Positions 1-64,000 of a stretch of DNA of 64,000 nt are shown here, one piece after another; within the stretch, counting starts at the first letter, position 1; each line of letters begins with the position of its first letter. The notes under the pieces were generated by a model. That model was not told the DNA's origin. It was given only the letters and a program-made list of their open reading frames with translations, and searched no databases. The DNA is from Anaeromyxobacter diazotrophicus. GTDB taxonomy: Bacteria; Myxococcota; Myxococcia; Myxococcales; Anaeromyxobacteraceae. The stretch lies in contig NZ_BJTG01000007.1 of the NCBI RefSeq assembly GCF_013340205.1, forward strand, positions 124,001-188,000, given 5' to 3'. Position numbers and translations under genes: made by a program.

Positions 1-1
1 G

Positions 2-1369
2 GCCCGCATCCTGGTGGTGGACGACGAGAAGCTCATCCGCTGGTCGGTGGGCGAGCGGCTGCAGCGCGACGGCTACGAGGTGCTGGCCGCCGAGTCCGGC
101 GAGCAGGCCCTCGACCTGGTCGCGGCCAACGCGCCCGACCTCATGCTCCTCGACGTGCGGCTGCCCGGGATCGACGGGCTCACCACGCTGCAGCGCGCGC
201 TCTCGATCAACCCGGAGGTCACCGTCCTCATGATGTCGGCCCACTCCACGGTCGACATCGCGGTCGAGGCGATGAAGCACGGGGCCATCGACTTCCTGGT
301 GAAGCCGTTCCCGTTCCAGTCGCTCGACGCCGCGGTGCAGCGCGCGCTCCAGACCGCCCGCACCCGCCGCCAGATCGCGGCGCTCACCTCCGAGCGCAAG
401 AGCGGCAACGCGGTGCTGGGGGCGCTGGTGGGGCGCTCGGGCGCGATGGAGTCGATCCGGAGCATGGTCTCGCGGCTGGCCGCCTCCGACGCCACCACCG
501 TCCTCATCGAGGGCGAGAGCGGCGCCGGCAAGGAGGTGGTGGCGCGCGCCGTCCACTTCGAGAGCGCGCGCGCCGAGAAGCCGTTCATGCAGGTGAACTG
601 CGCGGCGCTGCCCGAGCACCTGCTGGAGAGCGAGCTCTTCGGGCACGAGCGCGGGGCCTTCACCGACGCCCACACCCAGAAGCGCGGCTTGTTCGAGAGC
701 GCCGAGGGCGGGTCGGTGATGCTGGACGAGATCGGCGACCTGCCGCCGGGCGGCCAGGCGAAGCTCCTCCGGCTGCTCGAGAACAAGACCTTCCGCCGGG
801 TGGGCGGCGTCCACGAGCTCAGGGCCGACGTGCGGGTGCTGGCCGCCACCAACGTCAACCTGGAGGAGCGGGTGGCCGAGGGGCGCTTCCGGGCCGACCT
901 GTTCTTCCGCCTCAACGTGGTGCGCATCCTCATGCCGTCCCTGCGCGAGCACGTGGAGGACATCTCCATCCTGGCCGCGCACTTCATCGCCAAGTTCAAC
1001 CAGGAGATGAAGCGCGACGTGAAGGGCGTCTCCCCGGCGGCGCTCGACGTGCTCACCGGGTACCACTGGCCCGGGAACGTCCGCGAGCTGCGCAACGTCA
1101 TCGAGCGCGCGTTCATCCTGCACGCCAGCGCCGACGAGATCCGCCCCGAGCACCTGCCCCCCGAGCTGCGCAAGCTCCCCCCGCAGAAGAAGCAGGAGAA
1201 GCTCGTCCCGCAGGTCGCCGAGCAGGGCATCGTCCTCGAGGACGTGGAGAAGAAGCTCATCACCGAGGCGATGGAGCGCGCGAACGGCAACCAGTCGAAG
1301 GCCGCGCGTCTGCTCGGGATCAGCCGCGACACGCTCCGCTACCGGCTGAAGAAGCACGGGATGGCGTGA
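2..1369 (+). CDS. NtrC-family sigma-54 response regulator, 5' end outside the window
   Basis: The reading frame is open to base 2 (ARILVVDDEK), so the true start lies upstream; the GTG at 14 would cut into the first receiver strand. Domains in order: CheY-like receiver (about residues 1-115, phosphoacceptor Asp in LLDVRLPG, Lys in VKPF), AAA+ sigma-54 activator domain (Walker A GESGAGKE near residue 170; sigma-54 contact loop GAFTDA instead of the usual GAFTGA; Walker B-like [14 protein letters not shown]), and a C-terminal Fis-type helix-turn-helix ending NGNQSKAARLLGISRDTLRY. It should activate sigma-54 promoters after phosphorylation by a kinase that is not in view. A consensus sigma-54 promoter sits 1.4 kb downstream in front of the rpoH-like gene, but no direct link is shown. 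Domain calls are certain; target genes are unknown. Confidence 0.95.
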   Translation, partial: ARILVVDDEKLIRWSVGERLQRDGYEVLAAESGEQALDLVAANAPDLMLLDVRLPGIDGLTTLQRALSINPEVTVLMMSAHSTVDIAVEAMKHGAIDFLVKPFPFQSLDAAVQRALQTARTRRQIAALTSERKSGNAVLGALVGRSGAMESIRSMVSRLAASDATTVLIEGESGAGKEVVARAVHFESARAEKPFMQVNCAALPEHLLESELFGHERGAFTDAHTQKRGLFESAEGGSVMLDEIGDLPPGGQAKLLRLLENKTFRRVGGVHELRADVRVLAATNVNLEERVAEGRFRADLFFRLNVVRILMPSLREHVEDISILAAHFIAKFNQEMKRDVKGVSPAALDVLTGYHWPGNVRELRNVIERAFILHASADEIRPEHLPPELRKLPPQKKQEKLVPQVAEQGIVLEDVEKKLITEAMERANGNQSKAARLLGISRDTLRYRLKKHGMA

Positions 1370-1389
1370 TCGGCGGAGTTTCGCTCGCC

Positions 1390-1662
1390 CCGCGCGGACG
1401 GCAGCGTTCGCGGAGGGGCGGAGGGGTGGCCCTCCGCCGGAGCGCAGGCCCGACCTGCGGGAGATCCCCGTTCGACGCACGGTGCGCTGCACCGCCGGTG
1501 CCGCGCCGGCGCGCGAGCAGCGAGCGAACTCCGCGGCGCGGCACGATGCGGTGCAAGCCGCCGAGCGTTTCTGCACCGGCCGCCGTAGCAGCCCGGTAGG
1601 TCGCTTGGCCGAGCACCGCCGGAGGGCCACTCCGCAGCCCCGACTCGGCCCCGTCCGCGCGG
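1390..1662. repeat. MITE-like intergenic repeat, copy A
   Basis: The gap between the NtrC gene and rpoH holds a 273-bp element bounded by an exact 12-bp inverted repeat (CCGCGCGGACGG at 1390-1401, reverse complement at 1651-1662). Inside it, imperfect inverted arms continue for about 60 bp (core TGGCCCTCCGCCGG at the left, TGGCCCTCCGGCGG at the right, reading inward). The arms and the segment at about 1590-1645 match copy B at 16468-16682. It has no convincing ORF. The architecture suggests a non-autonomous transposable element or a large palindromic RNA/DNA structure. Confidence 0.65.
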
Positions 1663-1684
1663 CAGAGGGAATCACTCGTGGCGC

Positions 1685-1722
1685 AAAAAGCGACGCCCAC
1701 CGGGGGAGACGGTGGGCGCCGC
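1685..1722 (-). terminator. Intrinsic terminator of the rpoH-like gene
   Basis: Read on the minus strand, GCGCCCACCG and CGGTGGGCG form a GC-rich stem around a short C/T-rich loop, followed by TTTTT (bases 1689-1685). It lies 45 bp after the rpoH-like stop codon and is oriented for that gene. Confidence 0.85.
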
Positions 1723-1766
1723 ACGCAGCAGGTCGCCGGAAAGGCGGCCTTATCCGAGAGGTGTCG

Positions 1767-2690
1767 TCACGCCACGGCGCGGTCATCGACGTCGACCGGC
1801 GTGCCGTCGGTCGGCCAGTCGATCTCGACCGCCAGCGCGTGCAGCTCCTGCTTCAGCTTCTCCTTGGCGCGGATCTCGAGCTGGCGGGCGCGCTCGCGGC
1901 TGAACCCGAAGTGCTCGCCCAGCTCCTTGAGCGTCATCGGCTTGTCGCTCATGACGCGCTGCTCGATGATGTAGCGCTCGCGCTGGTCGAGCCGGGCGAG
2001 GGCGTCGCCGATCCGGCTCTGGACCATCGTCTGCTCCTGGGCCGAGGACAGCTCGTGGTCCTGCGTCGGGCCGGAGCCGACCACGAAGTCGACGTGGGAG
2101 TAGCCGCCGTCGTCGCCCATCGGCGCGTCGAGGGAGAGGTCGCGCCCCTCCATCCGCTGCGTCATCTCCTCGACCTCGCCCGGCTTCACCTTCAGCTTCT
2201 TGGCGATCTTGGCGGCGTTCTCGCCGTCGGAGTCGAAGCCGTGCTCGGCGCTCATCTTGTCGAGCTCGCGCTTGGTGCGGGCGAGCGAGAAGAACAGCTT
2301 GCGCTGCGCCTGGGTCGTCCCGAGCTTCACCAGGGACCAGGACTTGAGGATGTAGTTCTGGATGTAGGCGCGGATCCACCACACCGCGTAGGAGATGAGG
2401 CGGATGCCCTTGTCGGGATCGAACTTCTGGACCGCCTTCATGAGGCCGATGTTGCCCTCCTGGATGAGGTCCGCCATCTTGAAACCGTAGGACCGGTACT
2501 CGTACGCGACCTTCACCACGAAGCGCAGGTTGGCCGTGACGAGCCGGTGCGCGGAGCGGGAGTCGCCCTTCCGGCGGTACAGCCGCGCCAGGCTCTGCTC
2601 CTCCTCCACCGTCAGCAGGGGGAACTGGTTGATCTCAGAGAGGTAGAGCTCGAGGGAGCTGGCCGCGTTGGGAAGGGTGTCTCGCTTCAT
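1767..2690 (-). CDS. rpoH: Sigma-32-type RNA polymerase sigma factor (RpoH/SigB/SigC-like)
   Basis: A 307-residue alternative sigma factor. Region 1.2/2.1 begins near [14 protein letters not shown]; region 2 has [34 protein letters not shown] and the -10-binding segment [17 protein letters not shown]; the RpoH-box-like stretch [10 protein letters not shown] follows; region 4.2 ends with a helix-turn-helix ([19 protein letters not shown]). The ATG at 2690 is chosen because GGAGG sits 6 bases upstream and the protein then starts at the usual family position; the frame stays open further upstream but without conserved sequence. A sigma-54 promoter (TGGCAC-N5-TTGCT, 2743-2758) precedes it and a strong terminator follows. 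Myxobacteria carry RpoH-like factors used in heat shock and in development (SigB, SigC); which role applies here cannot be told from sequence. Confidence 0.92.
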
Positions 2691-2742
2691 CTCGCCTCCG
2701 GTGAAACGCCGCCTCCGCGACGACGCTGACCCGAGGCGATAT

Positions 2743-2758
2743 AGCAACGGTGGTGCCA
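2743..2758 (-). promoter_or_regulatory. Sigma-54 (-24/-12) promoter for the rpoH-like gene
   Basis: On the minus strand the sequence reads TGGCAC-CACCG-TTGCT, matching the RpoN consensus TGGCAC-N5-TTGCW at every defined base. Transcription would start about 12 bases downstream (near 2731), giving a leader of about 40 nt before the ATG at 2690. Confidence 0.75.
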
Positions 2759-3020
2759 ACAGGGGTCGAGGTGAGTATTCGAGTAAGTACGGCAGCTTGG
2801 CGTTCGAGGGCCACAGCTTCAACCCAGGCGGTACAGCAACACTTACAGCCTCGGGGGTGCCAGCAGCGTCCCCCTTGGGCTTTTTGCCAGTAAGATTTTC
2901 AGCGAGGCCTTGCGGCGGGGTGCCTGCGTGCCCATCTGTTTCAGTTTGGGGCCTGCAGCCGGTTTTCGTTGTCGCTCCCCGCGGTTCGTGGCTGAATCTC
3001 GCCACTCCTGACCTCACCGG
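2759..3020. other. Divergent intergenic region, no gene seen
   Basis: Sequence between the rpoH-like promoter and the small histidine kinase. It is less GC-rich than the surroundings and shows no credible ORF. A hairpin GGGGG/CCCCC around 2857-2876 followed by a T-rich stretch near 2880-2885 could act as a weak plus-strand terminator. Any activator-binding sites for the sigma-54 promoter should lie here, but none is recognisable by eye. No clear promoter for the kinase gene was found. Confidence 0.4.
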
Positions 3021-3728
3021 GTGATGATCGTGTCCGACCGGCAGCAACCTCGCGGAGCCGAGGGCGGGGGCGCAGGTGCCTCGCCCGGGGAAAAGTCCGC
3101 GGACCGCGGGAGCTTTCTCGGGTTCGTCGCCCACGAGATGCGCAATCCGCTCTCCACGGCGCTATGGAGCGCCGAGCTGCTCGCGCGGCTCGCTCCGGAG
3201 GACCGCGCCGGCCCCCGAGGCGAGAAGCTCTCGAACATGTGCCTCCGGGCGCTGCAGCGGCTCCGGCTGCTCGTCGAGGACCACTTCCTGGCAGAGCGGC
3301 TGGGGGTGGACGGTATTCCTTTCAGGTCGGACGCGGTCCCGGTCCGGGAGATGCTGGAGCAGGTGGCTGGGAAGCTGGGAGTGGAGGCGAAGCTCGCCGT
3401 GGACGAGACGCTCGCGGTGCGGGCGGATCGCGGCCTGCTGGAGCGCGTGCTCGACGCGCTCCTGGCGGTCGCGTCGCACGGCAAGTCGCCCGTCCACATC
3501 GACGCCCAGCGCTCCGGGGAGACCGTCACCCTGACGCTCCGGGGCGCGCCGCCGGCGCCGGGAGCGCTGGAGATGCCCCATAAGGGTACGCCCTCGGATC
3601 CGACCGGCCGGGCGCTGGCGCTGCACATGGCGGTACAGGTCGCCCAGGCGCTCGGAGGGACGCTGACCGCGCCGGCGGAGGCGTACCTGCTCACGTTGCC
3701 GCTCGCCCCGGCGCCGGGCGGCCCGTGA
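3021..3728 (+). CDS. Small soluble histidine kinase with degenerate catalytic domain
   Basis: A 235-residue protein without membrane segments. The dimerisation/phosphotransfer helix is clear ([20 protein letters not shown], His near residue 38). The C-terminal half has the size and order of a HATPase domain, but the N-box ([16 protein letters not shown]) lacks the usual Asn, no DxGxG G1 box is visible, and only a vestigial G2-like stretch ([18 protein letters not shown]) remains. It may be a phosphotransfer or scaffold protein or a weak kinase. It overlaps the next gene, a single-domain response regulator, by 4 bases (GTGA), so the two are translationally coupled and probably partners. The start is one of two adjacent ATGs at 3021 and 3024. 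Confidence 0.8.
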
Positions 3729-4117
3729 AAGGGCCCCACGCCGCGCTGCGCGGGAGGGCTCCGCCCGTCCTGGTGGTGGACGACGACCCCGACATCTTGG
3801 AGGCGGTCTGCGACATCCTCGAGGGCGAGGGGTATCGCGTCGCGCGCGCCCGCAACGGGCGCGAGGCGCTGGGGCAGGTCGAGGAGGAGCGGCCGCTCCT
3901 CATCCTGCTCGACCTCATGATGCCGGTGATGGATGGGAGCGCCTTCGCCCAGGCGCTGCGCGGCCGCGAGCGCGATCGCTCCATCCCCATCGTCGTCATC
4001 TCCGCCGACGGCGACCCGCAGAAGGCCGCGGCGCTCGGCGCGCGCGGCTTCCTGGCGAAGCCCTTCGACATCGACGCCCTGCTGGCCGAGGTGGCGGCGC
4101 TCGCGCCCTCCGCCTGA
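3725..4117 (+). CDS. Single-domain response regulator (CheY/Spo0F-like)
   Basis: A 130-residue receiver domain with no output domain. All key residues are present: acidic pair VVDDDP, phosphoacceptor Asp in LILLDLMMP, Thr/Ser position at VVISAD, and Lys in LAKPFD. It starts with a GTG that overlaps the kinase stop codon. It probably receives or relays phosphate from the preceding kinase-like protein, or acts in a relay with other kinases given that protein's degenerate ATP-binding region. Its output is unknown. Confidence 0.9.
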   Translation: MKGPHAALRGRAPPVLVVDDDPDILEAVCDILEGEGYRVARARNGREALGQVEEERPLLILLDLMMPVMDGSAFAQALRGRERDRSIPIVVISADGDPQKAAALGARGFLAKPFDIDALLAEVAALAPSA

Positions 4118-4183
4118 GGGGCGCCGCCGAGGAGCCCGCGCGTCGCCGGCTGAAAACCGCCGTCTCCGCGCGGCCTTCCATTC

Positions 4184-4212
4184 TTGACAGGCCCCGCGGG
4201 CTCGGCTAGAAG
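4184..4212 (+). promoter_or_regulatory. Sigma-70 promoter of rplC
   Basis: TTGACA, a 17-bp spacer and TAGAAG, in the gap before rplC. The -35 is perfect and the spacing ideal; transcription would begin near 4219, leaving a leader of about 90 nt. Confidence 0.8.
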
Positions 4213-4311
4213 CAGCGCTCCCCGGGCTGCCGCCGCCTCGCGGCGCGGCCCTTTCCCACAGGCACGTCCTCCCCGGCCGAACGGCGCGCGGCGGACCAAT
4301 GCGAGGTTCTC

Positions 4312-5022
4312 ATGGCAACGGGTCTCTTGGCGAAGAAGGTCGGCATGACGCAGATCTTCGACGCCGCCGGTGACTGCATCCCCGTCACCGTCCTGGAGTG
4401 CGGTCCCTGCACCGTCGTCCGCCGCAAGACGGCCGAGAAGGACGGGTACGACGCGGTCGTGATCGGCTTCGCGCCGGTGGACGAGAAGCACGCGTACCGG
4501 CTCTCGAAGCCCGAGCTCGGGGTCTTCAAGAAGGCGGGCACGCCCGTCTTCCGGCACCTCCAGGAGGTCCGGGTCAAGGACGCGAAGCTGCTCGGCGAGC
4601 TCAAGGCCGGCGACGTGCTCACCGTCGACAAGGTCTTCAAGTCGAACCAGCGCATCGACGTGACCGGCGTGACCAAGGGGCGCGGCTTCCAGGGCGTCTT
4701 CAAGAAGTGGGGCATGAAGGGCGCGGCGCGCGACAGCTCGACGGCGCACGAGCACCACCGGCACATCGGCGCGGTCGGCCAGCGCAAGACGCCGGGCAAG
4801 GTGTGGAAGGGCAAGCACCTCCCCGGCCACTACGGCACCGACCAGGTGACGATCCAGAACCTCTTCGTCGCCGGCATCGAGGCGGACAAGAACCTCCTGC
4901 TCGTCACCGGCGCGATCCCCGGCCACAACGACGGGCTGGTCTTCGTGAACACGGCCGCCAAGGGCCAGCCGAAGCCGAAGCAGAAGCAGGAGGAGCGTCA
5001 GCGCGCGAAGCCGAAGGTCTAG
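4312..5022 (+). CDS. rplC: Ribosomal protein L3, stand-alone gene
   Basis: A 236-residue L3 family protein: N-terminal LLAKKVGMTQIFD, the central GVTKGRGFQGVFKKWGMKG loop region, the HIGAVGQRKTPGKVWKGKHLPGHYG region (residues about 150-175) and a Lys-rich tail. L3 binds 23S rRNA near the peptidyl-transferase centre and nucleates 50S assembly. In almost all bacteria rplC is part of the S10 operon; here it has its own promoter and terminator and no ribosomal neighbours. It may be a relocated gene or a second L3 paralogue. The assembly loop (AHEHHRHIGAVGQRKTPGK) departs from the more common HRxPGSIG wording. The ATG at 4312 is preceded by GAGG. Confidence 0.95.
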   Translation: MATGLLAKKVGMTQIFDAAGDCIPVTVLECGPCTVVRRKTAEKDGYDAVVIGFAPVDEKHAYRLSKPELGVFKKAGTPVFRHLQEVRVKDAKLLGELKAGDVLTVDKVFKSNQRIDVTGVTKGRGFQGVFKKWGMKGAARDSSTAHEHHRHIGAVGQRKTPGKVWKGKHLPGHYGTDQVTIQNLFVAGIEADKNLLLVTGAIPGHNDGLVFVNTAAKGQPKPKQKQEERQRAKPKV

Positions 5023-5048
5023 CGCCTTCGCTCCAGCCGTGATTTCCG

Positions 5049-5087
5049 CGCGCCGCTCCTCGCACCGGGGGGCGGCGCGTCTCGTTT
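5049..5087 (+). terminator. Probable intrinsic terminator of rplC
   Basis: An 8-bp GC stem (CGCGCCGC and GCGGCGCG) encloses a 15-base loop and is followed by TCTCGTTT. It lies 26 bp past the rplC stop. The tract is only moderately T-rich. Confidence 0.55.
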
Positions 5088-5102
5088 GGAGGAGGTCGGG
5101 AC

Positions 5103-6656
5103 GTGGCGAGGATCGGGTGGTGCCTCGTGGGGGCCGCGGCGCTGCTGCTGGCCGGCGCCGCGCGCGCGGAGCCGTCCGAGCCGCCCGCGCCCGAGCTGCC
5201 GTCGCCCGCCGGCGTCCTCCCCGAGGCGGCGGTGGACGCGCTGCCGCCGGAGGACCCGCGCCGCCCGGACCTCCTCCTCGACCTCGCCCTGGCGCGCCAC
5301 GCCGAGGCGGAGGCGACGGAGGCCGAGGAGCGGCGCGCCCGCGACGAGGACCTGGCGCGCTGGCGCGCCGGGCCACCGCAGCGCCCCGCGCCGGCGAACG
5401 CCACGCCGCGCGGCGACGTGCGCCGCGCCGAGGCGGTGCGGCTGGCCGAGCGGGCGCTGGAGGCCGGGCAGGAGCTCCCGTTCGCGCGCGCGCCGGAGGC
5501 GCTCCTCGTGGCGGGCGGCGACGCCGACCGGATCGGCCGGGGCCGCGACGCGCTGCGCTGGCTCGGCCGCCTGGTGCGCCGCTACCCGGAGAGCCCGCTC
5601 GCGGCGGAGGGCTGGCTCGCGCTCGGCGAGCACCACCTGCGCGAGGGCGACCTCACCCGGGCCCGGGCCGCGTTCGAGGTGGCGGCCCGGGCGCCGCGGC
5701 CCGCGCTGCGCGCCTGGGCGGAGGCGCGGCTGGCCGAGGTCGCCCTGGGCGCGACCGACGCCGAGGGCGCGCTGGCCGCGCTCCGGCGGGGCCTCGCGGC
5801 CCGCTCCGCGGCGTCGCTCGCCACGCTCGACCGCCTGGCGGGGGCGCCCGAGCGCCTGCTGTCCTTCGGCCCCGGCGCGCTGCTCGCGCTGGCGGACCTG
5901 CTCGACGCCACCGGCGCGCCCGGGCGCGCCCTGGCGCTGCGCGAGCGCGCGCTCCGCGCCGCCGGCGCGGCCGCCCCGCCGCGCGCCCGCGCCGAGCTGG
6001 AGCGCGCGCGCCGGCTCACCGCCGCCGCGCCGCTGCGCGCGCCGCCGGCCGCGCAGCTCGAAGGCCGGGTGGCGCCGCTCCGGCCGAGCGCGGCGCCGGA
6101 GGGGGCGCCGCCCGCGCAGCGGCTGGCCGCGTTCGCCGGCGACGCCTCGGCGCTGGGCGCGCTCGCGCGGGAGGCGCTGGCGGGGGGGAGGGCAGGGGAG
6201 GCGCGGCTCCTCCTCGAGCGGGCGCTCGCCGCGGGCGCCCCGGAGGGCCCGGAGGCGGCCGGCCTCCACGACGACCTGGCGGCGGCGCTGTGGGCGCTGG
6301 GGGACGCGGCGGGGGCCCGGGCCGAGCTGGAGCGGGCGCTGGCGCTCGCCCCCGCGCTCCCCGCGGCGCTCGAGAACGCCGGCCTGGTCGCGCTCGCGGC
6401 GCGCGATCCGGCGCGCGCCGTGCCGCTGCTCGAGCGCGCGGTGGCGGCGGAGCCGGGCCGGTGGCGCGCGCGGCTCCTGCACGCGCGGGCGCTGGCCGCG
6501 CTGGGTCGGCCGGCGGAGGCGCTGGCCGAGGCGGAGCGCGTGCTGGCCGTCGCGCGCGGGCAGGCGGACGCGCTGCAGCTCGCGGCCGGGCTGCGCGAGG
6601 CTCAGGCCGAGACGGGCGACGCCGACCCGCGCTTGCGATCGCGCTCGAGCTTGTAG
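5103..6656 (+). CDS. Exported tetratricopeptide-repeat protein
   Basis: A 517-residue protein with an N-terminal signal peptide (hydrophobic LVGAAALLLAGAARA, cleavage likely after ARA) and a long Ala/Arg/Leu-rich body of TPR-like helical pairs: weaker repeats about residues 90-330 and clearer ones at about 370-500 (AGEARLLLERALAAGAP, AGARAELERALALAPALP, PARAVPLLERAVAAEPGRW). It is probably periplasmic and mediates protein-protein contacts. The GTG at 5103 follows GGAGGAGG at good spacing. Its last 55 bases overlap the 3' end of typA on the other strand. No specific function can be assigned. Confidence 0.8.
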   Translation: MARIGWCLVGAAALLLAGAARAEPSEPPAPELPSPAGVLPEAAVDALPPEDPRRPDLLLDLALARHAEAEATEAEERRARDEDLARWRAGPPQRPAPANATPRGDVRRAEAVRLAERALEAGQELPFARAPEALLVAGGDADRIGRGRDALRWLGRLVRRYPESPLAAEGWLALGEHHLREGDLTRARAAFEVAARAPRPALRAWAEARLAEVALGATDAEGALAALRRGLAARSAASLATLDRLAGAPERLLSFGPGALLALADLLDATGAPGRALALRERALRAAGAAAPPRARAELERARRLTAAAPLRAPPAAQLEGRVAPLRPSAAPEGAPPAQRLAAFAGDASALGALAREALAGGRAGEARLLLERALAAGAPEGPEAAGLHDDLAAALWALGDAAGARAELERALALAPALPAALENAGLVALAARDPARAVPLLERAVAAEPGRWRARLLHARALAALGRPAEALAEAERVLAVARGQADALQLAAGLREAQAETGDADPRLRSRSSL

Positions 6657-8455
6657 CGGGTGGTCGGGTCGAGGAACTTCTTCCGGAGCCGGATGCTCTG
6701 CGGGGTCACCTCGACCAGCTCGTCCTCCGCGATCCACTCCAGGGCCTTCTCGAGCGACATCTCCCGGGGCGGCGTGAGGAGGATGTTGTCGTCGCGGCCG
6801 GCGGCGCGGATGTTGGTGAGCTTCTTTTCCTTGCAGATGTTGAAGTCGAGGTCGTTCTCGTGGCTGTGCTCGCCCACGATCATCCCGGTGTAGACCGGGT
6901 CGCCCGGCTTCACGAACAGCGCGCCGCGCTCCTGGCCGTAGAAGCAGGCGTAGGCCACCACCTCGCCGACGCGGTCGGAGACGATGGCGCCGGTCTTGCG
7001 CTTCTCGATGCGCCCCTGCCACGGCTCGTACCCGTCGAACTGCGAGGACATGATGCCCTCGCCGCGGGTGAGGGTGAGGAACTCGCCGCGGAAGCCGATG
7101 AGGCCGCGCGCCGGGACGCGGAACTGCAGGCGGGTGCGGCCGGAGCCGAGCGGCTGCATGTCCACCATGCGGCCCTTGCGCGGCCCGAGGTTGTTGGTGA
7201 TGGCGCCGACCGCGTCGTCCGGGACGTCGCACACGAGCAGCTCCATCGGCTCGTGGGTCTCGCCGTCGAGGGTCTTGAGGATGGGCTCCGGGTTCGAGAC
7301 GGTGACCTCGTACCCCTCGCGCCGCATGTTCTCGACGATGACCGCCAGCTGCAGCTCGCCGCGGCCGACCACCTTGAACGAGTCGGGCGTCTCGGTGTCC
7401 TCGACGCGAATGGAGACGTTCTTGTACGCCTCGCGGTAGAGCCGCTCGCGGATGTTGCGGCTCGTGACGTACTTGCCCTCCTTGCCGGCGAAGGGCCCGT
7501 CGTTGACCTTGAAGATCATCGACATGGTGGGCTCCTCCACGCTGATGCGGGGGAGCGCCACCGGGAAGGCGGGGTCGCTGAAGGTGTCGCCGATCCCGAT
7601 CTCCTCGGCGCCGGCGATGCAGACGATCTCGCCCGGCCCGGCGTCCTTCACCTCGACGCGCTTCAGCCCGTCGTAGGCGTAGAGGCGCACGATCTTCGCG
7701 GGGACGATCTTGCCCTCCTCGCGCATGACCGCGATGGCGTCGCCCTCGTGCGCCACGCCGGACGAGATGCGCCCGATGGCGAGGCGGCCGACGTAGTCGT
7801 CGTAGTCGAGGTTGTCGACCAGCATCTGCAGCGCCTCGCGCTCGGGGCGGGGCGGCGGCGGGATGTGGGTGAGGATGGCGTCGAAGAGCGGCTTCAGGCT
7901 CTCGGCGTGCATGGCGTCGGCGACCGTGTGCGCGGCGCGCCCCTCGCGCGCGATGGTGTAGATGACCGGGAAGTCGATCTGGTGCTCGTTGGCGCCGAGG
8001 TCGATGTAGAGCGAGTAGACGAGGTCGAGGACCTCCTTCGCCCGCGCGTCCTGCCGGTCGATCTTGTTGACGACGAGGACGCTCGGGAGGCCCATCGCGA
8101 GCGCCTTGGAGAGCACGAAGCGGGTCTGGGGCAGCGGCCCCTCCGCGGCGTCCACGAGCAGGAGCACGCCGTCGACGAGCCGCAGCGCGCGCTCCACCTC
8201 GCCGCCGAAGTCGGCGTGGCCGGGGGTGTCGACGATGTTGATCTTGACGCCGTTCCAGGTGACGGCGGTGTTCTTGGCGAGGATGGTGATGCCCTTCTCG
8301 CGCTCGAGGTCGTTCGAGTCCATCACCCGCTCGACCACCTGCTCGTTGGCGCGGAAGACGCCGGCCTGGCGGAGCATGAAGTCGACCAGGGTGGTCTTGC
8401 CGTGGTCGACGTGGGCGACGATGGCGACGTTGCGGATCTTCTCGCGGGCGATCAT
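6602..8455 (-). CDS. typA: Translational GTPase TypA/BipA
   Basis: A 617-residue ribosome-associated GTPase of the EF-G superfamily, implicated in 50S assembly and stress or low-temperature growth. G1 AHVDHGKT (residues 14-21), switch [17 protein letters not shown]4 NKIDR and the C-terminal TypA-specific domain (around [12 protein letters not shown]) are intact, and the length is normal. The ATG at 8455 gives the family-typical N-terminus [15 protein letters not shown]; an upstream in-frame ATG would add a nonconserved tail. The 3' end overlaps the convergent TPR gene by 55 bp, yet the C-terminal KFLDPTTR motif is conserved, so the overlap is probably real. Confidence 0.97.
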
Positions 8456-8491
8456 GGGGCTCGTTTCGGGGTTCGGCAGAAAAGGCCGGAC

Positions 8492-8521
8492 TGTATATGC
8501 CCGCGGGTGCACCGCCGGCAA
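8492..8521 (-). promoter_or_regulatory. Probable sigma-70 promoter of typA
   Basis: On the minus strand TTGCCG, an 18-bp spacer and TATACA lie 37 bp upstream of the typA ATG. The -10 hexamer is good and the -35 moderate. Confidence 0.5.
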
Positions 8522-8552
8522 GCCGAACCCTCGGTGACGGTGCGCGCCGGGC

Positions 8553-10169
8553 CTACATGAAGCCGATGCGGCGGGTGCCCGCCAGCACCCGGCTCACCTC
8601 GTCCACGAGGCCCAGGTCGCGGCAGCCCTGCAGGAAGGCGAGCGTGTCGCGCTCGGGCGCGCGCGCCAGGAGCACCAGGTCCCGGACCGTCTTCGTCCCG
8701 TCGGCGTGGGTGAGCAGCGAGGCCTCCGCCGCGGAGAGGTCGAGCTCGTGGAGCGGGAAGGGGCCATCGGCGCGGGGGGCGAGCGCCAGCCGCCCGGGCA
8801 GCCCGGCGCGGAGCGCCTCGAGCCGGCTCGCGCGGCGGTGCCCCTCCAGCACGAGGTCGCCCAGCGCGACGTCGATGGGGACGCGGCGCCTCCGCGGCAG
8901 GGCCCCCGTCACCACCCGGTAGGCGCCGTCGCTCCAGCCGAAGGTGCTCCAGACGATCTCGCGCACCTGCTCGGTCACCCGGTGCGCCCGCCCGGCCTCG
9001 TCGAGCCGCCCCTGCGCGACCAGCGCCTCGCCCAGCGAGGCGTCCGGGGGGAGCTCCGCCATCAGGGCGGCGTGCTCCTCGCGCGTGAGCAGCCCCTCGG
9101 CGACGCAGCGGGCGCCGAACCGCTCCGCGGCCAGGTTCGAGGTGGCGAACACGGGGTGCCCGCCGTCGAGCAGGACGACCTTCTTCACCGCCCCGCGCCC
9201 GAGGGTGAGCGCCCCGGTGAACCGCGCGGCGTACAGCGTCACGAGGAGCTTCGGGACGGTGGTGCGCTCGAGCGAGCCCTCCGGCAGCGCCGGTGCGTCC
9301 CGCGGCAGCGCGATGGGCACCGGGGTGACGGAGGGGAGCGGCAGCTCCAGCCCCTGCGCCGGCGGGCGCACGAGCGGGACGCCCGGCAGCGTGTCGTCGA
9401 GCGCCGGCCGGGCGGGGGAGAAGATGAGGCTGTCGAGCTCCGTCAGGTCCGGCTCCGGCTCGACCTGAAGCTGCTCGGGCGCGGCCGGGATCGGGAGCGG
9501 GGGCGGCGAGGACGCGATCGGGGTCGGAGTCGGGGTCGGGGACGCGGTCGCGGTCGCGCTCGCGGTCGCCGTCGGGGTCGAGGTCGAGGTCGCCGTCGCC
9601 GTCGCCGTCGGGGTCGGAGCTGGGACCTCGGTCGGGCTCGGAGCCGGGCTCGGAACCGGGCTCGGAACCGGGCTCGGAACCGGGCTCGGAACCGGGCTCG
9701 GGGCCGCGGTCGCGGTCGGGATCGCGGTCGGGATCGGGGTCGGCGCCCGCTGCGCCGCCGGCGCCGCCACCCCGTACGCCGGCTCGGTATCCGGATCGAA
9801 CGCCCCCGGCATCGCCTGCGCCAGCGTCGCCAGGGCCCGCTCCATCCGGAACGGCTTCTCCAGATAGGCGAGCACCCCGAACTGCCGCGCCAGGACCTCG
9901 TACCGGCTCCCCCGCAGCACGCCCGAGACCGCGACGCAGGGCAGCCCGCGATCGCGCAGCGCCACCAGGAACACGTCCCCGCGCACGTCGGCGAGCGGCA
10001 GGTCCACCAGGACCGCGTCCACCCCGCCGGCGTCGATCCGCGCCAGCGCCTCGCGCCCGCCGCGGCAGGGGACGACCTCGGCGCCCTGCGGCACGGCCGC
10101 CGCCGCCGCGGCCTGCGCCAGGTCCTCGTCCTCGCCGACGACGAGCACGCGCTTTCCTTCGAGCAGCAC
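8553..10169 (-). CDS. Response regulator with C-terminal DUF4388 (PATAN-type) domain
   Basis: A 538-residue protein. The receiver domain (about 1-120) keeps the acidic residues (VVGEDED), the phosphoacceptor in AVLVDLPLAD and Lys in LEKPF. A low-complexity linker (about 145-215) is made of Pro/Thr/Ala/Ser pairs encoded by the hexamer array at 9515-9742. The C-terminal half starts near GSLERTTVPKLLVTLYAARFTGALTL, typical of DUF4388, found in myxobacterial signalling proteins, and ends in further helical sequence. The GTG at 10169 is the start; upstream sequence is not conserved. No kinase is adjacent, so its partner is unknown. Confidence 0.85.
   Translation of the reverse strand: MLLEGKRVLVVGEDEDLAQAAAAAAVPQGAEVVPCRGGREALARIDAGGVDAVLVDLPLADVRGDVFLVALRDRGLPCVAVSGVLRGSRYEVLARQFGVLAYLEKPFRMERALATLAQAMPGAFDPDTEPAYGVAAPAAQRAPTPIPTAIPTATAAPSPVPSPVPSPVPSPVPSPAPSPTEVPAPTPTATATATSTSTPTATASATATASPTPTPTPIASSPPPLPIPAAPEQLQVEPEPDLTELDSLIFSPARPALDDTLPGVPLVRPPAQGLELPLPSVTPVPIALPRDAPALPEGSLERTTVPKLLVTLYAARFTGALTLGRGAVKKVVLLDGGHPVFATSNLAAERFGARCVAEGLLTREEHAALMAELPPDASLGEALVAQGRLDEAGRAHRVTEQVREIVWSTFGWSDGAYRVVTGALPRRRRVPIDVALGDLVLEGHRRASRLEALRAGLPGRLALAPRADGPFPLHELDLSAAEASLLTHADGTKTVRDLVLLARAPERDTLAFLQGCRDLGLVDEVSRVLAGTRRIGFM
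9515..9742. repeat. GGTCGN hexamer array, locus 1 (coding)
   Basis: About 230 bp of six-base units GGTCGG/GGTCGC/GGTCGA and variants, including a 12-bp tandem (CTCGGAACCGGG, about four copies at 9650-9700). It encodes the Pro/Thr/Ala/Ser linker of the DUF4388 response regulator. The same unit recurs at 37497-37540, 43733-43776 and 56446-56551. Confidence 0.85.
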
Positions 10170-10261
10170 CCTCGGAATCTACCAGCGGCGGGGAGGGTGG
10201 TCGAGGCGCCGGGCCCGCCCGAGCCCTGGCGCGAGCCCCGCCCGGCCGCTACCCTGCGCGC

Positions 10262-10648
10262 GTGCGCCTCGCCTTCCACCACCTCGCCGTGCAGTGCGCC
10301 GATCTCGCCGCCTGCGAGCGGTTCTACCGCGAGGTGCTGGAGCTCGAGGTGGTGCGCCGCTGGCCGCGCGAGGACGGCCAGGACCGCGCCGTCTGGCTCG
10401 GGGTGGGGGACGGGTTCTTGGCGCTGGAGCGCGCCGACGAGCCGCCGCCGCCGAGCGGCTTCCGGAGCGGCCGGGGCGGGCTGCACCTCCTCGCGCTCCG
10501 CATCGCGCCCGCCGAGCGCGCCCGCTGGGAGGCGCGGCTCGCCGAGCTGCGCGTCCCGGTCGTCCACCGCACGCGCTGGACGCTCTACCTGCGCGACCCG
10601 GAGGGCAACCGCATCGGTCTCTCCCACCACCCGGACGACGCGCCGTGA
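10262..10648 (+). CDS. VOC-superfamily (glyoxalase I-like) protein
   Basis: A 128-residue vicinal-oxygen-chelate fold protein: FHHLAVQCADLAACERFYREVLELE at the start (His ligand near residue 7), second module with GLHLLALRI and the C-terminal YLRDPEGNRIGLSHHP typical of glyoxalase/dioxygenase relatives. It starts at GTG 10262 and overlaps the next gene, a glyoxalase II-like hydrolase, by 4 bases. The pairing suggests thiol-dependent aldehyde detoxification, but VOC proteins are diverse and the substrate cannot be read from the sequence. No strong Shine-Dalgarno is visible. Confidence 0.8.
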   Translation: MRLAFHHLAVQCADLAACERFYREVLELEVVRRWPREDGQDRAVWLGVGDGFLALERADEPPPPSGFRSGRGGLHLLALRIAPAERARWEARLAELRVPVVHRTRWTLYLRDPEGNRIGLSHHPDDAP

Positions 10649-11406
10649 TCTTCGACCGCCGCCGCTACGGGAAGGACAACTACGTCTACCTGCTCGCGGA
10701 CGGCGCCGACGCGGCCCTGGTCGACCCCGGCGACGCGGCGGCGGCGCTGGCGCTGGCGAGCGCGCACGGGCTCCGCCCCCGCTTCGTCCTGCACACCCAC
10801 GGCCACCCCGACCACACCGGTGGCACGGCGGAGGTGGTGCGGCAGCTCGGCGCGCGCGTGCTGGGCGGCGGCGGCGACGCGCGGTGGTACCGGCCCGACG
10901 AGGATCTGGCGGGCGCGGGGGAGCTCGCGCTCGGGGCGCTGCGGCTGCGGGTCCACCCTGCGCCCGGCCACACGCCCGGCTCGGTGCTGTACGCCTGGGA
11001 GGGCCGCCTCCTCACCGGCGACACCTTGTTCTGGGGCGGCGCGGGGAACTGCCGCCACGGCGGCGATCCGGCCCGCCTGGCCGAGACGTTCCTCGGGGTG
11101 GTGGCGCCGCTCGACGGCGGACTTCGAGTGTACCCCGGCCACGACTACGCCGAGGCGAACCTGCCCTTCGCGCTCGACCTCGAGCCCGGCAACGCCGCCG
11201 CCCGGGCGCAGCTCGAGGCCGCCCGGGCGGCGCGCGCGCGCGGCGAGGAGCCCGCCGCCACGACCCTCGCCGACGAGCGGGCCGCGAACCCGTTCTTGCG
11301 GGCGGAGGAGCTCCGGCCGGAGCTCCTCCGGCGGGGCCTGCCGTGCCGCGACGCGCGCGAAGCGTTCGTGGCGCTGCGCGGGCTGCGCGACGCCTGGCGG
11401 GGGTGA
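10645..11406 (+). CDS. Metallo-beta-lactamase-fold hydrolase, glyoxalase II-like
   Basis: A 253-residue hydrolase with the HxHxDH metal motif (HTHGHPDHTGG, residues about 50-60), a second His in APGHTPGSVLY, Asp in LTGDTLFWGG and a final His in YPGHDYA. The C-terminal helical region carries the PATTLADERAANPFLR pattern of hydroxyacylglutathione hydrolases. It should hydrolyse a thioester product, matching the VOC protein encoded just upstream. The GTG at 10645 is nested in the GTGA overlap; a longer in-frame extension runs through the VOC gene and is not meaningful. Confidence 0.88.
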   Translation: MIFDRRRYGKDNYVYLLADGADAALVDPGDAAAALALASAHGLRPRFVLHTHGHPDHTGGTAEVVRQLGARVLGGGGDARWYRPDEDLAGAGELALGALRLRVHPAPGHTPGSVLYAWEGRLLTGDTLFWGGAGNCRHGGDPARLAETFLGVVAPLDGGLRVYPGHDYAEANLPFALDLEPGNAAARAQLEAARAARARGEEPAATTLADERAANPFLRAEELRPELLRRGLPCRDAREAFVALRGLRDAWRG

Positions 11407-11410
11407 CCGC

Positions 11411-11839
11411 GTGCGCCTCCTCCTCCGCGCCGCGCTCCGCGCGCCCCTCGCCGCCGCGCTGCTCCACCCCGCGCCGTCGCCGGGCGCCGGGAGCGCGCCG
11501 CCCGCCTCCGTCCGCTGCGCCGCCACCGGCGCGCCGTCGCTGCGGGACGCCGCCTCCAACCTGTCGGTCGTGCGCGCCGCCACCCGGCGGGCGGCGCGGC
11601 GCGAGGCGCTGCGGCGCTGCCGGGCGGCGGTGGCCGCGTTGCCCCTGGCCGCCGGGGGCACGGTGGGGGAGGGGCTGAAGCGCGACCGGGCGCTCGCGGG
11701 CGCGGTGGACGCCGCCCTCCACGGCGCGCGGCTCGCCTCGGCGCTGCGCTACTTCGCGGACGGCGGCGTGGCGCTCGAGTACGAGGTGCGGCTCGACGGC
11801 GCCCTCGGGCAGGCGCTCGCCCGGGGCGGGGCGCCCTGA
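11411..11839 (+). CDS. Exported hypothetical protein (LPP20-like region)
   Basis: A 142-residue protein with an arginine-rich start followed by a hydrophobic stretch (LLLRAALRAPLAAALL), so probably exported. The rest is basic and helical, ending in SALRYFADGGVALEYEVRLDG, a pattern seen in LPP20-type exported proteins in which a charged helix precedes a beta hairpin. It starts at a GTG 5 bp after the hydrolase stop and ends 1 base into the next start, so it belongs to the same transcription unit. Function unknown. Confidence 0.6.
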   Translation: MRLLLRAALRAPLAAALLHPAPSPGAGSAPPASVRCAATGAPSLRDAASNLSVVRAATRRAARREALRRCRAAVAALPLAAGGTVGEGLKRDRALAGAVDAALHGARLASALRYFADGGVALEYEVRLDGALGQALARGGAP

Positions 11840-12405
11840 TGCCGCGGCGCCTCACGCTGCCGAACGCGCTCACCGCCTCGCGCATCGTCCTCGCGCCGGT
11901 CTTCCTCGTCCTCTACGCGCGGGGCGACACGGTGCGGGCGCTGGCCGCCTTCGCCGCCGCGGCGGCCACCGACGTGCTCGACGGGCTCGCCGCCCGGGTG
12001 CTCCGGCAGCACTCGCGGCTGGGCGCGTTCCTCGACCCCATCGCGGACAAGTTCCTGGCCGCGTGCGCGCTCTTCGCGCTCTGGCAGCGCGGCCGGCTGC
12101 CGCTCTGGCTGCCGCTGCTCGTCATCTCGCGCGACGCGGCGCAGCTCGCCGGGGCGGCGGCGCTGCGCTGGCTGCGCCGCGAGATCCCGGTCGCCCCCAC
12201 CCGGATCGGCAAGTACGCCACCTTCGGCATCGCGGCGACCGTGGTCCTCTCGCTCGCGGCCGAGTTCCTCGCCTGGCCGCCCCGGCAGGTCGCGCCGGTG
12301 GTGGCCGCGCTGGGCCTCGTCGCGGCCGAGTGCGTCACGGTGAGCTGGTTCCAGTATTTCCTGTACTTCGTGCGCAGCGCGCGGGTGCCGGCCGACACGC
12401 CCTGA
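11839..12405 (+). CDS. CDP-alcohol phosphatidyltransferase (PgsA-like)
   Basis: A 188-residue integral membrane enzyme with about four to six hydrophobic helices. The complete CDP-alcohol phosphotransferase signature is present: DVLDGLAAR, eight residues, G, then DPIAD with correct spacing (residues about 46-73). It transfers a phosphatidyl group from CDP-diacylglycerol to an alcohol, most likely glycerol-3-phosphate (phosphatidylglycerol synthesis), although related enzymes use other acceptors. The ATG at 11839 overlaps the preceding stop by one base. Confidence 0.88.
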   Translation: MPRRLTLPNALTASRIVLAPVFLVLYARGDTVRALAAFAAAAATDVLDGLAARVLRQHSRLGAFLDPIADKFLAACALFALWQRGRLPLWLPLLVISRDAAQLAGAAALRWLRREIPVAPTRIGKYATFGIAATVVLSLAAEFLAWPPRQVAPVVAALGLVAAECVTVSWFQYFLYFVRSARVPADTP

Positions 12406-12474
12406 TCGCGCGGCCCCACCCTCGAGTGGCGCCCGCTTACCAGGCGGCCGGGCGGGCCTTATGCTCTCCCCAGG

Positions 12475-13548
12475 ATGGGGCGCAAGCTCAAGCTGGTCAT
12501 CTCGGACTTCCACCTGGGGAAGGGGCCGTACCGCGAGGACGGCTCCGTGAACGTCTTCGAGGACTTCCGGGCCGACGGCAAGTTCACCGAGTTCCTCGAC
12601 TACCACCGCTCGGGCGACCACGCCGACGACGAGGTCGAGCTCGTGGTCAACGGCGACTTCTTCAACCTGCTCTCGGTGGATCTCGACGGGCGGCTCAACG
12701 ACGCCATCACCGAGCGGGTGGCGGTGGAGAAGACCGAGGCCATCATCCGCGGCCACCCGCTGGTGTTCGAGGCGTTGCGCCGGTTCGCGGCGGCGCCGGG
12801 CCACGCGGTGGTCTTCATGATGGGGAACCACGACCCCGGCATCCTCTTCGCCGGCGTGCGCGAGGCGGTGAGCGCCGCGGTGGGCGGCAAGCACGCCTAC
12901 CTCCTCGACACCTACGACTTCGACGGCGTCCACATCGAGCACGGCATGCAGCACGAGCCGATGAACGCCTTCAACACCCAGCGTTACTTCGTGGAGCGGG
13001 GCGGGGAGCTCTCGCTCAACCTGCCGCTCGGCTCCCGCTACATCATCGAGGTGCTGAACCGGGAGAAGGCGCTCCGGCCGTACATCGACAAGGTGGCGCC
13101 GTTCCGGCGCTACTTCGCCTGGGCGCTCCTCAACGACCCGGCGGTCGTGTTCAAGATCTCGGCCAAGAGCGTCGACTTCGCGCTGCGCGCGATGCTGAAG
13201 AAGATCCCTTACGTCGACGAGGTGTCGCCGACGGAGATCCTGCAGCGGCTGGTGCTGTACACCGCCTTCCCCACGCTGGAGCGGGAGGCGAAGCACCTCC
13301 TCGGCCGGCGGGGCTTCCACACCGTCATCATGGGCCACACCCACGTCCCGCTTTACCGTGAGTACGCGCGGGACCGGGTCTACATCAACACCGGCACCTG
13401 GAACGCGATGACCTCGCTCGACATGGGCAGCCTCGGGCGGACGACGCAGCTCACCTACGCGCACGTCGAGTGGGTGGAGGGGCGGCCGCGGGCCCGCCTG
13501 CGCGAGTGGCGCGGCCTGCAGCGGCCGGCGGAGGATGTCTTCTTTTAG
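12475..13548 (+). CDS. Calcineurin-like metallophosphoesterase
   Basis: A 357-residue protein with all five metallophosphoesterase blocks in order: SDFHLG (residues 10-15), VNGDFFN (about 60), GNHDPG (about 118), HGMQHEP (about 160, His ligands) and MGHTHVP (about 285). The middle is long and helical, larger than in LpxH or YfcE types, so it is not a simple member of those subfamilies. Two divalent metals are expected. The substrate is unknown. It has no signal peptide and probably acts in the cytoplasm. The 69-bp gap upstream holds no obvious promoter. Confidence 0.88.
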   Translation: MGRKLKLVISDFHLGKGPYREDGSVNVFEDFRADGKFTEFLDYHRSGDHADDEVELVVNGDFFNLLSVDLDGRLNDAITERVAVEKTEAIIRGHPLVFEALRRFAAAPGHAVVFMMGNHDPGILFAGVREAVSAAVGGKHAYLLDTYDFDGVHIEHGMQHEPMNAFNTQRYFVERGGELSLNLPLGSRYIIEVLNREKALRPYIDKVAPFRRYFAWALLNDPAVVFKISAKSVDFALRAMLKKIPYVDEVSPTEILQRLVLYTAFPTLEREAKHLLGRRGFHTVIMGHTHVPLYREYARDRVYINTGTWNAMTSLDMGSLGRTTQLTYAHVEWVEGRPRARLREWRGLQRPAEDVFF

Positions 13549-13551
13549 ATC

Positions 13552-13566
13552 GGGGGCTGCGCCCCC
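13552..13566 (+). terminator. Short GC hairpin after the metallophosphoesterase
   Basis: GGGGGC-TGC-GCCCCC, 3 bases after the stop codon; no T-tract follows, so termination efficiency is uncertain. Confidence 0.4.
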
Positions 13567-13612
13567 GCCCGCGTGGGCGCCCTCGCGGTGCGCCGGGCGC
13601 GCGCGACACGCG

Positions 13613-13641
13613 TTGACACCCCGGCCCGCGGCGGGTAGAAA
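13613..13641 (+). promoter_or_regulatory. Sigma-70 promoter of the tRNA-Val gene
   Basis: TTGACA, 17-bp spacer, TAGAAA; the -10 ends 11 bp before the tRNA. Confidence 0.85.
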
Positions 13642-13652
13642 CGCTGCGCTGC

Positions 13653-13727
13653 AGGCCCGTAGCTCAGTGGTAGAGCATCACCTTGACACGGTGGGGGTCG
13701 TCGGTTCGATACCGACCGGGCCTACCA
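13653..13727 (+). tRNA. tRNA-Val (anticodon GAC)
   Basis: A full cloverleaf: acceptor AGGCCCG/CGGGCCT, D arm GCTC/GAGC, anticodon stem TCACC/GGTGG with loop TTGACAC (anticodon GAC), T arm GTCGG/CCGAC with TTCGATA, and a genomically encoded CCA at 13725-13727. It reads GUC and GUU valine codons. It is monocistronic, with its own promoter and terminator. Confidence 0.97.
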
Positions 13728-13737
13728 AGAGACGGAC

Positions 13738-13775
13738 GAGGGGCTGGCGGAGACGCCGGCCCCTCTCTTTTTTTT
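13738..13775 (+). terminator. Intrinsic terminator of the tRNA-Val gene
   Basis: A 12-bp stem (GAGGGGCTGGCG with CGCCGGCCCCTC, one mismatch), GAGA loop, then TC and eight T residues. Confidence 0.95.
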
Positions 13776-13786
13776 CGGCCGGCGGC

Positions 13787-14317
13787 TCAGGCGCAGCGCG
13801 TCAGCTCGGAGACGAGCTGCATCGGCTCGTCCGGCTCGGGCGGCAGCTCGATGGGGCAGAGCGCCGCGCGCTGCGGCCCGGTGACGCCGTGCCGCGCCAG
13901 CGCGCAGGCGAGGTCCTCCTCGGTGGCGAGCACCGGGTCGACCGGGAGCCCGGCCGCGAACGCGACCTCGTCCACGAGCGCCAGGTCGTCCGCCGCCGCG
14001 AAGGCGACCACGAGCCGCCCGGCCCGGCCGCCCGGGACGTGCTCCAGCGGCAGGACGCGGCGGCGCGCCATGAAGGCCCGGGGGAGCCGCTGGAGCACGG
14101 CCGCCGGCACCCAGCGGTCGCCGAGGGTGATGGGCGGCACGCCGGCCTGGCGCGCCGCCACCGCGAGGAGCTCGCCCGCCGTCACCATCCGTAGCCGGAG
14201 GAGCGACTCGCCCAGGCGGCAGCCCCACTGGCGCTGGTGCGCGAGCGCGCTCGCGAGCTGGTCGTCCGCCACCAGCCCCGCCTGCTTCAGCATCTGGCCG
14301 ATCAGGACTCGCCCCAT
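13787..14317 (-). CDS. Stand-alone MshEN/GspE N-terminal-domain protein
   Basis: A 176-residue protein built around one MshEN-type domain: MGRVLIGQMLKQAGLVADDQL followed by LGESLLRLRMVTAGELLAVAARQAGVP, the paired-helix repeat that binds cyclic di-GMP in some type II secretion/pilus ATPases. The ATPase domain of GspE/PilB is absent. The C-terminal part (about 80-176) is less conserved. It may be a free-standing nucleotide-sensing or adaptor protein. The ATG at 14317 is chosen because similarity begins there; the frame extends upstream into unrelated sequence. It diverges from thrS. Confidence 0.75.
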   Translation of the reverse strand: MGRVLIGQMLKQAGLVADDQLASALAHQRQWGCRLGESLLRLRMVTAGELLAVAARQAGVPPITLGDRWVPAAVLQRLPRAFMARRRVLPLEHVPGGRAGRLVVAFAAADDLALVDEVAFAAGLPVDPVLATEEDLACALARHGVTGPQRAALCPIELPPEPDEPMQLVSELTRCA

Positions 14318-14426
14318 GGCCGCCTCGCCGTCGAACCTCGACGTGGACCCATGATGTCCAGATTGCGATCCGCGCACCATCCCAGGGTCCACCGACAGCC
14401 TCGGTCGCGGCGGCCGGCGGCGGACG

Positions 14427-14449
14427 CGCCAGCTCCCGCTGGCGTTTTT
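14427..14449 (+). terminator. Attenuator-like terminator upstream of thrS
   Basis: A perfect 7-bp stem CGCCAGC-TCCC-GCTGGCG followed by TTTTT lies 26 bp before the thrS ATG on the sense strand. The only gene upstream is divergent, so this terminator can act only on the thrS leader. The T-tract is on the plus side only. Confidence 0.7.
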
Positions 14450-14474
14450 CCCGCGCCGAGGGTACGGAAGGCGC

Positions 14475-16427
14475 ATGTCCGACCTCGTCCGCGTCACGCT
14501 CCCCGACGGCTCGTCCAAGGAGGCGCCCCGGGGCACCCGCATCGCCGACTTCGTGAAGGAGCAGATCGGGCCGGGGCTCGCCAAGGCGGCCTACTTCGCC
14601 AAGCTCGACGGGCAGCCGGTGGACCTGGCGCGGCCCATCGAGCGCGACGCCCGGCTCGAGGTGGTGACCACGAAGAGCCCGGAGGCGCTGGAGGTGGCGC
14701 GCCACGACGCCGCCCACGTCCTGGCGAGCGTGGTGCAGCGGCTCTACCCCGACACCCAGGTCACCATCGGCCCGGCGGTCGAGGACGGCTTCTACTACGA
14801 CTTCGCCCGCGAGAAGCCCTTCACGCCGGAAGATCTGGAGAAGATCGAGCAGGGCATCGCCGCGGAGATCAAGGCGGACCACCCGTTCGTCCGGGACGAG
14901 ATCTCCATGGACGCCGCCCTCGGGCTCTTCGAGGGGAAGGGCGAGAAGTTCAAGGTCGAGATCGTGAAGGACATCGCCCAGAAGGGCGCGAAGACCCTCA
15001 CCCTCTACCGGCACGGCGACTGGGTCGACTTCTGCCTCGGGCCGCACGGGCCGTCCACCGGCCGGCTGGGCGCGGTGAAGCTCATGAGCGTCGCCGGCGC
15101 CTACTGGCGCGGCGATCCGAAGAACCCGATGCTGCAGCGCATCTACGGCACCCAGTTCTTCGACAAGAAGCAGCTGGACGCGCACCTGGCGCGGCTCGAG
15201 GAGGCGAAGAAGCGCGACCACCGCAAGCTCGGCCCCGCGCTCGGCCTCTTCACCTTCCACGAGTACGCGCCCGGCGCCGCCTTCTGGCTGCCGCACGGCA
15301 CCACCGTCTTCAACGTGCTGCGCGACGCCATGAACCGCCTGGTGAAGAAGAACGGCTACCAGGAGGTGAAGACGCCGCTCCTCTTCAACAAGCGGCTCTG
15401 GGAGACCTCCGGGCACTGGGGCAAGTACCGCGAGAACATGTTCCTCGTCCTCGACACCGAGGCCGACCCGAGCCTGCCGCTCGAGGAGCGCTTCACCCAG
15501 TCGCTGAAGCCCATGAACTGCCCGTCGCACCACCTCATCTACAAGATGGGCAAGCGCAGTTACCGCGAGCTGCCGCTCCGCTACTTCACCTCCGACGTGC
15601 TCCACCGCAACGAGGCGTCGGGCTCGCTGGGCGGCCTCACCCGCGTGCGGCAGTTCCAGCAGGACGACTCGCACATCTACCTGATGGAGTCGCAGGTCCA
15701 GGCCGAGGTGGCGCGCATCGTCGGGCTCATGAAGCAGGTGTACGGCGCGTTCGATCTCCCGTTCAGCGCGCGCTTCGCCACCCGGCCCGCCCAGCGCATC
15801 GGCGACGACGCGCTGTGGGACCGGGCGGAGGGCGCGCTCGAGCAGGCGCTGAAGAGCCTCGACCTGCCGTACACCGTGAACGCCGGCGACGGCGCCTTCT
15901 ACGGCCCGAAGATCGACTTCGCGGTGACCGACTCGCTCGGCCGCACCTGGCAGCTCTGCACCATCCAGCTCGACTACGCCGCCCCGGAGCGCTTCGACCT
16001 CACCTACGTGGGCGACGACAACCGGGAGCACCGGCCGGTGGTGATCCACCGCGCCATCTACGGCTCCTTCGAGCGCTTCATCGCCATCCTCACCGAGCAC
16101 TACGCCGGCGCCTTCCCGGCCTGGGTGGCGCCGGTGCAGGCGCGGGTGGTGACGGTCTCGGACCGGTTCGAGGAGTGGGGGGCGACGGTGGTGGAGCGGC
16201 TCGAGGCGGCCGGCTACCGCGCCGAGCTCGACCGGAGCAGCGACACGCTCGGCGGCAAGATCCGCAACGCCCAGCTCGCCAAGATCCCGTTCTCGCTCAT
16301 CGTGGGCGAGAAGGAGGTCCAGGCGCAGGGCGTCGCGCCGCGCCGCCACGGCGGCGAGGACCTGAAGACGATGTCGCTCGACGCGTTCGTGGACCTGCTG
16401 AAGCGCGAGGCGACGCCGCCGTTCTGA
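14475..16427 (+). CDS. thrS: Threonyl-tRNA synthetase
   Basis: A 650-residue class II synthetase charging tRNA-Thr. Domains: TGS (about 5-65, [11 protein letters not shown]), editing/SAD domain (about 70-225, HDAAHVLA and the second half with [12 protein letters not shown]), catalytic core with motif 1 near [15 protein letters not shown], motif 2 [20 protein letters not shown], motif 3 [15 protein letters not shown], and a C-terminal anticodon-binding domain (about 545-650). Zn ligands are consistent with CPSHH and a later His. Length is normal. In many bacteria thrS directly precedes infC; here a leu/ilv block of about 10 kb separates them. Confidence 0.98.
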
Positions 16428-16467
16428 CCCTCGTACCCGGGGCGCGGTCCGAACCGTCCGCGCGGGA

Positions 16468-16682
16468 GTCGGGGTGGCCACTCGCCGGAGCGCAGCCGGC
16501 CTGCGGGCGGATTCCGCTCTCCGTACGGCCGGCCAGCAAGGCCGGTGCCACGCCGGCGTTGGAGCTCGACGTGCCGAGGCGGCGTGGCACGTTGCCTTGC
16601 TTGGCGGAGAGCGCTTCCCCGACCGATCGACAGTCCCAGCCCGGAAGGCCGTTGGCGAGCACCGCCGAGTGGCCGCCCCGAC
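16468..16682. repeat. MITE-like intergenic repeat, copy B
   Basis: A 215-bp element just after thrS. Its left end (16468-16493) and the reverse complement of its right end match at 22 of 26 positions, core GTCGGGGYGGCCACTCG. It resembles copy A at 1390-1662, most clearly in CGCCGGAGCGCAG near the left end and CAGCCCGG..GGC..GAGCACCGCCG near the right. It contains no convincing ORF. Confidence 0.65.
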
Positions 16683-16757
16683 GCACGCAGCACGCGAACG
16701 ATCTGCGGCCCGACCGTGCGTCCACCCACCGTGCCGGCGGAACCGCTCTTCTCGCTA

Positions 16758-16786
16758 TTGACGGGTCGCATGGTTGCCGCTAGGCT
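16758..16786 (+). promoter_or_regulatory. Sigma-70 promoter of the leu/ilv operon
   Basis: TTGACG, 17-bp spacer, TAGGCT. Predicted start near A16793, only about 3 bases before the ATG of the possible leader peptide at 16796. Confidence 0.6.
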
Positions 16787-16795
16787 CGCCGGACG

Positions 16796-16861
16796 ATGTC
16801 ATTCCGTGGCAGCGAGCTGCGACTTCTTAGCCGGGCGGTAGGGGCCCGGCGAGTAGCCTAG
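16796..16861 (+). CDS. Possible 21-codon leader peptide of the leu/ilv operon
   Basis: A short ORF starting MSFRGSELRLLS, with three Leu codons in four positions (CTG, then CTT CTT, rare in this genome) and two Val codons, stopping 13 bases before a set of mutually exclusive hairpins. It would be translated from a nearly leaderless mRNA. The composition fits a leucine/valine-sensing attenuation peptide, but the regulatory Leu run is short. No family match is claimed. Confidence 0.4.
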   Translation: MSFRGSELRLLSRAVGARRVA

Positions 16862-16874
16862 TTCGCGCCGCGAC

Positions 16875-16931
16875 CTCTTCCGCCGACCCCGGCTGAAGAG
16901 GTCCCTCGACAGGCGAGACCACTCTTCAGCC
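16875..16931 (+). promoter_or_regulatory. Mutually exclusive hairpins in the leu/ilv leader
   Basis: Segment 2 (GGCTGAAGAG, 16891-16900) can pair with segment 1 upstream (CTCTTC, 16875-16880) or, over a perfect 10 bp, with segment 3 downstream (CTCTTCAGCC, 16922-16931). This is the three-segment arrangement of attenuators. No T-tract follows segment 3, so control by RBS access or Rho is more likely than intrinsic termination. The structure lies between the leader ORF and leuA. Confidence 0.55.
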
Positions 16932-17091
16932 CCTTCACAGGAGCTGGAGCGCCATGTCGAACCGAAGCGTCGTCCCCCCGTCCATCTGTGCTGTAGGCAG
17001 TCCGGTTACAGCGACCGGCAACTCTGGTAAGGTCGATGGTTCACCGCAACGCAACGGCGCCCCCGCGCCCGACCGGAAAGGAGCAGGCCCC

Positions 17092-18669
17092 GTGAGCGAG
17101 CCTGGCCAGGATCGCGTCGTCGTCTTCGACACCACGCTGCGCGACGGAGAGCAGTCGCCCGGGGCGTCGATGAACCTCTCCCAGAAGCTCCGGGTGGGGA
17201 AGGCGCTGGCCGAGCTGGGGGTGGACGTCATCGAGGCCGGCTTCGCCGCCGCCTCCCCGGGCGACTTCGAGGCCATCCAGGCCATCGCGCGCCAGGTCGA
17301 GGGCCCGGCCATCTGCAGCCTGTCGCGGTCGAGCAAGGGCGACATCGAGGCCTCCTGGAACGCGCTCAAGGACGCGCCCCGGAAGCGCATCCACGTCTTC
17401 CTGGCCACGAGCCCCATCCACCGCGACTTCAAGCTCAAGATGGCGAAGGAGGAGATCATCCGCCGCGCCGTCGACGGCGTGAAGCTCGCCCGCGAGAAGT
17501 GCGAGGACATCGAGTTCTCCACCGAGGACGCCGCCCGCACCGAGCTCGAGTTCCTGGCCGAGGTGGTGGAGCGGGTCATCGAGGCGGGCGCGACCACCCT
17601 CAACATCCCGGACACGGTGGGCTACGCGCTGCCGCAGACCTACGCGGAGACGCTCTCGTACCTCAAGAAGCACGTCCGCGGCATCGACCGCGTCATCCTG
17701 TCGGTCCACTGCCACAACGACCTCGGCCTGGCGGTGGCGAACAGCCTGGCCGGCGTCATGGTGGGCGCCCGCCAGGTCGAGTGCACCATCAACGGCATCG
17801 GCGAGCGGGCCGGGAACGCCTCGCTGGAAGAGATCGTCATGGCCATCAAGACGCGCGCCGACGTGCTGCGCGTCGCGACCGGCGTGAAGACCGAGCGGCT
17901 CTACCCGACGAGCCGGCTGGTGGCGCAGGTGACCGGCCTCCAGGTCCAGCGGAACAAGGCCATCGTGGGCCAGAACGCCTTCGCGCACGAGGCGGGCATC
18001 CACCAGCACGGCATGCTCACCCACCGCGAGACCTACGAGATCATGCGCCCGGAGGAGGTCGGCTTCAGCCGCAGCTCGCTCGTGCTGGGCAAGCACTCCG
18101 GGCGACACGCGCTGAAGGAGCGGCTCTCCGCCCTCGGCTACAAGCTCGAGGACGCGCAGCTCGACAAGGTGTTCGGCGAGTTCAAGGTGCTGTGCGACAA
18201 GAAGAAGGAGATCTACGACGCCGACCTGGAGGCGCTCGTGATCCACGGCCAGATCCTGGCCCCCGGCCAGCGCGCCTGGGAGCTCGAGGCGCTCTCCACC
18301 ACCAGCGGCACCGGCACCCTGCCGGCCGCCTCCATCGCGCTGCGCAACCGCGCGGGCGAGCGCTTCCAGGAGGCGTGCGGCGGCGACGGCCCGGTCGACG
18401 CGGTGTTCAAGGCCATCGAGCGCATCACCGGCATCTCCGGCAAGCTCAGCGACTACCAGATCCAGAGCGTCACGGTGGGCGAGGACGCGCAGGGCGAGGT
18501 GGTGCTCGAGGTGGAGCACGAGACCGGCGTCTACCGCGGCCGGGCGCTCTCCACCGACGTCATCGAGGGCTCGGCGCGCGCCTACCTCGACGTCGTGAAC
18601 CGCATCGCGCTCAAGCAGCCCGCCGTCCCGGCCGAGGCCGCGGCGGTACGGGAGCTCGGCACCGTGTAG
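17092..18669 (+). CDS. leuA: 2-isopropylmalate synthase
   Basis: A 525-residue enzyme condensing acetyl-CoA with 2-ketoisovalerate, the first committed step of leucine synthesis. Catalytic barrel: [18 protein letters not shown] (residues about 9-26), [18 protein letters not shown] with metal-binding His pair, [13 protein letters not shown], and [11 protein letters not shown]-terminal LeuA dimer/allosteric domain follows (from about 400). An in-frame ATG at 16954 would add 46 residues, but that stretch has AT-rich codons foreign to the gene and no family similarity, whereas GTG 17092 has AAAGGAG upstream and gives the standard N-terminus. First gene of leuACDB-ilvDBNC. Confidence 0.96.
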
Positions 18670-18776
18670 CGGCGCGCGAGAGGGACACGCACCCGTCCGC
18701 GCCGCGCGCAGGCCCGGGCCGCCCCACGGCCCGGGCCGAGCCGGAGCGCCACCCAACGACGAGAGGATCGACACCG

Positions 18777-20210
18777 ATGTCGCCGACGCAGCCCCAACCC
18801 CGCACCCTCTTCGAGAAGGTCTGGGACGCCCACGTCGTGAAGCCCGAGACCGGCGACACGCCGGCCGTGCTCTACGTCGACCTGCACCTCGTCCACGAGG
18901 TGACCACCCCGCAGGCGTTCTCCTTGCTCGCGGCGCGCGGGCTGCCGCTCCGGCGGCCCGACCGCACGCTCGGCACCATGGACCACTCGACGCCCACCAC
19001 GCCGCGCGGCGCGGACGGGCGGTGGGTGTACGGCGACGCGCAGGCCGAGGCGCAGGTGCAGCGGCTGGTCGAGAACTGCCGCGCCTTCGGCGTCGAGCTG
19101 CACGGGCTGGGCGACCCGGCGCAGGGCATCGTCCACGTCATCGGGCCGGAGCTGGGCGCGACCCAGCCCGGCATGACGGTGGTCTGCGGCGACAGCCACA
19201 CCGCCACCCACGGCGCGTTCGGCGCCCTGGCCTTCGGCATCGGCACCTCCGAGGTGGGGCACGTCCTCGCCACCCAGTGTCTCCTGCAGCGGCGCCCGAA
19301 GACGCTCCGCGTCCACGTCGAGGGCCGGCTCGCGCCGGGCGTCTCGGCCAAGGACCTCATCCTCGCCGTCATCGCCAAGCTCGGCGTCGGCGGCGGCACC
19401 GGCCACGTCGCCGAGTACGCCGGCCCGGCCATCCGCGCGCTCGGGATGGACGAGCGGATGACGCTCTCCAACATGTCGATCGAGATGGGGGCGCGGGCCG
19501 GCATGATCGCGCCCGACGACACGACCTTCCAGTACCTCGCCGGACGGCCCAAGGCGCCGCAGGGCGCCGCCTTCGACGCGGCGGTCGCGCGGTGGCGCGG
19601 GCTCCCCACCGACGCGGGCGCGCGCTTCGACCGCGAGGTGTCGATCGACGCCGCGGCGCTCGAGCCGATGATCACCTGGGGGACGAACCCGGCGCAGGCG
19701 GCCCCGGTGACGGGCGCCGTCCCCGACCCGGCGCAGGCGCCGGACGCCGCCGCGCGGGCCTCGCTCGAGGGCGCGCTCCGCTACATGGGGCTCCGCCCCG
19801 GCCAGGCGCTGCTCGGCCAGAAGGTGGACGTGGTCTTCATCGGGAGCTGCACCAACTCGCGCCTGCCCGACCTGCGCGAGGCGGCCCGGGTCATGAGGGG
19901 CCGCAAGGTGAAGCTCCGCACGCTGGTGGTCCCCGGCTCGGCGGCGGTGAAGCGCCAGGCCGAGGCGGAGGGGCTCGACCGCGTCTTCCGCGACGCGGGC
20001 GCCGAGTGGCGCGAGCCGGGCTGCTCGATGTGCATCGCCATGAACGGCGACCGCATCGAGCGGGGCCAGTACTGCGTCTCGACCTCGAACCGGAACTTCG
20101 AGGGGCGCCAGGGCGCCGGCGGCCGCACGCTGCTCGCCAGCCCCGCCACCGCCGCCGCGGCTGCCGTGGCCGGCGCGGTGGCCGACCCCCGCCGCCTGGA
20201 GGTGCTCTAG
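18777..20210 (+). CDS. leuC: 3-isopropylmalate dehydratase, large subunit
   Basis: A 477-residue aconitase-family subunit that isomerises 2- to 3-isopropylmalate with LeuD. The three [4Fe-4S] cysteines are present in GSCTNSR (about residue 360) and [10 protein letters not shown] (about 420). [20 protein letters not shown] and [10 protein letters not shown] are the other signature blocks. GAGAGG precedes the ATG. A 107-bp gap separates it from leuA; LeuD is translated from the next gene with a 1-base overlap. Confidence 0.97.
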
Positions 20211-20791
20211 TGGAACCGCTGCGCGCGATCCGGAGCCGGACGGTGGTGCTCCCCCGCGAGAACGTCGACACCGATCAGATCATCCCGGCCCGCTTCCTCA
20301 AGGTCACCGACAAGGTCGGCCTGGGGAAGGCGCTCTTCAGCGACTGGCGCTACGACGAGGCGGGCGCGCCCCGCCCCGACTTCGCCCTCAACCGCCCCGA
20401 GGCGCGGGGCTGCCGCATCCTGGTGGCCGGCGACAACTTCGGCTGCGGCAGCTCGCGCGAGCACGCGCCGTGGGCGCTCGTCGACGCCGGCTTCCAGGCG
20501 GTGATCTCGACCTCCATCGCGGACATCTTCCGCAACAACGCGCTCAAGAACGGGCTGGTGCCGGTGGTGGTCGACCGCGCGGCGCACGCCGCGCTCCTGG
20601 CCGCCCCCGGCGCCGAGGTGACCGTCAGCCTCGAGGACCGCACCGTCGCGCTGCCCGGCGGCGGGACCGCCAGCTTCCCCATCGACGCCTTCGCCCGCTA
20701 CTGCCTCATGAACGGGGTGGACGAGCTCGGGTACCTGCTCGGCGAGGGCGAGGCCATCTCCGCCTTCGAGCGCGCGCGGGGTGAGCGGTGA
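20210..20791 (+). CDS. leuD: 3-isopropylmalate dehydratase, small subunit
   Basis: A 193-residue swivel-domain subunit completing the LeuCD dehydratase. Signatures: [14 protein letters not shown] near residue 18, the substrate-binding [17 protein letters not shown] (about 75-91) and [15 protein letters not shown]. Its GTG start shares one base with the leuC stop, and its own stop overlaps leuB by 4 bases, so stoichiometric coupling is likely. Confidence 0.97.
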
Positions 20792-21882
20792 GCGCGCTCG
20801 CCCACGGCAGCCCGCGGGTGAGCGCCCACCTGGCGGTCCTGGCCGGCGACGGCATCGGGCCGGAGGTGACCGCGCAGGCCGTCCGGGTGCTGCGCGCCGT
20901 CGCCGAGGCGTACGGCCACATCTTCGAGCTCGAGCCGGCGCTGGTGGGCGGCGCCGCCATCGACGCCACCGGCGCGCCGCTCCCGCCGGAGACGCTCGCG
21001 CTCTGCCAGCGCGCCGACGCGGTGCTCTTCGGCGCCATCGGCGGCCCGCGCTGGGGCCCGTCCGACAAGGTCCGGCCGGAGCAGGGGCTGCTCGCCCTGC
21101 GCAAGGGGCTGGGGCTCTTCGCGAACCTGCGGCCGGTGACGGTGAACCCGCGCCTGGCCGCCGCGTCGCCGCTCAAGCCGGAGCTGCTGGCCGGGGTGGA
21201 CCTGGTCGTGGTGCGCGAGCTCACGGGCGGGCTGTACTTCGGCGAGAAGCGGCGCGACGCGGCCTCCGCCTTCGACGCCTGCGTCTACACGGTGCCGGAG
21301 ATCGAGCGGGTGGTGCGGGTGGCGGCGCGGCTGGCGCAGCGGCGCAAGAAGCGCCTCACCAGCGTCGACAAGGCGAACGTCCTCGAGACCTCGCGCCTGT
21401 GGCGCGAGACCGCCGAGCGGGTGGTGCGGACCGAGTTCCCGGACGTCGCCCTCGAGCACCAGCTCGTCGACTCGTGCGCCATGCTGCTCGTCACGCGCCC
21501 GGCCGCCTTCGACGTGATCGTGACCGAGAACATGTTCGGCGACATCCTCACCGACGAGGCCTCGGTGCTGGCGGGGTCGATCGGCCTGTTGCCGTCGGCC
21601 TCGCTGGGGGAGGGGCCGCGCGGCCTCTACGAGCCCATCCACGGCTCGGCGCCCGACATCGCGGGGAAGGGGATCGCGAACCCGTACGGCACCATCCTCA
21701 GCGCGGCCATGCTCCTCCGCCTCTCGCTCGGCCTCGCGCCGGAGGCGGCGGTGGTGGAGGCGGCGGTGGCGGACGCGCTCGCGCGCGGCGTGCTCACCGC
21801 CGATCTCACCCGGGAGCGGCCGGTCGGCACCGAGGAGGCCGGCACCGCCGTCATCCACGCCCTGAAGAGGCTCGCCGTCTAG
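20788..21882 (+). CDS. leuB: 3-isopropylmalate dehydrogenase
   Basis: A 364-residue NAD-dependent beta-decarboxylating dehydrogenase that yields 2-ketoisocaproate. Visible signatures: [15 protein letters not shown] at the start, [13 protein letters not shown] substrate loop, catalytic Lys in VDKANVLE, metal-binding Asp residues in [13 protein letters not shown], and the NAD motif [18 protein letters not shown]. It begins at a GTG within GTGA after leuD. Confidence 0.98.
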
Positions 21883-21907
21883 CCGCCGCGGACGAGGACC
21901 CAGCGCC

Positions 21908-23716
21908 GTGAGCGACTTCGATCCCCGCCACCAGAGCCGCCACCTCTACGACGGCTACGATCGCGCGCCGGCGCGGGCGATGATGCACGCCATCGGCTTC
22001 AGCCGGGCGGACCTCCAGAAGCCCTGCATCCTGGTGGCCAACACCTGGATCGAGACGATGCCCTGCAACTACCACCTGCGCCGGCTGGCGGAGGTGGTGA
22101 AGGAGGGCATCCGCGCCGCGGGCGGGACGCCCATGGAGATGAACACCGTCGCCATCAGCGACGGGGTCGCCATGGGCACCGAGGGGATGAAGGCCTCGCT
22201 GGTGAGCCGGGAGGTGATCGCCGACTCGATCGAGCTGGTCGGGCGCGGGCACTGGTTCGACGGCGTGGTGGCGCTGGTCGGCTGCGACAAGACCATCCCG
22301 GGCGCGGCGCTGGCGCTCCTGCGGCTGAACCTCCCCGGCCTCGTGCTCTACGGCGGGTCGATCGCGCCCGGCCGCCTCGACGGGCAGGACATCACCATCC
22401 AGCACGTCTTCGAGGCGGTCGGCGCCTTCGCGGCAGGCAGGATCGACGCCCGCCAGCTGGAGCGGGTGGAGGACGCGGCCTGCCCGGGCGCGGGCGCCTG
22501 CGGCGGGCAGTACACCGCCAACACCATGGCGCTCGGGCTCGAGTTCCTGGGGCTGTCGCCGGTCGGCTACAACACCATCCCGGCCACGGATCCGCGCAAG
22601 GAGCCGGCCACCCGCGAGGCGGGGCGGCTCGTCATGGACGTGCTGGCGAAGGGGCTCCGCCCGCGCGAGGTCGTGACCCGCGCCTCGCTCGAGAACGCCA
22701 TCGCCGGGGTCGCCACCACCGGCGGCTCCACCAACGCGGTGCTGCACCTCTCGGCCATCGCGCGGGAGACGGGCCTGCCGCTCGAGCTCGCCGACTTCGA
22801 TCGCGTCTCGCGGCGGACGCCCATCTACACCAGCCTCATGCCGGGCGGCGAGTTCGCCGCGCCGCACCTCGACGCCGCGGGCGGCACGCGGCTCGTCTGG
22901 AAGCGGCTGCAGGACGAGGGGCTCGTCGACGGCGCGCAGCGCGCCGCCGACGGGAGGCCCTGGAGCGAGCACGCCGCCACGGCCCAGGAGACTCCCGGGC
23001 AGCGGGTGGTGGCCCCGGCCGGCCAGCCGTTCAAGGCGACGGGCGGCCTCGTCATCCTTACGGGCAACCTCGCGCCCGAGGGCGCGGTGGTGAAGATGGC
23101 CGGTCACGAGCGCCCGCGGCACGAGGGCCCGGCGCGCGTCTTCGATCGCGAGGAGGACGCGATGGCGGCGGTGAAGGCGAACGCCATCCGCCCCGGCGAC
23201 GTGGTGGTCATCCGCTACGAGGGCCCGAAGGGCGGGCCCGGCATGCGCGAGATGCTGGGCGTCACCGCCGCGCTGGTGGGGCAGGGCCTCGGCGACTCGG
23301 TGGCGCTCCTCACCGACGGCCGGTTCAGCGGCGCCACCCGCGGGCTCATGATCGGGCACGTGGCGCCCGAGGCGGCGGTGGGCGGCCCCATCGCGGCGCT
23401 GCGGGACGGCGACCGGGTGGTCATCGACGCCGACGCGCGCTCGCTCTCGGTGAAGCTGGGCGCGGCCGAGCTGGCGCGGCGGATGAGGCGCTGGCGGCCG
23501 CCGGCGCCGCGCTACGGGCTCGGCGTGTTCGCGAAGTACGCCGCCCTCGTCTCGTCCGCCGCCGACGGGGCGGTGACGCGCGCCGCCCCCGCCGCGGCGC
23601 GCCCGGCCCAGGCGAAGGGGAAGGGGAAGGCCCCCGCCCGGAAGACCGCCGCGGCGGCGAAGCGGCGCCCGAGGCCCAAGGTGGCGGTACGCGGGCGGCG
23701 CGCCCGCTCGCGGTAG
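21908..23716 (+). CDS. ilvD: Dihydroxy-acid dehydratase with basic C-terminal tail
   Basis: A 602-residue Fe-S enzyme dehydrating dihydroxy acids in valine/isoleucine synthesis. Cluster-associated cysteines lie in the N-terminal CNYHLRRL (about residue 48), GCDKTIPG (about 120) and [16 protein letters not shown] (about 190); [10 protein letters not shown] and [11 protein letters not shown] follow. The catalytic part ends near residue 550 ([16 protein letters not shown]). The last 45 or so residues are a Lys/Arg/Ala/Pro-rich tail ([18 protein letters not shown] and onward) not needed for the fold and unlike the usual IlvD end. GTG start at 21908. Confidence 0.96.
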
Positions 23717-23798
23717 CCCGCAGCGGACGTGGCCGCCCACCCGAGGTCGAAGCCGACGCCAACCAACCTTTTTCGAAGCAGCACGCCGTGGAGGTTCG

Positions 23799-27102
<3,304 letters not shown>

Positions 27103-27204
27103 TCGCAGTCCTTGGTCGGCCGGGGACGGCCAGGGCTTTCCCGAAACACCCGTGATTCCGGGGCGTTCCTTCACAGGGCGCCCCACTGACGGAGGCATCG
27201 AGCC

Positions 27205-27903
27205 ATCGCACTTCAGCCACGAGACCCTCGCGACCGCGGGGGCAACCGCGACGCCCGCACCAACCGCCGCATCAAGGCGCGCGAGGTGCGCGCCGTCGGG
27301 CCCGAGGGCGAGCAGCTCGGGATCCTGCCCATCGAGCAGGCGCTGGCGCGTGCCCAGGAACTCGGGATGGACCTCGTCGAGGTCAGCCCGATGGCCAAGC
27401 CTCCCGTCTGCAAGATCATGGATTACGGGAAGTTCAAGTACACCGAGAAGAAGAAGCAGAACGAGGCCAAGAAGAAGCAGGTGGTCGTGCAGCTCAAGGA
27501 GGTGAAGCTCCGCCCCCGCACCGAGGAGCACGACTACAACGTCAAGATCGGGAAGATCCGCGAGTTCCTCCACGAGGCGAACAAGGCCCGCGTGACGGTG
27601 ATGTTCCGCGGCCGCGAGATCACCCACCGCGAGCTCGGCCAGAAGGTCCTCCAGCGCGTCATCGAGGACATGAAGGAGGTCGCGGTGATCGAGGCCGTGC
27701 CGCGCATGGAAGGGCGGCAGATGTTCATGATCCTCGCCCCGAACCCGAAGATGCTGCAGCGGCAGCGCGACCAGGCCAAGGCGGCCGCCGCCCCGAGCGG
27801 CGCCGCGCCCCGGCCCCCGCCGCCCGCCGCCGCGCCCCCGGCCCCCGCCGCCCCGGCGGCCGAGCCGGCGCCGGGCACCCCGGCCGAGCCGACCACCAGG
27901 TAG
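27205..27903 (+). CDS. infC: Translation initiation factor IF-3, AUC start, long C-terminal tail
   Basis: A 232-residue IF3. No ATG, GTG or TTG in frame precedes the conserved N-terminus (RTNRRIKAREVRAVGPEGEQ); the first GTG, at 27286, would delete it. An ATC at 27205 lies 9 bases after GGAGG (27191-27195), the usual spacing, so the gene very probably starts at AUC, as infC does at AUU/AUC/AUA in many bacteria, permitting IF3 autoregulation. N- and C-domains are complete through QMFMILAPNPK; about 50 Ala/Pro-rich residues follow. Myxococcus xanthus IF3 (Dsg) also has a C-terminal extension needed for development. First gene of infC-rpmI-rplT-pheST. Confidence 0.93.
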   Translation: MALQPRDPRDRGGNRDARTNRRIKAREVRAVGPEGEQLGILPIEQALARAQELGMDLVEVSPMAKPPVCKIMDYGKFKYTEKKKQNEAKKKQVVVQLKEVKLRPRTEEHDYNVKIGKIREFLHEANKARVTVMFRGREITHRELGQKVLQRVIEDMKEVAVIEAVPRMEGRQMFMILAPNPKMLQRQRDQAKAAAAPSGAAPRPPPPAAAPPAPAAPAAEPAPGTPAEPTTR

Positions 27904-27952
27904 CGCAGGACGCGGCTCCCGACCGGGGCCGCCATCACGGAGAGTCACCGAC

Positions 27953-28156
27953 ATGCCGAAGCTGAAGACGAAGAGCGGCGCGAAGAAGCGCTTCCAGGTG
28001 AAGAAGAGCGGCGCCGTGAAGTTCCGCCGCGCCGGCGTCCGTCACCTCGCGACGTTCGGGAAGACGAAGAAGCAGAAGGTGGAGCTGCGCGGGACCGGGC
28101 ACCTCAAGGACGAGGACGCCAAGAAGATCAAGGAGTGCTTCCCGTACGCTCGGTAG
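27953..28156 (+). CDS. rpmI: Ribosomal protein L35
   Basis: A 67-residue basic protein, MPKLKTKSGAKKRFQVKK at the N-terminus and the conserved KRFKxTGSGKxKR-like architecture, here with LATFGKTKKQKVELRGTG in the middle. It is a 50S subunit component in its standard place between infC and rplT. Confidence 0.97.
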   Translation: MPKLKTKSGAKKRFQVKKSGAVKFRRAGVRHLATFGKTKKQKVELRGTGHLKDEDAKKIKECFPYAR

Positions 28157-28178
28157 CGTCGCGGGGTTCCGCGGCGTC

Positions 28179-28203
28179 GTAGGGCGGGGGCTCGCCCCCC
28201 GCC
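28179..28203. repeat. 25-nt palindromic repeat, copy 1
   Basis: The sequence starting GTAGGGCGGGGGCTCG and ending CCCCCCGCC occurs here between rpmI and rplT and, exactly, in inverse orientation at 37459-37483. Its centre is a near-perfect palindrome able to form a GC hairpin, as in REP-type elements. Confidence 0.75.
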
Positions 28204-28275
28204 GAACATCAGAAGCCCAAGCGGGGTTTCGAAGCGCGGCCCTGAGGCCGCCTCCCGCCGGCAAGGAGAAGTGAG

Positions 28276-28620
28276 ATGCGCGTCAAGAAGGGATTCAAGG
28301 CTCGCCGTCGTCGCAACCGCGTCCTCAAGCTCGCCAAGGGGTTCCGCGGCCGCCGCAAGAACTGCTACAAGCGCGCGAACCAGGCGGTCGAGCGCGCCCT
28401 CAACTACAGCACCGCGCACCGCCGCCGCCGCCGCCGCGACTTCCGCAGCCTGTGGATCGTGCGCATCAACGCCGCCGCGCGGCAGAACGGCACGACCTAC
28501 TCGCGCCTCATCGCCGGCCTGACCAAGGCGGGCGTCGCGCTCGACCGCAAGGTGCTGGCCGACCTCGCGCTCTTCGTCCCGGGCGACTTCGCGGCGGTGG
28601 TGAAGGCGGCGCAGGCTTAG
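28276..28620 (+). CDS. rplT: Ribosomal protein L20
   Basis: A 114-residue 23S rRNA-binding assembly protein: [20 protein letters not shown] at the N-terminus, [21 protein letters not shown], and [19 protein letters not shown]. In some bacteria L20 represses its own operon through the leader; whether the 119-bp rpmI-rplT gap here, which contains the 25-nt palindrome, affects this is unknown. AAGGAG precedes the ATG. Confidence 0.98.
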
Positions 28621-28630
28621 GTCGGCGCTG

Positions 28631-29707
<1,077 letters not shown>

Positions 29708-29758
29708 GGCGCGCGGCGTCCGCGCGCCCCCAGACCCCTCACGGCTTGGAAGTCACCG

Positions 29759-32161
29759 ATGCGCATCTCCTACCAGTGGCTGTCGGAATACGTCGACGGG
29801 CTCCCCGCGCCGGAGGAGCTGGCGCGGCGGCTCACCGCGGTCGGGCTGGAGGTCGAGGCGGTCGAGCGCCGCGGCGGGGAGCTCGGCGGGGTGATCGCCG
29901 CGCGCATCGTCGCCTCGGAGAAGCACCCCAACGCCGAGAAGCTGTCGGTCACCCGCGTCGACGCGGGGCAGGGCGAGCCGCTGCAGGTGGTGTGCGGCGC
30001 GAAGAACTACCAGGTGGGCGACGTGGTCCCGCTCGCCACGGTGGGCGCGACGCTCCCGGGCGGGGTGACGATCGGCAAGGCCAAGCTGCGCGGCGTCGAG
30101 TCGTCCGGGATGCTGTGCTCGGCCAAGGAGCTCGGGATCGACGCCGACGCCTCGGGCCTGCTCATCCTCCCGCGCGAGGTCCAGCCCGGCACCCCCATCG
30201 CGAAGGCGCTCGGCCTCGACGACGTGCTGCTCGAGGTGAACGTCACGCCGAACCGGCCCGACGCGCTCTCCCACCTCGGGATCGCGCGCGAGGTGGCGGC
30301 CTTCCTGGGCCGCCCGGTGAAGCCGCCCGCGCCGCGGCTCGTCGAGGGGGGCGGGCCGGCCGGCGACGCGGTCCGCGTCCGCGTCGAGGCGCCCGACCGG
30401 TGCCACCGGTACGCGGCCCGCGTCATCGAGGGGGTGAAGATCGGCCCCTCGCCGGCGTGGCTGGCGCGGCGGCTCGAGGCGTGCGGGGTGCGCTCCATCT
30501 CCAACGCCGTGGACGCCACCAACTACGTCCTGCTCGAGCTCGGGCACCCGCTGCACGCCTTCGACCTCGACCAGGTGGCCGGGCACGAGATCGTCGCGCG
30601 CACCGCCCGCCCGGGCGAGAAGCTCACCACGCTCGACGGCAAGGAGCGCGCGCTCGACCCGGAGGACCTGCTCATCGCCGACCGCGACCGCGGCAGCGCG
30701 CTCGCCGGGGTCATGGGCGGCGGCCACTCGGAGATCACGCCCGGCACCACCCGGCTGCTGCTCGAGTCGGCCTGGTTCGCGCCGGCCGGGATCCGGCGCA
30801 CCGCGCGGCGCCACGGCCTCAAGACCGAGGCCTCGTACCGGTTCGAGCGCGGGGCCGATCCGGGCATGGTGCTGCCGGCGCTGGACCGCTGCGCCGCGCT
30901 CATCGCCGAGCTGACCGGAGGGCAGGTCCGGGCCGGCGTGGTCGACGCGCACCCGCGGCCGGCGCGCCGGCTCGAGGTGCCGATGCGCTGGGCGCGCCCA
31001 GCCGAGGTGCTCGGGGCGCCAGTGCCCCCCAGCGAGGCGCGGTCGATCCTGGCCGGCCTCGGCTTCGCCGTGCTGCGCGAGGACGGGGAGGGGGCCACCT
31101 TCGCCGTCCCGAGCTGGCGCCAGGACGTCGCGCTGGAGGAGGACCTCATCGAGGAGATCGTCCGGAGCCGCGGCTTCGAAAGCATCCCGGAGACCCTGCC
31201 GCGCCTGGCGCTCGACACCCCCGGGCTCCCCGAGGAGGCGCGGGTCACCGCCCGGGTCCGGGAGGCGCTCGAGGCGGCCGGCTTCAGCGAGGCGGTGAGC
31301 TTCAGCTTCGTGCCGCCCGCCGACCTCGCCGCCTACGATCCGGCGGGGCGCCCGGTGCTGCTCGAGAACCCCATCAGCGCCGAGCTGTCGGCCATGCGGA
31401 CGGGCGTGCTGCCGTCGCTGCTCCGCGCCGCCGAGCGCAACCTCCGCCAGCGCGTGGAGGACGTGCGGCTGTACGAGGTCGCGCGCGCCTATGGCCGCGG
31501 CCCGGGCGAGGGCGACGCCCCGGCCGACGAGTGGACCGAGGTGGCCGGCGTGCTGCTCGGGCGCCGCAGCCCCACCGGCTGGGCCGCGCCGGCCGACCGG
31601 GTGGACCTCTACGACGCCAAGGCCGCGCTGGAGGGCGTGCTCGAGGCGCTCGGGATGGCGGTGCCGCGCTGGGCGGCGCGCCCGGAGCCGTGGTCCCACC
31701 CGCGGGCGAGCGCCGCCCTGGTCGGCATGCGGGAGGCGGTGCTCGGCACCGCCGGGGAGCTGCACCCCCGGGTGGCCCAGGCCTTCGGCCTGCCGCGCGG
31801 GACCTTCGCCTTCCGGCTCGACCTGGCCGCGCTGCAGGCGCACGCCGAGCTCGTGCCGCGGTACCGCGGCGTGCCGCGCTTCCCGGCGGTGCTGCGCGAC
31901 CTCGCGGTGGTGGTGGCGGACGAGGTGAAGGCGGGGGCGGTGGTGGCCGCGGTCGAGGAGGAGGAGCTGGTGGAGGACGTCACGCTCTTCGACGTCTACA
32001 CCGGCGCCCCCTTGCCCGCCGGCAAGAAGAACCTCGCGCTGGCGCTGCGGTACCGGGTGCCGGACCGGACCCTCACCGACGCCGAGGTCGACGCCGCGCA
32101 CGGGCGGATCGTGGCGCGGCTGCGCGAGGACCCCATCATCCGCGCCGAGCTGCGCGGGTAG
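29759..32161 (+). CDS. pheT: Phenylalanyl-tRNA synthetase, beta subunit
   Basis: An 800-residue subunit of normal length. Domains: B1/B2 with the EMAP-type tRNA-binding region (about 40-150, KHPNAEKLSVTRVDAG), B3/B4 editing domain (about 210-400, SNAVDATNYVLLELGHPLHAFD), B5 (about 405-475), the catalytic-like B6/B7 core (about 480-690) and the C-terminal ferredoxin-fold anticodon-binding domain (about 705-800, RYRGVPRFPAVLRDLAVVV). The start at 29759 gives the standard MRISYQWLSEYVD. Confidence 0.98.
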   Translation: MRISYQWLSEYVDGLPAPEELARRLTAVGLEVEAVERRGGELGGVIAARIVASEKHPNAEKLSVTRVDAGQGEPLQVVCGAKNYQVGDVVPLATVGATLPGGVTIGKAKLRGVESSGMLCSAKELGIDADASGLLILPREVQPGTPIAKALGLDDVLLEVNVTPNRPDALSHLGIAREVAAFLGRPVKPPAPRLVEGGGPAGDAVRVRVEAPDRCHRYAARVIEGVKIGPSPAWLARRLEACGVRSISNAVDATNYVLLELGHPLHAFDLDQVAGHEIVARTARPGEKLTTLDGKERALDPEDLLIADRDRGSALAGVMGGGHSEITPGTTRLLLESAWFAPAGIRRTARRHGLKTEASYRFERGADPGMVLPALDRCAALIAELTGGQVRAGVVDAHPRPARRLEVPMRWARPAEVLGAPVPPSEARSILAGLGFAVLREDGEGATFAVPSWRQDVALEEDLIEEIVRSRGFESIPETLPRLALDTPGLPEEARVTARVREALEAAGFSEAVSFSFVPPADLAAYDPAGRPVLLENPISAELSAMRTGVLPSLLRAAERNLRQRVEDVRLYEVARAYGRGPGEGDAPADEWTEVAGVLLGRRSPTGWAAPADRVDLYDAKAALEGVLEALGMAVPRWAARPEPWSHPRASAALVGMREAVLGTAGELHPRVAQAFGLPRGTFAFRLDLAALQAHAELVPRYRGVPRFPAVLRDLAVVVADEVKAGAVVAAVEEEELVEDVTLFDVYTGAPLPAGKKNLALALRYRVPDRTLTDAEVDAAHGRIVARLREDPIIRAELRG

Positions 32162-32170
32162 GGCAGGGGC

Positions 32171-32653
32171 ATGGGCGCGCCAGAGGCCGAGCCGGCCGCC
32201 GCAGCGCGGGTGCCAGGCGCCCGGGCGGCGCTCGGCTTCGCGCTCGCCGCCGCCGCCGCCTCGTGGAACCCCTTCGCCGCGCCGTTCGGGCTCGTGGTCG
32301 GGATCGCCGCGTCCGTCCTGGCCTGGCGCGCCTTGCGGCGAGCGGGCGCGCGGCGGCGGATCCCGGCGGCGGCGCTGGGGCTCGGGCTGGTCGCGGCGAT
32401 CGCCAGCGCCGCCGTGCTGGCGGTCACCGCCGGCAGCGTGGGCGCGGACCTGCCCGGCCAGCCGGTGCTGAAGGCGCGCACCACCGAGGAGCTCGATCGC
32501 ACGCTCGCCGAGGCGGCGGCGCGGACGCGGGCCGAGCGGGAGCGGGCGCGGGCGGAGCTCCAGCGCTTCGGCGGGACCGCGCGCGAGGGCGGCGGCGCCC
32601 CGCCCGCCGCGCCGGACGGGGGCCCGGAGGCCCTCGCTCCGGACGCACGGTGA
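32171..32653 (+). CDS. Small membrane protein between pheT and ihfA
   Basis: A 160-residue protein. Two or three hydrophobic helices (ALGFALAAAAASWNPFAAPFG, split across residues about 19-45, and AAALGLGLVAAIASAAVLAV at about 68-87) are followed by a charged helix likely to coil (TTEELDRTLAEAAARTRAER, about 103-122) and a Gly/Ala/Pro tail. Starts 9 bp after pheT. No family recognised; it resembles DUF4190-like two-helix proteins only in layout. Confidence 0.6.
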   Translation: MGAPEAEPAAAARVPGARAALGFALAAAAASWNPFAAPFGLVVGIAASVLAWRALRRAGARRRIPAAALGLGLVAAIASAAVLAVTAGSVGADLPGQPVLKARTTEELDRTLAEAAARTRAERERARAELQRFGGTAREGGGAPPAAPDGGPEALAPDAR

Positions 32654-32671
32654 ACTCGCGCGGCGGGGTGT

Positions 32672-32700
32672 TTGACAGGTCCTGGTGATTCAGCTAACAA
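32672..32700 (+). promoter_or_regulatory. Sigma-70 promoter of ihfA
   Basis: TTGACA, 17-bp spacer, TAACAA, 51 bp before the ihfA start codon. Perfect -35 and ideal spacing. Confidence 0.8.
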
Positions 32701-32751
32701 TCGTCGGTACTTAGGCGCATCACCACCCGAAGGGTCCGCGAGAGGGCGATC

Positions 32752-33117
32752 GTGACCAAGGCCGACATCATCGAGAGCGTCTACGAGAAGGTGGGCTTCT
32801 CCAAGAAGGAAGCCGCCGAGATCGTCGAGATGGTCTTCGACACCATCAAGGAGACCCTCGAGCGAGGCGAGAAGATCAAGATCTCCGGCTTCGGCAACTT
32901 CATCGTGCGCGACAAGAAGAGCCGCGTGGGCCGGAACCCGCAGACGGGCGAGGAGATCGAGATCAGCGCCCGCCGCGTGCTCACCTTCCGGCCGAGCCAG
33001 GTGCTGAAGAACGCGCTCAACGCCAGCGCGGAGGCGGCCGAGGCCGCGCAGCAGGCCGCCGCCGCCGCCGCCGCCACGTCGGCGGGCGGGGGCTCCGGCA
33101 CCACCGGGCAGGGCTGA
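32752..33117 (+). CDS. ihfA: Integration host factor alpha subunit with Ala-rich tail
   Basis: A 121-residue HU/IHF-fold nucleoid protein. [20 protein letters not shown] at the start, [20 protein letters not shown] leading into the DNA-binding arm with the RxGRNPQTG motif (Pro that intercalates DNA) and [13 protein letters not shown] at the C-terminus. About 27 extra residues, Ala/Gln then Gly/Ser-rich, follow the normal end. Its position after pheST is the conserved place for ihfA in many Proteobacteria. GTG start; GAGAGG upstream. Confidence 0.95.
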
Positions 33118-33118
33118 C

Positions 33119-33154
33119 GGGCCCGCGGCCCGTCGCCGGGCCGTGCGGGGGCCC
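33119..33154. terminator. GC-rich nested hairpin at the ihfA/regulator convergence
   Basis: Nested inverted repeats (outer GGGCCCGC with GCGGGGGCCC, inner GGCCCG-TCGC-CGGGCC) directly after ihfA and 22 bp before the end of the convergent regulator gene. No T-tract on either side. Confidence 0.45.
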
Positions 33155-33175
33155 TGCGACCGGCGCGACCGCCGG

Positions 33176-34542
<1,367 letters not shown>

Positions 34543-34546
<4 letters not shown>

Positions 34547-36117
34547 CGGCCTCTCCCCGGCGCGGCCGCGGCCGGCGTGAGGGTGGGGGCGCGGTCCGCC
34601 TTCCAGGCCGGCACCGGCACGTACAGCGTGAACGCCGCGCCCTGACCGGGCGCGCTCTCCACCTCGATGCGCCCCTTGAGCGCCGCCGCGATCTCGCGGC
34701 AGATGGCGAGGCCGAGGCCGGTGCCCTTGCCCTTGGGCTTGGTGGACCAGAACGGCTCGAAGATGTGCTTGCGGTCCTCGGCGCCGATGCCCGGGCCGGT
34801 GTCCTGCACGGTGAGCGCGACCTGCTCGCCCGCCCGCCTGGCCCGGACGGTCAGCCGGCCGCCGTGGGCCATCGCGTCCACCGCGTTGGCGATGAAGTTC
34901 GTGAGCACGTGCCGCACCAGCGAGGGGTCGAGCGCGACGGTGCCCATCTCGGCCGGCACGTCGCGCTGCACCTCCAGCCGGCCGCGCGCCTCGGCGGAGA
35001 CGGTGAGCGAGAGCGCCTCGTCGAAGAGGGCGACGAGCTCGACCGGCTCGGGGGCGGGGGTGAGGGCGCGCGCCGAGTCGAGGAAGCGGCGGATGATGGA
35101 GGTCATCCGCCGCACCTCGCCCTCGATGACGAGGAGCTGCTCGCGCATGTCGGGCGGGCAGGCGGGCGCGCGCGCCAGGAGCTGGACGTGGCCGCTGATG
35201 GCGTTGAGCGGGTTGCCGAGCTCGTGGGCGATGGTGCCCGAGAGCTGCCCCAGCGCCGCCAGCTGCTCCTTGGCGGTGAGGTCGCGCCGCGCCTCGACGA
35301 GCAGGTCGTTCAGCTCGGCCAGCGCGCGGTTCTTCCGCGCCAGGTCGGCGGTGGCGTCGTCCACCTTCTCCTGGAGCTCCCGGCTGAAGCCGCGGACGCG
35401 CACCAGCATCGCGTCGAGGCCGCGCGCCACCGTGCCGATCTCGTCGTGCCGCTCGGCGCCGGGGATGGCGGGCGGCACGCCGGCGCCCGACTCCACCTGC
35501 GCCATCGCGGCGGCGAGCCGCGAGAGCGGGCGCGCCAGCATCCGGCTCAGGATGAGCGTGAAGGCGACCACCAGCACCAGCGCGCTGCCGAAGGTGACCC
35601 AGAGGAAGACGGTCCGCTCGCGGCCGGCGATGTGCTCCGCGTCCGCCACCAGCGCCTCGATCCGCACGCTGGCGATGGGACGGCCGAAGGGGTCGTTCAC
35701 CGGCTGATCCACCTGCGCCACCCGGCCGTCCTCGGTCTCGAGCAGCCGCGCCTGCGGCTGGGCCGAGAAGACGACGTCGCGCTGGTCGAAGGTGGTCTCC
35801 GGGCCGTTCTTGCCGAAGGTGATGCGGACCACGTCGTCCTTGCCCGGCCGCCGGATGGCGAGCTCGGCCAGCCGGAGGCCGCGGTGGCGCGCCAGCGCGG
35901 CGGCGAGGCGGGCGGCGATGCGGGTGCGATCGGTCTCGCGCAGCTCGCGCCCGAGGTCGATCTCGGAGACCACCGACCGCGCCACCTCCACCGTGCGCTC
36001 GCGGATGCCCTCCTCCACCGCCCGCGCCGCGATCGACTCGCCCAGGTAGGCGGCGACGGCCAGGGTGACGACCAGGATGGCGCCGAAGAGGGCGGTGATC
36101 TGGAGGCGCAGGGACAC
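34543..36117 (-). CDS. Membrane sensor histidine kinase (NtrB/ZraS-like)
   Basis: A 524-residue kinase. First membrane helix near residues 6-25 ([20 protein letters not shown]), a periplasmic region of about 150 residues of unrecognised type, second helix ([20 protein letters not shown], about 180-199), HAMP (to about 250), coiled coil, dimerisation helix with [12 protein letters not shown] (His about 298) and a full HATPase (N-box [28 protein letters not shown]). GTG at 36117 places the first helix at the N-terminus; longer in-frame sequence lacks similarity. It phosphorylates the regulator encoded next. Confidence 0.95.
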
Positions 36118-36138
36118 GGTCGGGTTAGAGTAACAGGG

Positions 36139-36438
36139 GTGCGCCTCACCGTCTGCCGCCTCGCCGATCTCCCCGCGCACCAGGGTTACCTGGTGGAGGT
36201 CGCCGGCGAGGCGATCGCGCTCTTCCGCGTCGGGGACGAGGTGCACGCGGTCGAGAACGGCTGCCCGCACCGCGGCGGCCCGCTGGCCTTCGGCGACCTG
36301 CGCGGCGGCACCGTCTTCTGCCCGCTGCACGCCTGGGGCTTCGACGTGCGGACCGGCCGCTGCGACGAGTTCCCGGAGGCCTCGCTGCGCACGTTCGCCG
36401 TCCACGTCGAGGGCGACGAGGTGCAGATCGAGTTATGA
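36139..36438 (+). CDS. Small Rieske [2Fe-2S] protein
   Basis: A 99-residue ferredoxin-like protein consisting of one Rieske domain: CPHRGG and, 16 residues later, CPLHAW supply the two Cys and two His cluster ligands. It resembles NirD and the small Rieske ferredoxins that deliver electrons to oxygenases or reductases. GTG start, 22 bp from the divergent kinase start. It heads a run with queD, a folE-like gene, an SDR and a FAD oxidase, so it may serve a redox step there. Confidence 0.88.
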   Translation: MRLTVCRLADLPAHQGYLVEVAGEAIALFRVGDEVHAVENGCPHRGGPLAFGDLRGGTVFCPLHAWGFDVRTGRCDEFPEASLRTFAVHVEGDEVQIEL

Positions 36439-36451
36439 AGGGGTCCACCGC

Positions 36452-36844
36452 ATGAGCCTCCCCATCGACTACGCCGACGCGCGGCGGGCCCGCCTCGACG
36501 TCGAGTTCTACTTCGCCGCCGCCCACCGGCTGCCCCGCTACGACGGGCCGTGCTTCCGGATGCACGGCCACAACTACCGGCTGTTCGTGGCGGTGGAGGG
36601 CGCCGTGGACCCGGCGAGCGGGATGGTGGCCGACTTCGGCCGCATCCAGGCGGTGGTGCAGGAGCAGGTGCTCGCGCGCGTCGACCACCGCACGCTCAAC
36701 GACCTGCTCGAGAACCCCACCGCCGAGAACATCGCGCGCTGGGTGTACGAGCTGCTCGCGCCGCATCTGCCTGGCCTGTGCGAGGTGCGCCTCTACGAGA
36801 TCCCCGGCTGCTGCGTCACCTACCGGGGTGAGCGTGCCGGGTAG
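36452..36844 (+). CDS. queD: 6-carboxy-tetrahydropterin synthase / PTPS family protein
   Basis: A 130-residue tunnel-fold enzyme. Zn ligands: AAAHRL and the HGHNY pair; the nucleophilic Cys is in CFRMHGH (the Cx3HGH spacing of QueD rather than the longer spacing of animal PTPS); DHRTLNDLL, PTAENIARW and a final YEIPGCCVTY are conserved. It converts dihydroneopterin triphosphate, the FolE product, to 6-carboxy- or 6-pyruvoyl-tetrahydropterin. The next gene, folE-like, overlaps it by 17 bases. Other preQ0 genes (queC, queE, queF) are not in view. Confidence 0.9.
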   Translation: MSLPIDYADARRARLDVEFYFAAAHRLPRYDGPCFRMHGHNYRLFVAVEGAVDPASGMVADFGRIQAVVQEQVLARVDHRTLNDLLENPTAENIARWVYELLAPHLPGLCEVRLYEIPGCCVTYRGERAG

Positions 36845-37541
36845 GGCGCGGCGCGCGCGCCGCCCGGCGGGCCGCGCGGAGCGCGGTGGCCCGCGGGCGC
36901 GCGCCGCGGGCGCGGTGGGCGCCTTCCTCGACGCCGTCCTCCCGGCCGAGGTCCGTGCCGATTCCGACCTCGATGGCACGCCCGCGCGCGTGGCCGAGGC
37001 CTGGCTCGAGGACCTCGTCGACGGGTACCGGCAGGACCCGGCGGCCCTGCTCGCCGGCGCCATGCCGGCCCGCGGGCGCGACCTCGTGGCGGTGACCGGC
37101 ATCGACTACCACTCGATGTGCCCGCACCACCTGCTCCCCTCGCGCGGCGTGGCGCACGTCGCCTACCTGCCGGGTGGCCGCGTGATCGGGTTCGGCCAGC
37201 TGGCGCGGCTGGTGGACTGCTACGCGCACCGGCTCGTCCTCCAGGAGGACCTGGCGCGCCAGGTGGCGGAGGCGCTGGTGCTGCACCTCGGCGCGCGCGG
37301 CGCCGCCTGCGTGCTCGACGCCGAGCAGTCCTGCCTCACCGTGCGCGGCGAGCGGCGCCGGGGGGCGCGCGCGCACGCGCAGTGCTTCCTGGGCGAGCTC
37401 GCCGACGACGCGCGGCTGCAGGCGCGGTTCAGGAGCCTGGTGGAAGGCGGGGCGCGGCGGCGGGGGGCGAGCCCCCGCCCTACCGGCGCGGCAGCCGGGT
37501 CGAGGTCGCGGTCGGGGTCGAGATCGGGGTCGCGGTCGTGA
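36828..37541 (+). CDS. folE: GTP cyclohydrolase I-like protein with altered active-site His
   Basis: A 237-residue FolE-family protein. TPARVAEAWLEDLVDGY, YHSMCPHHLLPSRGVAHVAY, VIGFGQLARLVD and RLVLQEDLARQ match the family; Zn ligands Cys and His in MCPHHL and the later Cys in AEQSCLTVRG are present. In typical FolE this last block reads AEHxC, the His being catalytic; here it is Gln. The Arg-rich N-terminus (1-25) is atypical. The last 28 residues or so come from the 25-nt palindrome and a GGTCGN array and are probably not functional. GTG start inside queD; stop overlaps the SDR start (GTGA). Confidence 0.85.
   Translation: MSVPGRARRARRPAGRAERGGPRARAAGAVGAFLDAVLPAEVRADSDLDGTPARVAEAWLEDLVDGYRQDPAALLAGAMPARGRDLVAVTGIDYHSMCPHHLLPSRGVAHVAYLPGGRVIGFGQLARLVDCYAHRLVLQEDLARQVAEALVLHLGARGAACVLDAEQSCLTVRGERRRGARAHAQCFLGELADDARLQARFRSLVEGGARRRGASPRPTGAAAGSRSRSGSRSGSRS
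37459..37483. repeat. 25-nt palindromic repeat, copy 2 (inside folE 3' end)
   Basis: Exact inverse copy of 28179-28203 (begins GGCGGGGGGCGAG on the plus strand). It is translated as part of the nonconserved C-terminus of the folE-like protein. Confidence 0.75.
37497..37540. repeat. GGTCGN hexamer array, locus 2
   Basis: About seven hexamers between the palindrome and the GTGA junction of folE with the SDR gene; translated as alternating Ser-Arg and Ser-Gly at the folE C-terminus. It ends exactly at the SDR start codon. Confidence 0.8.
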
Positions 37542-38221
37542 GCGCCCTCGCCGGCAAGACCGCCGTCGTCACCGGCGGCGGCCGCGGGATCGGCCTCGCC
37601 ACCGCCCGGGCGCTCACCGCGCTCGGGGCGCGGGTGACCGTGTTCGCCCGCACCGCCCGCGAGCTGGAGGCGGCCGTCCAGGAGGGCGCGGCGGCGCTGG
37701 CGGTGGCGGGCGACGTCTCCCGCGAGGAGGACGTGGCGCGCCTCGCCGCCCGGCACGAGGGCGCGCTCGGGCCGTGCGACGTGCTCGTGAACTGCGCCGG
37801 GATCCTGGAGCGCGGCCTGGTCGAGGAGCTCTCGCCCGCGGCCTGGCGGGCCCAGCTCGAGGTGAACCTGACCGGCGCCTTCCTGTGCGCGCGGGCGGTG
37901 GTCCCGGGCATGAAGCGGCGCCGCGCCGGCCGCATCGTCAACGTCGCCTCCATCTCCGGCACGATCGGCGGGGATCGCGCCAGCGCCTACCACGCCTCGA
38001 AGTGGGGCCTCGTCGGGCTCACGAAGTGCCTGGCCGAGGAGCTGCGCGAGCACGGCGTGCAGTGCCTGGCGGTCTCCCCCGGCTCGGTCGACACGGACAT
38101 GCTGAAGCAGACGCCCTTCCCGCCGCAGCTGCGGCCGGAGGAGGTGGCGAAGGTCATCGCCTGGTGCGCCGGCGAGGCGCCCGCAGGGATGACCGGCGCC
38201 AACGTGGAGGTGTTCGGATGA
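37538..38221 (+). CDS. Short-chain dehydrogenase/reductase
   Basis: A 227-residue classical SDR. Cofactor motif TGGGRGIGLA (residues about 13-22), NCAG (about 87), catalytic Ser in NVASISG and the YHASK Tyr/Lys pair (about 150). NAD(P)H-dependent oxidoreductase of unknown substrate. It follows queD and folE-like genes with GTGA overlaps on both sides, so a pterin substrate (a sepiapterin- or pteridine-reductase-like role) is possible but not shown by any residue. Confidence 0.92.
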   Translation: MSALAGKTAVVTGGGRGIGLATARALTALGARVTVFARTARELEAAVQEGAAALAVAGDVSREEDVARLAARHEGALGPCDVLVNCAGILERGLVEELSPAAWRAQLEVNLTGAFLCARAVVPGMKRRRAGRIVNVASISGTIGGDRASAYHASKWGLVGLTKCLAEELREHGVQCLAVSPGSVDTDMLKQTPFPPQLRPEEVAKVIAWCAGEAPAGMTGANVEVFG

Positions 38222-39666
38222 GGGACGCGAAGATCCTGGCCGCCGCGGCGGCCGCGCTGCGGGAGCCGGCGGGCCCGGGCGCGGCGCTGGCACCGCAGCG
38301 GGTGCAGGCGGAGCCGGAGCAGCTCGAGCCCTACGGGCGCGACGAGTCGGATCTCGGCACCCACCTGCCCGACCTCGTCGTCCTGCCGGAGAGCGCGGCC
38401 GAGGTGCAGCGGGTCCTGGCGGTGGCGGCGCGGCACCGGCTGCCGGTCACGCCCATCGGCGCGCGCAGCGGCCGCTCCGGCGGGGCGCTGCCGCTCGCGG
38501 GCGGGATCGCGCTCTCCCTGGAGCGGATGAACCGCATCCTCGACATCCGGCCGGAGGACCTCACCGCGCGGGTCCAGCCCGGCGTCGTGACGGGCGTGTT
38601 CCAGGCCGAGGTGGAGAAGCACGGCCTCTTCTACCCGCCCGACCCGAACTCGCTCGACATGTGCTTCCTCGGCGGCAACGTGGCCGAGAACGCCGGCGGC
38701 CCCCGCGCGCTCAAGTACGGCGTCACCCGCGAGTACGTGCTCGGCCTGGAGGTGGCGCTGCCCACCGGCGAGCTCCTCCGCACCGGCAAGCAGACCATCA
38801 AGGGCGTCGCCGGGTACGACCTCACCGCGCTCTTCGTGGGCAGCGAGGGGACGCTCGGCGTCGTCACCGAGATCACCTTCAAGCTCCTGCCGCGGCCCCG
38901 GCACGTCTCGACGGCGCTGGTGGTGTTCCGCTCGGTGGAGGACGCGGCGCGCGCCATCTCGCGCGTGCTGGCGGCCGGGGTCATCCCGCGGGTCCTGGAG
39001 CTGCTCGACGACACCGCGCTCGCGGCCTGCGCCCGCACCGCCCCGTACAAGTTCCCCGCCGACGCGGGCGCGGCGGTGCTCATCGAGACCGACGGCAACG
39101 ACGAGGAGCAGGTCTTCGGGGAGATCGTGCGGGTGGCGGAGCTGGTGCAGGCCGACGCCTCGGGCGAGGTGATCGTCGCCCAGAACGAGGCGCAGCGCCG
39201 CGACATCTGGGAGACGCGCAAGAAGCTGTCGGTGAACCTGCGCGCGCTCCACCCGCTCAAGCTGTCCGAGGACATCGCCGTCCCGCGCTCGCGCATCCCG
39301 GAGATGGTGCGCCGGACGCGCGAGATCGGCGCCCGGCACGGGTTCCTCGTCGCCACCTACGGCCACGCCGGGGACGGCAACCTGCACGCGAACGTGCTCT
39401 TCGACCGCGAGGAGGATCGGCCGCGCGTCGAGGCGGCGGTGGGCGAGATCCTGCACGCCGCGGTCGACATGGGGGGCACCATCACCGGCGAGCACGGCGT
39501 CGGCCTCGCCAAGCGCGACTACCTCGTCTACGAGCAGGGCGAGGCGCAGGTCGCGCTGCAGCGGCGCCTCAAGGCGGTGTTCGACCCGCTCGGCATCATG
39601 AACCCGGGGAAGATCTTCCCCGAGCCGGAGGGCGCGAAGGGCGCCGCGGGAAAGGGCGTCGAGTGA
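38218..39666 (+). CDS. FAD-linked oxidase, GlcD/D-lactate dehydrogenase family
   Basis: A 482-residue flavoprotein. FAD-binding type 4 (PCMH) domain about 45-220 (LPVTPIGARSGRSGGALPLA, GGNVAENAGG, GEGTLG-like VGSEGTLGVVTEITFKLL) and the C-terminal FAD-oxidase domain (KLSEDIAVPRSRI, YGHAGDGNLHANVLF, GEHGVGLAKRDYL, NPGKIFP). It oxidises a 2-hydroxy acid such as glycolate or D-lactate. Usual GlcE/GlcF partners are missing nearby. Overlaps the SDR by 4 bases; last gene of the run. Confidence 0.94.
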   Translation: MRDAKILAAAAAALREPAGPGAALAPQRVQAEPEQLEPYGRDESDLGTHLPDLVVLPESAAEVQRVLAVAARHRLPVTPIGARSGRSGGALPLAGGIALSLERMNRILDIRPEDLTARVQPGVVTGVFQAEVEKHGLFYPPDPNSLDMCFLGGNVAENAGGPRALKYGVTREYVLGLEVALPTGELLRTGKQTIKGVAGYDLTALFVGSEGTLGVVTEITFKLLPRPRHVSTALVVFRSVEDAARAISRVLAAGVIPRVLELLDDTALAACARTAPYKFPADAGAAVLIETDGNDEEQVFGEIVRVAELVQADASGEVIVAQNEAQRRDIWETRKKLSVNLRALHPLKLSEDIAVPRSRIPEMVRRTREIGARHGFLVATYGHAGDGNLHANVLFDREEDRPRVEAAVGEILHAAVDMGGTITGEHGVGLAKRDYLVYEQGEAQVALQRRLKAVFDPLGIMNPGKIFPEPEGAKGAAGKGVE

Positions 39667-39745
39667 ATCCTGCGCGATCTCGCGCAGATCCCAAAAAGGC
39701 GCCTCCTGACGAGAGTTTGACCTGCGCCAATTCGTCCGCCCCACC

Positions 39746-39774
39746 TTGACACACTGCGCGTCGAGGTGGATAAG
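39746..39774 (+). promoter_or_regulatory. Sigma-70 promoter of korAB
   Basis: TTGACA, 17-bp spacer, GATAAG in the 257-bp gap before korA; leader about 140 nt. Nothing else is recognised in this gap. Confidence 0.65.
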
Positions 39775-39923
39775 GGCTACCCGTTTCAGTCAGCGTGTTC
39801 GTTGCCCGGCTCAGGTCCTCGCCGGGAGTGGGCGCGCCGGGCCAGCTCGCGGGCCCTGCGCCGACAGGTGCGCCCGTCCGAACGTCGGTCGGCTCTAATT
39901 TCCCGAAGGAGAACAAGGGCGAC

Positions 39924-41783
39924 ATGTCCACGCAAACCGCCGCGGCGCGCAAGCGCCAGAAGATCGATACGGTCACCATCCGGTTCGTCGGCGACTCCGG
40001 CGACGGGATGCAGCTCACGGGCACGGAGTTCACGAAGGCCTCGGCGCTGGCGGGCAACGACCTCGCCACCTTCCCCGACTACCCCGCCGAGATCCGCGCC
40101 CCCGCCGGGTCGCTCTTCGGCGTTTCGGGGTACCAGGTCCACTTCTCCTCGAAGGACGTCCACACCCCGGGCGATCAGCCCGACGTCCTCGTGGCCATGA
40201 ACCCGGCCGCGTTCAAGACGAACCTGGCGGACCTCCGCGTGGGCGGGATGCTGCTGGTGAACTCGGGCGCCTTCACCGCGGCCAACCTCGAGAAGGCCGG
40301 CTACAAGTCGAACCCGCTGGAGGACCCGGCGCTGAAGCAGAACTACCGGGTGGTCCAGGTCGACATGAACCAGGCGACCGAGGCCGCGCTGCAGGGCTCG
40401 GGCCTCTCCTCGAAGGACGCCGCGCGCTGCAAGAACTACTACGCGCTCGGCCTCATGTACTGGCTCTACAGCCGGAACGAGGAGCAGCAGGTCGGCGCCA
40501 TCCAGAAGAAGTTCGCCAAGAAGCCGGAGATCGCCAAGGCGAACGTGGCCGTGTTCAAGGCCGGCTACGACTTCGGCGAGACGAGCGAGATCTTCCACGA
40601 GCAGTACGAGGTGCCCGCCTCCAAGCTCCGCCCCGGCACCTACCGCAACATCACCGGCAACGCGGCCACCGCCCTCGGCTTCGCCGCGGTCGCCAAGCAG
40701 ACCGGCCGGACGGTGTTCCTGGGCAGCTACCCCATCACGCCCGCCACCGAGATCCTTCACGAGATGTCGTACATGAAGGCGCACGGCGTGGTGACGTACC
40801 AGGCCGAGGACGAGATCGCCGGCATCGGCTCGGCCATCGGCGCCTCGTTCGGCGGCTCGCTGGGGGTGACGAGCACCTCCGGCCCGGGCCTCGCCCTCAA
40901 GGCGGAGATGCTCGGCCTCGCCGTCATCGCCGAGCTGCCCCTCGTCGTGGTGAACGTGCAGCGCGGCGGCCCGTCGACGGGCATGCCCACCAAGACCGAG
41001 CAGGCCGACCTCTACATCGCCCTCTTCGGCCGCCACGGCGAGGCGCCGCTGCCGGTGATCGCCGCGCAGAGCCCGACCGACTGCTTCTACGCCGCCATGG
41101 AGGCGATGAAGATCGCGGTGAAGTGGATGACCCCCGTCATCCTCCTCACCGACGGCTACCTCGCCAACGGCTCGGAGCCCTTCCGCATCCCGGACGAGTC
41201 CGAGCTGCCGAAGGTCGAGCCGAAGTACCAGACCGAGAAGAACGGTCCCGACGGCTCGTACCTGCCGTACATGCGCGACGCGAAGCTCATCCGTCCCTGG
41301 GCCATCCCCGGCACGCCGGGCCTCGAGCACCGCATCGGCGGCCTGGAGAAGGACTCGCTGTCGGGCATGGTCTCGTACGACGGCATGAACCACGAGAAGA
41401 TGGTCAAGACGCGGGCGCAGAAGATCCGCAACGTGGTCGAGGACGTCCCCGATCTCGTCGTGGACGGCCCGCAGCAGGGCGAGGTGCTCCTGCTCTCCTG
41501 GGGCGGCACCTACGGCTCGGTCCGCACGACCGCCGAGGCGCTCCGCGCCGAGGGGAAGAGCGTCGCGCACGCCCACCTGCGCTGGCTCAACCCCATGCCG
41601 AAGAACCTGGGCGCGGTGCTGAAGAGCTTCAAGAAGGTGGTCATCCCGGAGGTGAACGACGGGCAGCTGGCGTTCGTCATCCGCGGCCGGTTCCCGGGGG
41701 TGGATCCCATCCAGTACAACCGCATCAACGGGAAGGCGCTCAAGGTGTCCGAGCTGAAGAAGCGCGTCCTGGAGCTGCTCTAA
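39924..41783 (+). CDS. korA: 2-oxoacid:ferredoxin oxidoreductase, fused gamma-alpha subunit
   Basis: A 619-residue subunit. The gamma domain comes first (about 15-200: VTIRFVGDSGDGMQLTGTEF), then the alpha domain (SYPITPATEILHEMS, AEDEIAGIGSAIGASFGGS, TSGPGLALKAEM, VVNVQRGGPSTGMPTKTEQ) and the C-terminal transketolase-like domain. With KorB it interconverts a 2-oxoacid (most often 2-oxoglutarate) and its acyl-CoA with ferredoxin, in the oxidative or reductive direction. The ATG at 39924 has AAGGAG upstream; an earlier in-frame ATG gives nonconserved sequence. Confidence 0.96.
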   Translation: MSTQTAAARKRQKIDTVTIRFVGDSGDGMQLTGTEFTKASALAGNDLATFPDYPAEIRAPAGSLFGVSGYQVHFSSKDVHTPGDQPDVLVAMNPAAFKTNLADLRVGGMLLVNSGAFTAANLEKAGYKSNPLEDPALKQNYRVVQVDMNQATEAALQGSGLSSKDAARCKNYYALGLMYWLYSRNEEQQVGAIQKKFAKKPEIAKANVAVFKAGYDFGETSEIFHEQYEVPASKLRPGTYRNITGNAATALGFAAVAKQTGRTVFLGSYPITPATEILHEMSYMKAHGVVTYQAEDEIAGIGSAIGASFGGSLGVTSTSGPGLALKAEMLGLAVIAELPLVVVNVQRGGPSTGMPTKTEQADLYIALFGRHGEAPLPVIAAQSPTDCFYAAMEAMKIAVKWMTPVILLTDGYLANGSEPFRIPDESELPKVEPKYQTEKNGPDGSYLPYMRDAKLIRPWAIPGTPGLEHRIGGLEKDSLSGMVSYDGMNHEKMVKTRAQKIRNVVEDVPDLVVDGPQQGEVLLLSWGGTYGSVRTTAEALRAEGKSVAHAHLRWLNPMPKNLGAVLKSFKKVVIPEVNDGQLAFVIRGRFPGVDPIQYNRINGKALKVSELKKRVLELL

Positions 41784-41807
41784 GCCGCTCGGAAAGGAGA
41801 ACACGAC

Positions 41808-42866
41808 ATGAGCACGACGAACGGCACGAACGGCGCCCAGGCAGCGGCGGTCCCCGCGTACACCAAGAAGGACTTCGAGTCCGGAGTCGATCCCCGGTGG
41901 TGCCCGGGCTGCGGCGACTGGTCCATCATCAACCAGGTGCAGAAGGTGATGCCGACGGTCGGGGTGAAGCGCGAGAACATCGTCTTCATCTCCGGCATCG
42001 GCTGCAGCTCGCGGTTCCCGTACTACATGAACAACTACGGGATGCACACGCTGCACGGGCGCGCGCCCTCCTTCGCCTCCGGGCTGAAGGTCTCGCGGCC
42101 CGAGCTGCAGGTGTGGGTGATGACCGGTGACGGCGACGCGCTCGCCATCGGCGGCAACCACTTCATCCACTGCATGCGGCGGAACCTGGACATCAAGGTG
42201 GTGATGTTCAACAACCGCATCTACGGCCTCACCAAGGGCCAGGTCTCCCCGACCTCCGAGCTCGGCAAGAAGACGAAGACGACGCCGTTCGGCTCGCCCG
42301 ACCAGCCCTTCAACCCGCCCGCGCTCGCGCTCGGCGCCGGCGCCACCTTCGTGGCGCGCAGCGTGGACGTCGAGGGCGCGCACATGGGCGGCGTGCTGAA
42401 GTCGGCCGCCGGTCACAAGGGCTCGGCGTTCATCGAGGTCCTGCAGAACTGCCCCATCTTCAACGACGGCGCCTACCTCTCGCTGACCGAGAAGTCGGTG
42501 AAGGCCGATCAGCTCCTCCGCATGGAGCAGGGCAAGCCGCTCGTCTTCGGCAAGGACGGCAAGAAGGGCATCCGCCTGAACCGGGAGACGATCCAGCTCG
42601 AGGTCGTCACGATCGGCGAGGGCGGCGTCACGGAGAAGGACCTCGTCGTCCACGACGCGACGCGCGAGGACCCGACGTACTCCACGATGATGGCGAACCT
42701 CAACCAGAAGCCGGGGTTCCCGACGCCCATCGGCGTGTTCCGCGACGTGCAGCGGCCGACCGCCGAGGACCTGAACGCGCAGCAGGTCCAGGAGCAGAAG
42801 GCGAAGTCGGGCAAGGCGGACATGAAGACCATGCTCGCCGGCAGCGACACCTGGGTGGTGAGCTAG
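41808..42866 (+). CDS. korB: 2-oxoacid:ferredoxin oxidoreductase, beta subunit
   Basis: A 352-residue ThDP-binding subunit: WCPGCGDWSIINQVQKVM (first cluster/ThDP segment), GIGCSSRFPYYMNNYG, the Mg-ThDP motif GDGDALAIGGNHFIH (about 105-119) with NNRIYGLTKGQVSPTS following, and the later NCPIFNDGAY region. It carries the active site and Fe-S cluster of the KorAB complex. AAAGGAG precedes the ATG, 24 bp after korA. Confidence 0.96.
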   Translation: MSTTNGTNGAQAAAVPAYTKKDFESGVDPRWCPGCGDWSIINQVQKVMPTVGVKRENIVFISGIGCSSRFPYYMNNYGMHTLHGRAPSFASGLKVSRPELQVWVMTGDGDALAIGGNHFIHCMRRNLDIKVVMFNNRIYGLTKGQVSPTSELGKKTKTTPFGSPDQPFNPPALALGAGATFVARSVDVEGAHMGGVLKSAAGHKGSAFIEVLQNCPIFNDGAYLSLTEKSVKADQLLRMEQGKPLVFGKDGKKGIRLNRETIQLEVVTIGEGGVTEKDLVVHDATREDPTYSTMMANLNQKPGFPTPIGVFRDVQRPTAEDLNAQQVQEQKAKSGKADMKTMLAGSDTWVVS

Positions 42867-42909
42867 CCCCCGCCGCCGCGCGCCGGCGCTCCGCCGCCGG
42901 CCGCTCCTC

Positions 42910-43776
42910 TCACGGCGCCGCCCATTCCCCGGGCGGCGCCGTTCCGTTTTCCAGGGCGGCCGCGCACGCCTCGGCGCCGCGCAGGCTCAGCTGGCACCGC
43001 TCCGCCCCGGGCGCCGCGTCGAGGCAGCGCCGGCAGGCGCGGACGCCCTCCGCGCAGCGGCCCAGACGGACGAGCGAGATGCACCAACCGTGGAGCGCCT
43101 CGGCGTAGGCCGGCGCCAGCTCGGCCGCGCGCCGGTACTCCTCCTCGGCGCGGGCGTGCCGCCCGGCGGCGAGGTCGAGGAAGCCGAGGTCGTGCCAGGC
43201 CTCGGCCGCGTCCGGCTGCGCCTCGAGCAGGTGCAGGTACTCCCTCCGCGCGGCCTCGAAGAGCTGCTCCTGGCGCGCGGGGTCGCCGCGCCCCCGGTGG
43301 AGGAGCGCGCGCGCGAGATCGAGCCGGGCGGGGAGGAGGTCCGGGTCCACCGCCAGCGCCGCCCGGAAGTGCGCTTCGGCTTCGCCCGCGTCACCTTGCG
43401 TCAAGGAGAGCTCCCCCAGGTTCACCCGCGCCTCCGCGAAGTCAGGGGCCGCGCGCGCGGCGTGCTCGAACCGGCGCCGCGCCTCCTCGAGCCGCCCCCG
43501 GCGCCGCTCCACCACCCCCGCGCCGTTCAGCGCCTCGGGGATTTCCCCGTTGAACTCGAGCGCGTGCGCGAAGGCGATCTCCGCCCGCTCGAGGTCGTCC
43601 TGCGCCAGGTACCGGTAGCCGCGCGAGATCTCCTCCGCCGCGCGCGGGTGGACGCGAGGGGAGGGGAGGCACGCGACCGCGCAAGCAGCGAGGGCGAGGA
43701 GGAGCGGCGGAGCGCCCGCCGCCGCTCTCGCGGTCGCGGTCGCAGTCGCGGTCGAGGTCGCGGTCGAGGTCGTCAC
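42910..43776 (-). CDS. TPR lipoprotein
   Basis: A 288-residue protein. After the GTG start come about 15 residues of Thr/Ala/Ser repeats encoded by a GGTCGN array, then a lipoprotein-type signal (PPLLLALAACAVAC; lipobox LAAC or AVAC) and five or six TPRs (for example EISRGYRYLAQDDLERAEIA, PEALNGAGVVERRRGRLEEA, AEARVNLGELSLTQGDAGEA). GTG 43776 is preferred because GAAGGA lies 9 bases upstream; an ATG at 43809 would overlap the divergent gene. The 3' end contains the korAB terminator. Function unknown, likely an assembly or adaptor lipoprotein. Confidence 0.8.
   Translation of the reverse strand: MTTSTATSTATATATARAAAGAPPLLLALAACAVACLPSPRVHPRAAEEISRGYRYLAQDDLERAEIAFAHALEFNGEIPEALNGAGVVERRRGRLEEARRRFEHAARAAPDFAEARVNLGELSLTQGDAGEAEAHFRAALAVDPDLLPARLDLARALLHRGRGDPARQEQLFEAARREYLHLLEAQPDAAEAWHDLGFLDLAAGRHARAEEEYRRAAELAPAYAEALHGWCISLVRLGRCAEGVRACRRCLDAAPGAERCQLSLRGAEACAAALENGTAPPGEWAAP
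42913..42950 (+). terminator. Intrinsic terminator of korAB
   Basis: An 11-bp perfect stem CGGCGCCGCCC-ATTCCCC-GGGCGGCGCCG followed by TTCCGTTTT. It lies within the last codons of the convergent TPR gene. Confidence 0.85.
43733..43776. repeat. GGTCGN hexamer array, locus 3
   Basis: About seven hexamers (GGTCGC/GGTCGA) encoding the Thr/Ala/Ser stretch directly after the GTG start of the TPR lipoprotein. Confidence 0.8.
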
Positions 43777-43807
43777 GCTGGCCCGTCCTTCGCAACCGAC
43801 GTGCCGC

Positions 43808-44317
43808 ATGCGCCTCCCCGCCCTCGCCCTCGTCGCCGCGTGTCTCCCCGCCCTCGCGCGCGCGCAGCTCGCGCCGCGCTCCCTCGCCCTCGAGCTCGGT
43901 TTCTCCAGCGATTCCGCTCCCGCCCTGGGTTCCCGCGCGCCGGTCGGCCTGGTCGCCTCGTGGTGGCTCGCCGGCGAACTCGACGCCACCGCGCGCGCCT
44001 CCTGGGCGTCCGCCGCCCGGACCGACGGCCGCGCGGCGGACGGCGCCTACGAGGCGGGCGCCGGGCTTCGGTACCGACTCGCGCGCTGGGGCTCCCTCCG
44101 GCCCCACCTCGCGGCCGAGGTAGCGGCGGTCGGCGTGCTCCCCGGCTCGGGCTTCTCGGCGGAGACCGGCGTCAGGTTGGGCGGCGGGGTGGGGCTCGAG
44201 GCGTTCCTCGGCCGTGAGGTGTTCCTCGCGCTCGCCCTCCAGGGGAGCGAGCTCTGGCTGCCCCACGGAGGGGGGCTCGGCCTGGGGGCCGCGCTGCGAG
44301 CCGGAGCCTACTTCTGA
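43808..44317 (+). CDS. Small exported beta-barrel-like protein
   Basis: A 169-residue protein with a signal peptide (MRLPALALVAACLPALARA, cleavage before QLAP). The rest alternates short hydrophobic strands with Gly/Arg turns (LALELGFSSD, VGLVASWWLAGELDAT, GAGLRYRLARWGSLRPHLAAEV, split at residue 20) and ends LGLGAALRAGAYF, with a C-terminal Phe as in outer-membrane proteins. Likely an 8-strand outer-membrane barrel. No strong Shine-Dalgarno. Diverges from the TPR lipoprotein. Confidence 0.7.
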   Translation: MRLPALALVAACLPALARAQLAPRSLALELGFSSDSAPALGSRAPVGLVASWWLAGELDATARASWASAARTDGRAADGAYEAGAGLRYRLARWGSLRPHLAAEVAAVGVLPGSGFSAETGVRLGGGVGLEAFLGREVFLALALQGSELWLPHGGGLGLGAALRAGAYF

Positions 44318-44330
44318 CTTCGTGCCGTAT

Positions 44331-44359
44331 TTGACACTCGACGTATCGTCACATACCTT
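44331..44359 (+). promoter_or_regulatory. Promoter of the ribbon-helix-helix gene
   Basis: TTGACA, 17-bp spacer, TACCTT. Start predicted near 44366, only a few bases before the ATG at 44370, so the mRNA may be leaderless. Confidence 0.5.
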
Positions 44360-44369
44360 CACTCGCGGC

Positions 44370-44561
44370 ATGGCGCGCAAGAAGATCTCGACGACGATCT
44401 ACATCACGCCCGAGCAGAACGAGCGCCTCAAGGTGTTGAACGATCGGACGAAGGTGCCGGTGGCCGAGTACATCCGGCAAGGCATCGACCTCGTCCTCGA
44501 CAAGTACAAGGGCGCCCTTCCTGGGCAGCTTTCACTTGATGACGTGGGGGAGAGGAAGTAG
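44370..44561 (+). CDS. Ribbon-helix-helix DNA-binding protein
   Basis: A 63-residue protein matching the RHH fold: basic strand ARKKISTTIYITPEQNERL, helix A to about residue 32, turn KVPVAEYIRQGIDLVLDKY forming helix B. Such proteins are dimeric repressors or antitoxins. There is no toxin-like gene next to it; it precedes the epimerase genes by 9 bp and may regulate them. Codons are less GC-biased than in neighbours. The ATG at 44370 is the only start giving the fold. Confidence 0.85.
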   Translation: MARKKISTTIYITPEQNERLKVLNDRTKVPVAEYIRQGIDLVLDKYKGALPGQLSLDDVGERK

Positions 44562-44570
44562 TCCTCCCGC

Positions 44571-45542
44571 ATGGCAGAGCAGCGAGCCGTCGTCCTCGGC
44601 GCCGCGGGGTTCATCGGTAGCCACCTGTGCGACCGGTTCCTGGGCGAGGGGTGGCGGGTCACCGGCGTCGACAGCCTCATCACGGGAACCCTCCGCAACC
44701 TCGAGCATCTCCGGCGCGAGCCGCGCTTCGACTTCCTCCGCGCCGACATCTGCGACCCGCTCGACGCCCTCGCCGGGCCCGTGGACGCGGTGCTCGACTT
44801 CGCCTCGCCCGCCTCCCCCGTCGACTACCTGAAGCACCCCTTCGAGACGCTGCACGTGGGCTCCATCGGGGTCGAGAACGCGCTCAAGCTCGCCAAGCGC
44901 AGCGGCGCGCGCTTCCTGCTCTCCTCCACCTCCGAGGTGTACGGCGATCCCCTGGAGCACCCGCAGCGCGAGTCGTACTGGGGCAACGTGAACCCCATCG
45001 GCCCGCGCGCCGTGTACGACGAGGCGAAGCGCTTCGCCGAGGCCATCACCATGGCGTACCGGCGGTACGAGCGGGTCGACACCCGCATCGCCCGGATCTT
45101 CAACACCTACGGCCCGCGGATGCGGCTCGACGACGGCCGCGTGGTCCCCACCTTCGCGGGCCAGGCGCTGCGCGGCGAGCCGATCACCGTCTACGGGGAC
45201 GGCTCCCAGACGCGCAGCTTCTGCTACGTGGACGACAACGTCGAGTGCATCTTCCGCCTCCTGCACGCCAGCACCGGCGAGCCCGTCAACGTCGGGACGC
45301 CCCACGAGATGTCGATGCTCGAGCTCGCGAAGTGGGTCCGCGAGGCGGTGGGCTCCAAGGTGGAGCTGGTCTTCCAGCCGCTGCCGCAGGACGACCCGCG
45401 CGTCCGGCGGCCGGACATCAGCCGCGCCCGCGAGCTGCTCGGGTGGGAGCCGCGGGTGCCGTTCGACGAAGGGATGCGCCGGACCATCGCCTGGTTCAAG
45501 GAGCGCATCGAGCGCGGAGACCTCGCCGCCGCCGCGGGCTGA
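44571..45542 (+). CDS. UDP-glucuronate decarboxylase-like SDR (UDP-xylose synthase family)
   Basis: A 323-residue extended SDR. NAD motif [10 protein letters not shown] (residues about 10-19), [12 protein letters not shown], catalytic [24 protein letters not shown] (YxxxK) and [19 protein letters not shown] identify the UXS/UDP-glucuronate decarboxylase group, making UDP-xylose from UDP-glucuronate. UDP-glucose dehydrogenase, which would make its substrate, is encoded at 62164. dTDP-glucose dehydratases are close relatives; the SPAS motif argues for UXS. Confidence 0.88.
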
Positions 45543-45564
45543 GCGCGCGGCCGGAGCCCCTCAC

Positions 45565-46497
45565 ATGGACAAGAAGATCCTCATCACCGGTGGAGCCGGG
45601 TTCATCGGCTCGACCATCGCCGACCTCTTCCTCGCCGCCGGGTGGGAGGTGGCCGTCCTCGACGACCTCTCCTCGGGGAAGCGCGAGAACGTTCCGTCCC
45701 GGGCGCGCTTCTACCCCTGCGATGTGCGGAGCGCCGCCGCCACCGAGGCGATCCTGAAGGAGCGGCCGACGGTGATCGCGCACGAGGCGGCGCAGATCGA
45801 CGTCCGGAAGTCGATGGCCGACCCGCGCCACGACGCCGACGTGAACGTGGGTGGGCTGCTCAACGTCATGCAGGCCGCGGTGAAGGCGGGCTCGGTGAAG
45901 CAGGTGCTGTTCGCGAGCTCCGGCGGCGCCATGTACGGGGAGACCGAGCGCATCCCGACCCGCGAGGATCACCCGGCGCGGCCGGTGTCGCACTACGGGG
46001 CGGCGAAGAGCGCGAGCGAGCTCTACCTCGGGGTCTACCAGGCGAACCACGGCATCCCCTACGCCGCGCTCCGCTACGCGAACGTGTACGGGCCCCGCCA
46101 GGATCCGCACGGCGAGGCGGGGGTGGTGGCGATCTTCTCCGGCAAGCTGCTCCAGGGGAAGCCTTGCACCATCTACGGCGACGGCCGGCAGACGCGCGAC
46201 TACGTGTTCGTGGGCGACGTGGCGCGGGCGAACCTGCTCGCCGCGGAGCGCGGGTTCACGGGCGCGCTCAACGTGGGCACCGGCGTCGAGACCGACGTGA
46301 ACCAGCTCCACGCGCTCATGGCCCGCGCCGCCGGCGTCGAGGCGAAGCCCACCTACGCGCCCGGCCGTCCCGGCGAGCAGAAGCGCTCCTGCATCGACCC
46401 GGCCGCCGCCGCGGCGGCGCTGGGGTGGCGGCCCGAGGTGCCGCTCGAGGAGGGCCTGCGGCGGACCCTCGAGTTCTTCCGCGGCCGCGGCGCCTAG
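45565..46497 (+). CDS. NAD-dependent nucleotide-sugar epimerase (GalE-like)
   Basis: A 310-residue extended SDR: ITGGAGFIGSTIADLFL (residues 7-23), AAQIDVRKSMADP, SSGGAMYGE, HYGAAKSASELYL (catalytic YxxxK) and YANVYGPRQDPHGEAGV. This wording is typical of bacterial UDP-glucose/UDP-N-acetylglucosamine 4-epimerases. 22 bp separate it from the decarboxylase gene, so they probably share a transcript. Confidence 0.88.
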   Translation: MDKKILITGGAGFIGSTIADLFLAAGWEVAVLDDLSSGKRENVPSRARFYPCDVRSAAATEAILKERPTVIAHEAAQIDVRKSMADPRHDADVNVGGLLNVMQAAVKAGSVKQVLFASSGGAMYGETERIPTREDHPARPVSHYGAAKSASELYLGVYQANHGIPYAALRYANVYGPRQDPHGEAGVVAIFSGKLLQGKPCTIYGDGRQTRDYVFVGDVARANLLAAERGFTGALNVGTGVETDVNQLHALMARAAGVEAKPTYAPGRPGEQKRSCIDPAAAAAALGWRPEVPLEEGLRRTLEFFRGRGA

Positions 46498-46647
46498 CGC
46501 CGCCTCCCCGGGTCCCCGCCCCCCCTCCCGTGGAGCGTGCGCGCGGCGCCTCGCCCCCTGCGGCGGCCGAGCGCGAGCCCTACCCTCGTGAGAAGGCGCG
46601 CGCCGGAGCACCGCCGCGCGCGCCGGGACACGGCGAGGGGGAGAGGC

Positions 46648-47298
46648 ATGGCGAGAGGGTCGAGCAGGACCACCACCGATCACGAGGAGATCCGGCGCTG
46701 GGCGGAGGGGCGGGGCGCGTCGCCCGCGGAGGTGGAGGGGACCGAGCGAGGGGGGGAAGACGCCGGCGTCCTCCGGCTGGACTTCCCCGGCTACACCGGC
46801 ACGCCGCCGCTGCGGCACATCTCGTGGGACGACTGGTTCGAGAAGTTCGACGCCTCAGGCCTGGCGCTCGTGTACCAGGAGCAGACGGCGCGCGGGCAGC
46901 GGAGCAACTTCAACAAGCTGGTGGCGCGCGAGGCCGCCGCGGCGCGCGCGCGCGGTGACCGCGGGGCGTCCCGCCGCGCGCGGCGCGCCGGTCCGCGGGC
47001 CGGGCGGAGCGCGGCCGCGAGCAAGGCGGGCCGCGCCAGCGCCGCCGCCCGGCGTCGCGAGGGCACCCGCCGGACGAAGCGGGCCGGCGCCGGCGCGACG
47101 CGGGCGGGGCAGGGGGAGCGGCGCCGCAAGGCGCCGCGCGCGAGCGCGGCCCGGATGGCGGGGGGCCGCGCGCCGGCGAAGCGCGGCGGCTCCCGGAGCG
47201 CGGCGAGCAAGCGGGGCGCCGGCGCCGCGCGGCGCCCCTCGGCCGGCGGGCGCGCGCGCACCGGCCGCGGCAGCCGCCGCCCCACCTCGAAGCGTTGA
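46648..47298 (+). CDS. Conserved-domain protein with histone H1-like basic tail
   Basis: A 216-residue protein in two parts. Residues 10-95 form a conserved acidic domain (EEIRRWAEGRGASPAEVE, LRLDFPGYTG, LRHISWDDWFEKFDASGLAL, SNFNKLV) that I know as a widespread hypothetical family, often misnamed in databases. Residues 96-216 are Arg/Lys/Ala/Gly-rich with SKR, AKR and RRP repeats, like histone H1 tails, and could bind DNA or RNA. The 150-bp gap upstream holds no clear promoter. ATG 46648 follows GGGGGAGAGG. Confidence 0.75.
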   Translation: MARGSSRTTTDHEEIRRWAEGRGASPAEVEGTERGGEDAGVLRLDFPGYTGTPPLRHISWDDWFEKFDASGLALVYQEQTARGQRSNFNKLVAREAAAARARGDRGASRRARRAGPRAGRSAAASKAGRASAAARRREGTRRTKRAGAGATRAGQGERRRKAPRASAARMAGGRAPAKRGGSRSAASKRGAGAARRPSAGGRARTGRGSRRPTSKR

Positions 47299-47304
47299 GC
47301 GCAG

Positions 47305-47874
47305 ATGATCCCCGACCGCGCGGGCGAGCTCGATCTCGACTGGGTGACGCCCGACCTCGCGGTCGGCGGGCGGCTGCCGCTCGCCGCGGCCGGCCGCCTC
47401 GCCCGGGAGCACGGGATCCACCACGTGGTGGACCTGCGCGTCGAGGAGTGCGACGACGAGGCGGTCCTGCGCGCGCACGGCATCGAGCTGCTCCGCCTGC
47501 CCACGCAGGACCTCATGGGCGTCGCGCTGCCGATGCTCGACGACGGGGTGAGCTGGGTCGGCGCGAAGCTGGACCGGGGTGCCAAGGTGCTCGTCCACTG
47601 CCAGCACGGCGTGGGCCGCAGCGCGCTGCTCGCGCTGTGCGTGCTGGTGGCGCGCGGCGACCCGCCGCTCGCGGCGCTCGCCCGGGCCAAGGCGGCGCGG
47701 CGGCGCGTCTCGCCGAGCCCCGGCCAGCTCGAGACCTACCGGGCATGGCTCGCCACCTGGCGGGCGCGCACCGGCCAGGACCTCGCCATCCCGTCCTTCG
47801 ACGAGCTGGCCTGGATCGCCTACAGCCACCTGCGCGAGCCGGCCGGCGGGCAGGCGCGCGGGGCGGCGCGCTGA
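47305..47874 (+). CDS. Dual-specificity protein phosphatase-like protein
   Basis: A 189-residue phosphatase fold. The P-loop HCQHGVGRSALLAL (about residues 97-110) has the CX5R signature; the general-acid Asp is probably in LPTQDLMG. The start, DWVTPDLAVGGRLP, is typical of bacterial DSPs. The last 40 residues are less conserved. It starts 7 bp after the histone-tail protein and is followed after 24 bp by the PRTase-like protein; protein, nucleotide or lipid phosphate could be the substrate. Confidence 0.85.
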   Translation: MIPDRAGELDLDWVTPDLAVGGRLPLAAAGRLAREHGIHHVVDLRVEECDDEAVLRAHGIELLRLPTQDLMGVALPMLDDGVSWVGAKLDRGAKVLVHCQHGVGRSALLALCVLVARGDPPLAALARAKAARRRVSPSPGQLETYRAWLATWRARTGQDLAIPSFDELAWIAYSHLREPAGGQARGAAR

Positions 47875-47898
47875 GCGGCGGGCCGGGCGAGGCCGGGC

Positions 47899-49587
47899 GT
47901 GCTGTACTACGGCGACCGCCTCCGCGAGGCCTCGCCGCGCGAGCTCCTGGCCGCCGCGCGAGCGCGGCTCGGCGAGCGCGGGCCCCAGGCGCCGCGCGCG
48001 GCCTTCCTCGAGGCGGCGTCGCTGGCGCAGGGCCTGGCGGACCGCGCCTTCGAGGCGCGCGGCGAGGACGGGCCCGACGCGCTCGCGGACGCCGCCCTGG
48101 CCCTGACCGCCGCGCTGGCGCGCCGGGCCTGGACCGCCTGGGAGGGCCGGCCGGCGGCGGGCGCGCCCCCGCCGGAGCTGGAGGCGCTCGCCGCGCTGCC
48201 GCTGCCGCCCACCGTGCGAGTGAAGGAGCCGGAGGGCCATGCGCACTACGCGCTCTACCCCGAGACCTACGCGCTCGCCGCGCGCGACCTGCCCCGCGAC
48301 CGTCCGTGGATCGCCGTCGGCGTGCGGAGCATCGGGACTGGCCTCGGCGCGATGGCCGCCGCCGCGCTCGGGGCCGCGGCGCTCGTGACGGTGCGCCCCG
48401 TCGGACACCCGCACGCGCGCGCGCTCCGGCTCTCGCCCGAGCTGCGCGCGCGCCTCGCGGACGCCGCGCGCCGCGGGGCGCGCTTCGCGGTCGCCGACGA
48501 GGGGCCGGGGCTCTCGGGCAGCTCCTTCCTGGCGGTCGCGCGCGCGCTCGACGAGGCGGGCGCGCCGCGCGAGCGGGTCACCTTCCTGCCCGCCCACCTG
48601 AACGACCCCGGTCCGGCCGCGGCCGAGCGGGACCGCGCGCGCTGGCGCGAGGTGGACCGGCGGGTGGTGCCGTTCGAGGAGGCGGTGCTGCCGCGAGTGC
48701 GCGCCGCCGTGACGGCGCTCACCGGCGAGGCCGAGCTGTCGGACCTGTCGGCCGGCGCCTGGCGGGCGCACGCGATCGCGCCGGGCCGCCGCCTCCCGCC
48801 CGTCTTCCGCCAGCAGGAGCGCCGCAAGCTCCTCGCCCGCGCGCGGGGCGGGGCCTGGGTGGCCCGCTTCGCGGGGCTCGGCCGCTGCGCGGAGGAGACG
48901 CTCGCCCTGGCGCGGGCGCTGGCCACCGCCGGCTTCCTCCCGCCGCCGGCCGGGCTCGCCGAGGGCTTCCTCGTGCAGCCCTGGGTGGAGGCGCGCCCGC
49001 TCGAGGAGGTGGACCTCGCCGAGCCGGTGCTCGTGGAGCACCTCGCGCGCTACCTGGCGTTCCGGGCCGGCGCCTTCCCGGCGACGCCGGGAGAGGGAGC
49101 GGACCCGGCGGCGCTGCTCGAGCTCCTGCGGGTGAACGCCGGCGAGGCGCTCGGGCCGGTCGCGGCGGCGGCGGTGGACCGGTACGCAGCCGGCGCCCGG
49201 GAGGCGGCGCGGCTCCGGCCGGTGCGGGTGGACGGCAAGCTGGAGCGGTGGGAGTGGCTCGTGGACGGCGGCGGGCGCCTCGTCAAGGCCGACGCGCTCG
49301 ACCACGCCCGGGGCCACGACCTGGCCGGCGCGCAGCCCATCGCCTGGGACGTCGCGGCGGCGGAGGTCGAGCTGGGGCTGTCGCCGGGCGCCGCCGGGGA
49401 GCTTCGCGCCCGGGTCGCGCCCGGGGCCTCGGCGGGCGCGCTCGCGTTCCTGCGCGCCGCCTACCTCGCCCACCGCCTCGGCCGCTGGACCTTCGCGCTC
49501 GCGACCGAGGGCGACCCCGCGGAGCGGGCCCTGGTCGAGGCGGAGCTGGGGCGCTACCGGGGGCTCCTGGCCACGGCGCTCGGCTGA
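47899..49587 (+). CDS. Two-domain protein: phosphoribosyltransferase-like plus possible kinase-like domain
   Basis: A 562-residue protein I cannot assign to a named family. Residues about 130-280 look like a type I PRTase fold: IAVGVRSIGTGLGAMAAAAL then VADEGPGLSGSSFLAVARAL (about 198-217), comparable to the PRPP-binding DEGxxxGS loop. From about 300 (RRKLLARARGGAWVARFAGL) to the end there is a segment with kinase-like features: an early basic strand, FLVQPWVEARPLEEVD as a hinge-like region, and VDGKLERWEWLVDGG with VKADALDHARGHDL. The APH/kinase reading is tentative. GTG start; weak Shine-Dalgarno. It lies 24 bp after a DSP phosphatase. Confidence 0.6.
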   Translation: MLYYGDRLREASPRELLAAARARLGERGPQAPRAAFLEAASLAQGLADRAFEARGEDGPDALADAALALTAALARRAWTAWEGRPAAGAPPPELEALAALPLPPTVRVKEPEGHAHYALYPETYALAARDLPRDRPWIAVGVRSIGTGLGAMAAAALGAAALVTVRPVGHPHARALRLSPELRARLADAARRGARFAVADEGPGLSGSSFLAVARALDEAGAPRERVTFLPAHLNDPGPAAAERDRARWREVDRRVVPFEEAVLPRVRAAVTALTGEAELSDLSAGAWRAHAIAPGRRLPPVFRQQERRKLLARARGGAWVARFAGLGRCAEETLALARALATAGFLPPPAGLAEGFLVQPWVEARPLEEVDLAEPVLVEHLARYLAFRAGAFPATPGEGADPAALLELLRVNAGEALGPVAAAAVDRYAAGAREAARLRPVRVDGKLERWEWLVDGGGRLVKADALDHARGHDLAGAQPIAWDVAAAEVELGLSPGAAGELRARVAPGASAGALAFLRAAYLAHRLGRWTFALATEGDPAERALVEAELGRYRGLLATALG

Positions 49588-49594
49588 GCGCCGC

Positions 49595-50479
49595 TCACCG
49601 CGCGTACCGCCTCGTCATCCGCGCGCAGAAGTCGGCGAACTCCTCCACCCGCTGCGGCGGGCTCGTGTGGTGGGGCCGCACCCCGCGGTGCTCGGGCGTG
49701 AAGCAGTAGGTCACGGTCACGTCGAACGGCTCGAGCGCGCGCATCTGCCGGTCGAACCACGCCTCGGCGCCCTCGCGGAAGCTGTCGGCCCAGGAGAGCC
49801 CGGTGCGCAGCTTCTTCACCCCCAGCTTCCGCAGCCACGCGACGCCGTCGTCGAGGCGCGGGTCCTGGAAGTGGAACCACTGGCAGATGCCGAGCGCGGG
49901 CGTGTAGTCGGCGAAGTGGCGCAGCGCGAGCTTGGGGGCGCCGTCCTCGCGGAGGAGCCCCATGTAGAAGTGCCGGTAGTAGGAGGAGCCCTCCGCCTCC
50001 CGGTGGCGGGTGGTGGCGGGCCAGGCCCTGGGCAGGTCGAAGAGGCTGTACCAGTGCACCCGCGGCGCCCGCTCCAGGATGAGCTCGGCGGTCCGGCGCA
50101 GCCCGAACTCCTGCACCTCCTCCGCGCCGAAGCTCGAGACGCCCACCTCGCTCACCCACACCGGGTGGCGCACCGCGGCCCGGACCTCGTCGAGGCGCGC
50201 CGGCCACTCGTGGATGGGCCAGTGGTTCCAGTCGAGGGGGAAGCCGTGGACCGCCACCGCGTCGACCGCGTCGAGGGCGCCGTGGTCGCCGAGGAGCCGC
50301 AGGAAGGCCGGGTCGATGGGGGAGATGCCGCCCAGCACCCGCGTCACCTCCGCCTCCGCCGCCACGGCGGCGCCCGCGGCGCGCACCATCGCGCCGAACG
50401 TCGCCCACTGCGGGTCGAGCTGGAAGTCCCAGTGCGAGAGGTTGTTGGGCTCGTTCCAGAGCATGACGGCCTCGATCAC
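49595..50479 (-). CDS. Glycosidase-like TIM-barrel protein, apparently circularly permuted
   Basis: A 294-residue protein. It opens with VIEAVMLWNEPNNLSHWDF, where WNEP carries the general acid Glu of clan A glycosidases (residue 10), and has a second Glu in VWVSEVGVSSFG (about 110), the nucleophile position. The second half (LGICQWFHFQDPRLDDGVAW onward, RTGLSWADSF, TVTYCFTPEHRG, EEFADFCARMTRRY) reads like the first half of a GH39-type barrel, so the order appears permuted. No signal peptide. GTG start overlaps the methyltransferase stop by 4 bases. Likely acts on a glycoside made by this cluster. Confidence 0.75.
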   Translation of the reverse strand: MIEAVMLWNEPNNLSHWDFQLDPQWATFGAMVRAAGAAVAAEAEVTRVLGGISPIDPAFLRLLGDHGALDAVDAVAVHGFPLDWNHWPIHEWPARLDEVRAAVRHPVWVSEVGVSSFGAEEVQEFGLRRTAELILERAPRVHWYSLFDLPRAWPATTRHREAEGSSYYRHFYMGLLREDGAPKLALRHFADYTPALGICQWFHFQDPRLDDGVAWLRKLGVKKLRTGLSWADSFREGAEAWFDRQMRALEPFDVTVTYCFTPEHRGVRPHHTSPPQRVEEFADFCARMTRRYAR

Positions 50480-51261
50480 GGCGGCCCCTCCTCGCCGGCC
50501 GCCGGTCCGCGCGCGGGGTACACCGCGCCGTCCGGCGTGGGCCGCGCGCCGCGGCGGCAGAGGTAGACCTCGGTCCCGGGCACCGCGCGCGGCTCGAAGC
50601 CGGAGGCCCGGAGCAGCGCCTCCGCCCCGGCGCGGTTCGGGATCCACCAGTTGGTCCAGTCGCGGGCGTAGGCGTGCTCCACGAAGTGGAGCTTGGGCCA
50701 GGAGGGGTGATCGAAGATCTCGCGCTCGTCGAACGGGTAGTCGCGGGCGACCGGGAACGCGCCCTGCGAGCCGCGCAGCATGCTCTGGAAGACGAGCGTC
50801 TCGCCCACCGCGTGCTCGTGGAGGAGGTCGAGCGCGAGCAGCGGGTGCCGCAGGTGGTAGAGCACGCCCATGAACAGCACCAGGTCGAAGCGCTCGCCGA
50901 GCCGGGCGACGTCGTAGACCGAGAGCTGGCGCAGCTCCAGCTCCAGCCCGGAGACCTCGCTGGCCAGCCGCGCCTGCGCCAGGTACCGCTCGTCCGAGTC
51001 GAGCCCCACCACCCGCGCCGCCCCGCGGCGCTTCATCTCCAGCGAGAAGAACCCGGCGTTGCAGCCGACGTCGAGCACGGTCCGGCCGTCGAGCCGCGCC
51101 GGGAGCGCGTCCGAGATGGCGCGCCAGACGATGGCGGGGTAGTCGCCGAGGAAGTGGTCCGGCGCCGTCCGGACGCCGCCCAGGTCGAGGTTGTGGAACC
51201 AGTCGCCGAGCGCGTGGACGCGCCGCTCGATCTCCTGCCTGGACAGCCCGCTCCGGGACAT
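50476..51261 (-). CDS. SAM-dependent methyltransferase
   Basis: A 261-residue enzyme with SAM motif I VLDVGCNAGFFSLEMKRRG (residues about 62-80), Asp of motif II in VVGLDSDERY and LVLFMGVLYHLRHPLLAL as the post-II region. The wording is like CmoB and the TIGR04290 group of cluster-associated methyltransferases, but it lacks a tRNA context. It may methylate a sugar or lipid-linked product. ATG 51261 has GGGGGG-A-G sequence upstream; the C-terminus is Pro/Gly/Ala-rich. Confidence 0.85.
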   Translation of the reverse strand: MSRSGLSRQEIERRVHALGDWFHNLDLGGVRTAPDHFLGDYPAIVWRAISDALPARLDGRTVLDVGCNAGFFSLEMKRRGAARVVGLDSDERYLAQARLASEVSGLELELRQLSVYDVARLGERFDLVLFMGVLYHLRHPLLALDLLHEHAVGETLVFQSMLRGSQGAFPVARDYPFDEREIFDHPSWPKLHFVEHAYARDWTNWWIPNRAGAEALLRASGFEPRAVPGTEVYLCRRGARPTPDGAVYPARGPAAGEEGPP

Positions 51262-51306
51262 CCCCCCTCCTCGCGGCCCGGGGGGAGGGCGGGCCGCCCC
51301 GGAAAG

Positions 51307-53127
51307 CTATGCAGCCGGGGCGCGGGCGTTCATCGCCCGCCGGGGCGCGGCGCGCTCCGGCGCCGGCGCGAGCAGGCCGCGGGTCTGCTTCAGGACCAGG
51401 CGGGCGTACTCGCCGCCGCGCGCCATCAGCTCGGCGTGCGAGCCCTGCTCCGCGATGCGGCCGTCGCGCAGGACCAGGATGCGATCGGCGTTCACCACCG
51501 TCGAGAGGCGGTGGGCGATGGAGAAGGTGGTCCGCCCCGCCATCACGCGGTCGAGCGCCTCCTGCACGAGCGCCTCGGACTCGGCGTCGAGGGCGCTCGT
51601 CGGCTCGTCCAGGATGAGGATGGCGGGCCGCTTGAGGAGCGCCCGCGCGATGGCGATCCGCTGGCGCTCGCCGGCCGAGAGGCGCGCGCCGCGCTCGCCG
51701 ACCACGGTGTCGTAGCCCTGCGGCAGCCGGCTCACGAAGTCGTGGGCGTTGGCGAGCCGCGCCGCCTCCTCGATCTCCTCCCGCGTGGCCTCGGGGCGCC
51801 CGTAGGCGATGTTCTCGCGCACCGTCTCGTTGAAGAGGAGCGCGTCCTGCAGGACGGCGCCGATCTGCCGGCGGACCGAGCGCTGGCGCAGCTCGCGCAG
51901 GTCCCGGCCGTCCACCCTCACCGCCCCGGCGATCGGGTCGTAGAAGCGCTGCAGCAGGGTGACGAGCGTGGTCTTGCCGGCGCCGCTCGGGCCCACCAGC
52001 GCCACGCGCTCGCCCGGCCGGACGTGGAGGTCGATGCCGTCGAGGAGCAGCGGCCCGCCGGCGAAGCGGAAGGAGACCCCCTCGAAGTGCACCTCGCCCC
52101 GGAGCGGGCCGGGCTCCGAGGCGGCGGGCGCATCGGCGAGGGCGTCCTCGGTGTCGAGCAGCGAGAACACGCCGTCGAGGGACACCTTGGCCGTCTGCAG
52201 CGTCCGGTAGACGCCGGAGAGCCCCTGCACCGGCGCGAAGAGCGAGCCGAGGTAGCCGAGCACCGCGACCAGCGTGCCCACGGTGACCTGGCCCCGGAGC
52301 ACGAGCGCGCCGCCGACCGCCAGCGTCGCCAGCCGCGCGGCGGCGGCCACCGCGCTCTGCAGCGCGCCCACCCCGGCGTCGTAGGCGACGCCGTCCCGCA
52401 CCACCTCGTTCGCCTCGCGGACCTGGCCGAGGAAGCGCTTCCGCTCCGCGTCCTCCATCGCGAAGCTCTTCACGGTGACGATCCCGGAGAGCACCTCGTT
52501 GAACCGGGAGTAGATGCGGGCCCAGCGGTCGAGCAGCGCCTTCTCGCGGCGCGTCTGGCGCGGGGCCGCGGCGAAGGCGATGAGCGCGGGCAGCGGCGCG
52601 AAGAGGACCACCGTCGCGGCGAGGCGGACGTCGAGGCGGAAGAGGATGGCGCTCGCCAGGGCCAGGTACACGACCGAGGGGACCACGTTGAACGCGACCT
52701 CGTGCAGGCCGTTCACGAACCCCTGCACGTTCCGGTCGAGCCGGGTCATCACCGCGCCGACCGGCTCCTGGCGGTGGAACGCGACCGGCAGCCCGTGCAG
52801 CGCGGTGACGCACTGCTCGGTGATGGCGAACTGCACCTGGAGCCGCGTCCGCCAGGTGAGCCAGTTGCCGAGCGCCCCGCCCGCCTCGCGGGCGAGGTAG
52901 ACGCCCGCCAGGAGGAGCACGCCGCGCACGAGCGGGCCGCGGGCGCCGGAGCCGAGGCCGTCGATGACGCTGCGGAGGACGAGCGGCTCGGCGGCGGAGA
53001 GGCCCGCGGCGCCGAGCGCGAGCGCCAGGATGCCGGCGATGGGGAGCGCGTGAGGCCGGAGGAACGCCAGGGCCCGGCGGCGCGGAGAGGGCCTCCGGGC
53101 GGGGGCGAAAAGGTGGAGGCGCTCCAT
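51307..53127 (-). CDS. ABC exporter (fused membrane and ATPase domains)
   Basis: A 606-residue half-transporter of the MsbA/lipid-exporter type. About six membrane helices (about 20-330), then the nucleotide-binding domain: Walker A VGPSGAGKTTL (about 405), Q-loop GAVLQDALLF, signature LSAGERQR, Walker B ILILDEPTSALD, H-loop AHRLST. It dimerises and exports a hydrophobic or glycosylated product; in a glycan cluster a glycolipid or glycoside is likely. Its ATG lies within a perfect palindrome (53124-53140). Confidence 0.94.
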   Translation of the reverse strand: MERLHLFAPARRPSPRRRALAFLRPHALPIAGILALALGAAGLSAAEPLVLRSVIDGLGSGARGPLVRGVLLLAGVYLAREAGGALGNWLTWRTRLQVQFAITEQCVTALHGLPVAFHRQEPVGAVMTRLDRNVQGFVNGLHEVAFNVVPSVVYLALASAILFRLDVRLAATVVLFAPLPALIAFAAAPRQTRREKALLDRWARIYSRFNEVLSGIVTVKSFAMEDAERKRFLGQVREANEVVRDGVAYDAGVGALQSAVAAAARLATLAVGGALVLRGQVTVGTLVAVLGYLGSLFAPVQGLSGVYRTLQTAKVSLDGVFSLLDTEDALADAPAASEPGPLRGEVHFEGVSFRFAGGPLLLDGIDLHVRPGERVALVGPSGAGKTTLVTLLQRFYDPIAGAVRVDGRDLRELRQRSVRRQIGAVLQDALLFNETVRENIAYGRPEATREEIEEAARLANAHDFVSRLPQGYDTVVGERGARLSAGERQRIAIARALLKRPAILILDEPTSALDAESEALVQEALDRVMAGRTTFSIAHRLSTVVNADRILVLRDGRIAEQGSHAELMARGGEYARLVLKQTRGLLAPAPERAAPRRAMNARAPAA

Positions 53128-53140
53128 ACGGGGCGTATGG
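53124..53140 (-). promoter_or_regulatory. Perfect inverted repeat over the ABC exporter start codon
   Basis: CCATACG-GGG-CGTATGG, 7-bp arms and 3-bp spacer. On the mRNA the downstream arm contains the AUG, and a GGAAGG Shine-Dalgarno candidate lies 19 bases upstream, so a hairpin could mask the start codon; it could also be an operator. Confidence 0.5.
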
Positions 53141-53154
53141 CTATCACCTTCCGC

Positions 53155-54318
53155 TCAGGAAGGACAGGTACCCGATAGAACAGGGGTTTCTGGCGCGGAG
53201 GGCCCACAGCCACCCACCCCCGGGACCGGGTGCCCGAGCGCGCTCAGGATGGCGCAGAGCTCGTCCACGCGGTGCGCGCAGGTGTGGCGCGCCCGGACGG
53301 TCTCGAGCCCGCGCGCCGCGAGCCCGGCGGCGAGCGCGGGATCGCCGAGCACCGCCCGGAGGTGGCGCGCCATCTCGGCGCCGTCCCGGGCGACGAGGAA
53401 GTCCTCGCCGGGCCGGAACAGCCCCTCGGCGTCCCGCCACGGCGCCGAGACGAGCGGGATCCCGCACGCCAGCGCCTCGAAGGGCCGGATGGTCGGGATG
53501 CCCGGCAGGGCGAGGACGTACGGCCGGCGCGGCACGTGGACGGTCACCCGGTGCGCCGCGAAGGCGCGCGGCGCCTCGAAGTTCGGGAGGTAGCCGCGGT
53601 AGGCGACGCCCGCCTCGGAGAGCGCGCGCCGCGCCGCCTCCGGGTAGCGGACCCCGTGGACGCGCGCGCGCAGCCCGAGCGCCCGGACCGGCCCGAGCAG
53701 GAACTCGTGCAGCTCCGCGGTGCGCTCCTCGTCGCCCCAGTTGCCGATCCAGACCAGGTCGCCTTCTCCCGGGACGCCCGGGAGCGGCCGGAACACGCGC
53801 GTGTCGGCCGCCTCGTGCCAGGTGAAGGCGCGCCGCGCCCAGCCGCGGCGCAGGTAGAGCTCGCGGATGACCTCGCCGAACGCCAGGACCGCGTCGTAGC
53901 CGTCGAGGTCGAAGGCCGCCATCGCGCCCGGGTCGGTGACCGCGCGGTGGTGGGTGTCGTGGAAGAGGAGCGCGTACCGGCCCCCGCGGCGGCGGTGGGC
54001 GCCGACCTGGCGGACGAGCGCCGGGTCGCTCCACTCGTGCACGAGCACGAGGCCGGCGCCGTCGAGCGCCTGGTCGAGGTCGAGCGCGTCGAGCCGGTAG
54101 CGCTCCGGGGCGAGCCGTGGGTAGGCGGCGTGGAACCCCGCGAGCGCTTCCGGCCCGGCGTCGGCGAGCAGGTTCGAGAGGCTCCAGCCGCCGTCCGGCT
54201 CGAGGAGCCGGACCTCGTGGCCGCGCGCCGCCAGCTCGGTCGCCACCCCGCGCAGGAAGTGGGCGTTCCCGTGGTTCCAGTCGGACAGGGCCGAGTGGCA
54301 GAAGATCACCACCCGCAC
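53155..54318 (-). CDS. CgeB-type glycosyltransferase 1
   Basis: A 387-residue GT-B glycosyltransferase resembling CgeB proteins: N-terminal IFCHSALSDWNHGNAHFLRG, LLFHDTHHRAV, then VWIGNWGDEERTAELHEFLL and the C-terminal donor-site segment IRPFEALACGIPLVSAPW with LFRPGEDFLVARDG. The nucleotide-sugar donor is unknown. It overlaps the preceding GT4 gene by 13 bases (GTG 54318). The final 20 residues (Gly/Pro-rich) are not conserved. Confidence 0.87.
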   Translation of the reverse strand: MRVVIFCHSALSDWNHGNAHFLRGVATELAARGHEVRLLEPDGGWSLSNLLADAGPEALAGFHAAYPRLAPERYRLDALDLDQALDGAGLVLVHEWSDPALVRQVGAHRRRGGRYALLFHDTHHRAVTDPGAMAAFDLDGYDAVLAFGEVIRELYLRRGWARRAFTWHEAADTRVFRPLPGVPGEGDLVWIGNWGDEERTAELHEFLLGPVRALGLRARVHGVRYPEAARRALSEAGVAYRGYLPNFEAPRAFAAHRVTVHVPRRPYVLALPGIPTIRPFEALACGIPLVSAPWRDAEGLFRPGEDFLVARDGAEMARHLRAVLGDPALAAGLAARGLETVRARHTCAHRVDELCAILSALGHPVPGVGGCGPSAPETPVLSGTCPS

Positions 54319-55421
54319 GACGCCGCCTCCGGCGCGCTCGCGGCCCGCCCGGCGAGCAGCGCGCGGTAGGCCTCGAGGTAGCCGCTCGCCATGCGCTCCG
54401 GCGAGAGGGTGAGGCCCCGCTCGCGCGCGAGCGCGCCCATCCTGGCGCGCAGCTCGGGCCGCTCCGCGAGCCGGCGCAGCGCCGCCGCGAGCCCCTCCGC
54501 CGACGCGGGGTCGACGAACAGCGCGGCGCCGCTCCACAGCTCGCGCAGAGAGGGCGTGTCGCCCAGCACCAGCGCGCAGCCGGCCAGCGCCGCCTCCAGC
54601 ACCGAGAGGCCGAACGGCTCGTAGCGCGCGGGCAGCGCGTAGACGGCGGCGCGGCGGAAGAAGTTCGCCAGCGCTTCGGGGCGGAGGCGGCCGAGCGGGC
54701 GGGCGTGGCGCGAGCGCGGGGCGGGGGCGCCGGCCGCGTCCGGGTGCGCCTCCTCGCCCGCGAGCAGCACCGGCCAGGGGAGGTCGCCGGCGACCGCGTC
54801 GAGCAGCCGCGCGTTCTTCGCCTCGTCCCACAGCCGCCCCGCGCAGAGGATGAACGGCTCCTTCTCGGCGGGGGTGAAGCGCGCCGGCGAGCGGCCGTTG
54901 GGGATGACGCGGGCGCGGGGCAGGGGGCCGTGGTGGCGCTCGAGCGCCTCCAGCATGAAGCGCGTCGGCGCGACCACCAGGTCCGCCCCGCGGAGGCCCC
55001 GCGCCACCTCGGCGCGGTAACGGGCGAAGCTCGGCGGCGGGGGCTCGCCCCGGACCGCCTCGAACCAGGAGCACACGCAGGAGTGGCCGACCACCAGCCG
55101 CGGCGCCGCGAACGGCAGGGCGCCGTGCGCGAACTCGTCGAGGTGGACCACGTCCGGGGCGAGCCGCGCCTCCAGCTCGAGCAGCCAGTCTCCAGCGCGG
55201 GCCACGTCCTCCCAGGGCTCCTCCATCCACTCCAGCCGGCCCTGGCTCTCGAACACCTCCAGCCCGGAGATCCGCCGCGCCTCGTCCCACTGGTCGGGGG
55301 AGAGCATCCGCCCCTGCGTGGCCAGCGCCACCTGCGCGCCCGCGCGGCCGAGCGCCGCCGCCAGTTCGAGGGCGTAGGTGAAGACGCCGCCCACCGTGTC
55401 GGCGGTCATGAGGACGTTCAC
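54306..55421 (-). CDS. Glycosyltransferase family 4
   Basis: A 371-residue GT-B enzyme: N-terminal MTADTVGGVFTYALELAAAL, acceptor side with VVGHSCVCSWFEAV, and the retaining-GT signature PARYEPFGLSVLEAALAGC (Glu pair, about 290-308) with the donor loop RLWDEAKNARLLD. It transfers a sugar with retention, probably onto the product of this operon. GTG 55421 overlaps the oxidoreductase stop by 4 bases. Confidence 0.92.
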   Translation of the reverse strand: MNVLMTADTVGGVFTYALELAAALGRAGAQVALATQGRMLSPDQWDEARRISGLEVFESQGRLEWMEEPWEDVARAGDWLLELEARLAPDVVHLDEFAHGALPFAAPRLVVGHSCVCSWFEAVRGEPPPPSFARYRAEVARGLRGADLVVAPTRFMLEALERHHGPLPRARVIPNGRSPARFTPAEKEPFILCAGRLWDEAKNARLLDAVAGDLPWPVLLAGEEAHPDAAGAPAPRSRHARPLGRLRPEALANFFRRAAVYALPARYEPFGLSVLEAALAGCALVLGDTPSLRELWSGAALFVDPASAEGLAAALRRLAERPELRARMGALARERGLTLSPERMASGYLEAYRALLAGRAASAPEAASCGW

Positions 55422-56551
55422 GGTCGGGCCACCGCGGCGGCCGCGTAGACGCCGTCGAGGACCTCCGCCACGCGCACGATCCCCTCCACCTCGGGATCGT
55501 AGCGGCCGCCCGCGGCGAGCGCCGCCGCGAAGGCGACCGCCGCCCGGCCGCCCCAGGCGTCGGGGGGCCCGGCCAGCCGCTCGCGCGCGGTGCCACGGAA
55601 GCGCTCGACCGTGAAGTCGTAGAACGAGCCGTTCACGTTGCGGAGCGCGGCGCCCCCCTCCGTCCCGTAGAACGAGGCCTCGATGACGCAGTCGCACCCC
55701 GCCGGCAGCCGCCAGGAGCAGGCCAGCCGGAGGGCGGGCCCACCGGGCACCTCGAGCAGCGCCGCGACGTGGTCCTCCACCTCGTCGCGCCCGGCGAGCG
55801 GGTGGCCCTGGGCGGAGGCGCGCGCGCCGACCACCGCCACCTCCGGGAAGTCGAGCGCCCACAGCGCCAGGTCGACGAGGTGGATGCCGAGGTCCATGAG
55901 GCACCCGCCGCCCGCCTGGCGCGCGTCGTAGAACCAGGCCTTGTCCGGTCCGTACGCGTTGTGGAAGACGAGGTCGACCGCGTAGACGCGGCCGAGCGCG
56001 CCGCCGCGGACGAGCTCGCGCAGGGCGGGGACGCCGGCCACGAAGCGGTAGGACAGGTCGACCGCGAGCAGCCGGTCCGCGGCGCGCGCCGCGTCGGCCA
56101 CGCGCCGCGCCTCGGCCGCATTGCGCCCGAGCGGCTTCTGGCAGAACACGGCCCGCCCGCGCTCGAGCGCCCGCACCGCCTGCTCGGCGTGGAGCGCGCT
56201 CGGGGTGGCGATGACGACGCCGTCGAGCGGGAGCTCCAGCAGCGCGTCGAGGGAGGACAGGGCGAGGCACCCCGGCGCCACCTCGGCGGCGGCGCGCGCC
56301 GGCCCCGCGGCCGCGTCCGCGACCGCCGCCACCTCGGCCAGCCCGCTCCGCGCCACCGCCTCCAGCCGGTGCTTGCCGATCCAGCCCACCCCGAGGAAGC
56401 CGAGGCGCGGCCGCCGCGAGGAGGCGGCCGCGGCAGCGGCCGAGCTCGCGGTCGCGGCCGACTTCGCGTTCGCGTTCGCGGTCGAGGTCGCGGTCGAGGT
56501 CGCGGTCGAGGTCGAGGTCGAGGTCGCGGTCGAGGTCGCGGTCGCGCTCAC
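55418..56551 (-). CDS. Gfo/Idh/MocA-family oxidoreductase
   Basis: A 377-residue NAD(P)-dependent dehydrogenase. About 45 N-terminal residues are Ala/Thr/Ser repeats encoded by a GGTCGN array; the Rossmann fold then starts with LGFLGVGWIGKHRLEAV. CQKPLGRNAAEARRV (family EKP-type motif) and GGGCLMDLGIHLVDLALWAL are present. It probably oxidises or reduces a hydroxyl of a sugar or inositol, perhaps together with the Zn-dehydrogenase encoded just upstream. GTG start overlaps that gene's stop. Confidence 0.92.
   Translation of the reverse strand: MSATATSTATSTSTSTATSTATSTANANAKSAATASSAAAAAASSRRPRLGFLGVGWIGKHRLEAVARSGLAEVAAVADAAAGPARAAAEVAPGCLALSSLDALLELPLDGVVIATPSALHAEQAVRALERGRAVFCQKPLGRNAAEARRVADAARAADRLLAVDLSYRFVAGVPALRELVRGGALGRVYAVDLVFHNAYGPDKAWFYDARQAGGGCLMDLGIHLVDLALWALDFPEVAVVGARASAQGHPLAGRDEVEDHVAALLEVPGGPALRLACSWRLPAGCDCVIEASFYGTEGGAALRNVNGSFYDFTVERFRGTARERLAGPPDAWGGRAAVAFAAALAAGGRYDPEVEGIVRVAEVLDGVYAAAAVARP
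56446..56551. repeat. GGTCGN hexamer array, locus 4
   Basis: About 105 bp of GGTCGC/GGTCGA units and decayed versions (GTTCGC) immediately after the GTG start of the Gfo/Idh gene, giving a long Ala-Thr/Ser-Thr tail ahead of the Rossmann fold. Confidence 0.85.
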
Positions 56552-57543
56552 ATCGTCACCAGGGCCTTCATGAACCCCTCCGGCCGGTCGCGCAGCGCCG
56601 CGAACGCCTCGCCGATCCGCTCGAGCGCGACGGCGTGCGTGTAGAGCGGCCGCGGGTCGAGCCGCCCTTCCGCCACCGCGGCCACCGCCAGTCGCATCCC
56701 CTCCGCGTAGACCGCCGGGTTCCGCTCGTGCGCGTTCACCACGTCGATCCCGCGCCAGTTCCAGGACTGCAGGTTCACCGTCCGCGTCCCGTCCTGGTGG
56801 TACCCGGCGATCACCAGCCGCCCGCGCTCGCGCACGAGCTCGCCGGCGAGGTCGAGCGGGAGCTGCGCCCCGGCCGCCTCGATCGCGACGTCCAGCATCC
56901 GCCCGCCGGCGGCCGCCTTGACGCGCTCGAACGTCGGCCAGAGCTCGCCCAGGGGGACCACCTCCGCCGCGCCCATGCGCCGCGCCACCTCGAGCGCGGA
57001 CGGCCGGCGCCCCACCGCCACCACCCGGGCGCCGGCGCCGGCGGCCAGCGCGGTGAGGACCGCGCCCAGGAACCCCACCCCGACCACCGCCACCGCCTGC
57101 CCCGCCTCGACGCCGCTGCGGCGGAAGGCGTTGACCGCGCAGGCGAGCGGCTCCCCGGGGAAGGGCGCGCCGTCGAGCGCGCGCGGGAGCTTCACCGCCG
57201 CGGCCGCGTCGACCACCTCGTAGTCGGCGAACGCGGCCGCCCCGAGGCAGGCCACCCGGTCGCCCTCGGAGAGCGCCCGGACCCCGGCGCCTGCCGCGTC
57301 GACGCGCCCCCACCCCTCGTGGCCCGGCGCGCCGGGCGCGAGCGGGTAGCTGAACCAGGGGCGGCCCTCGAACACCGGCAGGTTCGAGCCGCACAGGCCC
57401 GAGCCCTCCAGCCGGATCCGCACCTGGCCCGGCCCGGGCTCGGGGCGCGCGACGTCCGCGAGCTCGAGGCGGCCGGGCCCCGCGAGGACCGCGGCGCGCA
57501 TGCGCTGCGCGCGGCGCGGCCGGGGGGAGGTGGCGGGGTCCAT
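56548..57543 (-). CDS. Zinc-type (medium-chain) alcohol/polyol dehydrogenase
   Basis: A 331-residue MDR-family protein: GSGLCGSNLPVFEG near residue 50, PGHEGWGRVD (His-Glu of the catalytic zinc), GVGFLGAVLTALAAGAGARV (Rossmann) and an SGHA-free C-terminal part. The catalytic Cys (LCGSN) and GHE are present; the structural-zinc Cys cluster is not seen. Substrate probably a polyol or sugar intermediate. ATG 57543 has GGAGGG upstream; another ATG at 57501 is possible. Confidence 0.88.
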   Translation of the reverse strand: MDPATSPRPRRAQRMRAAVLAGPGRLELADVARPEPGPGQVRIRLEGSGLCGSNLPVFEGRPWFSYPLAPGAPGHEGWGRVDAAGAGVRALSEGDRVACLGAAAFADYEVVDAAAAVKLPRALDGAPFPGEPLACAVNAFRRSGVEAGQAVAVVGVGFLGAVLTALAAGAGARVVAVGRRPSALEVARRMGAAEVVPLGELWPTFERVKAAAGGRMLDVAIEAAGAQLPLDLAGELVRERGRLVIAGYHQDGTRTVNLQSWNWRGIDVVNAHERNPAVYAEGMRLAVAAVAEGRLDPRPLYTHAVALERIGEAFAALRDRPEGFMKALVTM

Positions 57544-57557
57544 GCTCGGCCCTCCGG

Positions 57558-58622
57558 TCAGACGTGCGCCTCGGCTACGGCGGCGCCGCCGGCGGGGCGC
57601 TCGTCGGCGCGGAGCCAGACGTACAGCCGCTGGATGCCCTCGGCCACGCCGACCGCCGGGCGCCAGCCCAGGGCGCGCTGCAGCTTGCGGGTGTCGGAGA
57701 CGTACCAGCGCTGGTCGGCCGCGCGCCACGGCGCGAAGGCCACCTTCGGCCGGTGCCCGCCGAGGGGCTCGAGGGCGCCCACGAGCTCGAGCAGGGAGAG
57801 CGTCCGCTCCGGGCCGCCGCCGACGTTGTAGGCGGCGCCCGCCAGGCGGTGCATCCCGGCGCGGGCGAGCAGGAAGGCGTCGACGAGGTCCTCCACGAAC
57901 AGGGCGTCGCGCACCTGCTTGCCGTCGCCGTAGATGGTGATGGGCTCGCCGCGCAGCGCGGCGCGCAGGAGGTGGGCGAGCCAGCCCTGGTCCTCGTTCC
58001 CGTGCTGGTGCGGCCCGTAGATGCAGCTCATGCGGAACACCGCCGCGGGCAGCCGGTAGGTGCGGGCGTAGTCGAGCACGTACTGGTCGGCGGCGCCCTT
58101 GGAGCAGCCGTACGGGCTGTGGAACGCGAGCGGGCGCGCCTCCGAGACGCCCCGCGCCCAGGGGCTCCCGGGCGGCGGCGTGTACCGGAGCGGGCCGGCC
58201 GCGACCGCCACGTCGTCGAGCGCGCCGTACACCTTGTTGGTGGAGGTGAACACGAGGGGCGGCGGCGTCGGCAGCCCCCGCAGCGCCTCGAGCAGGTGGA
58301 GCGTGCCGCGCGCGTTCACCTCGAAGTCGCCGAGCGGGTCGGCGAGGCTGGTCGTGACCGCCACCTGGGCCGCGAGGTGGAAGACCGAGGTGGCCCCGCG
58401 CAGCGCGCGCGCGAGGCGCGCCGCGTCGCGCACGTCCCCGCGCTCGAGCTGGACCCGCGCGCCGTGCTCGGCGAGGAGCCAGCGGAGGTTCCGCTCCGTC
58501 CCCGGGCGCGACAGATCGTCGTAGAGCAGCACCTGCTCGCCCTCGCGCGCGAGCCGGTCGGCCAGGTTGGTGCCGATGAAGCCCGCGCCGCCGGTGATGA
58601 CCGTCCGCCTCGTCGCGCTCAA
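57558..58622 (-). CDS. NAD-dependent epimerase/dehydratase (CDP-paratose 2-epimerase-like)
   Basis: A 354-residue extended SDR with TGGAGFIGTNLADRLAREGE, HLAAQVAVTTSLADP, STNKVYG, HSPYGCSKGAADQYVLDYAR (catalytic YxxxK) and RMSCIYGPHQHGNEDQGW, the latter wording matching CDP-tyvelose/paratose epimerases. It starts at TTG 58622, 6 bases after GGGGGAGG; there is no closer ATG or GTG giving an intact Rossmann fold. C-terminus GGAAVAEAHV. Confidence 0.87.
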   Translation of the reverse strand: MSATRRTVITGGAGFIGTNLADRLAREGEQVLLYDDLSRPGTERNLRWLLAEHGARVQLERGDVRDAARLARALRGATSVFHLAAQVAVTTSLADPLGDFEVNARGTLHLLEALRGLPTPPPLVFTSTNKVYGALDDVAVAAGPLRYTPPPGSPWARGVSEARPLAFHSPYGCSKGAADQYVLDYARTYRLPAAVFRMSCIYGPHQHGNEDQGWLAHLLRAALRGEPITIYGDGKQVRDALFVEDLVDAFLLARAGMHRLAGAAYNVGGGPERTLSLLELVGALEPLGGHRPKVAFAPWRAADQRWYVSDTRKLQRALGWRPAVGVAEGIQRLYVWLRADERPAGGAAVAEAHV

Positions 58623-58638
58623 GCGCCGCCTCCCCCGC

Positions 58639-59763
58639 TCAGATGGACAGCCCCAGCGCCGCCAGCTTCGAGGCCGCCTCGTGGACGCGGTCGTGGGGCA
58701 GCTGCCCCTCGAGCCAGCCCGCGAGCTCGCGCAGCCCGTCCTCGAAGTCGACCCGCGGCGCGTACCCGAGCACGCGCCGGGCGCGCTCGATGTCGGCGAA
58801 GCAGTGGCGGATGTCGCCCATCCGGTACTTGCCGGTGATCTCCGCCGCGAGCCGCTCCTGCCCCAGCACCGCGGCCAGCCGCTCGGCCACCTCACGGACC
58901 GTGAAGCTCCGCCCGCTGCCGACGTTGAACACCTGCCCGGCCGCGGCGGGCACCTCCAGCGCCAGCCGGCAGGCCTGCGCCACGTCGTGGACCGAGACGA
59001 AGTCGCGCCGCTGCAGGCCGTCCTCGTTCACGAGCGGTGGACGGCCGTTGAGGAGGCGGGCGGCGAAGATGGCGAGCACGCCGGTGTACGGGTTCGAGAG
59101 CGCCTGGCGCGTCCCGTAGACGTTGAAGAAGCGCAGCGCGACCGTCGGGATGCCGTAGGCGCGCCCGGCGGTCAGGCACAGGCGCTCCTGGTCGAACTTC
59201 GTGAGCGCGTACACGCTCGGCAGCGCGGGCGCCTTCCCCTCGGGGGTCGGCAGGGGCGCGAGCGGCTCGCCCGCCGGCCCGACGGGCTCCCACTCGCGCC
59301 GCGCGAGCTGGGCCAGCGTGCGCTCGGCGCCCGGGAACGGGAGCCTCCGCGCGTCGCGGTAGAGGCCCTCGCCGTAGAGGCTCATGCTGGAGGCCACCAC
59401 CAGCCGCTCGACCGGACGTTCGATGAGCGCCTCCAGCAGGACCGCCGTGCCGACGGCGTTGACCGAGGTGTACCGCTCGATCTCGTACATGCTCTGGCCC
59501 ACGCCCACCATGGCGGCCAGGTGGTAGACGGCGTCGACGCCCTGCAGCGCCCGCCGGACGGCGGCCCGGTCGCGCACGTCCCCCACCACCAGCTCGACCT
59601 CGCGATCGAGGTACGTCGGGCGGGTGGCCCCTTCCCCGTGCACCTGCGGTGAGAGGTCGTCGAGGGCGCGGACGCGGTGGCCGCGCGCGAGCAGGTGATC
59701 GGCGAGGTGCGAGCCGATGAAGCCGGCCCCGCCGGTGATGAGGATGGTCCGCGCAGTGGGCAT
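58639..59763 (-). CDS. NAD-dependent epimerase (dTDP-L-rhamnose 4-epimerase-like)
   Basis: A 374-residue extended [68 protein letters not shown] (catalytic YxxxK) and RFFNVYGTRQALSNPYTGV. A 40-residue insertion near AREWEPVGPAGEPL precedes the Tyr, as in enzymes annotated as rhamnose 4-epimerases. First gene of the minus-strand cluster; GGAG lies 8 bases before the ATG at 59763. Confidence 0.88.
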   Translation of the reverse strand: MPTARTILITGGAGFIGSHLADHLLARGHRVRALDDLSPQVHGEGATRPTYLDREVELVVGDVRDRAAVRRALQGVDAVYHLAAMVGVGQSMYEIERYTSVNAVGTAVLLEALIERPVERLVVASSMSLYGEGLYRDARRLPFPGAERTLAQLARREWEPVGPAGEPLAPLPTPEGKAPALPSVYALTKFDQERLCLTAGRAYGIPTVALRFFNVYGTRQALSNPYTGVLAIFAARLLNGRPPLVNEDGLQRRDFVSVHDVAQACRLALEVPAAAGQVFNVGSGRSFTVREVAERLAAVLGQERLAAEITGKYRMGDIRHCFADIERARRVLGYAPRVDFEDGLRELAGWLEGQLPHDRVHEAASKLAALGLSI

Positions 59764-59929
59764 GCAGGTCGCTCCGCGAGCAAGAAGCTGCAACCCCCAC
59801 GCCCGACCTGCAACCCGCCGCCGCCGTCAGCACGCACAGTGCACCGCGCCGCGCGCGTCTCTCGCGGCGATGCCTCTCGGCACCGGAGGTCACATGTTGT
59901 GGTGACGCCCCCGCGGAATGGAGACGCGC
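59764..59929. promoter_or_regulatory. Divergent control region of the glycan cluster
   Basis: A 166-bp gap between the two divergent transcription units. It contains the exact direct repeat CTGCAACCC at 59788-59796 and 59808-59816, 20 bp apart (two helical turns), a possible activator or repressor site. No unambiguous -35/-10 pair was found; a weak GG-N10-GC sigma-54-like match (GGGCGT-N5-TTGCA, minus strand) overlaps one repeat. Confidence 0.4.
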
Positions 59930-61018
59930 ATGCACATCGCCTTCTTCGGCTCCAGCCTGGTGTCGGCCTACTGGAACGGGGCGGCGACGTATTACCGGGG
60001 GCTCCTCCGGGCGCTGGCGGGGCGAGGGCACGCCGTGACCTTCTACGAGCCCGATGCCTTCGATCGCCAGGCACACCGCGACATCCCGGACCCGCCGTGG
60101 GCGCGGGTGGTCGTCTGGCAGCCGGGGCAGCCGGAGGCGCTCGATCGCTGCCTCAGCGAGGCGCGGCGCGCCGATCTGGTGGTGAAGGCGAGCGGGGTCG
60201 GCGTGCTCGACGCGGAGCTGGAGCGGCGCGCGCTCGAGCTGCGCCGGCCCGGCAACGCGGTGATCTTCTGGGACGTCGACGCGCCGGCGACGCTGGAGCG
60301 CGTCGCGTCGGACCCGGCCGATCCGTTCCGGGCGCTGGTGCCGCGCTACGACGCGGTGTTCACCTACGGCGGCGGCGCGCCGGTGGTGCGCGCGTACCGA
60401 TCGCTCGGTGCGCGGGCGTGCATCCCCATCTACAACGCGCTCGACCCCGAGACGCACCACCCGGCGCCGGCCGACCCGCGGCTGGCGGCGGACCTCGCCT
60501 TCCTCGGCAACCGGCTCCCCGATCGCGAGGCGAGGGTGCGGGCGTTCTTCCTCCGCGCGGCGCAGCGGCTCCCCGGCAGGCGCTTCGTGCTGGGGGGCGC
60601 CGGCTGGGGCGACCTCGCGCTGCCCGCCAACGTCCGCTGGCTCGGGCACGTGCCCACCGGCGACCACAACGCGCTCAACTGCTCATGCACGGCCGTGCTC
60701 AACGTGAACCGCGACAGCATGGCGCGCTTCGGGTTCTCCCCGCCGACGCGCGTCTTCGAGGCGGCCGGCGCCGGCGCGTGCGTCGTCACCGACGCCTGGG
60801 AGGGGCTCGAGCTCTTCCTCGAGCCGGGGCGCGAGGTGCTCGTCGCGCGCGACGGCGAGGAGGTGGCGGAGCACCTCGCCGCCCTCCAGCCGGCGCGCGC
60901 CCGGCGCCTCGGGGCGGCGGCGCTGCGGCGGGTCCTCGCGGAGCACACCTACGCGCAGCGGGCGCGCCAGGTGGAGGTCGCCCTGGACGAAGGCGGCGCC
61001 GCTCGGGAGATCGCGTGA
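59930..61018 (+). CDS. CgeB-type glycosyltransferase 2
   Basis: A 362-residue GT-B protein: MHIAFFGSSLVSAYWNGAAT at the start, VIFWDVDAPATLERV, LAFLGNRLPDREARVRAFFL and the donor-site stretch TRVFEAAGAGACVVTDAWEG with LEPGREVLVARDG. It is paralogous to the next gene. The ATG at 59930 is favoured because GGAG precedes it by 7 bases; an in-frame ATG lies 12 bases upstream. Confidence 0.87.
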   Translation: MHIAFFGSSLVSAYWNGAATYYRGLLRALAGRGHAVTFYEPDAFDRQAHRDIPDPPWARVVVWQPGQPEALDRCLSEARRADLVVKASGVGVLDAELERRALELRRPGNAVIFWDVDAPATLERVASDPADPFRALVPRYDAVFTYGGGAPVVRAYRSLGARACIPIYNALDPETHHPAPADPRLAADLAFLGNRLPDREARVRAFFLRAAQRLPGRRFVLGGAGWGDLALPANVRWLGHVPTGDHNALNCSCTAVLNVNRDSMARFGFSPPTRVFEAAGAGACVVTDAWEGLELFLEPGREVLVARDGEEVAEHLAALQPARARRLGAAALRRVLAEHTYAQRARQVEVALDEGGAAREIA

Positions 61019-62160
61019 GGCCGGGCCTCCGCGCGGCCGCCGGAGGTGGCGAGCCCGGGCCCCGGCCGGCCTCCGGGGCGAGCAGGACGGCCGACATCGT
61101 CCTGCTCGGCCTCTCCATCACCTCGTCCTGGGGCAACGGCCACGCCACCACCTACCGCGGCCTGGTGCGGGAGCTCGTCCGGCGGGGCCACCGCGTCACC
61201 TTCCTCGAGCGCGACGTGCCCTGGTACGCCGACAACCGCGACCTCCCGCGCCCGCCCTGGGGCCGGACGGAGCTGTACCGGAACGTCGAGGAGCTGAAGG
61301 ACCGCTTCACGCGCCTGGTGCGGGCCGCCGACCTGGTGGTGGTCGGCTCCTACGTGCCGCAGGGCGCGGCGGTGGGTGCGTGGGTGCTCGAGCAGGCCGG
61401 GGGCACCACCGCCTTCTACGACATCGACACGCCGGTGACGCTGGCGCGGCTCGCCCGCGGCGACTGCGACTACCTCACGCCCGAGCTCGTGCCGCGCTAC
61501 GGGCTGTACCTCTCCTTCACCGGCGGTCCAACCCTGCGGCACGTGGAGCGCGCGCTGGGGGCGCGCGCCGCGCGGGCGCTCTACTGCAGCGTCGACCCGG
61601 AGCTGTACCGGCCGGAGCCGCGCGAGGCGCTGTGGGACCTCGGCTACCTCGGCACCTACGGCGAGGATCGCCAGCCGGTGCTCGACCGGCTGCTGCTCGA
61701 GCCGGCGCGCCGCTGGCGCGAGGGGCGCTTCGCGGTCGCCGGCGCGCAGTATCCCCGCGAGCTGCGCTGGCCGCCCAACGTGGCGCGCATGGAGCACCTG
61801 GCGCCGCCCCAGCACGCCTCCTACTACGGCGCGCAGCGCTTCGCGCTCAACGCCACCCGCGCCGACATGGTGCGGGCGGGGTTCTCGCCGTCGGTCCGGC
61901 TGTTCGAGGCCGGCGCCTGCGGGACCCCGGTCATCTCGGACGCGTGGGAGGGCCTGGAGGAGTTCTTCCAGCCCGGCCGCGAGATCCTGATCGCCCGCGG
62001 CGCGGACGAGGTGCTGCGCCTGCTCCGGGAGCTGCCGGAGGAGGAGCGGCGGCGCCTCGGCCAGGCGGCGCGGGCGCGGGTCCTGGGCGAGCACACGGCG
62101 GCGCACCGGGCGCGGGCGCTGGAGGGCTACCTCGCCGAGGCGAGCGGCGGAGGAGGGTGA
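61015..62160 (+). CDS. CgeB-type glycosyltransferase 3
   Basis: A 381-residue GT-B protein: an N-terminal Gly/Pro-rich stretch (about 25 residues), then IVLLGLSITSSWGNGHATTY, AFYDIDTPVTLARLARGDCD, WDLGYLGTYGEDRQPVLDRL and VRLFEAGACGTPVISDAWEG with FFQPGREILIARG. It shares DAWEGLE and PGRE-L-AR blocks with the preceding protein, so the two arose by duplication. GTG start overlaps the previous stop by 4 bases. Confidence 0.87.
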   Translation: MRPGLRAAAGGGEPGPRPASGASRTADIVLLGLSITSSWGNGHATTYRGLVRELVRRGHRVTFLERDVPWYADNRDLPRPPWGRTELYRNVEELKDRFTRLVRAADLVVVGSYVPQGAAVGAWVLEQAGGTTAFYDIDTPVTLARLARGDCDYLTPELVPRYGLYLSFTGGPTLRHVERALGARAARALYCSVDPELYRPEPREALWDLGYLGTYGEDRQPVLDRLLLEPARRWREGRFAVAGAQYPRELRWPPNVARMEHLAPPQHASYYGAQRFALNATRADMVRAGFSPSVRLFEAGACGTPVISDAWEGLEEFFQPGREILIARGADEVLRLLRELPEEERRRLGQAARARVLGEHTAAHRARALEGYLAEASGGGG

Positions 62161-62163
62161 CGG

Positions 62164-63462
<1,299 letters not shown>

Positions 63463-63464
63463 CC

Positions 63465-63485
63465 CCCGGCCGCGCCGCGGCCGGG
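63465..63485. terminator. GC-rich hairpin between convergent genes
   Basis: CCCGGCCGCG and CGCGGCCGGG form a near-perfect palindrome 3 bases after the ugd stop; no T-tract. Confidence 0.4.
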
Positions 63486-63489
63486 CCGC

Positions 63490-63999
63490 TCACGGCTCCG
63501 GCGGCGCCGCCGGTTCCTCCCGCTCCGCCTCCTCGCGGACGTGGCGCGCGGCCTCCTGGCCGCGGAGGATCTGCAGGGCCTCGTGGTAGCCGTGCAGCGT
63601 GCCCACGTCCACGTACGCCTCGCCGGCCCGGAGCGCGTGCGCGTGGCCGCCGCGGCCCAGCCACGCGTTCACGAGCGTCCCGAAGTACTCGTCGCTCCGG
63701 GCGCGCTCGATCCACAGCAGGTGGAGCTGGGCCAGCACCTCCCCGGAGAGCCGGAACGCGCCCCAGATCCAGCGCGTGGAGGGGTGCTCCGCCTTCACCT
63801 CGATGGCGCGCACCTCCCCGCCGGCGCCGGTCACCACCGCGTCGAACAGGTCGGGGCGCGCCACCGGGAAGAGCAGGAAGGAGAAGTCGCCGCCGAGGCG
63901 CGCCAGCCCGTCCGCCGGGAACCAGACCGTGTCCGGCAGCCCGACCAGCACCTCCTCGTGCGGCGCGATCCAGGGCAGGGCGCGGAAGAGCGCGTCGCA
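63490..63999 (-). CDS. Sugar-1-phosphate nucleotidyltransferase-like protein, 5' end outside the window
   Basis: At least 169 C-terminal residues of a nucleotidyltransferase: VLVGLPDTVWFP (the product-binding Asp region), SFLLFPVARPDLFDAVVTGAGGEV split across strands, STRWIWGAFRLSGEVLAQL and YVDVGTLHGYHEALQIL, the last resembling the FWxDVGT end of glucose-1-phosphate thymidylyl/uridylyltransferases. The frame is open to the window edge, so the N-terminal nucleotide-binding motif is not visible. It could supply an NDP-sugar to the cluster. Confidence 0.75.
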   Translation of the reverse strand, partial: CDALFRALPWIAPHEEVLVGLPDTVWFPADGLARLGGDFSFLLFPVARPDLFDAVVTGAGGEVRAIEVKAEHPSTRWIWGAFRLSGEVLAQLHLLWIERARSDEYFGTLVNAWLGRGGHAHALRAGEAYVDVGTLHGYHEALQILRGQEAARHVREEAEREEPAAPPEP

Positions 64000-64000
64000 C

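Follow-up and report, generated by a model that had tools for sequence, protein, structure and literature searches.

A pair of adjacent genes in a 64,000-nucleotide stretch of Anaeromyxobacter diazotrophicus DNA (hereafter the window) encodes a phosphatase and a 562-aa protein that represents a new fusion family, in which a PRTase fold is joined to a kinase-like domain. The two genes very likely belong to a biosynthetic cassette. Given the sugar and inositol genes that surround them, a set conserved in myxobacteria and plant-associated bacteria, they probably help to build a sugar compound of unknown structure rather than acting in defence.

We use BIG as a working label for the 562-aa protein of the window and DSP for the phosphatase. 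Their adjacency, already described in the initial annotation as a CX5R phosphatase beside a 562-residue protein, is confirmed by the two ORFs, listed here with the two regions of BIG discussed below.

47305-47874, forward strand: DSP, dual-specificity/tyrosine-type phosphatase with intact HCX5R (189 aa; Pfam DSPc, conserved residues)
47899-49587, forward strand: BIG, 562 aa, no named family, 24 bp beyond DSP
48496-48525, forward strand: PRPP-loop-like motif DEGPGLSGSS, BIG residues 200-209 (immediately follows a predicted strand; invariant residues)
49222-49308, forward strand: putative kinase-like catalytic region, BIG residues ~442-470, VRVDGKLERWEWLV...GRLVKADALDHA (conserved residues; APH alignment)

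Third-position GC (GC3) of both ORFs is 0.98, typical of the surrounding genes, and the start codon of BIG is backed by an N-terminal 'MLVYGD' kept in most homologues. DSP matches Pfam DSPc with 40.3 bits (cut-off 33.5). Both features that mark members of the DSP/PTP group, the HCX5R signature and a general acid Asp, are present in it: HCQHGVGR provides the C-X5-R motif, and its C and R, together with the aspartate of an upstream LPTxD (the general acid), are invariant in 29 homologues. A further gene (46537-47298, forward strand) ends 6 bp upstream of DSP; its product, in which a short domain that looks conserved precedes a long tail rich in Arg, Lys and Ala, had no Pfam or PADLOC match.

BIG consists of a helical N-terminus (residues 1 to ~100), a type I PRTase domain (~115-265) and an APH/choline-kinase-like C-terminal half (~296-562). 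It had no match among Pfam, NCBIfam, PADLOC or PHROG models. Pfam searches with 24 BIG homologues gave scattered single-member matches, none consistent and none to a PRTase model, and searches of the PDB with full-length BIG, by single sequence and by profile, gave nothing beyond non-significant matches. The PRTase assignment comes from structural models. An AlphaFold2 model of full-length BIG was poor overall (pLDDT 48, two-sequence alignment) and better in the 120-265 region, where it placed a strand at 195-199, DEGPGLSGSS directly after it and a helix at 206-219; VIA-align returned mostly PRTases for residues 112-267 of this model (best Z 10.9, 132 residues, rmsd 3.1). Residues 95-293 folded alone reached a pLDDT of 64 (two-sequence alignment), and this model retrieved PRTases in Foldseek at probability 1.00 (best E 1.5e-4) and PRTase-fold proteins in 50 of 50 VIA rows (Z 11.6 to 9.6). 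As modelled, residues ~115-265 adopt the fold of type I PRTases; the refuting outcome named in the initial annotation, a structure prediction without a PRTase fold, thus did not occur.

The PRPP-loop-like motif that had been noticed mid-protein is indeed found at residues 200-209. Its residues D200, E201, G202, P203, S206, G207, S208 and S209 are identical in 24/24 homologues from Myxococcota and Alphaproteobacteria, so that the motif is not there by chance; G141-x-R143 and R166-P167-x-G169-x-P171 are also invariant in the same alignment. A PRPP-binding loop with an acidic pair after a beta strand is thus present in BIG, and PRPP-dependent transferase activity is predicted. With the type I PRTases (APRT, UPRT, XGPRT, HGPRT) BIG shares the predicted fold, the order of strands and loops, and the acidic pair and Ser/Gly loop after the beta strand at the PRPP position. 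The usual loop of these enzymes follows the pattern D-D-x-x-x-T-G-G-T, whereas that of BIG, D-E-G-P-G-L-S-G-S-S, is one residue longer; BIG differs also by its fused N-terminal helices and kinase-like half, and by having no Pfam PRTase match. The Ter-linked family PRTase_3 (PF15610) was considered and rejected, there being no Pfam match to it in BIG or the 24 homologues; a genome-level search for PRTase_3 found none, but its controls were silent as well.

For residues 296-562 the full-length model is too poor to be usable. The C-terminal half was compared by hhalign with a profile of 47 diverse APH sequences, which replaced a narrower first APH set, using 60 column shuffles, the reversed profile and the wrong (PRTase) half as controls. 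Its score of 33.4 exceeds the shuffle maximum (21.7), the PRTase half (19.2) and the reversed profile (11.6). The sole PDB profile matches of BIG were choline kinases, 4r77 (E 1.6) and 3dxq (E 1.1), neither significant alone. In the global profile alignment residues ~442-470 fall on the HGDxxxxN...D region of APH, with D465 aligned to the DFG-like Asp, the second metal-binding position; D445 and W453 are invariant in BIG homologues, as is W483-D484, and D465 is kept in 23/24. Resemblance to the APH/choline kinases (PF01636 and relatives) is therefore supported at the profile level, above controls, for the N-lobe and the overall order of the half, which remains below Pfam detection. The catalytic loop is atypical: HGDxxxxN is absent from BIG, and across the 24 homologues (T/V)D(N/G)(K/R)LHxWEW takes its place. 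The kinase-like character first read from this half thus survives in the profile match and is qualified by the loop.

The APH match and the invariance of D445, W453 and W483-D484 could also be taken to mean that catalysis resides in the kinase-like half, which would phosphorylate a cyclitol or sugar intermediate, with the phosphatase later removing this phosphate and the PRTase domain serving as a PRPP or nucleotide sensor instead of a transferase; the PRTase-fold regulators PurR and PyrR are indeed among the structural matches of the BIG models. We regard this as unlikely, since the catalytic loop differs from HGDxxxxN and sequence conservation is stricter in the PRTase loops (R143, R166, D200-S209) than in the kinase loop. 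Moreover, a divergent BIG homologue with 33% identity (genome G189, locus L055, 1501-2907, reverse strand) keeps D200-P203 and S206-S209, but in its kinase-like half D465, E452 and D468 are gone.

The pair sits in a cassette (window 44.5-62.1 kb) that comprises a TIGR04290 methyltransferase, glycosyltransferases, epimerases, inositol-dehydrogenase-like oxidoreductases and an ABC exporter, and that was overlooked when the layout was first described as two genes alone. Apart from DSP and BIG, its genes are the following.

44571-45542, forward strand: NAD-dependent epimerase/decarboxylase-like (Pfam); 60-79% identical genes adjoin BIG in loci L094, L095 and L105
45565-46497, forward strand: second NAD-dependent epimerase-like (Pfam); 79% identical gene in L105
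49598-50485, reverse strand: putative glycoside hydrolase-like ('beta-xylosidase' in public records); 67% identity to an Azospirillum cassette protein
50479-51261, reverse strand: TIGR04290 family methyltransferase (361.5 bits, cut-off 300)
51310-53127, reverse strand: MsbA-like ABC exporter (permease and ATPase); 61-70% identical genes in other myxobacterial cassettes
53158-54327, reverse strand: glycosyltransferase, 63% to cassette GT2
54309-55421, reverse strand: family 4 glycosyltransferase, 44% to cassette GT1
55421-56413, reverse strand: Gfo/Idh/MocA oxidoreductase; nearest named family inositol 2-dehydrogenase (score under the cut-off); 58% to the Sinorhizobium cassette gene
56551-57516, reverse strand: zinc-binding dehydrogenase; nearest named family scyllo-inosose 3-dehydrogenase (score under the cut-off); 55% to a cassette gene
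57561-58604, reverse strand: epimerase/dehydratase of the cassette, 53% to a cassette gene
58642-59748, reverse strand: epimerase/dehydratase of the cassette, 59% to a cassette gene
59918-61018, forward strand: glycosyltransferase, 61% to cassette GT3
61096-62124, forward strand: glycosyltransferase, 56% to cassette GT4

Queried with cassette proteins of Azospirillum, Sinorhizobium and Roseomonas, the window genes at 49.6-62.1 kb proved 44-67% identical to those of the Azospirillum/Sinorhizobium cassette and similarly grouped. This set includes the hydrolase-like protein (which matches Glyco_hydro_cc weakly, below cut-off), the methyltransferase, two dehydrogenases, two epimerases and four glycosyltransferases, while the ABC exporter and the two remaining epimerases are found again in cassettes of other myxobacteria. 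The cassette glycosyltransferases are followed at once by a gene (62164-63462, forward strand) that reads like a UDP-glucose dehydrogenase, judging from the translation only.

In NCBIfam, TIGR04290 describes a methyltransferase and TIGR04295 a B12-radical SAM protein ('B12_rSAM_oligo'), and the cassette that carries them is presumably the one named rhizo-twelve. The window has a TIGR04290 member, its neighbours match an Azospirillum cassette holding both, and its shared genes for glycosyltransferases, epimerases and dehydrogenases lie together at a single locus; as a difference, we found in it no gene for TIGR04295, for inositol-3-phosphate synthase (Ino1) or for a CobC-like histidine phosphatase. 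The TIGR04295 protein of Azospirillum used as a tblastn query gave no match in the window, and TIGR04295 is unannotated in the S. meliloti and Ensifer loci too.

The same gene set surrounds BIG in several other genomes (G003, G114, G143, G146, G080 and others), and in Azospirillum brasilense, S. medicae, S. meliloti (on pSymB), Ensifer, Rhizobium and Roseomonas BIG is located within the cassette or next to it. A search of openly accessible literature on the TIGR04290/TIGR04295 cassette and its product found nothing; a paper with a locus tag near the S. meliloti cassette mentions an ABC sugar-binding gene only (PMC12542648). Our genome survey covered 195 Myxococcota genomes, one per species, and sampled Alphaproteobacteria mainly through plasmids. 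The distribution of BIG is patchy overall: it was present in 28 of the 195 Myxococcota genomes, and in Alphaproteobacteria it resides on large plasmids. TIGR04290 was found in 18 of the 195, namely 16 of the 28 with BIG and 2 of the 167 without. Counting against the proposed reading, BIG is far from TIGR04290 in 9 of the 16 genomes holding both. The BIG-DSP pair is distant from the methyltransferase in several genomes of the same family, and the linkage is therefore strong, not absolute.

Co-occurrence of the two genes, a check proposed in the initial annotation, is pronounced. A close DSP (a match with E below 1e-40) was present in 26 of the 28 Myxococcota genomes with BIG vs 23 of the 167 without it, and in 23 of the 28 it immediately precedes BIG, both genes being on one strand. 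Fisher p values for association with BIG were 1e-16 for DSP and 4e-14 for TIGR04290; they ignore shared ancestry and are descriptive only. Five BIG-carrying genomes stand outside the 23. In one of them (G016) BIG is at a contig end; in two (G080, G082) BIG lies in the cassette and DSP does not adjoin it, two (G083, G189) are without any close DSP, and these four count against the proposed reading.

Outside Myxococcota the phosphatase changes. DSP was not found in the Alphaproteobacteria carrying the cassette; most of these have instead a CobC-like histidine phosphatase and Ino1 beside BIG, and in Methylobacterium, where BIG is outside the cassette, a different histidine phosphatase directly follows it. 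That unrelated phosphatases take one place beside BIG suggests that dephosphorylation accompanies BIG. Two observations count against this reading: BIG is outside the cassette and has no adjacent phosphatase in A. lipoferum (L112) and A. ramasamyi (L113), and the CobC-like phosphatase, being directly beside Ino1, could simply dephosphorylate inositol-phosphate. In L112 and L113 BIG adjoins an ABC transporter gene, for sulfate transport in L113. Plasmids of Roseomonas isolates from human skin (Roseomonas mucosa, L059) carry BIG with inositol-3-phosphate synthase, a histidine phosphatase and glycosyltransferases. On pSymB of S. meliloti ml56 (L116, 14435-15507) the inositol-3-phosphate synthase match is in two pieces in different frames with no gene listed, and this gene may thus be frameshifted in that strain.

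Many genomes carry DSP alone. We had expected a dedicated DSP clade beside BIG and did not see one; solo and BIG-adjacent DSPs are intermixed in the DSP tree, from which it follows that DSP and BIG form no obligate dedicated pair. DSP might even be a common myxobacterial phosphatase with a substrate of its own, upstream of BIG by chance and without a joint pathway step. The intermixed tree would agree with this, as would the 23 Myxococcota genomes that have a close DSP without BIG and the three solo loci that we inspected, where DSP lies among unrelated genes. It is nevertheless improbable in view of the same-strand position directly upstream of BIG in 23 of 28 genomes and of the unrelated phosphatase in its place in Alphaproteobacteria. 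A second DSP copy within the BIG-less cassette of G050 (L100, 11343-11855), between hydrolase-like and zinc dehydrogenase genes, also speaks against a bystander.

The neighbourhood bears likewise on the two functions first suggested for an isolated two-gene module, signalling and defence, neither of which is supported for a pair embedded in a large and widely conserved cassette for sugar/cyclitol biosynthesis. The combined PRTase, kinase-like and phosphatase content would be compatible with a cycle in which DSP would undo the action of BIG, either synthesis of a nucleotide-like signal or phosphoribosylation of a protein. We find such a cycle very unlikely among neighbours that are biosynthetic enzymes and an exporter, with no sensor or effector gene seen in the cassette. 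An anti-phage module formed by BIG and DSP might explain the patchy distribution and the location on large plasmids in Alphaproteobacteria, yet neither protein has a PADLOC match, homologues of the pair were not found in phages or viral contigs, and linkage to sugar metabolism genes is frequent, all of which makes defence extremely improbable. The PADLOC model 'mad2' matches only the cassette methyltransferase, presumably via a generic methyltransferase domain.

A specific mechanism can be put forward tentatively, at slightly less than an even chance: BIG would phosphoribosylate a cyclitol or sugar acceptor from PRPP, and the adjacent phosphatase would then remove the phosphate. From the PRTase fold, conservation, neighbourhood and association established above we infer here a reaction, an acceptor, an order of steps and a product. 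The cassette would first make an acceptor derived from inositol or from a nucleotide sugar, as suggested by Ino1 and the inositol-dehydrogenase-like genes in Alphaproteobacteria and by the dehydrogenases, epimerases and glycosyltransferases of the window. The PRTase domain, to judge from its fold and invariant PRPP-loop residues, would move the 5-phosphoribosyl group from PRPP onto this acceptor. Removal of the 5-phosphate would fall to DSP in Myxococcota or to the CobC-like histidine phosphatase in Alphaproteobacteria, a step proposed on the basis of proximity and of replacement by an unrelated phosphatase. The kinase-like half may either phosphorylate the acceptor or merely bind it, and the end product would be a sugar- or cyclitol-derived compound, built and exported by the cassette.

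Chemistry of this kind has precedents. In butirosin-ribostamycin biosynthesis BtrL/BtrP, a PRTase and a phosphatase, ribosylate neamine; a PRTase followed by a separate phosphatase on a cyclitol-containing acceptor would equal the chemistry proposed for BIG. The surrounding genes there differ from the BIG cassette, and we know of no kinase-like half in that system. In cobalamin synthesis the PRTase CobT is likewise followed by an alpha-ribazole phosphatase, CobC. CobT is not a type I PRTase, and the phosphatase of the alphaproteobacterial cassettes reaches 126 bits against the model for alpha-ribazole phosphatase, short of the cut-off of 162.9. A more far-reaching proposal, which we hold with considerable doubt, is that BIG is a bifunctional PRTase and kinase of a new family and serves to build a cyclitol oligosaccharide bearing ribose, either a natural product or a glycan of the cell surface, which myxobacteria would share with plant-associated Alphaproteobacteria including the model symbiont Sinorhizobium meliloti.

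The joining of a PRTase to a kinase-like domain lies outside the coverage of Pfam and NCBIfam, although two phyla keep it well conserved within the cassette. Given that the cassette is present on pSymB of the genetically easy Sinorhizobium meliloti, its product and the role of BIG are accessible to gene deletion combined with the analysis of metabolites. Should the proposed reaction prove right, BIG and its phosphatases would represent a way of ribosylating glycans or cyclitols during their biosynthesis that has no name in sequence databases.
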